Shown here one piece after another: positions 1 to 35,340 of a DNA stretch of 35,340 nt; positions within the stretch are counted from its first letter, which is position 1; each line of letters opens with the position of its first letter. Under the pieces are notes generated by a model. That model worked only from the letters and a program-made list of their open reading frames with translations, had not been told where the DNA came from and made no database searches. The stretch lies in the NCBI GenBank assembly GCA_003171215.1, contig PMYN01000022.1:1-35340 (forward strand), written 5' to 3'. Source of the DNA: Gemmatimonadota bacterium. GTDB lineage: Bacteria; Gemmatimonadota; Gemmatimonadetes; Gemmatimonadales; Gemmatimonadaceae. The position numbers and the translations under genes are program-made.

Positions 1-537
1 AAGGGGCAGTACCAGATGGACTCGCGCATGACGCTGGAAGCGAATCCGACCGGCACCGCTACGTCGTCGCCGCGCATGCGCGCGCTGAACGACGTCGTGC
101 TGCACAAGGGCGGGTTTGCCCGCGTGCTGCGGCTGCGCGTGGCGGTGAATCGCGAGGAGATCGGGACGCTCGCCGCGGACGGCATCGTGATTTCCACGCC
201 GACCGGTTCGACGGCGTACTCGCTTTCCGCGGGCGGACCGATCGTCGCGCCGACGGTCGATTCGATCCTCATCACGCCCGTGTCGCCGCACACGCTCGCG
301 GTGCGCCCGATCCTCCTGCCGCCCGACGCGGTGATCACGGTGCAGCCGGAAGATGCGCCGCAGGAGGTTTTGGTGACGGTCGACGGCCAGGTCGGCACCA
401 GCTTGGGGACCGGACAGGGGCTGTCGATCAGGAGTTCGGCAGACCGCGTGAAGATCGTGCGCTTCACGGGCACGACCTATATCGGCCGGCTGCGTCGCAA
501 GCTCGGGTGGGGAGGCCTGGCCGAGCGGGACGAGTGA
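1..537 (+). CDS. nadK: NAD kinase, 3' part (5' end outside window)
   Basis: This enzyme phosphorylates NAD to NADP using ATP in the cytosol. The reading frame is open from base 1, so the N-terminal GGDGT half lies upstream of the window. The visible part carries family signatures in order: NDVVLHKG, then STPTGSTAYSLSAGGPIV, then PHTLAVRPILLP, then a VDGQ motif near the C-terminus. These match the C-terminal beta-sandwich domain of bacterial NAD kinases. The gene is followed after 45 bases by recN on the same strand, an order seen in many bacteria, so the two are probably co-transcribed. There is no sign of damage in the visible part. Confidence 0.95.
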   Translation, partial: KGQYQMDSRMTLEANPTGTATSSPRMRALNDVVLHKGGFARVLRLRVAVNREEIGTLAADGIVISTPTGSTAYSLSAGGPIVAPTVDSILITPVSPHTLAVRPILLPPDAVITVQPEDAPQEVLVTVDGQVGTSLGTGQGLSIRSSADRVKIVRFTGTTYIGRLRRKLGWGGLAERDE

Positions 538-582
538 GGGTGCCGGGCACCGAGAGGAGTGAGGGGTGAGGAGTTTCCTTCC

Positions 583-2286
583 GTGTTGACCGAACTGCGC
601 ATCAGGAACTTCGCGATCATCGAATCGGTCGCGCTTCCGCTGGCGCCGGGCTTCAACGTGCTTACCGGCGAGACGGGAGCGGGAAAGTCGATCATCGTGG
701 GAGCGCTCGGGCTGCTCGTCGGCGAGCGCGCCGCGAGCGATCTCGTGCGCACGGGCGCCGAGCGCGCGACGGTCGAGGGCGTGTTCGAGGTCGGCGATGC
801 GCCCGATCTCATGGCCGCGCTCGACGCACGCGGCATCGAGACCGAGGACGGTACGCTCGTCCTCAAGCGCGAGGTGACTTCGACCGGCACGCGCGCACGG
901 GCCTGGATAAACGGATCGCCTGTGACGACCAGCGTGCTCGCGGACATCGGCCGCCTCCTGGTGAACGTGCACGGCCAGCACGAGGCTCAGGCGCTGCTCG
1001 ACGAGGCGTCGCAGCGCGCGATCCTGGACCTGTTCGGCGAGTGCGCGGGTGAGGCCTCACGGGTCGCGGCGGCGCACGCCGAACTGATGGCGGCCCGTGC
1101 CGCGTCCAAGGCGCTACGCGCGCGCCGCGACGAGGCCCAGCAGCGGGCGGACTATCTCCAGCACGTCGCGAAGGAAATCGGCGAGGCGAAGCTCGCGGAG
1201 GGCGAGGGCTCGAAGCTCGACGACGAATCGCGGCGGCTCACGCACGGGGAGGAACTGCGCACGCTTGCCGGCGAGATCAACGACGCCCTCGATGGCGGCG
1301 ACGACGCCGTGGTGCGGCGCGTGGGTCATCTGCAGCGCGCGCTGGCATCCTTGCAGAAGATCGACCCCTCCACCGAACGACTCCAGGCGCTGTACGACGC
1401 GGCGTATTATGCGCTCGAGGAGCTCGCTCGCGAGACGGAAGCGTATGTCGCGAGCGTCGAGAACGATCCCGCGCGGCTCGAGGTGGTCGAGCGGCGGCGC
1501 GACCTGATCTTCCGGCTGGCGAAGAAGTACGGCGGCTCGATCGAGGCGGCGATCGAGACGGGACGAACGGCGCGCGCCGAGCTCGACCTGCTCGACACTG
1601 CGGCACTCGACCTGCGCGGTCTCGACGCCCGCGTGACCGCGGCGGAGAACGCACTGGATTCGGCCGCGACCCGGCTCTCGGCAAAGAGGAGGCACGCGGC
1701 CACGAAGCTCGCCAAGGCCGTCGAGGCGCTGCTGCCCGAACTCGGCATGCCCGACGGCAAGTTCCTCGTCACGCTGGTGCCGCGATCGGACACGGGCGCC
1801 ACGGGCGCCGAAGAAGTGGAGTACCGCGTCGCCCTCAATGTGGGCCATGATGCGCGCGCGCTCTCCCGGGTTGCGTCGGGCGGCGAACTCGCTCGCGTCA
1901 TGCTCGCGCTCAAGACGATCCTCGCGCGCCTGGATCGCGTGCCGACGCTGATCTTCGACGAAGTGGACGCCGGCATCGGAGGGAAGGTGGGATTGATGGT
2001 CGGCGATGCGATGCGGCGCGTGGCCGAACATCACCAGGTCTTCGCCATCACGCACCTGCCGCAGATCGCGGCGCGCGCGCACCATCACATCGTGGTGAGC
2101 AAGGGAGCGAAGGGCGGTGTGACCACCGCGGACATCACGGTGGTCGAAGGCGAGGCGCGAGTGCACGAAGTCGCGCGAATGCTTGGTGGTGATCCCGAGA
2201 GCAAGGTCTCACGCGAGCACGCGACGGAACTGCTGTCGGCGGCCAATGCCGCAGGGAAGACCAAGAAAAATCGCTCTTTCAAATAG
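583..2286 (+). CDS. recN: DNA repair protein RecN
   Basis: RecN is an SMC-like ATPase that acts at DNA double-strand breaks in the nucleoid. The protein of about 567 residues has a Walker A GETGAGKS at residues 29-36, VNVHGQHE after it, a long central coiled-coil region, the ABC signature SGGELARVMLALK, Walker B TLIFDEVDAG and the terminal ITHLPQIAA switch motif. This is full family length. I start it at GTG 583 because a GGAG ribosome site lies about 10 bases upstream and the protein then begins at the conserved LTELRIRNFAIIE; TTG 586 is equally possible, and an upstream GTG at 559 would add eight unconserved residues. The stop is followed by a long palindrome that probably ends transcription. 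Confidence 0.96.
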   Translation: MLTELRIRNFAIIESVALPLAPGFNVLTGETGAGKSIIVGALGLLVGERAASDLVRTGAERATVEGVFEVGDAPDLMAALDARGIETEDGTLVLKREVTSTGTRARAWINGSPVTTSVLADIGRLLVNVHGQHEAQALLDEASQRAILDLFGECAGEASRVAAAHAELMAARAASKALRARRDEAQQRADYLQHVAKEIGEAKLAEGEGSKLDDESRRLTHGEELRTLAGEINDALDGGDDAVVRRVGHLQRALASLQKIDPSTERLQALYDAAYYALEELARETEAYVASVENDPARLEVVERRRDLIFRLAKKYGGSIEAAIETGRTARAELDLLDTAALDLRGLDARVTAAENALDSAATRLSAKRRHAATKLAKAVEALLPELGMPDGKFLVTLVPRSDTGATGAEEVEYRVALNVGHDARALSRVASGGELARVMLALKTILARLDRVPTLIFDEVDAGIGGKVGLMVGDAMRRVAEHHQVFAITHLPQIAARAHHHIVVSKGAKGGVTTADITVVEGEARVHEVARMLGGDPESKVSREHATELLSAANAAGKTKKNRSFK

Positions 2287-2304
2287 CGACCGTGATAGCC
2301 AGGA

Positions 2305-2457
2305 AACGACCTTTCCACGGATGTCGCGGATCGAGCGGATAGACAACGGCAAAGCAAGGAACTTGGGGGAACTGCAACTGCCTGGCTGTTGCTGTTCCCC
2401 CAAAGAGTTTTTGCAGTTGTTTATCCGCTCGATCAGCGAAATCTGTGGAAAGATGTT
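2305..2457. repeat. Long imperfect palindrome between convergent genes
   Basis: The left arm starting CTTTCCACGGATGTCGCG (2311) is mirrored by the complement of the right arm ending at 2452. Matching continues through GATCGAGCGGATA, ACAAC, GCAAA and TTGGGGGAAC, giving arms of about 65-70 bases with roughly 80% match and a short centre near 2382. It sits between the 3' ends of recN and the convergent outer-membrane gene. It could work as a two-way terminator or be a non-autonomous intergenic repeat; the sequence does not decide. Two similar long palindromes occur downstream at 5977-6148 and 6271-6411. Confidence 0.75.
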
Positions 2458-2467
2458 GCCGTGCGCC

Positions 2468-4144
2468 TCACCGCCCGAACAATCGCTGGTAGACGCGTAG
2501 CGTCACCTGGTCCACCGCGATTTTCGGCACCCTGCCGAGCGACCCGAGCGTCGTCTCATAGTGGAAATACGAGATGTCGAACGGCAGCCCCGACTTGTGC
2601 TTCGCCACCGTCGCGACGGTCGAGTAGGTCGCGCCGATGCCGAGCCGGTGTTCGCTCGCCCCGCTGTAGATGCCGAGGTTGGCCGCGTCGAGCGTGGCGA
2701 CGTTCCCCGCGAGGTCCGAGACGGTGAACGTGCCCGTGTACGCGTCGGCGGACTTGTGGCGATAGAAGTACTGGCCGGCGAGGGAGATGTAGTCGTTGAG
2801 CACCCAGTGGGGATTCACCTGGATGTCGACGATGTCGCCGAGGTGCCGCTTCACGGTTTCCTGCCGGTACGACGCGAGGATCACCTGCGTCGGCGAATCC
2901 GGAATGCGCAGCACGAGCTGGTCCGCCATCTGCGCCGTGTAGCTCCCGACGAGCGAGATCCAGAAGTGCGGACCGTAGAGCAGGTCGGTGAACGTGCGCA
3001 GCTCGATGTCGCTCTGGTGGTCGCCGGTTCCGATCGCCGTGAAATCAGCGGGCGAGGGCAGCGTACCCGTGCCGAGCCGATAGATGCCGCCGACCGATTG
3101 ACGCCAGTTCAGTCCTTTCGGGGAGAGGCGCGCGCTGTCGCTGCCGTGAAACGAGTCGAAGAGGTTCACTTTCATCCCCACTTCGATGTCGCCGATGCCG
3201 CGGGTCACGGACGTCGCGAGCGGCTTGGCGTTGACGCCGAACGTCGAATCGGTGAGGACGGTCTGCATGTCGGCCGCGGTGAGCGGCGCCTGCGCCCCGA
3301 GCGGGCCGGTCGCGGTGATGGCCGAGATTCCGTACGCGGCGTACATCGCGCGATACGCGGCCACCTTCGCCTCGATCGCCGACTGCGCCACGGTACCCGC
3401 GATCGGCACGAAGAGGTTCCCGGCGGCGCCGCGCCCGCCATAGACCTGCGCGAGGCCGGCCGCGTAGGAGTCGGCGTTGCTGATGAGCGCCCGTGGCGCG
3501 GCGGGGTTGGCGTTGAGCTGCGCGCAGCCGCTGCCCGAGGGCGTCGCCGCGCAGCGCGAGATCGCCAGGTTCAGCTGCACGGAAGCGCTGGCGAACTGGG
3601 CGAGGAAGGCAGAGTCTGCCGAGAGCGCGCCTCGTGCGATGAGCGTCGGGTTGAAGCCCAGCGTCGGCTCGTGGCCGGTGGGGTTCATCACGAAGTTCAC
3701 GTTCGACGTCGCCGTCACGAACGGCACCATGACGCTCAGCGAAATGCGATTCGTGAGCCCGAGTTCCAGCGAGAGCGGCGTGGAGAGAATGTCGTCGTGC
3801 ACCTGCACGCGCGAGGTGCCAAGCGACGCCATGAATCCGGGCAAGCCCGCGAGCGACCGAATGCTGTTCTGCACCGCGCCCAGGTTCTCGAACTGCCCGA
3901 CGCCGACGGTGTCGAAGTTGAAGTCGGTGCCGAGCGGCTGTACCGTCCCGTTGGGCGCGTAGCGTTCGTACCAGCGGTTCCACACCGAGAGCGCGCTGAC
4001 GCGCAGCTCACCCCGTCTCGGAAGGGTCGCATCGTCGCTCACGCCGGTGACGGCCTGCGCGGGCAGCGTCGAGGGCAGCTGGAGGGCGGCCCCCAGCAGC
4101 AACGACATCACCAGCAAGGCGGCACTCAGTCGGCTAGTTTTCAT
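2468..4144 (-). CDS. Predicted outer-membrane beta-barrel protein of unknown function
   Basis: The 558-residue product starts MKTSRLSAALLVMSLLLG and has a clear Sec signal peptide ending near PAQA. The rest is rich in alternating hydrophobic/polar stretches (for example ISLSVMVPFVTATSNVNF and HFWISLVGSYTAQMADQLVL), as in outer-membrane barrels. I do not recognise a named family and there is no known catalytic motif. The start at 4144 is chosen because the signal peptide begins there; an in-frame upstream ATG would add 14 polar residues. It is divergent from the next gene with only 20 bases between start codons, and convergent with recN. A barrel channel or surface protein is the best guess. 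Confidence 0.7.
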   Translation of the reverse strand: MKTSRLSAALLVMSLLLGAALQLPSTLPAQAVTGVSDDATLPRRGELRVSALSVWNRWYERYAPNGTVQPLGTDFNFDTVGVGQFENLGAVQNSIRSLAGLPGFMASLGTSRVQVHDDILSTPLSLELGLTNRISLSVMVPFVTATSNVNFVMNPTGHEPTLGFNPTLIARGALSADSAFLAQFASASVQLNLAISRCAATPSGSGCAQLNANPAAPRALISNADSYAAGLAQVYGGRGAAGNLFVPIAGTVAQSAIEAKVAAYRAMYAAYGISAITATGPLGAQAPLTAADMQTVLTDSTFGVNAKPLATSVTRGIGDIEVGMKVNLFDSFHGSDSARLSPKGLNWRQSVGGIYRLGTGTLPSPADFTAIGTGDHQSDIELRTFTDLLYGPHFWISLVGSYTAQMADQLVLRIPDSPTQVILASYRQETVKRHLGDIVDIQVNPHWVLNDYISLAGQYFYRHKSADAYTGTFTVSDLAGNVATLDAANLGIYSGASEHRLGIGATYSTVATVAKHKSGLPFDISYFHYETTLGSLGRVPKIAVDQVTLRVYQRLFGR

Positions 4145-4164
4145 CGGACACGCGGCAAGATAAC

Positions 4165-5976
4165 GTGGAAACACACTCCCTGACACACGACGCCCTCCCC
4201 GCGGTTCCCTGGCAGATCACCGGGAACCACTGGCTTTCGATCCCCTGCGTGCACCCCGCCGACGCCGCAATCCACGCGCTCGGCGTATTGCACCGCGGCG
4301 CGCGCTCGGCCGTGGAGTTCGCAGGGCACGAGGATTTCCTGAGCGGCACACACGCGGCACTCGCGCGGCCGACCATCGAGATCGACGGGCGGCCGGTCGC
4401 GCTGGCGGTGGAGGGGATCGTGTGGGAACGCGCACTGCACTGGCTGCCCACCTTCACGGCCACTCCGGGCTCGCTGGTGGTGCGGGGGACGGTGTTCGCG
4501 CCCTTCGGCCGCGATGCGGACATCGCGGGCGCGGTGTACGCGATCACGGTCGAGAATCGCGGCGCCGAGGCGAAGGAGATCGTGCTCGCGCTCGAGGGGA
4601 CGCTGGGGCACAGGCAGCTTCGGGTGCGCACACCGCGGTCCGCTTCGGATGCGCATCGCGTGTCGAAGGTCGGAGACGTGGTCGTGCTGGATGGAGCGGA
4701 ACCGCCCGGGTTCGTCGCCCTCGCAATCGCCGCGGACAGTGAGAGCGAGGTGTCGGTGGACGAGGGCGATCCGGAGAGCCATCGCTCGCCGTCGTATGCG
4801 GTGCGGTGCAGGCTCACGGTTCCGGCGAAGGGGAGGGTCGAGACCGCTTTCTATGTAGGTGCGGGCCCGGAGCGCGACGGGGCGTGCGCCACGGTGGGAG
4901 TCTTGCGGCGCAGGGGATGGCGTGCACTCCTCACGGCGACGCGTGACGCGATCCGTTCGCTCGAACAGACGACCGGGCTGGAGTCGCTCGACGGGCTGAT
5001 CAACCGGCACCTGCTGTTCGCGTATTTCTACGCCGTGGCACGCGCACTCGACGACGCGCACTACTACCTCGTGCGCAGCCGCGCGCCCTGGTGCCCACGC
5101 GGCGTGACGATTCGCGACTGGGAAGCGCTCGCATGGACGGTGCCCGCCGTGCAGCTGGCGGATCCGCCTCTCGCGCGAGAGCTGATTTTGCGCGCGTGCG
5201 AGATCCACGGCTATGCGCCCGGGCGAGGCGTGCACTACTTCGACGGCACGCTGTTCGAACCGGGGTTCACGCTCGAGGGTGCGTCGGCGTACGCGATCGC
5301 GACGGATCGCTACATCCGCGACACGGGCGACGACCAGATTGTCGAAGAACCGATTCTGGCTGATACGCTTTACCTGTCGTCGGACGATCTCGCCGCACGG
5401 CGCGACAAGACCCATCCGCTGTACCACACCGAGGTCACGCTCTCGGGCGCACCGGCGGCGTATCCGTTCACGCTGCACGGCAACGCGGTGGTCGCGCATG
5501 CGCTCGACTGCCTGAAGCGGACGATCGACGAAGAGGAGGCGAAGGAGCTGCCCGATCCCGAGGCCGTCCGCGCGGCGATCCGGCGGCACTTCACGAGCGA
5601 CGGGAGTGCGAAGAACGTGTTCCTCTCATCGACCGATCTCGCCGGCGGCGTGTCGCGCGACGATGATCCGGTCGCCTCGGCGCTCTGGCTCCCCTTGTAC
5701 GAGGCCGTCGATCGCCTCGATTCCGTGTACCGCAGGACGGCCAAGAAGGCGGCGGGAGAGCCCCGGAACCTGGTGCAGCAGCTCGCGCGGCTGTTCGGGC
5801 CGGATGCGTCGGCGGTGCTCGAGTGGCTTCGGCGCGCGCCGCTGGACCACGGCTTGGCCGCGGAGTTCGTCGATGCCGAGGGCCGCGCGACCGGGAGCGG
5901 CGGGGATGCCGCGCTTTCGGGACTCGTGGCATATGTGGCGTGGTACACGGTGCACGCGCACGGGCTCCGGCCATAG
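4165..5976 (+). CDS. Putative six-hairpin glycosidase-like protein
   Basis: The 603-residue protein has no signal peptide, so it is probably cytosolic. Residues about 1-230 look like a beta-sandwich (VVRGTVFAPFGRDADIAGAV, YAITVENRG), as in front of the catalytic barrel in GH94, GH15 and debranching-type enzymes. Residues about 260-590 look like an alpha/alpha six-hairpin barrel, with aromatic and acidic helix ends (VTIRDWEALAWTVPAV, GVHYFDGTLFEPGFTLEG). I cannot point to the catalytic acid or base, so the activity is open. The GTG start gives the N-terminus shown; no strong ribosome site is present. It stands apart from carbohydrate transport genes in this window. Confidence 0.6.
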   Translation: METHSLTHDALPAVPWQITGNHWLSIPCVHPADAAIHALGVLHRGARSAVEFAGHEDFLSGTHAALARPTIEIDGRPVALAVEGIVWERALHWLPTFTATPGSLVVRGTVFAPFGRDADIAGAVYAITVENRGAEAKEIVLALEGTLGHRQLRVRTPRSASDAHRVSKVGDVVVLDGAEPPGFVALAIAADSESEVSVDEGDPESHRSPSYAVRCRLTVPAKGRVETAFYVGAGPERDGACATVGVLRRRGWRALLTATRDAIRSLEQTTGLESLDGLINRHLLFAYFYAVARALDDAHYYLVRSRAPWCPRGVTIRDWEALAWTVPAVQLADPPLARELILRACEIHGYAPGRGVHYFDGTLFEPGFTLEGASAYAIATDRYIRDTGDDQIVEEPILADTLYLSSDDLAARRDKTHPLYHTEVTLSGAPAAYPFTLHGNAVVAHALDCLKRTIDEEEAKELPDPEAVRAAIRRHFTSDGSAKNVFLSSTDLAGGVSRDDDPVASALWLPLYEAVDRLDSVYRRTAKKAAGEPRNLVQQLARLFGPDASAVLEWLRRAPLDHGLAAEFVDAEGRATGSGGDAALSGLVAYVAWYTVHAHGLRP

Positions 5977-6148
5977 GGCGACGGGCGAGGGGACAAACGG
6001 TGATGGGCGACGGGTGAGCGGCGATCTGGCGAAAAGCGACGGGCGAGGGGCGAGGTGAACGTCTCCGCGCTCCTCGCACGTCGCACTTCACCAAGTCGCT
6101 GCTCACTCGTCGCTCGTTCCTGTTGGTCCTGTCGCTCGTCGCCGCCCC
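5977..6148. repeat. Long imperfect palindrome built from short repeated words
   Basis: Words such as GCGACGGGCGAGG and GGCGACGGGTGAG recur on the left side. The complement of the right side (ending near GTCGCTCGTCGCCGCC at about 6147) reads almost in step with them, giving arms of about 80 bases with roughly three in four positions matching and a centre near 6062. It starts directly after the stop codon of the glycosidase-like gene and ends shortly before tRNA-Gly. It may act as a terminator or be a dispersed intergenic repeat. No gene is seen in this stretch. Confidence 0.7.
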
Positions 6149-6190
6149 GAGCTTGTAGGAGTCGCGGCGGGCTCCTATCTTGCTCGTGTT

Positions 6191-6263
6191 GCGGGAATAG
6201 CTCAGTTGGTAGAGCACAACCTTGCCAAGGTTGGGGTCGCGGGTTCGAGTCCCGTTTCCCGCT
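6191..6263 (+). tRNA. tRNA-Gly (anticodon GCC)
   Basis: The 73-base gene folds with acceptor arm GCGGGAA/TTCCCGC, a D arm containing AGCTCAGTTGGTAGAGC, an anticodon stem CAACC/GGTTG with loop TTGCCAA (anticodon GCC), a short variable loop and a T arm GCGGGTTCGAGTCCCGT. The discriminator base is T. No CCA is encoded. It reads glycine codons GGC/GGU. Confidence 0.97.
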
Positions 6264-6270
6264 CTTTACG

Positions 6271-6411
6271 GACGGCAGAGGGCAGACGGCGGACGACAGG
6301 TAATGCAGACGGCGGACGACAGATAATGCAGAGGGCAGGGCGGCGATTTGCCGGCCTGCCCTCTGCAATTCCGACGCTGCCGTCTGCCCTCCGCCGTCTG
6401 CCGTCTGTAGT
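6271..6411. repeat. Tandem and inverted repeat region between two tRNA genes
   Basis: A unit of about 23 bases, GCAGACGGCGGACGACAG plus RTAAT, occurs twice in a row. A perfect 12-base inverted repeat GCAGAGGGCAGG/CCTGCCCTCTGC (6328-6339 and 6355-6366) forms the core. Outside it, GACGGC/GCCGTC words mirror each other out to about 6411. The whole region can fold into one long branched hairpin. No ORF is supported. Confidence 0.7.
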
Positions 6412-6418
6412 TTGAGAC

Positions 6419-6501
6419 GCCGGGGTGGCGAAACTGGCTAGACGCGAGGGACTTAAAATCCCTTGGGGCAACCCATCCGAGTTCGAATCTCGGTCCCGGC
6501 A
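6419..6501 (+). tRNA. tRNA-Leu (anticodon TAA), rebuilt by the integrated element
   Basis: The 83-base class II tRNA has acceptor GCCGGGG/TCCCGGC, anticodon stem AGGGA/TCCCT with loop CTTAAAA (anticodon TAA, reading UUA), a variable-arm stem TGGGG/ACCCA-type pairing, a T arm CGAGTTCGAATCTCG and discriminator A. Its 3' half from 6452 is repeated at 24140-24191, so this half came in with the mobile element and restores an intact tRNA. The integrase gene lies 30 bases downstream, pointing toward it. Confidence 0.96.
6452..6501 (+). repeat. attL: 3' half of tRNA-Leu
   Basis: This 50-base stretch matches attR at 24140-24191 except for one extra base pair in the variable-arm stem of attR and one A/G change in the T loop. 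The first 17 bases, CTTAAAATCCCTTGGGG, are identical in both and probably hold the strand-exchange site, at the anticodon loop where many tyrosine integrases cut. Confidence 0.88.
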
Positions 6502-6531
6502 CATGATACGCACCAACGACTTGCGCGATCG

Positions 6532-7692
6532 TCACTCGGCACCCGATACGAGCCGAATCCCCAATTGTCCCCCCAAATGTCCACGAGCGTGAAAATCGGC
6601 GAGCTTCGAAATGCCCGCGCGGAGGTCGGCTTCTGAGGTGACGTTGTAGCGGTCGAACACGCTCCGCGTCTTGTGGCCGGTGAGGTCCATCGCGACGCGT
6701 TCGGAGACGCCGGCGCGCACGAGGTTGCGTACGGCCGTGCGGCGGAAGTCATGGGCGATGCGGCCGAGCAGCTGCGGCCGCACGAGGACGCCGAGCGTCG
6801 CGCCCGCTTTCTTGCTTGTGGCCGCGCGTGTGCACGCGGTGTCCCAGGCGTGGTAGTAGTCCTTGATCGGCGCCCCGCCGCGGTGAAACACGACGGGGAT
6901 GATCTGGCCTGTCGCGCGCTCGAGCGCGGACGTCGCCACGCGCTGCGCGGTGAGCATGGCCGCGAGATCCGGCAGCACGTCGAACGGGAACGTGCGGCCC
7001 TCGCCGGACTTCGTGGTATTCGGCTCCAGGCGCACCACGCCGGCGGCGAAGTCCACGCGATCCCACGTCAGCGGGAGGACCTCGGAGCGCACGCGCCAGC
7101 CGGTGCTGTAGGCGAACTGCATCACGGGCTGGAGATACGCGGGGAGCTCGGCGAGCAGCGCCCGGAAATCCTCGGCCTCAAAGAAACCCTTCCGCGCATT
7201 GCGGGCGAGCGGCGTCTTGATCTGCGGCCGCGTCGGCAGCCGCCCGAGGCGCACGGCCTCGTTGAACGCTTTCCGGAGCGTCGCTAACTCGAAGTTGATC
7301 GTTGCCCGGGCGGCGCCGGCGGAGAGGCGATCGGCCTCGTAGGTGACGATCCGATCGGCCGTAATCGAGACCGCCCGCATGCCGCCGAACGCGTCGCGGA
7401 GATGCGCGAGCGCGCCCTCGGCTCGCTTGAGGGAGCGGAGGCCCGCGACGACGTAGTGCGTCCGGAGCAGCTGCTCGAGGTTGGCGAACGTGACGTTCCG
7501 CGCGTGCGGGGCAACGTGCGCGCCCAGGTCGAGCCGCGCCTCGATGTTCGCCAGCAGCTTCGCGGCCGCCGGCCGACTCGTCGATCCCGACGATTCTTCG
7601 TGCGCGACGCCGCCGATCCGATAGCGCAGCCACCAGACGCGGCCGCGGAGCCGGAGCGAACCGAATGGGCGCCCGCTGGTGGTGGTGATCAT
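6532..7692 (-). CDS. int: Tyrosine-family site-specific integrase
   Basis: This 386-residue recombinase catalyses integration and excision of the element at the tRNA-Leu gene. The N-terminal part is arm- and core-binding (an SAM-like domain at about 65-155). The catalytic domain shows Arg200 in the motif STGWR, Lys228 in the beta hairpin NTTKSGEG, His314 and Arg317 in HDFRR, His340 in LTGHKT and the nucleophile Tyr349 in FDRYNV, so the active site is complete. Its start overlaps the stop of the ribbon-helix-helix gene by four bases (ATGA), giving translational coupling. It ends 30 bases from the tRNA, the usual place for an integrase. Transcription probably comes from the promoter near 8000. 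Confidence 0.97.
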   Translation of the reverse strand: MITTTSGRPFGSLRLRGRVWWLRYRIGGVAHEESSGSTSRPAAAKLLANIEARLDLGAHVAPHARNVTFANLEQLLRTHYVVAGLRSLKRAEGALAHLRDAFGGMRAVSITADRIVTYEADRLSAGAARATINFELATLRKAFNEAVRLGRLPTRPQIKTPLARNARKGFFEAEDFRALLAELPAYLQPVMQFAYSTGWRVRSEVLPLTWDRVDFAAGVVRLEPNTTKSGEGRTFPFDVLPDLAAMLTAQRVATSALERATGQIIPVVFHRGGAPIKDYYHAWDTACTRAATSKKAGATLGVLVRPQLLGRIAHDFRRTAVRNLVRAGVSERVAMDLTGHKTRSVFDRYNVTSEADLRAGISKLADFHARGHLGGQLGIRLVSGAE

Positions 7693-7943
7693 TTCGCCCT
7701 CCGCTGGCCGACGATCGCGGCGAACCGGCGGCGCATGGCGTCGACGGGCTCGGCCGGCAGGACGTGGACTTTGCCCGCGCGCGGGGCCCGGTCCTCGGCA
7801 TCGAGGAGGGCCGTGAGCCCTTCGACAATCAGCGCGTTCACGGGGATCCCGGCACGCGCCGCGTACACCTTCATGCGTAGCCGCAACGACGCCGGGATCC
7901 GCACCGACAGCTGGACGACCTGCTCGACCTTCGCGTGTGCCAT
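7689..7943 (-). CDS. Ribbon-helix-helix (Arc/CopG-like) DNA-binding protein
   Basis: The 84-residue product starts MAHAKVEQVVQLSVRIPASL, where VQLSVRIPASLRLRMKVYAARAG fits a beta strand followed by the first helix of a ribbon-helix-helix dimer; NALIVEGLTALLD fits the second helix. Such proteins bind inverted repeats as dimers and often control their own operon. The start ATG 7943 has a GAGGA ribosome site a few bases upstream. Directly upstream lies a 34-base inverted repeat over the likely promoter. Being first in a two-gene unit with the integrase, it probably acts as a repressor of integrase expression or as an excision-direction factor. Confidence 0.75.
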   Translation of the reverse strand: MAHAKVEQVVQLSVRIPASLRLRMKVYAARAGIPVNALIVEGLTALLDAEDRAPRAGKVHVLPAEPVDAMRRRFAAIVGQRRAK

Positions 7944-7960
7944 CGTGTCCTCAGAGTCCG

Positions 7961-8014
7961 TGTGATAGGGTGCTAGCATGGTAGCACTATCACAGGCGGC
8001 CGCCGCTGGCGCAA
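7961..8014 (-). promoter_or_regulatory. Candidate promoter and operator for the RHH-integrase unit
   Basis: Outer arms TGTGATAG (7961-7968) and CTATCACA (7987-7994) are perfect complements, and inner arms GTGCTA (7970-7975) and TAGCAC (7982-7987) pair as well. On the minus strand a TTGCGC -35 (8009-8014) and a GATAGT -10 (7986-7991) are 17 bases apart, so the repeat covers the -10 and the start of transcription. It lies 17 bases upstream of the RHH start codon, as expected for self-repression. Confidence 0.55.
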
Positions 8015-8064
8015 GGCAGCCACGCAGATCTCCGCACCATCGGGAACCGGCCGAGCAGCGGCCG

Positions 8065-8370
8065 TCACGACTTCCGGGCCATTTGGCGCGCGAGCGCTCG
8101 AGCGGAGAACCGCACGCAGCGTCGCGACAGCTGCCGCCGGCCGAGTTGCACGCCATGATCGTAGACCCAGCGCACCGACACCTGGAGCCGCTCTGCACAT
8201 TGCTCCGCCGTCAGCCACTCGTCGGCGCCGTTGTCGGCGGCGGCCGCGGCGACGCCGGGCGCGAGGCCGTCGGCCGCAATCCACGCCTTGATGTCGCGCA
8301 CGGGCAGCGTGACGGAGCCGTCGTCCGGGAGCAACGCAGCGAGATCGCGGAGCCGCTCGGCGAGCGTCAT
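8065..8370 (-). CDS. Helix-turn-helix DNA-binding protein (excisionase/AlpA-like fold)
   Basis: The 101-residue protein starts MTLAERLRDLAALLPDDG. Residues about 55-100 hold EWLTAEQCAERLQVSVRWVYDHGVQLG followed by a basic tail (RRCVRFSARALARQMARKS), matching the MerR-like HTH found in excisionases and in small phage regulators. The N-terminal half (VTLPVRDIKAWIAADG) is of unknown role. Its ATG overlaps the stop of the upstream 83-residue gene (ATGA), so it is translated from the replication-gene transcript. It could be the excisionase or an accessory replication factor. Confidence 0.65.
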   Translation of the reverse strand: MTLAERLRDLAALLPDDGSVTLPVRDIKAWIAADGLAPGVAAAAADNGADEWLTAEQCAERLQVSVRWVYDHGVQLGRRQLSRRCVRFSARALARQMARKS

Positions 8371-8618
8371 GAGGTTGCCACGGTGGCCGCGGAGTGCAGC
8401 GGCTCGATGCCGCGGGCACGGAGCCGCGCCGCGGCCTGCTCGCGTTCGCATTTCAGGACCGCGACGAGCTCACGCGTACGGATCGATTCGAACCGCCAGC
8501 GCACCGCCGCGAGGAGCGCGGGCGGACCGTCGAGCACGACCCGGTCGGCGTCGCCGAGGTAGACATCGCCGCCCATGCCTCGGAAGAACTCGAGGAACTG
8601 TTCGGCGCTCACAGACAC
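8367..8618 (-). CDS. Small protein of unknown function, coupled to rep
   Basis: The 83-residue product has a hydrophobic/acidic N-terminal half (EQFLEFFRGMGGDVYLGDADRVVLDGPPALLAAVRW) and a basic helical C-terminal half. The strand-turn-strand then helix pattern around GDADRVVLDGPPALLAAV is like that of TubC-type docking modules, but the resemblance is weak. It overlaps the end of the replication gene by ten bases and the next HTH gene by four, so it is part of the same translational relay. Possibly a partner of the replication protein. Confidence 0.6.
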   Translation of the reverse strand: MSVSAEQFLEFFRGMGGDVYLGDADRVVLDGPPALLAAVRWRFESIRTRELVAVLKCEREQAAARLRARGIEPLHSAATVATS

Positions 8619-10246
8619 GCCTCTTCCCGCCCGTCGAGCGCTTCGGCGATTGGTTTCGGAGAACTTCGAAGCGCTGAAAAAACATCGCCCGAGAAGGGCA
8701 GGGCAAGGTCTACTCTACTACCCAAATCAGGGTCTACTCCACTACGGGGGGTCTTTAAAGACCCCCCCCGTAGAGTGGAGTTAGTAGACCTCGCTCCATT
8801 TCCGTGGAGTGGAGTTACGATGGAGCGAGTGGAGTTGGACGAGGGGAGCGCGAGCCGACCGGCGTCCGTCAGTTTCCATTTCCCGCCGTCTGCCGAGACG
8901 TAACTGTTTGCCCTGAGCCATTCTCGGGCCTTGTTGAAGCTGCTCGCCCCGAGGATGGTTGATTCATGCCACGCCTTGTACGATGCTCCACTTTCGGCGG
9001 TGAAATTCTGGTGGAGCGCGACCAGACATTGGAGCCGCTGACCCTTCAAAACGCCACCGGTTACTCCACTCGGTTTTAAGACCAGACTTGGCGCCACTTC
9101 GACGGCCTCCAAGGCGAGCGGCGCGAACTCCGGCGCGTCCTTCATCCACTTGCATTCGACCATCAGCCGCTCCTCATCCCGTGAACACAGAATGACGGTG
9201 TCAGCGGCGGCCTCGAGGGCCGTGGAGCCGCGGCCACGGTCCTCCCCGCCGGTGCCCTTGTGGTGCACCGCGAGGACCGTGGCGCCCGTCCCGTCGCGCA
9301 GCTGATCGCAGCCCCGGACGAACGCCGACATATCCTCCGTCGCGTTCTCGTTGCCGTCCATGTTGCGGGCGACGGTGTCGAGGATGATGAGCACCGGCGC
9401 GGGCTGTACCGTGCGCTCGATCTCGGCGAGGAGCTCGGCGACGTCGCGGCCGGTATTGATGGAGAGGCGGCGCGGCAGAAAAAAGACTCCGAGACGCTCC
9501 TCGATGCGCGCGTACCGCTTCCAGGCCGCCACGCGCCGCCGAATGCTCGTCGCGCCTTCCGCATAGACATAGACCGTGGATCCCTGCCGGCACTGGCGCC
9601 CGTGCCAATCGAGGCCCAGCGCCACATGGCAGGCCCAATCGAGCGCCAAGAAGCTCTTGAACATCTTCGGCTCGGCGATGAGGACCGCGAGCGCGTGGCC
9701 GGGGAGTACGCCGTCGATGATCCACGCGGGCCGCTGTACCTCCGCGATCTGCACATCATCGAAGAGCGCGAAGCGACGGGGACCGGTTTCGTTCGCGCGC
9801 TCGAAGTGCTGCAGTGCGGTACGCACGCCGGCGGCGATCGTCGTCGGCGCCAGGTCCCCGGCGCGCGCGAGCGCGGCCGCGTCGTCGAAGGTCTTGCTGA
9901 GCGCGCGTCGTTGGGCGGCATTGCGAACGAGCTCCGCGTAGTACACGACATTGGCGGCTGACGGTACGACGTCGAGCAGCACCCCGAGAAACGCCATGCC
10001 GCCGACCGCGGCGAGCTCGCCGCGGCGCTCGAGCTCCTCGCCCAGCGTGACCGGGTCGACTGCCGAACCGCGCGCGTCCAGCGCTTGCATGGCGCTGAAA
10101 ATCTGACCGTACGCGGGCCGAGCGAAGTCACCGGGCTCGAGCATCGGCGCCAGCGTGCCGAGGACGGCCGGCTGGAGCATGACCGACCCGAGCACGGCCT
10201 GCTCGGGGTTCTCGGTGCGCGTATAGTCGATGGGCGCGGCGCTCAT
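8609..10246 (-). CDS. Replication protein: DnaB N-terminal domain plus RepA/RecA-fold ATPase
   Basis: The 545-residue protein starts with a DnaB-N-like helical domain (about 8-135: NPEQAVLGSVML, VGGMAFLGVLLDVVPSAANV). Next comes a RecA-fold ATPase of the AAA_25/RepA type, with Walker A variant AEPKMFKS at 191-198, Walker B VLIILD at 285-290 and AVHHKG at 326-331. Residues about 390-470 look like a winged helix. The last 80 residues are low complexity and encoded by repeats that may form an origin. DnaB's own C-terminal motor is replaced by the RepA-type ATPase. It likely starts replication of the excised element. It overlaps the small-terminase candidate by ATGA. Confidence 0.85.
   Translation of the reverse strand: MSAAPIDYTRTENPEQAVLGSVMLQPAVLGTLAPMLEPGDFARPAYGQIFSAMQALDARGSAVDPVTLGEELERRGELAAVGGMAFLGVLLDVVPSAANVVYYAELVRNAAQRRALSKTFDDAAALARAGDLAPTTIAAGVRTALQHFERANETGPRRFALFDDVQIAEVQRPAWIIDGVLPGHALAVLIAEPKMFKSFLALDWACHVALGLDWHGRQCRQGSTVYVYAEGATSIRRRVAAWKRYARIEERLGVFFLPRRLSINTGRDVAELLAEIERTVQPAPVLIILDTVARNMDGNENATEDMSAFVRGCDQLRDGTGATVLAVHHKGTGGEDRGRGSTALEAAADTVILCSRDEERLMVECKWMKDAPEFAPLALEAVEVAPSLVLKPSGVTGGVLKGQRLQCLVALHQNFTAESGASYKAWHESTILGASSFNKAREWLRANSYVSADGGKWKLTDAGRLALPSSNSTRSIVTPLHGNGARSTNSTLRGGSLKTPRSGVDPDLGSRVDLALPFSGDVFSALRSSPKPIAEALDGREEACL
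8707..8836. repeat. Iteron-like repeats and strong hairpin inside the 3' end of rep (candidate origin)
   Basis: GGTCTACTCYACTAC occurs twice, 24 bases apart (8707-8721, 8731-8745). A perfect palindrome with arm GGGGGGTCTTT (8746-8756) and its complement (8757-8767) follows. Then GAGTGGAGTT occurs three times (8773, 8807, 8827), the first being the mirror of the words on the left. The block is lower in GC than the rest of rep outside the G/C runs. Repeats and a hairpin inside a replication gene recall origins nested in rep genes, as in lambda O. Confidence 0.55.
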
Positions 10247-10755
10247 GACGCCGGCGCCTGTTTCTTGGGCCTGCGTGTCTTCGACGCGGGAGTCTTCGCA
10301 GGCGCGCGCGGCACGAGGGCCGCGAGTTGCATCATCGCCTCCCGGTTCCCCGTATCGATCGTGGTTTGGCGATCAGCGCGGCTCATCCCATCGACGATCT
10401 TTCCGGCAATGCGGGGGCCCGCCGCCGCGACAACCGCCCGCGTCGTACGGACCAGGTCCGCGACCACCGCGTCGTGGTCGGCCATCGAGATCACCGCCGC
10501 GCGCGCTTTCGCGAGCGAGAGCCGCTGCGCGTCGACCCGGACGTCGACCAGGCGCGCGCGCGCGGTCCTGCTGCCGGTCGCGGCCTGCGCGCGGAGCGCC
10601 TGGTGCAAATGCACCACGTAGGCGCTCGCGCACGGGATGAGCTCGTACCGTGCGCGGACCGGCCGAGGGATAATTCCCTCGGCGGCGAGGCGATTGACGT
10701 GGCGCTCGCTGATGGCGAGCAAGCTCGCGACCTCGGCGCGCGTGGCGGAGCTCAT
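10243..10755 (-). CDS. Small terminase-like (Nu1-like) DNA-binding protein
   Basis: The 170-residue protein opens with a winged-helix/HTH typical of Nu1-type small terminase subunits: RAEVASLLAISERHVNRLAAEGIIPR, then YELIPCASAYVVHLHQ. A helical region (about 60-110, rich in Ala and Arg) would be the oligomerisation part, and the C-terminal tail is Lys/Pro rich. Small terminases choose the DNA to be packaged. No large terminase was found, so if this call is right the protein would redirect the packaging motor of a helper phage, as in PICI satellites. A general HTH regulator is the alternative. It leads the rep operon. Confidence 0.6.
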   Translation of the reverse strand: MSSATRAEVASLLAISERHVNRLAAEGIIPRPVRARYELIPCASAYVVHLHQALRAQAATGSRTARARLVDVRVDAQRLSLAKARAAVISMADHDAVVADLVRTTRAVVAAAGPRIAGKIVDGMSRADRQTTIDTGNREAMMQLAALVPRAPAKTPASKTRRPKKQAPAS

Positions 10756-11033
10756 CGCGTCACCGACCGCGCATAGGACAGGACATCATATTTGTGACAT
10801 CTTACTCTGGCGAATAGGGGCGGTCGCCGATACCCGCGAGGCGGGAGGGTCGGGAAAGGACCCGCGCGATGCAGCCCCTCGAGGGGTGGTGGCGCTGCCT
10901 GGCGGCACTGCCGTGACCGCGTGCGGCGCCTAGCACGTGCGCGTGGCATCGCGAGGGGTTCCACCGCGCTGCGCGCACGCCGCACCCTTCGAAGGGCACG
11001 TGTGCACGCGTTGCGGTTGGCCGTGAGGTTCAC
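10752..11033 (-). CDS. Possible Arg-rich ORF upstream of the packaging/replication operon (doubtful)
   Basis: A GTG-started frame of 93 codons ends in an ATGA overlap with the small-terminase-like gene, the same junction type used by true genes here. The product is very rich in Arg and Pro with no recognisable domain, and the last part contains the best candidate promoter for the next gene. High GC makes chance ORFs of this kind common, so I give it little weight. Otherwise the 288-base gap 10756-11043 holds no gene. Confidence 0.2.
   Translation of the reverse strand: MNLTANRNACTRALRRVRRARSAVEPLAMPRARARRRTRSRQCRQAAPPPLEGLHRAGPFPTLPPRGYRRPPLFARVRCHKYDVLSYARSVTR
10785..10813 (-). promoter_or_regulatory. 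Candidate promoter for the small-terminase/rep operon
   Basis: In an AT-rich island of an otherwise GC-rich gap, the minus strand reads TCGCCA (10808-10813) and TATGAT (10785-10790) with 17 bases between. Transcription would start about 23 bases before the ATG at 10755. Confidence 0.4.
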
Positions 11034-11043
11034 GTCGGACGCC

Positions 11044-11373
11044 TCACGAGTTGAAGGGCCGATCTTCGGCGACGTCGACCTGCACCGATGCGGTGATGCC
11101 GGCGTTTGAGTGCGCCGCGGCGATGATGTTGCAGGTGCCGACGATGCCGGAAGGCGTGACGACGCCGGCGACCACCGTGACGACATCGGCGCGCGACGTG
11201 CTCCAATCGACCGTATCGACGAACGGCGCGCCGAACTGGTCGGAGACCGCCGCCCGGAGTGCGATCGTCGCGGGTTCGGTCGGACGGTCCAGCGTGAAGA
11301 TCAGCGGATCGCAGGGGAGGCCGGTTTGGCCTGACACGATGGTGACCTTTGCGGCGACAGGTGTTGCGGGCAT
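11044..11373 (-). CDS. Small Ig-like beta-sandwich protein (phage structural candidate)
   Basis: The 109-residue product starts MPATPVAAKVTIVSGQTGLP and has the pattern of a bacterial Ig-like domain: ATIALRAAVSDQFGAPF, DTVDWSTSRADVVTV, VVTPSGIVGTCNIIAAAHSNAGITASVQVDV. Such domains decorate phage capsids and tails. A GAGGAG ribosome site lies close upstream of the ATG, inside the end of a 31-codon ORF. No signal peptide is present, which fits a virion part rather than a secreted protein. It is the last gene of the block led from 17.7 kb. Confidence 0.65.
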   Translation of the reverse strand: MPATPVAAKVTIVSGQTGLPCDPLIFTLDRPTEPATIALRAAVSDQFGAPFVDTVDWSTSRADVVTVVAGVVTPSGIVGTCNIIAAAHSNAGITASVQVDVAEDRPFNS

Positions 11374-11375
11374 GG

Positions 11376-11471
11376 TTAGGACTCCTCGTGAGTGACGTGC
11401 GTGAATGGTGCGCGCGATCCTGGGCGATCGACGCCGTGAGCGAGTTGCAGCGTGCGGGTGATCGCGTTCAT
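11376..11471 (-). CDS. 31-residue small ORF in the coupled gene chain
   Basis: The ATG overlaps the stop of the upstream gene (ATGA) and its TAA lies two bases before the ATG of the Ig-like gene, whose ribosome site is inside its last codons. It begins MNAITR, close to MNAITF of the 11-residue ORF at 13648-13683. There is no domain. It may be translated only to carry ribosomes across the junction. Confidence 0.4.
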   Translation of the reverse strand: MNAITRTLQLAHGVDRPGSRAPFTHVTHEES

Positions 11472-11695
11472 GCTGGTTCCTCTTTCCTCCGCTCGAGTTC
11501 GTTGGCGATCGCACGGACGAGCAGCGTATATCGATCGCCGCCGCGATCGCGGAGCTGTACGCCGATCTCCGTCAGCGCCGGCGTCGGCACGTCGCGCAAC
11601 GCCTTTCCGCCGTGCGGATGATCCCAGCGCGGGAGATAGACGTCGAGCACGGATCCCGCCGCCGTTTCTTTGTGCCGGCCAGGCTTCGCGGTCAC
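11468..11695 (-). CDS. 75-residue protein made of the DVPTP module
   Basis: The GTG start overlaps the stop of the upstream gene (GTGA). Residues about 20-75 read LPRWDHPHGGKALRDVPTP followed by a helical stretch ending in AIANELERR. This is clearly related to the C-terminal end of the 390-residue protein at 12479-13651 (LPNWRNHPLAGARIRDVPTP, ending AIAEELEAR). The module is thus present both free-standing and as a tail. Two helices plus a Pro-containing loop suggest a protein-protein docking unit; the function is unknown. Confidence 0.65.
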   Translation of the reverse strand: MTAKPGRHKETAAGSVLDVYLPRWDHPHGGKALRDVPTPALTEIGVQLRDRGGDRYTLLVRAIANELERRKEEPA

Positions 11696-12096
11696 GACTG
11701 ATTGCCGGCGGCGCGTGGATGCAGCGCCCGCAGCCCGTTCAGCCACCACGCGAAGAACTCCCGCGACCAGAGATTCATCGCGGCGAGCGGTCGACAATCC
11801 TCTGGGCCGAGCTTATGGTCCGGCTCGAGGAGCACGCATCCATCGGCCGCCGCGCCTATGCGCATCACCGTGATACTCGCGATGCCGTCGACGCCGGCGC
11901 CGAGCATGAGGCCGTAGCGCGTGCCGTCGCCAGGCTGTAGCTCGACGTATACCGAATAGCCGTCCGCGAGCAGTCCGAAAATGTCCGCGTCCTTCGGCTC
12001 GTCTGCATCGAGCGGCCCATGCGCCTGCAGACCGAGGATCCGCGCCGGCGCCCAGCGCATCGCGATGCCGCGATATTCCGGGGTGACAGCCATCAT
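11692..12096 (-). CDS. Conserved-looking phage protein of unknown function
   Basis: The 134-residue product starts MMAVTPEYRGIAMRWAPARI. It has a compact globular look, alternating strands and turns (DGYSVYVELQPGDGTRYGLMLGAG, ITVMRIGAAADGCVLLEPDHKLG) and ends with an aromatic helix (LWSREFFAWWLNGLRALHP). I do not recognise a family. It overlaps the upstream stop by one base (TGATG) and the downstream GTG by four. A role in assembly or DNA handling cannot be told from sequence. Confidence 0.6.
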   Translation of the reverse strand: MMAVTPEYRGIAMRWAPARILGLQAHGPLDADEPKDADIFGLLADGYSVYVELQPGDGTRYGLMLGAGVDGIASITVMRIGAAADGCVLLEPDHKLGPEDCRPLAAMNLWSREFFAWWLNGLRALHPRAAGNQS

Positions 12097-12479
12097 CAGG
12101 AAATCCCCCGGACGCCCGCGAGGACAGACTCGAGGAAGTGCACGCGTTCGAGCAGCCGGTCGTTCTCCCCGAGCGCCTCGAGGTACCGACCCGCGAGTCG
12201 CGGGAGCAGATTGCCGGCCGCCGCAATCACGCGCGCATCGGCGCGCGAGCAGCTCTCGGCGACGAGCTCGCCGCCATAGAACGCGTAACTTTCGGCGCCG
12301 TACGGACCGCGCATGCGCGAATGCTCGAGCGCCACGCCGGGCGCGCAGACATGGGAGCCGCGTAGATCCCACGGCCGCGGCGTGGCATGCTCCAGCGCGA
12401 GAAGGACACAGTCGACCTCGACGCGCATGAGATCGTCGCCTCGGGCGAGTCGAAGGGTATTGTTCGGGCCCGGACGCAT
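12096..12479 (-). CDS. Protein of unknown function in the element
   Basis: The 127-residue product starts MRPGPNNTLRLARGDDLMRV. The first half looks like a small beta domain (VEVDCVLLALEHATPRPWDLRG), the second half is helical and ends LGENDRLLERVHFLESVLAG, which could form a coiled coil. No family is recognised. Both ends overlap neighbours by a TGATG junction, so it belongs firmly to the coupled chain. Confidence 0.6.
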   Translation of the reverse strand: MRPGPNNTLRLARGDDLMRVEVDCVLLALEHATPRPWDLRGSHVCAPGVALEHSRMRGPYGAESYAFYGGELVAESCSRADARVIAAAGNLLPRLAGRYLEALGENDRLLERVHFLESVLAGVRGIS

Positions 12480-13651
12480 CAGCCGTCCTCCGCGCCCGCG
12501 GCTGGCGGCTCGCCGGCGGCGCTTTCCGGAGCAGTCCGCCGCGCCTCGAGCTCCTCCGCGATCGCGTCGACGAGCGGCTGCTGGTTGATGCCACCTTTCT
12601 CGCGCAGCGTGATATGCAGCGCTTCGAGCTCCGGCGTCGGCACGTCGCGGATCCGCGCGCCGGCGAGCGGGTGGTTTCTCCAGTTGGGGAGCGTGACGTC
12701 GCGCGCCTCGCTCGGCGCGATCGGCGGCGCGAGTGCTGCGGCGGCCGGCGCGATCATTTCGCCCGCGGGATCCTTGTCCGGTGATTCCGTGAACGCGGCT
12801 GCCGGCGCCGCGGGCTCGATCGCCCCGGAGCCGTACGGATCGTCGTCGGTCCCGGCCCGCAGCAGCGCGGGCCGCGGCTCGAACACCTCAGCGGCGCGGG
12901 CGGTCGCGCGTCCCTGCGCGATGATGTCGCGAAGGAGCAGCGCCTGGTCGCGCATTTCGTCCTCGCGGAACTTGAGCGCGGGAATCGTCGACGCGATGAG
13001 CCGCATGCAGCGCCGGCAGGCGCGCGTCTCGACGGTCTCGACCGGCGTCTCGTCGCCGACGGGATCCGCCGTGACTTCCTTCCAGCCCTTGAACTGGCCG
13101 TTCTGGAAATCCTTCACCTTCTTTTTCCGGCCCTTCACGATCCACTTCGCGCCGGCGAACTCGTGCGGCACGCTCTTGAGCTTCACGCGGAAGACGCACG
13201 CCGCCGTCGCCTCGTCGGGAATCGCGAAGGCGATCCGCTCATCCTCGCGCCGACGCAGCTCGAGCCGCGATTTCTCGTCGCCGGCGTCGGAGCGCGTCTT
13301 CAGGCGCGGATCCGCGACGACGTGATCCGCGCGCACGTATTCGACGAGCTCGGCGCCGACCATCTCGCTGAGCCGCCGCAGGAAATACTTTGCGTTGCGA
13401 TAGATGTTGTCGCCGAGGACGTCGACCTCGGTCACGTCGATCGCGTTGGCCTGCAGGTAGAAACTGATGGCCTCGCGCGAGTCGGGCGTGAGACCCTTGC
13501 CCCAGCTCAGCGCGGCGATCGACGCGGCCACCTGGTGCTGCTGCTTCCGCAGCTCGAGCGCGGCGCGCACCTTGGGCGGGAACTCGCCGCGGCGTGGTGC
13601 CTCGCGGAGCTTCTGCGCGATCTCGCGCTTCGTGAGGGCAGTGGTGGTCAT
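12479..13651 (-). CDS. Possible phage single-strand annealing (RecT-like) protein with a C-terminal DVPTP module
   Basis: The 390-residue protein has a core (about 50-230) with SREAISFYLQANAIDVTEVDVLG, then NIYRNAKYFLRRLSEM, and DPVGDETPVETVETRACRRCMR. An early helical region, then G-x-x-Y-x-N-A-K-Y, then a late T-x-E-x-R-A-x-R-R stretch, resembles RecT/Bet-type annealing proteins, but I rate this as a suggestion. Residues about 255-330 are Ala/Pro-rich linker. The last 60 residues are the DVPTP module shared with the 75-residue protein. GAGG precedes the ATG, which also overlaps the stop of an 11-codon ORF. Confidence 0.5.
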   Translation of the reverse strand: MTTTALTKREIAQKLREAPRRGEFPPKVRAALELRKQQHQVAASIAALSWGKGLTPDSREAISFYLQANAIDVTEVDVLGDNIYRNAKYFLRRLSEMVGAELVEYVRADHVVADPRLKTRSDAGDEKSRLELRRREDERIAFAIPDEATAACVFRVKLKSVPHEFAGAKWIVKGRKKKVKDFQNGQFKGWKEVTADPVGDETPVETVETRACRRCMRLIASTIPALKFREDEMRDQALLLRDIIAQGRATARAAEVFEPRPALLRAGTDDDPYGSGAIEPAAPAAAFTESPDKDPAGEMIAPAAAALAPPIAPSEARDVTLPNWRNHPLAGARIRDVPTPELEALHITLREKGGINQQPLVDAIAEELEARRTAPESAAGEPPAAGAEDG

Positions 13652-13683
13652 GGTCTCAGCCTCGGAAAAGTGATAGCATTCAT
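13648..13683 (-). CDS. 11-residue leader ORF before the 390-residue gene
   Basis: The ORF encodes MNAITFPRLRP. A near-perfect ribosome site (GGTGAGGTG) lies five bases before its ATG, stronger than that of most genes here, and its TGA overlaps the ATG of the next gene (ATGA). It looks like a translational entry point for the 390-residue gene, or a short leader peptide. Confidence 0.45.
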   Translation of the reverse strand: MNAITFPRLRP

Positions 13684-13740
13684 CGTCTCACCTCACCCGC
13701 GTCCGGTGCTTGCCGCGCCGGCGCGGGGTTTTTCTTTTTA

Positions 13741-15570
13741 CTAGAAGTGCGTCCCCCACGTCGCGGTGCCGACACCGGGCGGCGTCGAGCCGCCGCCGGA
13801 GGTATCCGTCCCGCCGGGCGCCGACGGCGGCGGCAGCGTCGGCGCGGTATCCCCGCCCGCCGGGAAGGTCGAATGCGTCGCGGCGAAGACGTCCTCGACG
13901 CCGTTGAAGGTCAGCTCGCCGTTGTCCAGGCTGCCGCGGTTCGCGTTCAGCAGCCGCACGACGAGCCCCGCGATCCCGAAGGCCGGCCAGTCCACGACGA
14001 CGACGTCGCCGGTCGCCAGCGCGTAGCCCTGGCGATTCATCTTCCACGAGAGCTGCGGGAGCGGGACGGAGGTCGCGCGACGCGTGCGCGCGCAGCAGAG
14101 CGCCGCGATGTCCGGATCCGTGACGTAGGGCAGGTCCATCGTCTGACTCCGGATTTGCTTGGTCGCTTGGAAGTTCGCGAGATCCTGATCGGTCACGACG
14201 TCGGGCGCGAACCCGCGGTATTGCGCCGTGTTCTCGAAATGCTGGTACGTGATCCGGATCTCGTTGAACGTCTTCGTCCACGTGCCCGGCGCATAGCGCA
14301 TCGCCGTGCTGTTCGACGGATTCACATGCGGCAGCGTCGACACGTCGTAATCGCCGCGGATCAGTTTCAAGGTGACTTTCTGCGTCACGGGGCTCGTCGC
14401 CAGGACCGCGCCGACGTGCGACAGAATCTTCGTGATCGTCTGTTCCGCCGGCGCCGCATCGCCCACGTGCACCGAGAGCCCGAACCCGGTCTTGGTCGCG
14501 GTGATCGGTTCGGCGAGGAGCGCCGCAGCGCACGCCGCGAAGGATGGAATGTCGATCGTCGCGGGATCGCGCCCCAAGCCGTAACCCGGATGCGTGAGGA
14601 GTGCATAGAGGATCTCCGGCACGCTCGCGTCGTAGCGGATCGTCGCATCGGCGGCGCTCTGCCCAAGCGGCGAGAGCGTGCCGGTCAAGGCGCCTTCCCA
14701 CCACGCCGTGCGGCGCGCGATCACGGTCATCGGTTGCGGCACGCCGCTGCCGGCCGCAATGTAGAAAGGCGTTCCGATGCCGATGCCGCCCGCGCCGGTG
14801 TTCCCCATCCGGATATAGGAGAACCCCGGCCACGCGGAGCAGTTCGCGCCATACGCGACGGGCGAGGCGAGCACCGGATCGATCGGCTGTCCATCCGTGC
14901 CCCAGTACAGGCGGAGCTGGCCTTTGTTCTCGCTGCCGTCGCTGGCGGGATCCCGGCCGATGCCGCCCTGCGCGGCGTCGCCGCCGAACATGGCGTCGGC
15001 CTTCCCCGCGTTCCGCGCGTTCTGGTTGCCGTTGATCGTGATATCGAGCGGGCTGCCGGCATTCACCTGCGCGCCGGCGAGCACGTAATCGAGCGCCGAC
15101 CCGTAAGTGACGCTGTCGCCGATCACATACGCCTGCGCGACATCCCACGCGCCCCACCACGTCGACGGCGTGCCGGTGTCGAGCGGCGTCCAGTAGGTCG
15201 CGTTCGGCGGCGCGTGGCCGGTATGGCCGAGCACGCAGATATAGCTGATGCCGCCGACGGGTTTGTTCCGGCACGATTTGTTGCCGAAGCGGATGTCAAT
15301 GATCTCGTTGATGATTCCCCAGCCGAGCACGAGGTGCGCGCTCATCAGGTAGAACCATTGGAGATGCTTCACCGCGTTCGTGTTGCCCCACCAGACGGTG
15401 TTCGGTGCGACCTCGGCCGTGCCGAACCAGACGGGGACCGGCGGCCCGGCGTCCACTGTGGGCGCCTTGAACTCGCCGCGCTGGGGCTTCTTCGCGAGCG
15501 CGTTCGTCAGCACGGAGGCCAACGCACTCAATACGAACGGAGCAAGTAGGTAGAGCCCAAACATGAGCAT
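13741..15570 (-). CDS. Phage tail hub / tail tip protein (Phage-tail_3, GTA/lambda J-like)
   Basis: The 609-residue protein starts MLMFGLYLLAPFVLSALASV, a hydrophobic N-terminal helix, and has a GGAG ribosome site. Family-like features in order: VPVWFGTAEVAPNTVWWGN, YLMSAHLVLGWGIINEIIDIRFG, LRLYWGTDGQPIDP, then WPGFSYIRM and GTPFYIAAGSG...MTVIARR, then PEILYALLTHPGYGLG and IDIPSFAACAAALLAEP. The order matches hub proteins of siphophage and gene-transfer-agent tails, which hold the tail tip and touch the host surface. The C-terminus is Pro/Gly/Ser rich and ends in TATWGTHF. No other tail gene was found, which makes it odd here. Confidence 0.8.
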   Translation of the reverse strand: MLMFGLYLLAPFVLSALASVLTNALAKKPQRGEFKAPTVDAGPPVPVWFGTAEVAPNTVWWGNTNAVKHLQWFYLMSAHLVLGWGIINEIIDIRFGNKSCRNKPVGGISYICVLGHTGHAPPNATYWTPLDTGTPSTWWGAWDVAQAYVIGDSVTYGSALDYVLAGAQVNAGSPLDITINGNQNARNAGKADAMFGGDAAQGGIGRDPASDGSENKGQLRLYWGTDGQPIDPVLASPVAYGANCSAWPGFSYIRMGNTGAGGIGIGTPFYIAAGSGVPQPMTVIARRTAWWEGALTGTLSPLGQSAADATIRYDASVPEILYALLTHPGYGLGRDPATIDIPSFAACAAALLAEPITATKTGFGLSVHVGDAAPAEQTITKILSHVGAVLATSPVTQKVTLKLIRGDYDVSTLPHVNPSNSTAMRYAPGTWTKTFNEIRITYQHFENTAQYRGFAPDVVTDQDLANFQATKQIRSQTMDLPYVTDPDIAALCCARTRRATSVPLPQLSWKMNRQGYALATGDVVVVDWPAFGIAGLVVRLLNANRGSLDNGELTFNGVEDVFAATHSTFPAGGDTAPTLPPPSAPGGTDTSGGGSTPPGVGTATWGTHF

Positions 15571-15584
15571 CAGGTCAGCTCCGC

Positions 15585-15890
15585 TCAGGTATTGATCACG
15601 GGAATGAGCGCGAAGCCGCCGAAGCGCGCGATATTCGCGTGCGCGGTGCAGCCGACGGGGGTGTGATCGCACTCGGCGCCACCGCCGGCCGCGGGATCCG
15701 CGCCGCAGAGCTCCGAGTAGAGCACGAGCGGGCAGGTGCTCGTGCACGTCCGGCGCGGCGGCAGAGCGTCATGGTCACCGCCGATCGCGGCGAGGTCGAA
15801 GTGCACCCCGCCGCACGTGGCAAGCTGGGCAAGCTCGAGGAGCTCGTCAGGAGTCGGCGGATCCGCGCGCGCGCGTCGCACGTGGATCAC
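15585..15890 (-). CDS. Cys-rich small protein between cement and tail hub genes
   Basis: The 101-residue product begins at a GTG that overlaps the stop of the cement-like gene (GTGA). The N-terminal third is helical (PTPDELLELAQLATCGG); the rest has seven Cys, including RTCTSTCPLV, SELCGAD, ECDHTPVGC, which suggests disulfides or a metal site. No signal peptide is present. Its place just before the tail hub gene suggests a small tail-assembly or tip-associated protein, but this is inference. Confidence 0.6.
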   Translation of the reverse strand: MIHVRRARADPPTPDELLELAQLATCGGVHFDLAAIGGDHDALPPRRTCTSTCPLVLYSELCGADPAAGGGAECDHTPVGCTAHANIARFGGFALIPVINT

Positions 15891-16357
15891 TTCGCGGCGC
15901 GCGCGAGCGCCGGCGGCGCCACGAGCTGGCCGATCTGGACGAGCACCTCGATGCCCGCGCCGGCGACGCCATCCTCGAGCGCGAACCCGACATACCGATC
16001 GCCCGCGACCGCGCGCACGCCGCGGCCCTGCGCGTCGCTCGTGATAAAGTCGCCGTTCACGACGGCGCCGCCGAGCAGCACGGAGGCGAGACCCGCATGG
16101 ATCACCTCCACGCGCTTCCTCGGGCCCGGCAGCGGTTCGAACGTGTCGGGGCCGCCGTCGACGGGGACAGCGCGCATCCGTTCCGGCGGGAGCTTCGCAG
16201 TGATGCCAATCAGCGCATCGGCAGCCGACGCCGCCCGCGTCACTGTGGACACGATCTGATCGCCGACGTCGGCCTTCGTCTTTGCGCCGAACTTCATGAT
16301 CGTGAAACTTTCGACGGGTCCGCTCGCGACGTACACATTTCCGAGGTCGACGTTCAT
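15887..16357 (-). CDS. Capsid cement/decoration-like protein (DUF2190-type)
   Basis: The 156-residue protein starts MNVDLGNVYVASGPVESFTI. The C-terminal part GGAVVNGDFITSDAQGRGVR followed by VAGDRYVGFALEDGVAGAGI and EVLVQIG follows the pattern of DUF2190/decoration proteins (a strand-rich barrel with G-x-F-V-x-x-D and I/V-G-x-A-L-E-D). Such proteins stick to the outside of capsids. A second part (IGITAKLPPERMRAVPVDGG) is not typical. It follows the 316-residue gene by 57 bases. If the element has no major capsid, the protein would act on a helper capsid. Confidence 0.6.
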   Translation of the reverse strand: MNVDLGNVYVASGPVESFTIMKFGAKTKADVGDQIVSTVTRAASAADALIGITAKLPPERMRAVPVDGGPDTFEPLPGPRKRVEVIHAGLASVLLGGAVVNGDFITSDAQGRGVRAVAGDRYVGFALEDGVAGAGIEVLVQIGQLVAPPALARAAK

Positions 16358-16414
16358 TTCTTTCTCGAGTTGAGGTAAGCGCTCGCCGGAGCGCGGTGGG
16401 GCATTACTGCAGGA

Positions 16415-17365
16415 CTACTTCGCCTCGAGCGCCGCGACGGCCTCAGCTGCGCTGAGTCGCTCCCCGCGCGCGGCGGCCGCGTCCACACTCGCGCGCGCTT
16501 CCCGCGCGACGTCTTTGGCATGCGCCAAATCGTACGCTGCGAGCTTGGCGTCGACGGCGTCGATCGTGCGCGCGGTGGCCAGCACCAGCGCGCGGCGCTC
16601 GGCGCCGCGCACTCGATCGAGCGCGACCGCGTAGGTGCATTCGACGTCCGCGGCAAGACGCGTCGCCAACGACCGCTGTTCGGGAAATTGCGCGCCGAGT
16701 GCGAGAATCTGCGTTCGATCGGCGGCGTGCGCCTCGCGCTTGGCGGTGACGCGTGTGATGGCGGTGTCGTTCTGCATCGTGATGCCGATCTCGCGGGCGC
16801 GCGCGACTTCGCGCCTGGCTTCCAACGCCGGCGTCTCGGCGTCGTCGTAATCGAGGCCGAACACGTGGCGCGCGCCTTCCACCGGCGTCACCGTGCGGTC
16901 CAGAAGTGCCAACTCCGACGCGATGAACCCCCGAATCTCTGCGGCGTGGCGAACCTCCGGATTCGCCACCGGAGGACCGGCGGCGATCGCCCGCGCCTCT
17001 GCCACCAGGGCCGCGCGCTCGGCGCGAGCGGCGGATTTCGCCGCCTCTTCGATCTCCCGTTGGCGGATCGCGGCGGAGTCGGCCGCATGCGCCGCCTCTC
17101 TCCGAACTCGCGCCACCGTCTCCGCGACCGCGGGATCCGTCATCCGCGCATCGACGACGGCATCGACACTCGGATGGGGAACCGGCGCCGCGCGCGCTTT
17201 CCGCGGCGCCGGGGCGGCCGCCGCCCACTCACGCCGTTGCTTCGCGATTCGCCCCTTCATGGCGAGATCCGCGGCCGGGGATAGCAGCTCCAGGCCGCAT
17301 TGCCTCCGGGCCAAATTGTCCAGGAGGACCTCGACCGTGACGGCGCCGCTCATGGATTGCCTCAT
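16415..17365 (-). CDS. Ala-rich helical protein of unknown function
   Basis: The 316-residue product starts MRQSMSGAVTVEVLLDNLAR with a GGAG ribosome site. About a quarter of the residues are Ala; long charged helices (AADSAAIRQREIEEAAKSAA, and EARREVARAREIGITMQNDT) predict coiled coils. The size and make-up would fit a scaffolding or head-associated protein, but no motif supports this and I leave the function open. It overlaps the upstream 50-codon gene by ATGA. Confidence 0.55.
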   Translation of the reverse strand: MRQSMSGAVTVEVLLDNLARRQCGLELLSPAADLAMKGRIAKQRREWAAAAPAPRKARAAPVPHPSVDAVVDARMTDPAVAETVARVRREAAHAADSAAIRQREIEEAAKSAARAERAALVAEARAIAAGPPVANPEVRHAAEIRGFIASELALLDRTVTPVEGARHVFGLDYDDAETPALEARREVARAREIGITMQNDTAITRVTAKREAHAADRTQILALGAQFPEQRSLATRLAADVECTYAVALDRVRGAERRALVLATARTIDAVDAKLAAYDLAHAKDVAREARASVDAAAARGERLSAAEAVAALEAK

Positions 17366-17514
17366 TGTGATCTCCGGTTGCTGAGGGTGCGGCGGTTCAG
17401 GCCGCCAGAAGGTCTACGGTCGCGGGGAAGCCCGCCCGACGCGTCGGACACGCAATCGATGCAGAGTGCATCAAAAAACGTCGCGCCGGACGGACGTTCC
17501 CAGGCGAAGTTCAT
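17362..17514 (-). CDS. 50-residue protein linking the AlpA-like gene and the Ala-rich gene
   Basis: The ORF starts MNFAWERPSGATFFDALCID and both of its ends form ATGA overlaps with the flanking genes, which makes chance unlikely. It is too short for most gene callers. It contains two Cys five residues apart in pattern CIDC and a basic tail (NRRTLSNRRSQ). No family is recognised. Confidence 0.6.
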   Translation of the reverse strand: MNFAWERPSGATFFDALCIDCVSDASGGLPRDRRPSGGLNRRTLSNRRSQ

Positions 17515-17711
17515 GCGGTCGCCACCGCGTCGGACGTGCTGAGCCGCTTCTGGCTCTCGACGAACTTTTTTACGTCCTCGATGTCGTATCGGACGAGCCT
17601 GCCAACGCGCAAAAAGCGAGGGCCGGCCCCGCGTAGCCGAAGGACAGCGAGTTGCTGCTTGCTGATGCCAAGTGTTCGCGCAGTGGTCTCGGGATCCTGC
17701 AGTTCACTCAT
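17511..17711 (-). CDS. AlpA/excisionase-like HTH protein
   Basis: The 66-residue product starts MSELQDPETTARTLGISKQQ and continues LAVLRLRGAGPRFLRVGRLV then RYDIEDVKKFVESQ. This is the classical MerR-like HTH_17 fold of excisionases and AlpA-type activators: helix, turn, recognition helix, wing (G-P-x-F-x-R-V-G-R-x-V-R-Y), final helix. It is the first gene of the minus-strand late-type block and divergent from the 249-residue regulator, so it is placed like the AlpA/Stl-type switch genes of satellites. It could activate the operon, or serve as excisionase. Confidence 0.75.
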   Translation of the reverse strand: MSELQDPETTARTLGISKQQLAVLRLRGAGPRFLRVGRLVRYDIEDVKKFVESQKRLSTSDAVATA

Positions 17712-17778
17712 GGGAATCGCCTCGCATGTTGCGCCGCCCCATGCGGCCACGGCGGAACGATTGCATGCCGCATCGTTC

Positions 17779-17814
17779 TTGAACATTCCGGTAGGCCGAC
17801 GTATATTCGGCCTT
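17779..17814 (+). promoter_or_regulatory. Strong promoter with overlapping operator; predicted leaderless start
   Basis: TTGAAC (17779-17784) and TATATT (17802-17807) are 17 bases apart, the best sigma70-type promoter seen in the window. A perfect inverted repeat AGGCCGA-N7-TCGGCCT (17793-17813) covers the -10. The expected transcription start is within a base or two of the ATG at 17815, leaving no room for a ribosome site. Blocking by the regulator itself is likely. Confidence 0.65.
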
Positions 17815-18564
17815 ATGGCGACGAAAAAACGACCGAAGCGCAAGCAGGCCGCGGCCACTGGCGAGCGTATCAGGGAGGTAATGCTCGAACGGCGGCAGGG
17901 CGTCACGGCACTTGCGACCGAGCTCGGGAAGGATTGCCATTCCCAGGTGTCGGCTTGGCTCAACGGGGATTCAGTCCCCGGCGGCATCTATCTCCGCGCG
18001 ATCGCGGAGGGAGTGCCGGCGGATGGTAAGCCGGTTGGCGGCCGCCGGGCTGTCACCTCCGACTGGATGCTCTGCATCGACGGGGCGCCGAAGTACCCGG
18101 AAGAACGGCTAATCCTTACCGACTTTCTGCGCTTCGCGACCGAAGAGATGATCCGGCAAGGCAGCGAGGGAATGGACCTGCCGCCGCGGATCCGTGACGC
18201 GCTCGCCGGGCATATCACGCGCGACGTCGTAAGGGCAGAGCTGCGGCGCCTCGCGCGCGACCTCATGCAGCGGGCGTTCCGGATCGATGAGAGACAGCGG
18301 GCTTCCGAGATCGTCCAAGCGCGGCTGCGGAACGACCGCACGCTCGACGCGCGCACGATAGAGGCGATCGCTCTGCTCGGATCCCACGCGGGCACCATGG
18401 AGGCGATCGCTATACCCGGATCCGAGGATTACTTCGCCGCCCGCGAACACGGCGACGAAGTCGGCCGCGCGCTTCGTGCCGGGTTCGCAGCCGGGCGCCG
18501 ACGTGGGAAGGCGAAGACGGCACCGCGTGGCCGGCCGGGAAGGAAGGCGCGCAAGCCGAAATAG
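17815..18564 (+). CDS. Putative phage-type repressor/regulator with N-terminal HTH
   Basis: The 249-residue protein starts MATKKRPKRKQAAATGERIR. Residues about 14-60 (IREVMLERRQGVTALATELG, SQVSAWLNGDSVPGG) fit a helix-turn-helix of the Cro/CI group, where SQVSAWLNG is the recognition helix. The middle and C-terminal parts are helical and Arg-rich; no peptidase motif of LexA-type repressors is visible. The ATG at 17815 is chosen over a longer upstream frame because the promoter and operator sit directly before it. It is divergent from the AlpA-like gene and probably sets the resting state of the element. Its last codons recur downstream of the cargo cassette. Confidence 0.65.
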   Translation: MATKKRPKRKQAAATGERIREVMLERRQGVTALATELGKDCHSQVSAWLNGDSVPGGIYLRAIAEGVPADGKPVGGRRAVTSDWMLCIDGAPKYPEERLILTDFLRFATEEMIRQGSEGMDLPPRIRDALAGHITRDVVRAELRRLARDLMQRAFRIDERQRASEIVQARLRNDRTLDARTIEAIALLGSHAGTMEAIAIPGSEDYFAAREHGDEVGRALRAGFAAGRRRGKAKTAPRGRPGRKARKPK

Positions 18565-18567
18565 CGA
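18530..18567 (+). repeat. 3' end of the regulator gene, copy 1 of a 38-base direct repeat
   Basis: GCCGGCCGGG, eight variable bases, then CGCGCAAGCCGAAATAGCGA. The same arrangement with the same spacing is found at 20080-20117 (33 of 38 bases match). It includes the stop codon of the regulator. The two copies flank the three-gene cargo cassette. The 140-base gap after this copy, up to 18705, shows no gene. Confidence 0.8.
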
Positions 18568-18704
18568 CGGATCCGGGCGTGGGGCGGTAGTGGCCTTGTT
18601 TCGGTAACGGTCCCGCCGGGGGAAGGGCTGAGTGACTGGCGCGATTTGGCTGTGTCGGGGGTACCTCGCTAGCGCCTCAATGCCGGGATGTCTAGCTTCT
18701 TGCT

Positions 18705-19055
18705 ATGCCACCTCATGCCCAAGTGCCGGTCAAGGCGAAGATTGCGGTACCGAAGAGGGACCTACCGCCGCCGGAAGGGGCGAACTGGTTCCACTTCTCG
18801 CAAGCCAATACCGATGTGCAGGTCATGATCGGCTACATCGATCCGAGCCAAGCTGGCGACTATGTGACCGCCATCCGTGCGGGGAAAAAGCCGGAGCACG
18901 ATCTCGTGCCGATGGTCACTCGACGGGTACTACTCTCGCTGAGTGGATTCCTGTCACTACGTCAGCAAGTCGAGCAGATGTTCGGCAAGATGCGGGAAGC
19001 CGGAGTGCTCGACGTTGAAGAAGCGGGATCGGAATCAGGAAAAAACGATGTCTGA
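18705..19055 (+). CDS. DUF3467-like small protein, cassette gene 1
   Basis: The 116-residue product starts MPPHAQVPVKAKIAVPKRDL. The pattern NWFHFSQANTDVQVMIGYID, then VPMVTRRVLLSLSGFLSLRQ and EQMFGKMREAG recalls DUF3467: a strand pair with an (A)N-x-V segment, a central R-x-x-L-S, and a last helix in front of G. The function of that family is not known. No clear ribosome site precedes the ATG. Its stop overlaps the next gene by eight bases (ATGTCTGA), so all three cassette genes are made together. Confidence 0.6.
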   Translation: MPPHAQVPVKAKIAVPKRDLPPPEGANWFHFSQANTDVQVMIGYIDPSQAGDYVTAIRAGKKPEHDLVPMVTRRVLLSLSGFLSLRQQVEQMFGKMREAGVLDVEEAGSESGKNDV

Positions 19056-19551
19056 TAATCCCAAAGCACCGGCTGTCGCATCGGTTCAGCTGCCGGCTCC
19101 CGCGGTCGCCGATTGGACCTATGGAGACAAGCTGCTTGGCGTCTCGCCGGTGATACTGCTCAACAAGACGCCGGTTGGGAGCGCTTGGGTGGTGAACATC
19201 GACGACGCGCGCGTTGCGGCGGGATCGTCCGACTACACAATCAATCCGACTTCCATAGCGCCGAAAGTACTGGATGCGTTCATCGATCTGCACGGTCTGG
19301 ATGCGCTTATCAATCCGGCTTTGGGCGAAGCGACAGCTGTGTTTGGTCCTTCGAACTATGTCAGCAAGAAGAGGCTTGTCACCGATTCGGAACTGCACGA
19401 GGACTTTGTTCGGCTTGAGATTCGGGTCAAAGGTCTTTCGCGCGAGCAGTTCCGAACGGCGCGGAAGGATTTCGATGCGAAGGTGGCCGCACTTCCCGCT
19501 GCGTTCGGACTGGAGCGCGTTCTGATCATCGTATCGCGCAGTGCCGACTAG
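19048..19551 (+). CDS. Protein of unknown function, cassette gene 2
   Basis: The 167-residue product starts MSDNPKAPAVASVQLPAPAV. I do not recognise it. A first part (YGDKLLGVSPVILLNKTPVG) and a central part (LDAFIDLHGLDALINPALGE) are followed by a mixed strand/helix end (FVRLEIRVKGLSREQFRTAR, then LERVLIIVSRSAD). The nucleotidyltransferase signature that normally accompanies HEPN proteins (GS-x-D-x-D) is absent. GTG of gene 3 overlaps its last eleven bases. Composition is clearly lower in GC than the flanking phage genes. Confidence 0.6.
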   Translation: MSDNPKAPAVASVQLPAPAVADWTYGDKLLGVSPVILLNKTPVGSAWVVNIDDARVAAGSSDYTINPTSIAPKVLDAFIDLHGLDALINPALGEATAVFGPSNYVSKKRLVTDSELHEDFVRLEIRVKGLSREQFRTARKDFDAKVAALPAAFGLERVLIIVSRSAD

Positions 19552-19993
19552 GGATGTTGAGTCGGCCCGCGTGTTCGCGCTCGCCGACGAATTGCATGAG
19601 GATTCCGCTGCAGGGATTGATCCGGCAGCGTGGGCGGGATGCGATGTTGAGCGCTGGCGCTCAGCGATAAGCCGAGGCTACTACGCGCTGTTCCTGCATC
19701 TTAAGATTGCGCTTTTGGACAGCGGATTCTTGAAGTTCCCCTTCCCGGAGAGCGGCGCGCACTCGGCTGTTTCGAGGGCGGTAAGGGCCGCACTCAAGCC
19801 GTACCATCCAGTCGCGCAAAAGCTCGTGAGTCTGAAGCTCGAGCGCGAGTTCGCTGACTATTCGATCGCGCTGGACGTGGACAAGTCATACGCGCAGGAT
19901 CGACTCGACGAGGCGTATGACGCGATGGGAGCGATTGACTCCCTCAAGCCCGTGCAGCTTCAAGCGATTGCTGATAAGCTCGAAGGTCGTTAG
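19541..19993 (+). CDS. HEPN-like protein, cassette gene 3
   Basis: The 150-residue helical protein has VERWRSAISRGYYALFLHLK (about 36-55) and LEREFADYSIALD (about 102-114), then LDEAYDAMGAIDSL. S-R-x-Y-Y-A-x-F in helix 2 and R-x-x-A-D-Y in helix 3/4 are usual in the HEPN fold. HEPN proteins are often RNases or nucleotide-modified toxins of toxin-antitoxin and phage-defence systems. The R-x(4-6)-H catalytic motif is not visible, so nuclease activity is uncertain. No MNT-type antitoxin lies next to it; genes 1 and 2 take that place. Start GTG 19541 is set by the overlap with gene 2. Confidence 0.62.
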   Translation: MPTRDVESARVFALADELHEDSAAGIDPAAWAGCDVERWRSAISRGYYALFLHLKIALLDSGFLKFPFPESGAHSAVSRAVRAALKPYHPVAQKLVSLKLEREFADYSIALDVDKSYAQDRLDEAYDAMGAIDSLKPVQLQAIADKLEGR

Positions 19994-20079
19994 CGCTCAC
20001 GGACAGCTAAAGAGGACGCGAATCAGATCGCGTTGCGCGCGGTGCAGGAGTCGATCCGCGACCACGACGAACCCAAGAA

Positions 20080-20117
20080 GCCGGCCGGGGCGCGAGCCGC
20101 GCAAGCCGAAATAGCGA
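20080..20117 (+). repeat. Copy 2 of the regulator 3' end, after the cargo cassette
   Basis: In the matching reading frame this copy ends PRKPK then stop, like ARKPK then stop of the regulator. It runs straight into the terminator hairpin at 20114, which suggests that this was the original gene end and terminator. A second frame through 20000-20117 reads KEDANQIALRAVQESIRD without a normal start and may be another gene remnant. Confidence 0.8.
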
Positions 20118-20145
20118 AGGGCCCGGCGATTGCCGGGTCCTTCGC
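20114..20145 (+). terminator. Strong stem-loop terminator after the cargo cassette
   Basis: GCGAAGGGCCCGGC, loop GATT, then GCCGGGTCCTTCGC make a 14-base-pair stem with one G-U pair, followed by a T/C-rich tract (TTCTCTCTC). It would end the plus-strand cassette transcript before the convergent minus-strand gene. Confidence 0.75.
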
Positions 20146-20175
20146 TTCTCTCTCGCTACTTCTTCTTCGGCGGCA

Positions 20176-20694
20176 TCATTTGATCACGCCGGCGCGGATG
20201 AGTCTCATTGTCTGGTTCGATCGCGCGAATCGCACCTCGCCGGTAGACAGACATATTCCCAGCCGGACCGCGGCGGGAAAGTGCCGCTCCAAGAACCATA
20301 GCGGACGCGACCTTCGGGCGGCTTCCTCACAACTTGCCACCGCCGCCGCGTCGAGGACAAAAACATCACTCTCCGAGTGCTTCAGCAGCGTGGGGTCCGG
20401 GCGCCAGAACGCGGCAATCTGCGGACAGTCCTGGTGGAAGAACAATCCCCATCGCCCGACCGGATATAATGCAGAAAACTCCGTCATCCCCAAGTTGACG
20501 ACTCCGATGCGCACCTTCGAGACCAGGCCGCGACGTAGATCGAACTCCGGAATCGCGCTAACGAGAACACGCGTGCGCCGGTCCCGGAGTCCGAAGTAGA
20601 GTGCGACGATGACGGCGCCGATCGTGCCGACAGCCGTGAACCATTCCGCGACCGTTCCGATCACAGCGGGCCGAAAGAAGAGGCTGTCGGTCAT
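20176..20694 (-). CDS. Single-pass membrane protein of unknown function
   Basis: The 172-residue product has one strong membrane helix near the N-terminus (EWFTAVGTIGAVIVALYFGL) followed by a basic stop-transfer stretch (RDRRTR), so most of it should face the cytosol. The remainder is a mixed fold (VLVSAIPEFDLRRG, VRIGVVNLGMTEFSALYP). Proteins with this exact W-F-T-A-x-G-T-x-G-A-V helix are common and uncharacterised in bacteria and their mobile elements. It is the last gene of the minus-strand block starting at 23088, and could be an exclusion or sensing protein. Confidence 0.65.
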   Translation of the reverse strand: MTDSLFFRPAVIGTVAEWFTAVGTIGAVIVALYFGLRDRRTRVLVSAIPEFDLRRGLVSKVRIGVVNLGMTEFSALYPVGRWGLFFHQDCPQIAAFWRPDPTLLKHSESDVFVLDAAAVASCEEAARRSRPLWFLERHFPAAVRLGICLSTGEVRFARSNQTMRLIRAGVIK

Positions 20695-20772
20695 CTGATG
20701 AGCCGCGCGGTCACTCCGGCCTCACGATCGTTCGCTCCATCTTCATCTCCCACTTCTGCGGCGTCTGGAGGC

Positions 20773-21252
20773 TCATGGAACGACATTCTCCCTCTCGACG
20801 AACCCGCGACAGCCGCGAGGGTTGCCCGTCTCCACGAGTACCTCTCGCCAGTCAAAGCCCGAGTCCAGGATCGTGACGGATTCGCCGCCGTCCGGAAGGC
20901 ATTTGGCGTGAGGAAGGAGGAGCTCGGGGTGGCTGCTTCCAACGCCTGCCACAAGGAGCTTTATCCCCTCGTCGTAGTCCGCCTTCGACCTCCAAACGAT
21001 CAGTTTCCGTTGAGCAAGGTGCGCGAGGCCAGCCGTCGGATGGTCGATGGCTGGAGGTGAGTTCTTCCCGGTGTTCGTTGAGACTATCGCCAGGACGAAA
21101 ACGACAAGGAGTGCGAGGCAGCCGATTCCGGCCCACTTCGCGCATCCGGCCGAGACTTTGCTGGAAACTGGATACGGGACACCGCAGTGAGGGCAGCTCT
21201 GCGCGCTAGCGCTGATTTGTTCTCCGCATTCACGGCAGGGCGCGAGTGCCAC
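20773..21252 (-). CDS. Zinc-ribbon membrane protein
   Basis: The 159-residue product starts with a zinc ribbon, CRECGEQISASAQSCPHCG (Cys-x2-Cys, 10 residues, Cys-x2-Cys), then a membrane helix (WAGIGCLALLVVFVLAIVST) and a soluble C-terminal part facing outward (about 65-159). This layout is frequent in small unknown membrane proteins. The GTG start overlaps the stop of a 26-codon ORF by one base (TAGTG), so it is translated from the same message as the lipoprotein. Confidence 0.65.
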   Translation of the reverse strand: MALAPCRECGEQISASAQSCPHCGVPYPVSSKVSAGCAKWAGIGCLALLVVFVLAIVSTNTGKNSPPAIDHPTAGLAHLAQRKLIVWRSKADYDEGIKLLVAGVGSSHPELLLPHAKCLPDGGESVTILDSGFDWREVLVETGNPRGCRGFVERENVVP

Positions 21253-21332
21253 TATTTTCCGCTCCGGCGCTCCGCGCGTGCCTTCACGGCCGCGTAGATC
21301 GCCCGCTGGCTCGGGAGGTTCTCTCGCCTCAC
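21252..21332 (-). CDS. 26-residue small ORF between lipoprotein and zinc-ribbon genes
   Basis: It begins at a GTG overlapping the lipoprotein stop (GTGA) and ends in a TAG overlapping the next GTG (TAGTG). The peptide contains LPSQRAIYAAVKARAERR, an amphipathic basic helix. Double coupling makes translation likely, but a pure relay role is possible. Confidence 0.4.
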   Translation of the reverse strand: MRRENLPSQRAIYAAVKARAERRSGK

Positions 21333-21769
21333 CGGATTGCCGACATGCCGCGCACGCCGACGAGGACGTCCTGGCCGGTTTTCACGTAGTAGAGAAAGGC
21401 CGTCCGGACATCGAGGGCGTTCGGGTTGCACCCGAGCGGGTTGCCGCAACCCAACTCCATCGCGATGCGATACTGACCCGAGCCCAGCGGCTCTCGCGTC
21501 ACGCTGAAGGCGTAGGTCGGGCTGTACTGTGTCCCGTTGTAGGTCTGCAGCAGGACGTCCGTGGAGGTCTGCAGTTTCCAGGATGAGTGCTTCGCGAGCC
21601 AGAGCTGCGCGCGCTCCCAGTCCTGTTTGCAGGTGGCATCGTCGCACGCGACATTGTCGCCCACGACCAGGCGCGCCGGAGAGACCGCCGTCGTTACCGC
21701 GGCGTTCCCGTTGCATCCGCCGGCGGCGAACACAAGAGCAATGACGGTCCAGCATCGGATCCTTTTCAT
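21329..21769 (-). CDS. Putative exported lipoprotein
   Basis: The 146-residue product starts MKRIRCWTVIALVFAAGGC, a short signal with a lipobox-like AGGC, so Cys19 would carry lipid. The mature part has paired Cys (VACDDATCKQDW and ELGCGNPLGCNP) and strand-rich segments (TYAFSVTREPLGSGQYRIAM). No family is recognised. Element-borne lipoproteins are often surface-exclusion or lysogenic-conversion factors; that is only a possibility here. An upstream in-frame ATG exists, but the signal peptide supports this start. Confidence 0.6.
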   Translation of the reverse strand: MKRIRCWTVIALVFAAGGCNGNAAVTTAVSPARLVVGDNVACDDATCKQDWERAQLWLAKHSSWKLQTSTDVLLQTYNGTQYSPTYAFSVTREPLGSGQYRIAMELGCGNPLGCNPNALDVRTAFLYYVKTGQDVLVGVRGMSAIR

Positions 21770-21804
21770 GGCCTGCCATCCCCGCAGAGTTTGAGGGTTC
21801 ATCC

Positions 21805-22095
21805 TTACGACTCCGAGCCGAGCGTCGCAAGACTGGCTGAATTGTGTCGGACGCGCGCGGGCTGCTCGTACGCACGCTCCCGCTGGTTTCGGCGGTGACA
21901 TCTCGGGCAGTAGATCCAGACCGTGCTGCCGATCGCGACTTGATAGCATTCGGACGCACTCTCGAGATTCCCGTCGCAGCGATCGCACCACATCAGCCGC
22001 CAGCCGTTGCTCAGGATCCGGGTGACGATCGCGACGTCGCGCGCCGCCGCCGCCGCCCGGTGGTGATGCGCGCCCGCACCAACGAGGCCGCTCAC
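21805..22095 (-). CDS. Small zinc-ribbon protein
   Basis: The 96-residue product contains CDRCDGNLESASECYQ and, 15 residues on, YCPRCHRR: two Cys-x2-Cys knuckles of a zinc ribbon. Its GTG start overlaps the stop of the preceding gene (GTGA). The N-terminal 30 residues are Ala/His-rich and probably unstructured. A nucleic-acid binding role is usual for such ribbons but not shown. Confidence 0.55.
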   Translation of the reverse strand: MSGLVGAGAHHHRAAAAARDVAIVTRILSNGWRLMWCDRCDGNLESASECYQVAIGSTVWIYCPRCHRRNQRERAYEQPARVRHNSASLATLGSES

Positions 22096-22337
22096 GTCGA
22101 CGCGCCGGCGCGGAACTCCACGAACTTCCCGCGCGCCACGACGATCTCGTCGCACGCGCCCTCGCTGTCGAAGTAGAACAGCCGCTGGCCGTCGCCGAGG
22201 AGGCCGCTCGCCACGAGCTCGTCGACGACGGCCTCGGCGCCGTTCGTGACCGTCGGGAACCGACTCCAAGGCCCGACGTCGCGGATGGTGACGCGCACGG
22301 CCGAGCGCGACACGAGCTCCCAGCGCGGCGATCTCAC
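22092..22337 (-). CDS. 81-residue protein of unknown function
   Basis: The product starts at a GTG that overlaps the stop of a 12-codon ORF (GTGA). It looks like a compact beta-alpha-beta unit: VRVTIRDVGPWSRFPTVTNG, AEAVVDELVASGLLGDGQRL, FYFDSEGACDEIVVARG. The pairing of a helix VVDELV with strands RLFYFDSEG and EIVVARGKFVEF is regular enough to be a folded domain. No family is recognised. Confidence 0.55.
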   Translation of the reverse strand: MRSPRWELVSRSAVRVTIRDVGPWSRFPTVTNGAEAVVDELVASGLLGDGQRLFYFDSEGACDEIVVARGKFVEFRAGAST

Positions 22338-22372
22338 GCCGGCACCAGCGCGAGCGCGGCGGCCCGTCTCAT
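22334..22372 (-). CDS. 12-residue relay ORF
   Basis: MRRAAALALVPA is encoded between two true genes, with an ATGA overlap at its start and a GTGA overlap at its end. Its only visible role would be to pass ribosomes from the 109-residue gene to the 81-residue gene. Confidence 0.35.
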   Translation of the reverse strand: MRRAAALALVPA

Positions 22373-22698
22373 GCGACGGCCGCTCGCTCGGCACTCTTGA
22401 TGCGTCGCTCGATCTCGGGCCGCAACCGCTCGAGTGCGGAGAGGAACCCCGGAAGATCCGACCCATCGATCGACATCTCTTCCTCTTCGCAGTCTGACGG
22501 CAGGTAGCGCACCGTGAGGGTCGAGCGCTCGAGCCGGCCGCCCGCATCGGCCTTCTCGTTATCGTCCGTGAGCTCTTCGAGCTCGAGCACGATCTGACTC
22601 TTTCTGCGAAATACCGACACCCTCGCGATCGTGGACTCGCCTTCGATCAGGACGGCGGCCGGCGATTCCCTCGAGGGTTCCTTGCGCGCGCGCGTCAT
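22369..22698 (-). CDS. 109-residue protein of unknown function
   Basis: The product starts MTRARKEPSRESPAAVLIEG. It has strand-like parts (ARVSVFRRKSQIVLELEELT, STLTVRYLP), a very acidic turn (DCEEEEMSIDG) and a C-terminal helix (LPGFLSALERLRPEIERRIK). The layout, strands then an acidic patch then a helix with P-x-x-L-x-x-L, is like that of the 129-residue neighbour, so the two may be distant paralogues. The ATG follows the neighbour's TAG directly. Confidence 0.55.
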   Translation of the reverse strand: MTRARKEPSRESPAAVLIEGESTIARVSVFRRKSQIVLELEELTDDNEKADAGGRLERSTLTVRYLPSDCEEEEMSIDGSDLPGFLSALERLRPEIERRIKSAERAAVA

Positions 22699-23088
22699 CT
22701 AGCGGCCTCGCGCGCTGGCGGCAGGGCGATAGCGAGAGCCCTCGATGTGCTCGATGGCCTGGAGGGGACCGGACTGATCCTCGAGTTTCCGCAGCAACTC
22801 GGGAATCCTGTCGACGAGCAATTGCGGCATCGTCAGCGTCTGGAGCCCCTTCGATTCTGTGTTTTTGCCAAGGTTGCTCGAGAAGTTGATCGTGATGCTC
22901 CGATCCTCGTCGTTCGCCTCCGCCGCCGAGAGCTCGATCGAGAGGTGGCACTCTTCCTCTTCCGTGCTGAAGTCTTCGCTGACGTAAATCGAAGCCACGG
23001 CGCCGAACATGAGCGTGTTGTTCGGAGCTGCAATCCGAGTCCTTGCGTTCCTGCTGGTCGATTTCTTCGGTTTCTGCTGACGCTTCAT
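22699..23088 (-). CDS. 129-residue protein of unknown function, first gene of the switch operon
   Basis: The product starts MKRQQKPKKSTSRNARTRIA, a basic N-terminus, followed by strands (GAVASIYVSEDFSTEEEECH, LSIELSAAEANDEDRSITIN) and a C-terminal helix (LLVDRIPELLRKLED). GGAG lies six bases before the ATG, one of the clearest ribosome sites in the element. It is divergent from the XRE repressor across a two-operator region, so this operon is probably silent until the repressor is lost. No family is recognised. Confidence 0.6.
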   Translation of the reverse strand: MKRQQKPKKSTSRNARTRIAAPNNTLMFGAVASIYVSEDFSTEEEECHLSIELSAAEANDEDRSITINFSSNLGKNTESKGLQTLTMPQLLVDRIPELLRKLEDQSGPLQAIEHIEGSRYRPAASARGR

Positions 23089-23138
23089 GGCGTGCTCCGG
23101 TTGAGTGTGCGGGCGTGGCGTGCGCCACGTCCTACAGA

Positions 23139-23187
23139 ACGCTATACGGCTTCCCGCATTGCGTCAAGATACGGGAAACCGTATTGT
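23139..23187. promoter_or_regulatory. Divergent promoters with two matching operators
   Basis: Two sites of the form ATACGG-N4-CCGYAT lie at 23144-23159 (second half CCGCAT) and 23169-23184 (perfect), 25 bases centre to centre. The plus promoter is TTGCGT (23159-23164), 17 bases, TATTGT (23182-23187); site 2 fills its spacer and reaches the -10. The minus promoter is TTGACG (23162-23167) with TAGCGT (23139-23144), also 17 bases; site 1 covers its spacer. The two -35 boxes overlap. Confidence 0.7.
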
Positions 23188-23193
23188 TCGCCC

Positions 23194-23421
23194 ATGTCGC
23201 CGCTTGCCATCCGACTGAAAGAGATCCGCCTAGCCGCGGGAATGAGCCAGGGCGAGCTCGCCGCCAAGGCCAAGACTCGCCAAGGCACCATCTCTCTTCT
23301 CGAGAGCGGAAAGACGCGGCGCGTTGACCTCGATCTCCTCGAGCGGATCGCCAAAGCGCTCGGCGCGGAACCCGGCGAGCTGCTCGTGCGCGAAACAAAG
23401 AAGCGCGGACCGCGCGGCTAG
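23194..23421 (+). CDS. XRE-family (Cro/CI-type) repressor, probably leaderless
   Basis: The 75-residue protein is one HTH_3 domain: IRLKEIRLAAGMSQGELAAK, then TRQGTISLLESGKTRRVDLD, then LLERIAKALGAEPGELL. The recognition helix is TRQGTISLLESG. There is no extra dimerisation domain, so it acts as a small dimer on palindromes such as the two sites in front of it. The expected transcription start coincides with the ATG and there is no ribosome site, as for lambda cI from PRM. Its stop shares the four bases CTAG with the stop of the convergent gene. Confidence 0.9.
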   Translation: MSPLAIRLKEIRLAAGMSQGELAAKAKTRQGTISLLESGKTRRVDLDLLERIAKALGAEPGELLVRETKKRGPRG

Positions 23422-24053
23422 CGCCGCTCCGTCGGAGACGCGCCGCCGGTTAGTCGCGCGCCAGGCAGGGGAAGCGTAGCCCACGCGCCGGCGTTCGCGG
23501 TGAGGAAGCGCCGGAACTGCTCGAGTTGCGATGCGAAGCGAATCCGCTCGCGCCACAACCCCACCGGCAAGTTCGTGCCGTTGCGTACGAGATCGAGGAG
23601 CGTCCCCGTCCGCGGCACGCCGAGCACCTCCGCGAGCAGCGGCCACGGCAGCCTTGGATCTTCGACCATCGCGGCGAGCCGGGTCACGATCATTTCCCGG
23701 CGCAGCTGTCGGATCGAGGCGCCGCCGGCGCGGTAAATCCGCGTGGAGAGGGCGTTCATCGGCATCCGGACCGCGGCGGCGATCGCGACGACCGTCGAGC
23801 CATCGCTCCGCGCGATCGCGCGCGTGAGTAAACGCGCGCCGATGGAGCGCATCAGCGGTGCGTGAGGCAGCAGCTCGTCGATCGCCGCGGCCAGATGGTC
23901 ACGCGCGAGGCCATCGGCCGCCCTTGCGTCATGCAGGGCACGGCGCGGCCGCACGTAGCGCGCGCGCACAACGCCGCCGGCGCGCGGCTCGATCGAGCGA
24001 CTGTCCCTCAACTGTCCCCCCGCACATGGACACCCATACGTGCTTTCGCGCAT
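23418..24053 (-). CDS. HTH protein with AraC-like C-terminal region
   Basis: The product of up to 211 residues ends the element before attR. Residues about 85-175 read as two helix-turn-helix units: VVAIAAAVRMPMNALSTRIY and RAGGASIRQLRREMIVTRLA, then LPWPLLAEVLGVPRTGTLLD. Helix spacing and the R-x-x-L-x-x-x-R connecting helix are like AraC-type domains. The first 30 or so residues are doubtful and a later GTG start is possible. The gene lies between the switch region and attR; its start is about 90 bases from the core att site. It may regulate excision or cargo genes. Confidence 0.55.
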   Translation of the reverse strand: MRESTYGCPCAGGQLRDSRSIEPRAGGVVRARYVRPRRALHDARAADGLARDHLAAAIDELLPHAPLMRSIGARLLTRAIARSDGSTVVAIAAAVRMPMNALSTRIYRAGGASIRQLRREMIVTRLAAMVEDPRLPWPLLAEVLGVPRTGTLLDLVRNGTNLPVGLWRERIRFASQLEQFRRFLTANAGAWATLPLPGARLTGGASPTERR

Positions 24054-24139
24054 TATGCTCCCTCGCGCATGCGCGCTAACTCGTTGTAATTCAACGTTTG
24101 GTGTTTCGTGGTGCCGGATGCGCGGAGACGGCCGACGAG

Positions 24140-24191
24140 CTTAAAATCCCTTGGGGGCAACCCCATCCGAGTTCGAGTCTCGGTCCCGGCA
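24140..24191 (+). repeat. attR: displaced original 3' half of tRNA-Leu
   Basis: It matches the tRNA-Leu 3' half at 6452-6501. The variable-arm stem here has one more G-C pair (GGGGG with CCCC against GGGG with CCC), a paired change that keeps the stem, and the T loop has TTCGAGT in place of TTCGAAT. The upstream 27 bases only loosely resemble a tRNA 5' half and lack the anticodon-stem partner, so this copy is not a working tRNA. Confidence 0.9.
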
Positions 24192-24214
24192 TAGAGTGAG
24201 AAACGACGAAAAAT

Positions 24215-24248
24215 GAGAAGGCCGCCCGATGCGCTGGGCGGCCTTCTC
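24215..24248 (+). terminator. Hairpin terminator, originally of the tRNA-Leu gene
   Basis: GAGAAGGCCGCCC, loop GATGCGCT, then GGGCGGCCTTCTC: a perfect 13-base-pair stem followed by TTGTCGGTTTG. It sits 24 bases after attR, where the tRNA-Leu terminator should have been before integration. Confidence 0.7.
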
Positions 24249-25006
24249 TTGTCGGTTTGTCGCGGTATTGGTGCCCCGATAATCAACCGACTGTTTTCCG
24301 AGCAGTCATCTCTTGCAGTCCGCCCCGGCTGAGTGCGCACGGTGACTTCAGTGCGACGGCGCGGAATCACGTTGGATCTCAATGGTCCGTGTCGAGCCGC
24401 ACCACATACATCGCTCGTCGGCAAGAAAGCGACCGTTTGAGCAGGAAGCATGAACACACCCGAGCTTCTTGCATCGTAGGCAAATCCGTATCGAGCATCC
24501 GCACACGATGCCATCGGCCCCAATCTCCTCACACCGTTTAGTCTCCATGCCCTTGTCTTGCCGAAGGGGACACCGTACAACCTCCGGGTGCCAGGATGAA
24601 CAGCTGTCGGGCCGACGCGAACCACGCGCCGGTATAGGAGTGTCGCACGGGGCGTCACGTGGGCGTTACGCTGGCCGGTGATTGACAGCCTACCCGACAC
24701 CACCAATACCAGCCTTTTCCCATCCGCGCGGGCACAGGTGCATTTGCGCGAACACGGAACAAGCACCGCGCCGGACAGCCACTTTTCAGCCACCTCTCCC
24801 AACGGGAGGCGGTCGTTCGCGCTGGCCAGCTCCAGTGGCCGACGTGCAGCCGTCGTGCCCGTATGCGCGTCGCGACCCGGATCGGAGAACGAGGTGGGCA
24901 GAGGCGCGACGAACGCGTGCAACAGTCGCCGGTCCCCTCACTTAGTATCTGTCTATCCGATCCTGATCGTACTCGGTCTCATCTAATCACTTACTAATCG
25001 GCTCCG
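24249..25006. other. Sparse stretch between island end and regulator gene
   Basis: No convincing gene longer than 70 codons is seen in these 758 bases. Long minus-strand frames across it lack domain patterns. The last 60 bases before the regulator are AT-rich (ATCTAATCACTTACTAATCG) and probably contain its promoter, but no box pair with correct spacing stands out. Confidence 0.5.
24348..24548 (-). CDS. Possible small Cys-rich (zinc-binding) protein
   Basis: A 66-codon frame encodes CGCSIRICLRCKKLGC, then CSNGRFLADERCMWCGS: eight or more Cys in C-x-C, C-x2-C spacing, as in treble-clef or ribbon proteins. Such a density is unlikely in random high-GC frames. Nothing else supports it: no clear ribosome site, no operon partner. 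Confidence 0.35.
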   Translation of the reverse strand: METKRCEEIGADGIVCGCSIRICLRCKKLGCVHASCSNGRFLADERCMWCGSTRTIEIQRDSAPSH

Positions 25007-28000
25007 TTGACCGATTCGCAGCACGTCGCTCACTCAGCTTTCCGCCAACGCGGCCACGTTCTGGTGCGCGGGCTGGGTACCGCTGAGATTGTCCTCGGGG
25101 ACATGTCGCTGCGGCCGGATTCCGGCGTGTCGTTCCCGCTCGTGCTCCTGCTGGCGCTCAAGGCCGGTCGCTGGGTCACTCGATCCGAAATATTGGAGGC
25201 GGTGTGGCCGAAGATCCCGCCGCAGCGCGCGCGCGCCGCGTTGCGACAAGCACTCTACCGACTGCGCAACGCGGGACTGGTGCTCGAAGATCGCTCGGAT
25301 GCCGTCCGCCTCGATCGGGCGCTCGTCGAGAGTGACCTCGCGCGCGTGAATGCCCCCGGCTGGTCCGCAACTGCGACGGATGACGAAGTCGAGCGGGCCC
25401 GGCATGTCTTGCCCGAGTTCAGAGCGCCTTCGGAGCGGCTGGCATCGCTGTGCGACGACCTCAGGATGCATCTCGAGCGCCATTACGAGGAAGCGCTGTT
25501 GCTCCGACTCGCCGTCGCCCGTGAGCAAGCACGATGGGTGGACGTCGAGCGCTGGGCTGGGCACTGTCTCGAAGTCGATCCGATGAACGAGGACGCCACG
25601 TTCGCGCGGGCAGAGGCCGCCACGCTGCGCGGTGCGCCGACCGTCGCCATGGCCGAGCTCGACCATTATCTCACGGAACTCGGTCCCGAGGCGCACAGCG
25701 TGGAACGACGGGTGCAGGAGCTGCGCAAGCGGCTCTCGCTACCTCGTCCCAATCTCGAGGCGAAACTCCCGCTGACACCGTTGCCGTTTGTGGGCCGGCA
25801 GGTCGTGGTGCGTGAAATGATGCGGCAGCTTCAGGCCGCCGAGGCGGGCGCGGCGCAGGCCTGCTGCGTGATTGGCCCGTCGGGCATCGGCAAGTCGCGA
25901 CTTCTCGAACACGTGCGGGCGATCGCGTCGCGTGACGGCTGGCACGTCGTCGCGACCGACGCGCGGCCGACGTCCGCCGAGCAACCGCTCGCCATGGTGA
26001 TCGACACGCTGCGCGTGCTGCTGGAAGCCCCGGGCGCCATGGGGACGATGCCGGAGGCGCTCCAACTGCTCCGCATGGCCTGCATGCTCACTCGCGAATC
26101 CGGCGTCGTGACGACGGACGACGTGCTCGGCCGACAGCACGCCTTGTTCCGCGCGTGGCTCGATCTCCTGGACGCCATCCTGTCGGAGACGCGACTGCTG
26201 ATCGTGCTGGACGACGTCCAGTGGACGGACGAGCGCTCGTTGATGTGGTTCGCCCAGACGCTCGATGCACGCCCCGGTGCCACACTGGCGGTGTGTTGCG
26301 CCGCCCGGCGACTACCTCAGCCGTCCGCGGGAGAGACGACACCGTGGCTCAAGGCTCGGCTCTATCGGCTGGGGCGACTCGTCGATGACGACGTGGCCAT
26401 GCTCGTCAGCGCCTCGGGCGCGGTGTCGCCAGACGAGGAGCCGAGAGCGGTCGAAGGGCTCTCGCGAGCGAGCGGGGGGCACCCGCTCTTCCTGCTCCAT
26501 CTGCTGCAGCATCTCCGTCTGGGTGGCACCTTGAGTCGTCTGCCCGCAGACGTGACTGCGCTCGTGGATGGACGCCTGGCGGCGCTCGTGCTCACGGGGC
26601 GGCGGGTGCTGGAGGCCTGCGCGCTGCTGGGCCGGCACGCCTCGATCTCACGGGTGGCACGAACGCTGGAGATTACGGCGGCGGAGTTGGTCGCACCGCT
26701 CGCCACGCTCAGCGATCTGCTCATCCTCGCGGAAACTCGCGATGCGCGGCTCGTGGTTCACGACATCTGGTTGGACGCCGCACGGCGCGCCATGCCTGAT
26801 GCGTCGCGTCGCTCGATGGCCCTGTCTGCCGCACGCCAGCTCGAGGCCGATGCCAGTGCGATCGACAGTCCCGCCCTGCTCGGGGACGCATGCGCCATGT
26901 ATCAGGAGGCCGGTGAACCGACGTTGGCGTTCGAGCCAACGCTGCGCTGCGCTCGGTACTTCGCCGAGAATGGGTTGCCCGCCGAGGCCGGACGCGCGTA
27001 CAGGCAGGCCGTGGAATCCGCGGGGAGCCCCACCCAGCGTCGCGAAGCCTGGATGGGACTGCTGGCCTTGCAGCGGGCGACGCGCGACTGGCCTGAACTG
27101 CTACGAACGATCGCGGCAATTCAACACGACGGTGGGCCGAGATTGCATGCCGAGGCACAAGCGACGCTCGCCTTGCACGAACTCGAGGCGCGCTCGTCCG
27201 TAGACAATCCGGAGACAGGGCTCCCACGCCTCCAAGCAATGGTCTTCGATGAGCGTCTGTCCCTCCCGATTCGCCAGCGCGCGCTGCTCGCGGCCATCAC
27301 GACAGCCAACTATGTCTATGATCGCCCTGTCCTCGAGGCGTGCTACGCCGCGCGTGCCACGCTCCTGCTCGACGACGGGGAACAGCGCGGATTGCAGCTG
27401 CGCGTGATTTATGGGACGGCGACTGGCGCGCTCGGGCTCGCCGATGGTGCCGCGCAGGGCCTGCTCGAGCATGCCGCTGACGCGCGCGACGTGGGCACGA
27501 TGTGCATGGCGCTCCGCTATGCGGGAGTGACGCGACGGCTACGCGGGGATCGTGCCGGTGCCGTCGCGCATTATCGGGAGGCGGAGGCGCTCGCGCGGCA
27601 GCACATGATGCCGTTCGCGGAGGCGGTGGCTGGCGAGGCGTGCGCTGTGATCCAGGCGGAGCGCGGTGAGCTGGACGACGCGGAGGCGACGCTCCTGGGA
27701 ATGGAACGCACCTGGGACGATCGGCTCGGGCGGATCATGCACGGCCAGGTATCGTGGGCTTGGGCGTTCGTGATGGCGGCACAGGGGCGTTACCGCGAGG
27801 CGCGAGAACGCCTCGCCTCCATCGACGACCCGCGAACGCTCGATTCGCGCACCTATACGCGATTGGACTTCGAGGCACTGGCGCTGCGCCTGGCCTTGCA
27901 GCAGAACCGACCGGACGTTGCCCGGAAACACTTGGACTTTGTGCAGGCCGAACGCGCGTTCCTCAACCTGTATAGTCCGCCCGTCGACCGAGTGGCGAGT

Positions 28001-28150
28001 GCCGTCTGCGAGGGGTTGATCGCGCTGGTGTCGCGGGAGGCAGCGGTTTCGTTTGCCCGTGAATGCTGCGACCGTCAGGCGTTTCGGCGGTCCGTGCTCC
28101 CACCTGCGGTACTCGCCCTCGCGGCGGAGGGGTCCTCAGGTCAGGCTTGA
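25007..28150 (+). CDS. Large transcriptional regulator: winged helix, BTAD-like, ATPase and TPR-type repeats
   Basis: The 1047-residue protein begins with an OmpR/SARP-like winged helix (about 20-110; PLVLLLALKAGRWVTRSEIL, AALRQALYRLRNAGLVLED), then helical repeats of the BTAD type (about 125-245). An AAA_16/STAND-like ATPase follows, with Walker A GPSGIGKS at 290-297 and Walker B LLIVLDDVQW at about 398-406. The C-terminal half is TPR-like helical repeats. Such proteins sense a signal and switch genes in an ATP-dependent way. The start TTG 25007 has no ribosome site; an internal GTG near codon 19 is possible. No target operon is adjacent. Confidence 0.85.
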   Translation: MTDSQHVAHSAFRQRGHVLVRGLGTAEIVLGDMSLRPDSGVSFPLVLLLALKAGRWVTRSEILEAVWPKIPPQRARAALRQALYRLRNAGLVLEDRSDAVRLDRALVESDLARVNAPGWSATATDDEVERARHVLPEFRAPSERLASLCDDLRMHLERHYEEALLLRLAVAREQARWVDVERWAGHCLEVDPMNEDATFARAEAATLRGAPTVAMAELDHYLTELGPEAHSVERRVQELRKRLSLPRPNLEAKLPLTPLPFVGRQVVVREMMRQLQAAEAGAAQACCVIGPSGIGKSRLLEHVRAIASRDGWHVVATDARPTSAEQPLAMVIDTLRVLLEAPGAMGTMPEALQLLRMACMLTRESGVVTTDDVLGRQHALFRAWLDLLDAILSETRLLIVLDDVQWTDERSLMWFAQTLDARPGATLAVCCAARRLPQPSAGETTPWLKARLYRLGRLVDDDVAMLVSASGAVSPDEEPRAVEGLSRASGGHPLFLLHLLQHLRLGGTLSRLPADVTALVDGRLAALVLTGRRVLEACALLGRHASISRVARTLEITAAELVAPLATLSDLLILAETRDARLVVHDIWLDAARRAMPDASRRSMALSAARQLEADASAIDSPALLGDACAMYQEAGEPTLAFEPTLRCARYFAENGLPAEAGRAYRQAVESAGSPTQRREAWMGLLALQRATRDWPELLRTIAAIQHDGGPRLHAEAQATLALHELEARSSVDNPETGLPRLQAMVFDERLSLPIRQRALLAAITTANYVYDRPVLEACYAARATLLLDDGEQRGLQLRVIYGTATGALGLADGAAQGLLEHAADARDVGTMCMALRYAGVTRRLRGDRAGAVAHYREAEALARQHMMPFAEAVAGEACAVIQAERGELDDAEATLLGMERTWDDRLGRIMHGQVSWAWAFVMAAQGRYREARERLASIDDPRTLDSRTYTRLDFEALALRLALQQNRPDVARKHLDFVQAERAFLNLYSPPVDRVASAVCEGLIALVSREAAVSFARECCDRQAFRRSVLPPAVLALAAEGSSGQA

Positions 28151-28365
28151 CGCTCGGATGCGGAAGTTCGGACCGTCACGACCACGCGCCGAGTGATGGG
28201 CCGCGCAGGGGAGGAGTCGTACAAAGGTGGCATCGTGGCGCTCGTTAGCTCACTCGACTGGCACGGTGCGTCGTCCTCCCACCGTAGTGTCGTCCATCCG
28301 TCGACGACCGCCGAGAGCACGACGATTGCCCGACTGAACTCGTCTGCGACCCGCGTGGTGACCAT
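28141..28365 (-). CDS. Small hypothetical protein convergent with the regulator
   Basis: A 74-codon frame starts MVTTRVADEFSRAIVVLSAV and ends TRRVVVTVRTSASERQA. Regular helix then strand patterns and moderate composition make it more plausible than other frames here, but there is no family match and only a weak ribosome site. It overlaps the regulator's 3' end by ten bases. Confidence 0.35.
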   Translation of the reverse strand: MVTTRVADEFSRAIVVLSAVVDGWTTLRWEDDAPCQSSELTSATMPPLYDSSPARPITRRVVVTVRTSASERQA

Positions 28366-28882
28366 CTCGTGGGCAATTCCACAGGATAGTCGCGGTAACG
28401 TCGGCGTTCGATGCGTTGTGTTCGCTCGTGGCGACTGGGAGCGCATCACCGGAAGGCGCCCCTGCGCGCGGCACGAACGGAGATGTGCGGAATCGGCATC
28501 CACACAAAGTCGTGCCACTCGTCACGGGGCCGTTATACGACCCAACACGCAAGGGATGCGACCACCCTCTGTGGCGCGACGCGTTGTCGGGGTAGATCTG
28601 CGCAGACTGAATTCTCATGCGACAACTTCGGCGGGCGTTGCCGTGAATCGGTATAGGTGCAGCCTGTCGCCGTATTCGGCGGACTCTGACGTATGCAAGC
28701 GGACTCCTTGCTTTGGGGAATTCACTCGTAACGAGGAGAGCGAGTGACGGCCGCGTGACGCCACACGCGAGAATTACTTCGCGTCGGCGGACTAGCTCGT
28801 GATCCGCCTTTGCCGAGGCGTTCCGTTCATACGGTTTCCGCGTCGGCTCGAGGTACCGGAAGTCTTTCTGCCGGGAGTGCGC
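28366..28882. other. Gap without a supported gene
   Basis: These 517 bases show lower GC and several short frames without domain patterns. Nothing like an RNA gene or terminator was recognised. The last bases carry the ribosome site GGGAG of the following gene. Confidence 0.5.
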
Positions 28883-29308
28883 ATGACCATGCGTCATCGA
28901 TACGTCCTTGCCCTCGCCGTTCTCGCGTCGGCCGCCACCCTCGCTTGTGCAACCCTCGCGTCAGCTCAAGAGACTGCGGCGCAGGGATGCCGCGGCAACC
29001 TCGGGAGTCCATCTCGGGAACAGCTCCAAGGCTGGGTGCGCGACTTCTATCCAGGCTTTCTCACGCAGACGAAGACGAGCGGGAAGGTGGTCGTCGGGTT
29101 TGTCGTGGACTCCCTGTGCAACGTTCGCCGACATGGGGCGGCCTTTCAGCCGGACTCCACGATCGCGGAGGGTCTGATCACGACGGTGTTCCCGGACGTT
29201 GCTGTGCGCGACGGCAAGGTGGTGGGTATCGACGTGAGACGGCTAGCTCCGGATGAGAGTGGCAAGCAAGAGTACCCCGTGAAGGTGGCATTTCTTGTTC
29301 AGCCGTAG
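28883..29308 (+). CDS. Exported protein with TonB C-terminal-like domain
   Basis: The 141-residue product starts MTMRHRYVLALAVLASAATL with a signal peptide ending at ASA just before QETAAQGC. The mature part contains SGKVVVGFVVDSLCNVRRHG, then FQPDSTIAEGLITTVFPDVA, the strand-helix pattern of TonB_C domains (G-x-V-x-V-x-F-x-V-D). It lacks a membrane anchor and Pro-rich spacer, so it is not a full TonB and is probably a periplasmic protein. GGGAG six bases before the ATG supports the start. Confidence 0.65.
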   Translation: MTMRHRYVLALAVLASAATLACATLASAQETAAQGCRGNLGSPSREQLQGWVRDFYPGFLTQTKTSGKVVVGFVVDSLCNVRRHGAAFQPDSTIAEGLITTVFPDVAVRDGKVVGIDVRRLAPDESGKQEYPVKVAFLVQP

Positions 29309-29518
29309 TCAACGTATAGGCCGCTGTCGGCAGGACATGCCCGGGTAGCTCGCGGGTCGCCGGCTTTCGAGCTGCAATGGATTCGTGTAGACAAACCGTT
29401 TGCTGGTATCGCCGACGTCTGATAGGCTGAGCACGGGCCACGACTCATACACGGAGACCTCCCGATCTTCCACTCGAATAACGACCTTCGCCACGGACAC
29501 CAATGAACGATTCCGCAC
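29309..29518 (-). CDS. Possible small protein, convergent with the TonB-like gene
   Basis: A frame of up to 69 codons encodes VAKVVIRVEDREVSVYESWP then VLSLSDVGDTSKRFVYTNPL, a protein-like beta pattern. It starts inside or next to the divergent 91-residue gene and its stop touches the end of the TonB-like gene. No family or ribosome site supports it further. Confidence 0.3.
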   Translation of the reverse strand: MRNRSLVSVAKVVIRVEDREVSVYESWPVLSLSDVGDTSKRFVYTNPLQLESRRPASYPGMSCRQRPIR

Positions 29519-29778
29519 CTCCGGTCTCGGCCCGACTCGCCCATCTGCACCGGATGACGCGCCTCTTGCTGGGTCTCTCCGTCGTCTGCCTCGCGATGGC
29601 GCTTGTCGTGTTCCTCGCGTTCCCGGGCGTAATCACGGGGCTCCCGGTGCCCGTCGCCGTCTACGCTCTCTACGCAGCGGTCGGGGCGCGGCGGTCAGCC
29701 AAGCGCACAGCCACGGTATTGTCGCTCGTAGCCGCGCACAAAGCCTCGCACGCAGCCGCGCGCGCAACGGCGCGCTAG
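29503..29778 (+). CDS. Small membrane protein with two predicted helices
   Basis: The 91-residue product starts MNDSAPPVSARLAHLHRMTR. Two hydrophobic helices follow (LLLGLSVVCLAMALVVFLAF and GLPVPVAVYALYAAVG), then a basic Ala-rich tail, so both ends should be cytosolic. No family is recognised and the ribosome site is weak. Its 3' end is followed by a small hairpin GCAACCC/GGGTTGC at 29789-29808 without a T tract. Confidence 0.5.
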   Translation: MNDSAPPVSARLAHLHRMTRLLLGLSVVCLAMALVVFLAFPGVITGLPVPVAVYALYAAVGARRSAKRTATVLSLVAAHKASHAAARATAR

Positions 29779-30454
29779 GTGGGGCGGAGCAACCCGATGC
29801 TGGGTTGCCGCACGGAGCTGCCGCACCAAGACGGCACGGAGCTCACGCTCGACCCTCTATCCGTCGCCCAGCGCGAGCTGCACCGCCTCGCGCACCAGCG
29901 GGTCCGGGCATGCCAGCGCATCGCCGACGGTGTGCAGCGTCGGCATCAAGACTCCCAGGGCGCAGTACAGCACTGCGCGGTCGTCACAAGCGCGCTTGCG
30001 GTGACGGGTCACCGCCGGTTCAGGTGAAAATCTGGTCGATGCTGCGGGGGCGGGGTGGCACGCCGCACGGTACCGGGCGCGAACCGTGGCGTGGCATTCG
30101 GGGTGGACTTGATCGAGGGATCGACCAGCACGACGGGCTCCATGCCGTGATGCTCCACGTGGCTCTTGGCGGCCAGATCGGCGTGCTGTTTCGCGAGGGA
30201 CGCGCGTCCGGCCGTGATGCTCTGATGGACTCTGCGACATTGTGACCTCGTCCGAATGGGGCGGTACGCAACGCATGGCTCGCGTACGTAGTGCCGTAAA
30301 GACCGCGCCATGCGGTAATCGGCCGAAGGGGCTAGGCACAACGCGCGATTGTCGGGGATGAGCGGGCCGGATAGTCTCGAAGGTAGTGAGGCGCACGCCC
30401 TCCTCGGACTCACCGGGATATGCGTGACGCCTGACTCACGGCCGGGAGGCCCTC
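29779..30454. other. Gap without a supported gene
   Basis: In these 676 bases only minus-strand frames show short protein-like stretches (SITAGRASLAKQHADLAAKS near 30200; DALACPDPLVREAVQLALGD near 29900). They lie in different frames and have no joint start, which suggests decayed genes rather than live ones. Confidence 0.45.
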
Positions 30455-30784
30455 ATGCAAGTTCGCCGCAATCTGAAAACCCTAATCACCCTCACCGCGC
30501 TCGCGTCCCTCGGGTCGCTCGCCGCGTGCAACCCCTCTGGGAGACACCCGCAGAGCGGTGTAGATCTTTCCGTGCAGTGGGATTCCGGGCCGCTCGACCG
30601 GGCATATGGTCGCGAGCACTCGGACATGCTCGTACGGCACAAACAGGAGATCGACAATCCGCGGGCCGATGAATCGAGCAACCAGCGGGACGCGCGACAG
30701 TCGAAGGAGCGGCAGGATCTCGAAGCCCGCTATGCGCGGGGGAAGGCCGCGCACTCCCAATCGTTGCCGCCTAAGGAACAATAG
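30455..30784 (+). CDS. Small exported lipoprotein, charged
   Basis: The 109-residue product starts MQVRRNLKTLITLTALASLG and has a lipobox LAAC, so Cys25 should be lipidated. The mature part is very hydrophilic (DNPRADESSNQRDARQSKER) and probably unfolded or a helix. GGGAGG five bases before the ATG is a strong ribosome site. It is a single gene ended by its own hairpin. The function is unknown. Confidence 0.7.
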   Translation: MQVRRNLKTLITLTALASLGSLAACNPSGRHPQSGVDLSVQWDSGPLDRAYGREHSDMLVRHKQEIDNPRADESSNQRDARQSKERQDLEARYARGKAAHSQSLPPKEQ

Positions 30785-30795
30785 ACGGGCGACGA

Positions 30796-30826
30796 CGGCC
30801 TCGCATCGAGCCCTGATGCGAGGCCG
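30796..30826 (+). terminator. Hairpin after the small lipoprotein gene
   Basis: CGGCCTCGCATC, loop GAGCCCT, then GATGCGAGGCCG: 12 perfect pairs, followed by CTCTCGTCTTCC. The T tract is weak. Confidence 0.6.
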
Positions 30827-30897
30827 CTCTCGTCTTCCCAAGGTCTCCAGCAAGGCTGAAGAGCGTCCCGTCGCGCGAACATCAAAGAGCCCCCCGC

Positions 30898-31385
30898 ATG
30901 CAGGTCATCGTCCAGAAGCTGGCTTCGCTCATCGAGACGCATGGCTGGAAGGACGACTTCGAGCTTGCGATCCGGAACGCCCGGTCCCATGGCGTCCCGA
31001 GCATCGATGTCCCATCAAGCCGGGCCGGCGCGCGGAGAAGCTCACGCCGCTGTCCGGGTGGATCGTCGAATACGCCGATGCGTGGGGCTCGTATCTCGAC
31101 ACGCTGGAGTCGGCACGAGACGTCGAGAGCTTCCGCACGAATCCGCAGTTCAACTGGGATGAGTACATGCCGCCGCCCAGTGGGTACAAGACGTTCAACC
31201 AGTTTTTCGCGCGTCACGCCAAGCCCGGCACGCGGCCGGTGGCGGCGATCGGCGATGACGCGGTCCTCGTGGCGCCCGCCGACTCGCGATTCGTCGAATG
31301 GTGGCAGGTCGGCCAGAAGTCGAAGATCTATGTGGAAGAGAACAAGCTCATACACCAGACTACCGGCTCACCGCGCCGGCAAGCA
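30898..31385 (+). pseudogene. Broken phosphatidylserine decarboxylase-like gene
   Basis: The ORF starts MQVIVQKLASLIETHGWKDD and runs to about 31012 in one frame. It then continues in another frame as AEKLTPLSGWIVEYADAWGS, then FNWDEYMPPPSGYKTFNQFF and ARHAKPGTRPVAAIGDDAVL and VAPADSRFVEWW, the N-terminal half of the phosphatidylserine decarboxylase family. Similarity stops near 31350, before the region that holds the catalytic His and the self-cleavage Gly-Ser that makes the pyruvoyl group. A frameshift and a 3' loss are both present, so no active enzyme can be made. The parent enzyme turns phosphatidylserine into phosphatidylethanolamine. Confidence 0.8.
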
Positions 31386-31630
31386 CCACCGTCTCGGTCG
31401 GATTCCCGAGTCGATTCCCCGGCACTGATCCCCGGCATCGATCCTCTGAAGCGCCCGTGTAGGTGACACTCTTACATCGGATTGGTCGCTCCCCTGACTG
31501 CGGGAAGACCTCGCTTCTCCTTATGGTGCAGGACGCGAGAGTGCGTCGCACAGGCTCCTGGGTTGACCCCCGGGGCACAGAGTCCATCTGTGAGAGCGCA
31601 TGCGGCGACTCCCGAACATCGGAGGGAATT

Positions 31631-32176
31631 ATGACCGTGCGCAACTCTGCGTTTCGAGCCGGTATACGATCGCCAACATCAGTTGCACGATTCCGGGTTG
31701 CCGACCCGGAACCCGACGTCATCAGTGACTTGTCCGGGTTGCACCAGCAACCATCCTCGGCACCCGGCGGGACGATCACGGTGTTCATCGTCGAGGACAG
31801 TTCGCTCACGCGCGACGCGCTCCTGGCGGCGCTCGGCGGCAGGCCCGCCGATGTGCGTGTGATCTGTGCACCGGGTGGCGATTCGAGCGCCCGTGCGCAC
31901 CCAAGAGCGCGCGGCATGCGGCTCGAGGCGGTCCGCCAGCAGGACGGTGAGTGCAGCCCCGACGTCATCGATGTGCCCGAAGACGTGCACATGACGCCAC
32001 GCGAACATGAAGTGGTCCATCTCATCGGCGCGGGGCTGAGCAACAAGGAGATCGCCCACCGCCTGAACATCGCCAGCTACACCGTGAAGAGTCACGTTCG
32101 CAATGTCATGGTAAAGCTGGCGTTGCATACGCGATTGCAGATCGCCGCGCATTCTCATCACGAGCGGGCGACGTAG
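31631..32176 (+). CDS. LuxR/NarL-type regulator with truncated receiver domain
   Basis: The 181-residue product has a C-terminal LuxR HTH (about 115-175: MTPREHEVVHLIGAGLSNKE, IAHRLNIASYTVKSHVRNVM, VKLAL), which is complete. In front, ITVFIVEDSSLTRDALLAAL is the start of a response-regulator receiver (first strand with the acidic pair E-D), but after about 30 residues it breaks off, leaving out the phosphorylated Asp and the rest of the fold. So control by a histidine kinase is unlikely. GGAGGG lies before the chosen ATG. The first 45 residues are unlike any domain. Confidence 0.8.
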   Translation: MTVRNSAFRAGIRSPTSVARFRVADPEPDVISDLSGLHQQPSSAPGGTITVFIVEDSSLTRDALLAALGGRPADVRVICAPGGDSSARAHPRARGMRLEAVRQQDGECSPDVIDVPEDVHMTPREHEVVHLIGAGLSNKEIAHRLNIASYTVKSHVRNVMVKLALHTRLQIAAHSHHERAT

Positions 32177-32234
32177 CGGTCGCGGGGAAGCCGTACCTCG
32201 CCAGCGTGTCGGGCGAGTCCCGCAGGGAGGAATC

Positions 32235-32801
32235 ATGAAAACGAAACTTTGCATCGCCGCGTGCATGGCGATCGCGGCGTCCGCGTGTGGCCCGTCGGTC
32301 CGCGTGACCACGACAGCCGCGCCAAATGCCTCGTTCGCCCAACTGCACAGCTTCCGCATCCTCACGCCGCCTCCGCGACGCACCGGGCGCCCGTTGCCGG
32401 ACGACCCGATGCTCGTGAACTCGATTTCCAATCAGGTGCTGCAGACCAGCATCACCGACGCGTTCGTCGCGCGTGGATACCTGCTCGACCCCGCGACGCC
32501 GGATTTCACCATCGCGTATTATGCGAGCGCCCGCGAGCGTCTCAACGTCACGCTCTGGGATTACGGGTATCCGGGACGATGGGGTGGATGGCGCGGACCG
32601 GAGGCCGTGGAACTCACGCCGTACACGGAGGGCACGGTCATCATCGATGTGCTCAACGCGCAAACGAAGGAACTGATCTGGCGCGGGCGCGGCCAGGCGG
32701 TCACGTCGGCCGACCCGGCGGATTACCAGCAGCATCTGCGGGACGCCGTGCAGGCCATCGTGCGGAAGTTCCCGGCGGCGACACGCCTCGCGGCGCATTG
32801 A
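32235..32801 (+). CDS. DUF4136-like lipoprotein
   Basis: The 188-residue product starts MKTKLCIAACMAIAASACGP, with lipobox ASAC. The mature part has the DUF4136 pattern: an early strand (FAQLHSFRIL), helices in the middle (ITDAFVARGYLLDPATPDFT, IAYYASARERLNV), then EGTVIIDVLNAQTKELIWRG and a final helix (HLRDAVQAIVRKFP). These proteins sit at the outer membrane; their role is unknown. GGGAGGA is a strong ribosome site. It precedes the fluoride riboswitch but probably has a separate transcript. Confidence 0.85.
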   Translation: MKTKLCIAACMAIAASACGPSVRVTTTAAPNASFAQLHSFRILTPPPRRTGRPLPDDPMLVNSISNQVLQTSITDAFVARGYLLDPATPDFTIAYYASARERLNVTLWDYGYPGRWGGWRGPEAVELTPYTEGTVIIDVLNAQTKELIWRGRGQAVTSADPADYQQHLRDAVQAIVRKFPAATRLAAH

Positions 32802-32854
32802 TTTAAGGAGAGCTCTGGCGGTCGAGCCGGGCCGCAGCTAGGATTGAACGACAA

Positions 32855-32911
32855 GTCGGCGATGGAGTTCGCCAAAACCGCGGTGCCGTCAATCCGCTGA
32901 TGACTCCTGTC
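32855..32911 (+). promoter_or_regulatory. Fluoride riboswitch (crcB motif)
   Basis: GGCGATGGAGTTCGCC (32858-32873), AAAACCGCGG and CCGCTGATGACTCCTG match the conserved core of the crcB/fluoride RNA, including the loop that pairs in the pseudoknot and the 3' GATGACTCCT. The 3' end is shared with the left arm of the terminator that follows, so binding of fluoride would stop the terminator from forming and turn crcB on. Confidence 0.93.
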
Positions 32912-32941
32912 GGACCTTCATGGGTCGACAGGAGTCTTTTT
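32902..32941 (+). terminator. Intrinsic terminator controlled by the fluoride riboswitch
   Basis: GACTCCTGTCG (32902-32912) and CGACAGGAGTC (32926-32936) form an 11-base-pair stem followed directly by five T. It ends 22 bases before the crcB start codon. Confidence 0.92.
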
Positions 32942-32963
32942 GTACCCGATTTCCCGAGGCTCG

Positions 32964-33338
32964 ATGATTCTGCTCCTGATCGCCCTGGGTGGCGCAGCCG
33001 GAAGTGTCACGCGTTACCTCTTTGGCCGCGCGGTGCAGGGCGCCTTCCATCCGGATTTTCCGATTGGAACGTTCGCCGTGAACGTCGCCGGTTGTCTCCT
33101 GATAGGCGTGCTTGCCCGGTTCTTCCTGCACAGCCAGACCGAGCTGCCGCTCCGCGCGACGCTCATGATCGGATTCTGCGGAGGGTTCACGACGTTCTCG
33201 ACCTTCACGCTCGAAACACTCGGGCTGATCCAGGGCGGTGAATGGGCCAGGGCCACGGTGTACGTGGTGCTGAGCTGCGTCATATGCGTCGCCGCAACGG
33301 TTGCTGGTTTCGCGATAGGCAAGCCGCTGAACCCGTAG
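32964..33338 (+). CDS. crcB: Fluoride ion channel CrcB/Fluc
   Basis: The 124-residue protein has four membrane helices and works as a dual-topology dimer that lets fluoride leave the cell. Signatures are GGAAGSVTRYLFGR near the N-terminus, PIGTFAVNVAGCLLIG at about 33-48 and GFCGGFTTFSTFTLE at about 73-87, with the Phe residues that line the pore and the Thr/Ser for ion contact. The ATG at 32964 is preferred over TTG 32940 because the first helix starts right after it and GAGG lies upstream; the TTG overlaps the terminator T run. Controlled by the riboswitch in front. Confidence 0.95.
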   Translation: MILLLIALGGAAGSVTRYLFGRAVQGAFHPDFPIGTFAVNVAGCLLIGVLARFFLHSQTELPLRATLMIGFCGGFTTFSTFTLETLGLIQGGEWARATVYVVLSCVICVAATVAGFAIGKPLNP

Positions 33339-33388
33339 GAACGGCCTGGCCGCTTCGTAGTTCGCCTTCGCGTCGCTAGTTTTCATGC

Positions 33389-34387
33389 ATGTCTGCCGAC
33401 GTCGTCGCGCTCGCCGCCGAATTGCTTGCCATCCCTTCCACGACGCGCGACGAGGGACGCGCCGTGGATTTTGTCGCGCGCTGGCTCGTCGCGCGCGGCT
33501 GGAACGTCACGGTCCAGGAAGTCACGCCAGGTCGCGGAAACGTGTGGGCGTCGCGGCAGGGCGGGGGCGTCACGCTCTCGACGCACCTCGACACGGTGCC
33601 CCCGTACGTGCCGCCCCGCTCGCAGGGCGGGAAGCTCTTCGGTCGCGGCGCGTGCGACGCGAAGGGAATCGCGGCGGCGATGCTCACGGCCGCCGATCGT
33701 CTCGCAGCGGCCGGCGAAGAGCGCGTGGACCTGTTGTTCGTGGTCGGCGAAGAACGCGGCTCCGACGGCGCACGCATGGCGAACCAGCTCCCCGCCACGA
33801 GCAAGTTCCTGATCAACGGCGAGCCCACCGAGAGCATTCTCGCGTCGGGCAGCAAGGGCGCGCTGCGGTTCATCGCGCGAACCCGGGGCCGCGAGGCGCA
33901 CTCCGCGTATCCGCACCTCGGTGAATCGGCGATCGAGCCGATGCTCCGGCTGCTCCCCGAGCTCCAGACGCTCGCACTGCCCAGCGACAAGGTGCTCGGC
34001 GATACCACGATCAACATCGGCCTCATTCGCGGAGGCACGGAGGCGAACATCATCCCCGGTCTCTGCGAGGCGGAAATGATGATCCGGCTCGTGGGAGACC
34101 CCGAGCCCGTGAAGAAGATCGTCGATACCTGGGCCGCGGGACGCGCGGAGATCGAGTACGGCTCGTACACACCCGCACAGCATTTTCACACGGTGCCCGG
34201 ATTCGAGGCGAAGCCCGTGGCGTTCGCGACCGACGTTCCGCTGCTCACCAACTGGGGCGCTCCGCTGTTGTTCGGCCCCGGCTCCATTCACGTCGCGCAC
34301 ACGACCGAAGAGTTCGTCGCGGTGGACGAACTGCGGGCGAGTGTGGGCCACTACGAGCGACTCGTGCGCTCACTGATCCAGGGTTGA
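33389..34387 (+). CDS. M20 family metallopeptidase (DapE/ArgE/LysK-type deacylase)
   Basis: The 332-residue enzyme removes an acyl group from an amino acid using a two-zinc centre. Metal and catalytic residues are visible: His66 and Asp68 in STHLDTVPP, bridging Asp90 in GRGACDAKG, catalytic Glu121 and metal-binding Glu122 in VVGEERGS, Glu145 in INGEPTES and a late His in VAHTTEEF. The dimerisation domain (GREAHSAYPHLGESAIEPML) is in place. Substrate choice (N-succinyl-diaminopimelate, acetyl-ornithine or acetyl-lysine) cannot be read from the sequence, but the next gene is asd, favouring lysine/diaminopimelate synthesis. Confidence 0.88.
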   Translation: MSADVVALAAELLAIPSTTRDEGRAVDFVARWLVARGWNVTVQEVTPGRGNVWASRQGGGVTLSTHLDTVPPYVPPRSQGGKLFGRGACDAKGIAAAMLTAADRLAAAGEERVDLLFVVGEERGSDGARMANQLPATSKFLINGEPTESILASGSKGALRFIARTRGREAHSAYPHLGESAIEPMLRLLPELQTLALPSDKVLGDTTINIGLIRGGTEANIIPGLCEAEMMIRLVGDPEPVKKIVDTWAAGRAEIEYGSYTPAQHFHTVPGFEAKPVAFATDVPLLTNWGAPLLFGPGSIHVAHTTEEFVAVDELRASVGHYERLVRSLIQG

Positions 34388-34390
34388 TTC

Positions 34391-35340
34391 GTGGTCGATA
34401 AGAGCATGGGCACGGCCGAACGCATCCCCGTCGCGATTCTCGGCGCCACCGGCGCCGTCGGACAGACGTTCATTCGCCTGCTCGACGGCCATCCGTGGTT
34501 CCGCGTCGCGGAAGTCGCGGCGAGCGAACGATCCGCCGGAAAGAGCTACGCGGAAGCGACGCGCTGGATCGAGGGAACGCTGCCGGCCAATGTCGCCGCG
34601 CTCATGGTGAAGGCATGCGATCCCGCGCAACTCTCGTCTCCCGTCGTGTTCTCCGCACTCGACGCAGGCGCAGCCGGCGAGCTGGAGCCCGCGTTCGCGC
34701 GCGCCGGCCGCCTGGTGCTGAGCAACGCGAAGAACTTCCGCATGGAACCGGACGTGCCGCTCGTGATACCCGAAGTCAACGCACCGCATCTCGGGCTCAT
34801 CGCCGCTCAGCGAGCGGCGCGCGGCTGGACCGGCGCGATCGTCACGAACGCGAATTGCGCCTCCACCGTCGCCGCGATGGCGATGGCGCCGCTGCACGAG
34901 CGGTTCGGATTGAAGTCGGTGTTCATCGCCACGATGCAGGCGGTCTCCGGCGCGGGATACCCCGGCGTTCCCTCGCTCGACATCCTCGGCAACGTCATCC
35001 CCTACATCGGCGACGAAGAGCCGAAGATCGAGCGCGAGATGCAGAAGATGCTCGGACGCCTCGCGGGGACGGGCATCGAGCCGGCGCCGTTCGTCGTGAG
35101 CGCGCACGCGAATCGCGTGGCGGTGGAGAATGGGCACACGGTGTGCCTGACGATGGCGTTCGACAGGAGGCCCGGTGTTGAAGAGGCGATTGCGGCCATT
35201 CGTGAATGGCGCGGTGCGTCCGAGGTGCGCGGGCTGCCTTCCGCTCCCGAGATCCCGCTGCGCTATCGCGACGAGCCGGACCGGCCGCAGCCGCGGCGCG
35301 ACGTGGGCGACGGTCGCGGCATGACCGTTTCGGTCGGGCG
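34391..35340 (+). CDS. asd: Aspartate-semialdehyde dehydrogenase, 3' end outside window
   Basis: This NADP-dependent enzyme reduces aspartyl phosphate to the semialdehyde, a branch point to lysine, methionine and threonine. The Rossmann loop GATGAVGQ is at 18-25, and the active-site Cys156 lies in TNANCAST. Further on are MQAVSGAGYPGVPSLDI and SAHANRVAVENGHT, with the substrate-binding Arg and the catalytic His region. TN-x-NC rather than GNPNC puts it near the archaeal/fungal-type branch. GTG 34391 is chosen because AGGG lies seven bases upstream; ATG 34406 is an alternative. The frame runs off the end of the window without a stop. Confidence 0.95.
   Translation, partial: MVDKSMGTAERIPVAILGATGAVGQTFIRLLDGHPWFRVAEVAASERSAGKSYAEATRWIEGTLPANVAALMVKACDPAQLSSPVVFSALDAGAAGELEPAFARAGRLVLSNAKNFRMEPDVPLVIPEVNAPHLGLIAAQRAARGWTGAIVTNANCASTVAAMAMAPLHERFGLKSVFIATMQAVSGAGYPGVPSLDILGNVIPYIGDEEPKIEREMQKMLGRLAGTGIEPAPFVVSAHANRVAVENGHTVCLTMAFDRRPGVEEAIAAIREWRGASEVRGLPSAPEIPLRYRDEPDRPQPRRDVGDGRGMTVSVG

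Follow-up and report, generated by a model that had tools for sequence, protein, structure and literature searches.

A HEPN-T gene and an overlapping gene of an apparently unnamed partner family form a candidate toxin-and-restrainer module in a prophage-like element of Gemmatimonadota

The stretch of DNA analyzed here (the window; 35,340 nucleotides of contig PMYN01000022.1 from a Gemmatimonadota bacterium) contains an integrated element of 17.7 kb (about 6445–24191) that is bounded by repeats of the 3' end of a tRNA-Leu gene. The left attachment-site-like repeat (6445–6502, forward strand) is the 3' part of the tRNA-Leu gene itself (6419–6502), and the right one (24133–24191, forward strand) is a second copy of this 3' end, identified by repeat search and alignment; in the repeat search of the window, the two are spaced by about 17,690 nucleotides. 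A tyrosine integrase gene (6532–7692, reverse strand; PF00589, E = 3e-13; phrog_1, E = 2e-42) lies beside the tRNA-Leu gene, and since the element also carries DnaB/AAA_25 replication, terminase-small-subunit-like, tail protein and scaffold-like genes, we consider it prophage-like. Few structural genes beyond the tail and scaffold-like genes were seen, so that the element is probably a satellite or a decayed prophage. Just outside the right repeat, positions 25103–28150 encode a large AAA_16/STAND-like protein whose N-terminal domain is that of a transcriptional regulator.

Within this element lie three forward-strand open reading frames that overlap by 8 and 11 nucleotides, as claimed in the original prediction: gene 1 (18705–19055, ATG start, 116 amino acids); gene 2 (19048–19551, ATG start, 167 amino acids), predicted to encode a HEPN partner and putative antitoxin or regulator; and gene 3 (19541–19993, GTG start, 150 amino acids), which encodes a HEPN-T (UPF0332-like) protein and predicted RNase. 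The trio is foreign in composition. The GC content of genes 1, 2 and 3 is 57.8, 58.1 and 59.8%, respectively, against 66.8% for the whole window, which bears out the lower GC content that had been asserted for them, and their GC3 is 0.66–0.70, as compared with 0.79–0.89 in the regulator, helicase, tail, Ala-rich and integrase genes of the element. Searches of the same genome and of 179 family genomes yielded no second copy of gene 1 or gene 3.

The regulator next to which this foreign three-gene cargo had been placed is real: a phrog_4 repressor-like gene (17881–18564, forward strand; E = 3e-5), whose open frame extends from 17536, lies upstream of the trio. A 47-bp direct repeat, detected by repeat search and alignment, occurs once on each side of the trio, the two copies being 83% identical. 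The left copy (18530–18576, forward strand) takes in the 3' end of the regulator gene together with its stop codon, the frame ending in RPGRKARKPK-stop, and one frame of the right copy (20080–20126, forward strand) reads RPGREPRKPK-stop. At the right copy there is also an intrinsic-terminator-like hairpin (about 20113–20147, forward strand; -32.3 kcal/mol, z = -6.45), as stable as which none of 200 shuffled sequences proved to be, in agreement with the claim that the cassette has its own terminator; the hairpin is absent from the output of a generic terminator scan, and the left copy of the repeat lacks one of this kind. Given the flanking repeat, and the presence of the hairpin at the right copy only, the trio would have been added as cargo between the regulator gene and its terminator. 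Phage cargo genes are often inserted at such a position, and the site beside a prophage regulator is a usual place for phage-exclusion genes. Between the stop codon of gene 3 and the terminator (19994–20112), one frame (...TAKEDANQIALRAVQESIRDHDEPKK...) resembles the end of another gene, and the regulator-like 3' end lies beside it in a second frame, possibly a recombination scar.

On its own, gene 3 has no direct match to the Pfam HEPN models, falling below PF05168, or to PADLOC, and its only direct match in PHROGs is phrog_5176, a family of unknown function. However, an early profile of gene 3 relatives (A1) already matched solved HEPN proteins, and a later profile (A4; 38 sequences) matched 9xbd (E = 6e-14), 2hsb (AF0298; E = 2.5e-8) and 36ht, the HEPN protein of retron-Kva2 (E = 5.7e-7) in the PDB. 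Moreover, 33 of the 38 sequences individually match PF05168 at E ≤ 0.1, and 29 match the PADLOC model HEPN_IX. Structure prediction, which had been proposed as a test of the HEPN-like assignment, returned a HEPN fold: the AlphaFold2 model of gene 3 (pLDDT 91.9) superimposes on 2hsb with Z = 13.3 and rmsd 2.9 over 116 aligned residues (VIA-align), other HEPN proteins scoring lower, and 2hsb is likewise the top Foldseek match (E = 2e-3). Profile and predicted fold thus agree in identifying the gene 3 product as a HEPN protein, a helical bundle of the HEPN-T type.

As to relatives in mobile elements, genes 1 and 3 gave no tblastn match in phages or plasmids, nor did either gene alone find anything in viral contigs. 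Profile A1 detected related HEPN genes on three viral contigs (L089, 3162–4297; L090, 3172–4336; L091, 1635–2814). The gene upstream of each of these encodes a longer protein (about 250 amino acids), with no significant match to the partner profile described below.

The canonical R-x4-6-H motif at the end of helix 3 is absent from gene 3, which has R102-x3-D106-Y107 there; the original prediction had remarked on this and concluded that the mode of action would be unusual. The observation is correct but the conclusion is not, because this is known variation within HEPN-T: in HEPN-T proteins, as in AbiV, the motif histidine is replaced (by aspartate in HEPN-T) and a conserved upstream histidine compensates for it (PMC3710099), so that the missing motif does not exclude gene 3 from this type. 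A similar site is required in the retron-Kva2 (type IX) HEPN protein, where H64 and R122 come together at the dimer interface, close to Y40–42, and where the H64A/R122A protein serves as the catalytically dead control (PMC13405049). Seven residues of gene 3 (R40, Y47, Y48, H74, R102, D106 and Y107) are invariant in the 38 sequences; the conservation of R40, Y47 and Y48, like that of A42 and R45, follows in part from the pattern used in the scan, but H74, R102, D106 and Y107 lie outside this pattern, and their conservation is independent of it. In the main A4 alignment, H64 of the retron-Kva2 protein falls in the H74 column, and its R122-x3-D-Y falls in the R102-x3-D-Y column by way of a second, sub-threshold segment. 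We therefore propose an active site composed of H74 and R102 together with Y47/Y48 and D106/Y107, and regard gene 3 as a probable active RNase belonging to the known HEPN-T type. The loss of the canonical motif would also suit a non-catalytic HEPN protein that only binds RNA or the gene 2 product, for example as a prophage regulator, and MtlR-type HEPN proteins are believed to regulate without being catalytic (PMC3710099). However, the alternative H/R site is invariant in 38 sequences from many phyla and matches residues that the retron-Kva2 protein requires (PMC13405049), which makes this reading very unlikely.

The likeness to type IX retrons, the HEPN proteins of which are used against phages, lies in this non-canonical site of the H64/R122 kind. 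No reverse transcriptase motif of the Y-x-D-D type occurs in window ORFs of at least 150 amino acids, and the fold predicted for gene 2 differs from that of a winged-helix protein. The AbiV protein of Lactococcus (9bj6, titled as the RNase of a two-component antiphage system) likewise shares with the present genes an alternative-histidine HEPN protein (PMC3710099) and a two-component organization, although its structural match to gene 3 is weak (Z = 6.4–6.7).

Upstream of the HEPN relatives, we repeatedly found a protein that ends just before the HEPN start, or overlaps it, and that has a D-P-E turn between two strands, followed by a helix and a further strand. When a profile of 19 such partners that excluded gene 2 was run against the 495 six-frame ORFs of the window, gene 2 came first (E = 0.003; next, E = 2.4), and it did so again with a profile of 33 partners, likewise without gene 2 (E = 2.7e-4, 16.1 bits); shuffling gene 2 gave 9.8 bits at best (1731 of 2000 shuffles reported). 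D113 and E115 of gene 2 fall in conserved columns of the family, at the D-P/S-E turn. The C-terminal domain of gene 2 is thus assigned, by a distant match of 16 bits, to the HEPN-partner family defined here. When each of the 34 partner rows was left out in turn, together with all rows more than 35% identical to it, 31 ranked first in their own locus, and 26 had E < 0.01; since the rows were chosen by position, this shows the common descent of the upstream genes and is not an unbiased rate of detection. No family in Pfam or NCBIfam describes the partner, which appears to be unnamed in these libraries and in the open-access papers searched.

Of 42 genome loci collected with the HEPN profile, 26 have the partner directly upstream, 10 have a minimal nucleotidyltransferase (MNT) gene and six have neither, a tally that was made by hand and includes near-copies. 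The partner-linked loci come from Planctomycetota, Cyanobacteriota (with Melainabacteria), Chloroflexota, Gemmatimonadota, Thermotogota, Deinococcota, Pseudomonadota, Lentisphaerota, Latescibacterota, Bacillota, Poribacteria and Abditibacteriota. In one genome (L014, 5341–7117; G382:C58), two partner–HEPN pairs stand in tandem, and its other contigs carry more copies. In a tree of the HEPN proteins, many branches of which are long, the MNT-linked proteins form one side of a branch with support of 100/98. In the same tree, gene 3 clusters with a Gemmatimonadota HEPN protein from a partner-linked locus (96/81).

The AlphaFold2 model of gene 2 has a domain of alpha-alpha-beta-beta-alpha-beta order (residues about 70–167, pLDDT mostly 91–97), preceded by a region of low confidence (residues 18–66). 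A search for a solved relative of this domain returned only common alpha/beta arrangements (Z of 6.6 or less), and no residue of the domain is invariant in the family. With a match this distant, and no clear relative among solved folds, it is from gene order alone that we infer binding of the gene 2 product to the HEPN protein. A tblastn search with gene 2 found no match in phages; a weak match to a Pseudomonas plasmid (E = 0.09) was judged to be due to chance, because the annotated genes there lie on the other strand.

HEPN genes are well known from HEPN/MNT pairs (HepT/MntA; PADLOC PDC-M05), which resemble genes 2 and 3 in being two-gene operons with the partner first and the HEPN gene second, and in having a conserved tyrosine. 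Here, however, the partner is not a nucleotidyltransferase: in line with the original prediction, no MNT gene adjoins gene 3, and the nucleotidyltransferase motif G-S...D-x-D is absent from gene 2 and from the 34 partner rows. The HEPN proteins of the MNT loci that were retrieved also form a separate group. PDC-M05A was rejected as the partner, being a nucleotidyltransferase whose matches in this genome lie on other contigs. Two such PDC-M05A-type genes occur there (L140, L143; G000:C11, G000:C117), and MNT-type loci may therefore coexist with the pair. One could envisage that gene 2 enzymatically modifies Y107 and so silences the HEPN protein, much as MntA AMPylates HepT, given that the tyrosine of R-x3-D-Y is invariant and that the solved related HEPN proteins 9xbd and 9xbc differ by Y/F at this position, as if the residue had been tested. 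We regard this as highly improbable in view of the missing nucleotidyltransferase motif and of a partner domain without an invariant residue; that no nucleotidyltransferase is among the fold matches listed is weak evidence in the same direction.

The trio is conserved in part. The gene 2 family does stand directly upstream of HEPN genes, but gene 1 was found nowhere else, so that only genes 2 and 3 form a conserved unit. Gene 1 has no match above noise in Pfam, NCBIfam, PADLOC or PHROGs, and no relative was found among the 179 genomes of the family, besides gene 1 itself, or in phages, plasmids or viral contigs. Its description as DUF3467-like finds no support: DUF3467 (PF11950) proteins do occur in the phylum of the host, but gene 1 has no match to the Pfam model at E ≤ 1, and a phylum-specific profile gave it a score of 1.6 bits, which shuffled versions of gene 1 reach as well.

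In related operons the place of the first gene is often empty or is occupied by a TIGR04255 protein, which precedes the partner in six genome loci (E = 8e-13 to 2e-47). Such operons, found in Thermus brockianus (plasmid pTB1), Thermosipho, Paraburkholderia, Anaerolineae and others, share the three-gene order and the partner and HEPN families with the trio, but differ from it in their first gene. On pTB1, TIGR04255 is followed by a hypothetical gene and then by an unannotated HEPN ORF; in this region (L135, 1585–6729), which is rich in toxin and defence genes, the three adjoin a VapBC pair and cas6. Rather unlikely, but worth stating, is a new kind of tripartite HEPN immune system, the first gene of which is interchangeable (gene 1 in this element, TIGR04255 in other phyla) and would sense the invader, the conserved partner passing the signal on to a HEPN-T RNase that would shut down translation. 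In the phylum of the host, where none of 30 loci has the pair within 1.5 kb, the idea that TIGR04255 generally accompanies HEPN was rejected. Since TIGR04255 is otherwise unlinked to the pair in this phylum, and several pairs lack a third gene, a functional trio is a possibility rather than an established fact; no paper covering both TIGR04255 and HEPN was found among the open-access papers searched.

Taken together, the pair looks like a widespread toxin-and-restrainer module, and the proposal of a candidate defence or toxin module is upheld as such. We consider it moderately likely that genes 2 and 3 are prophage cargo encoding a HEPN RNase toxin that is restrained by gene 2 and that probably serves anti-phage defence. 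Lying between the regulator gene and the terminator, the module would probably be co-transcribed with the regulator during lysogeny. The product of gene 2, being made first from the overlapping frame, would hold the HEPN protein off by binding it through the conserved C-terminal domain, the antitoxin-first order being the usual one (PMC3710099). This brake might be released by the variable N-terminal part of gene 2, or by gene 1, upon sensing that a foreign phage has arrived or that the element has been lost. Gene 3 would then act as a dimeric RNase, with tRNA or another structured RNA as the most likely target; the retron-Kva2 HEPN protein causes tRNA loss (PMC13405049). No demonstrated activity for any member of this exact pair was found in the open-access literature searched.

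The likeliest use of this machine would be abortive defence against other phages, with maintenance of the element as an alternative use. That the same toxin–antitoxin chemistry serves maintenance (addiction) only, with no part in phage defence, seems unlikely. It would fit the two-gene, antitoxin-first order, the location inside a small integrated element and the presence of related pairs on plasmids of Gloeothece and Thermus; many other relatives, however, lie in what appear to be chromosomal contigs, and the cassette adjoins a prophage regulator, where phage-exclusion genes are usually sited. Moreover, the closest relative studied mechanistically, the retron-Kva2 HEPN protein, is an anti-phage effector (PMC13405049).

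HEPN toxin modules are of a known kind, and it is the partner that appears to lack a name: a second partner family, in about a dozen phyla, stands in the place of MNT beside HEPN-T genes. Naming this family would annotate many operons that now read 'hypothetical protein – HEPN', and the family would allow a clear-cut test of the way in which a HEPN RNase can be restrained without AMPylation. The partner–HEPN pairs, furthermore, add candidates for phage defence.
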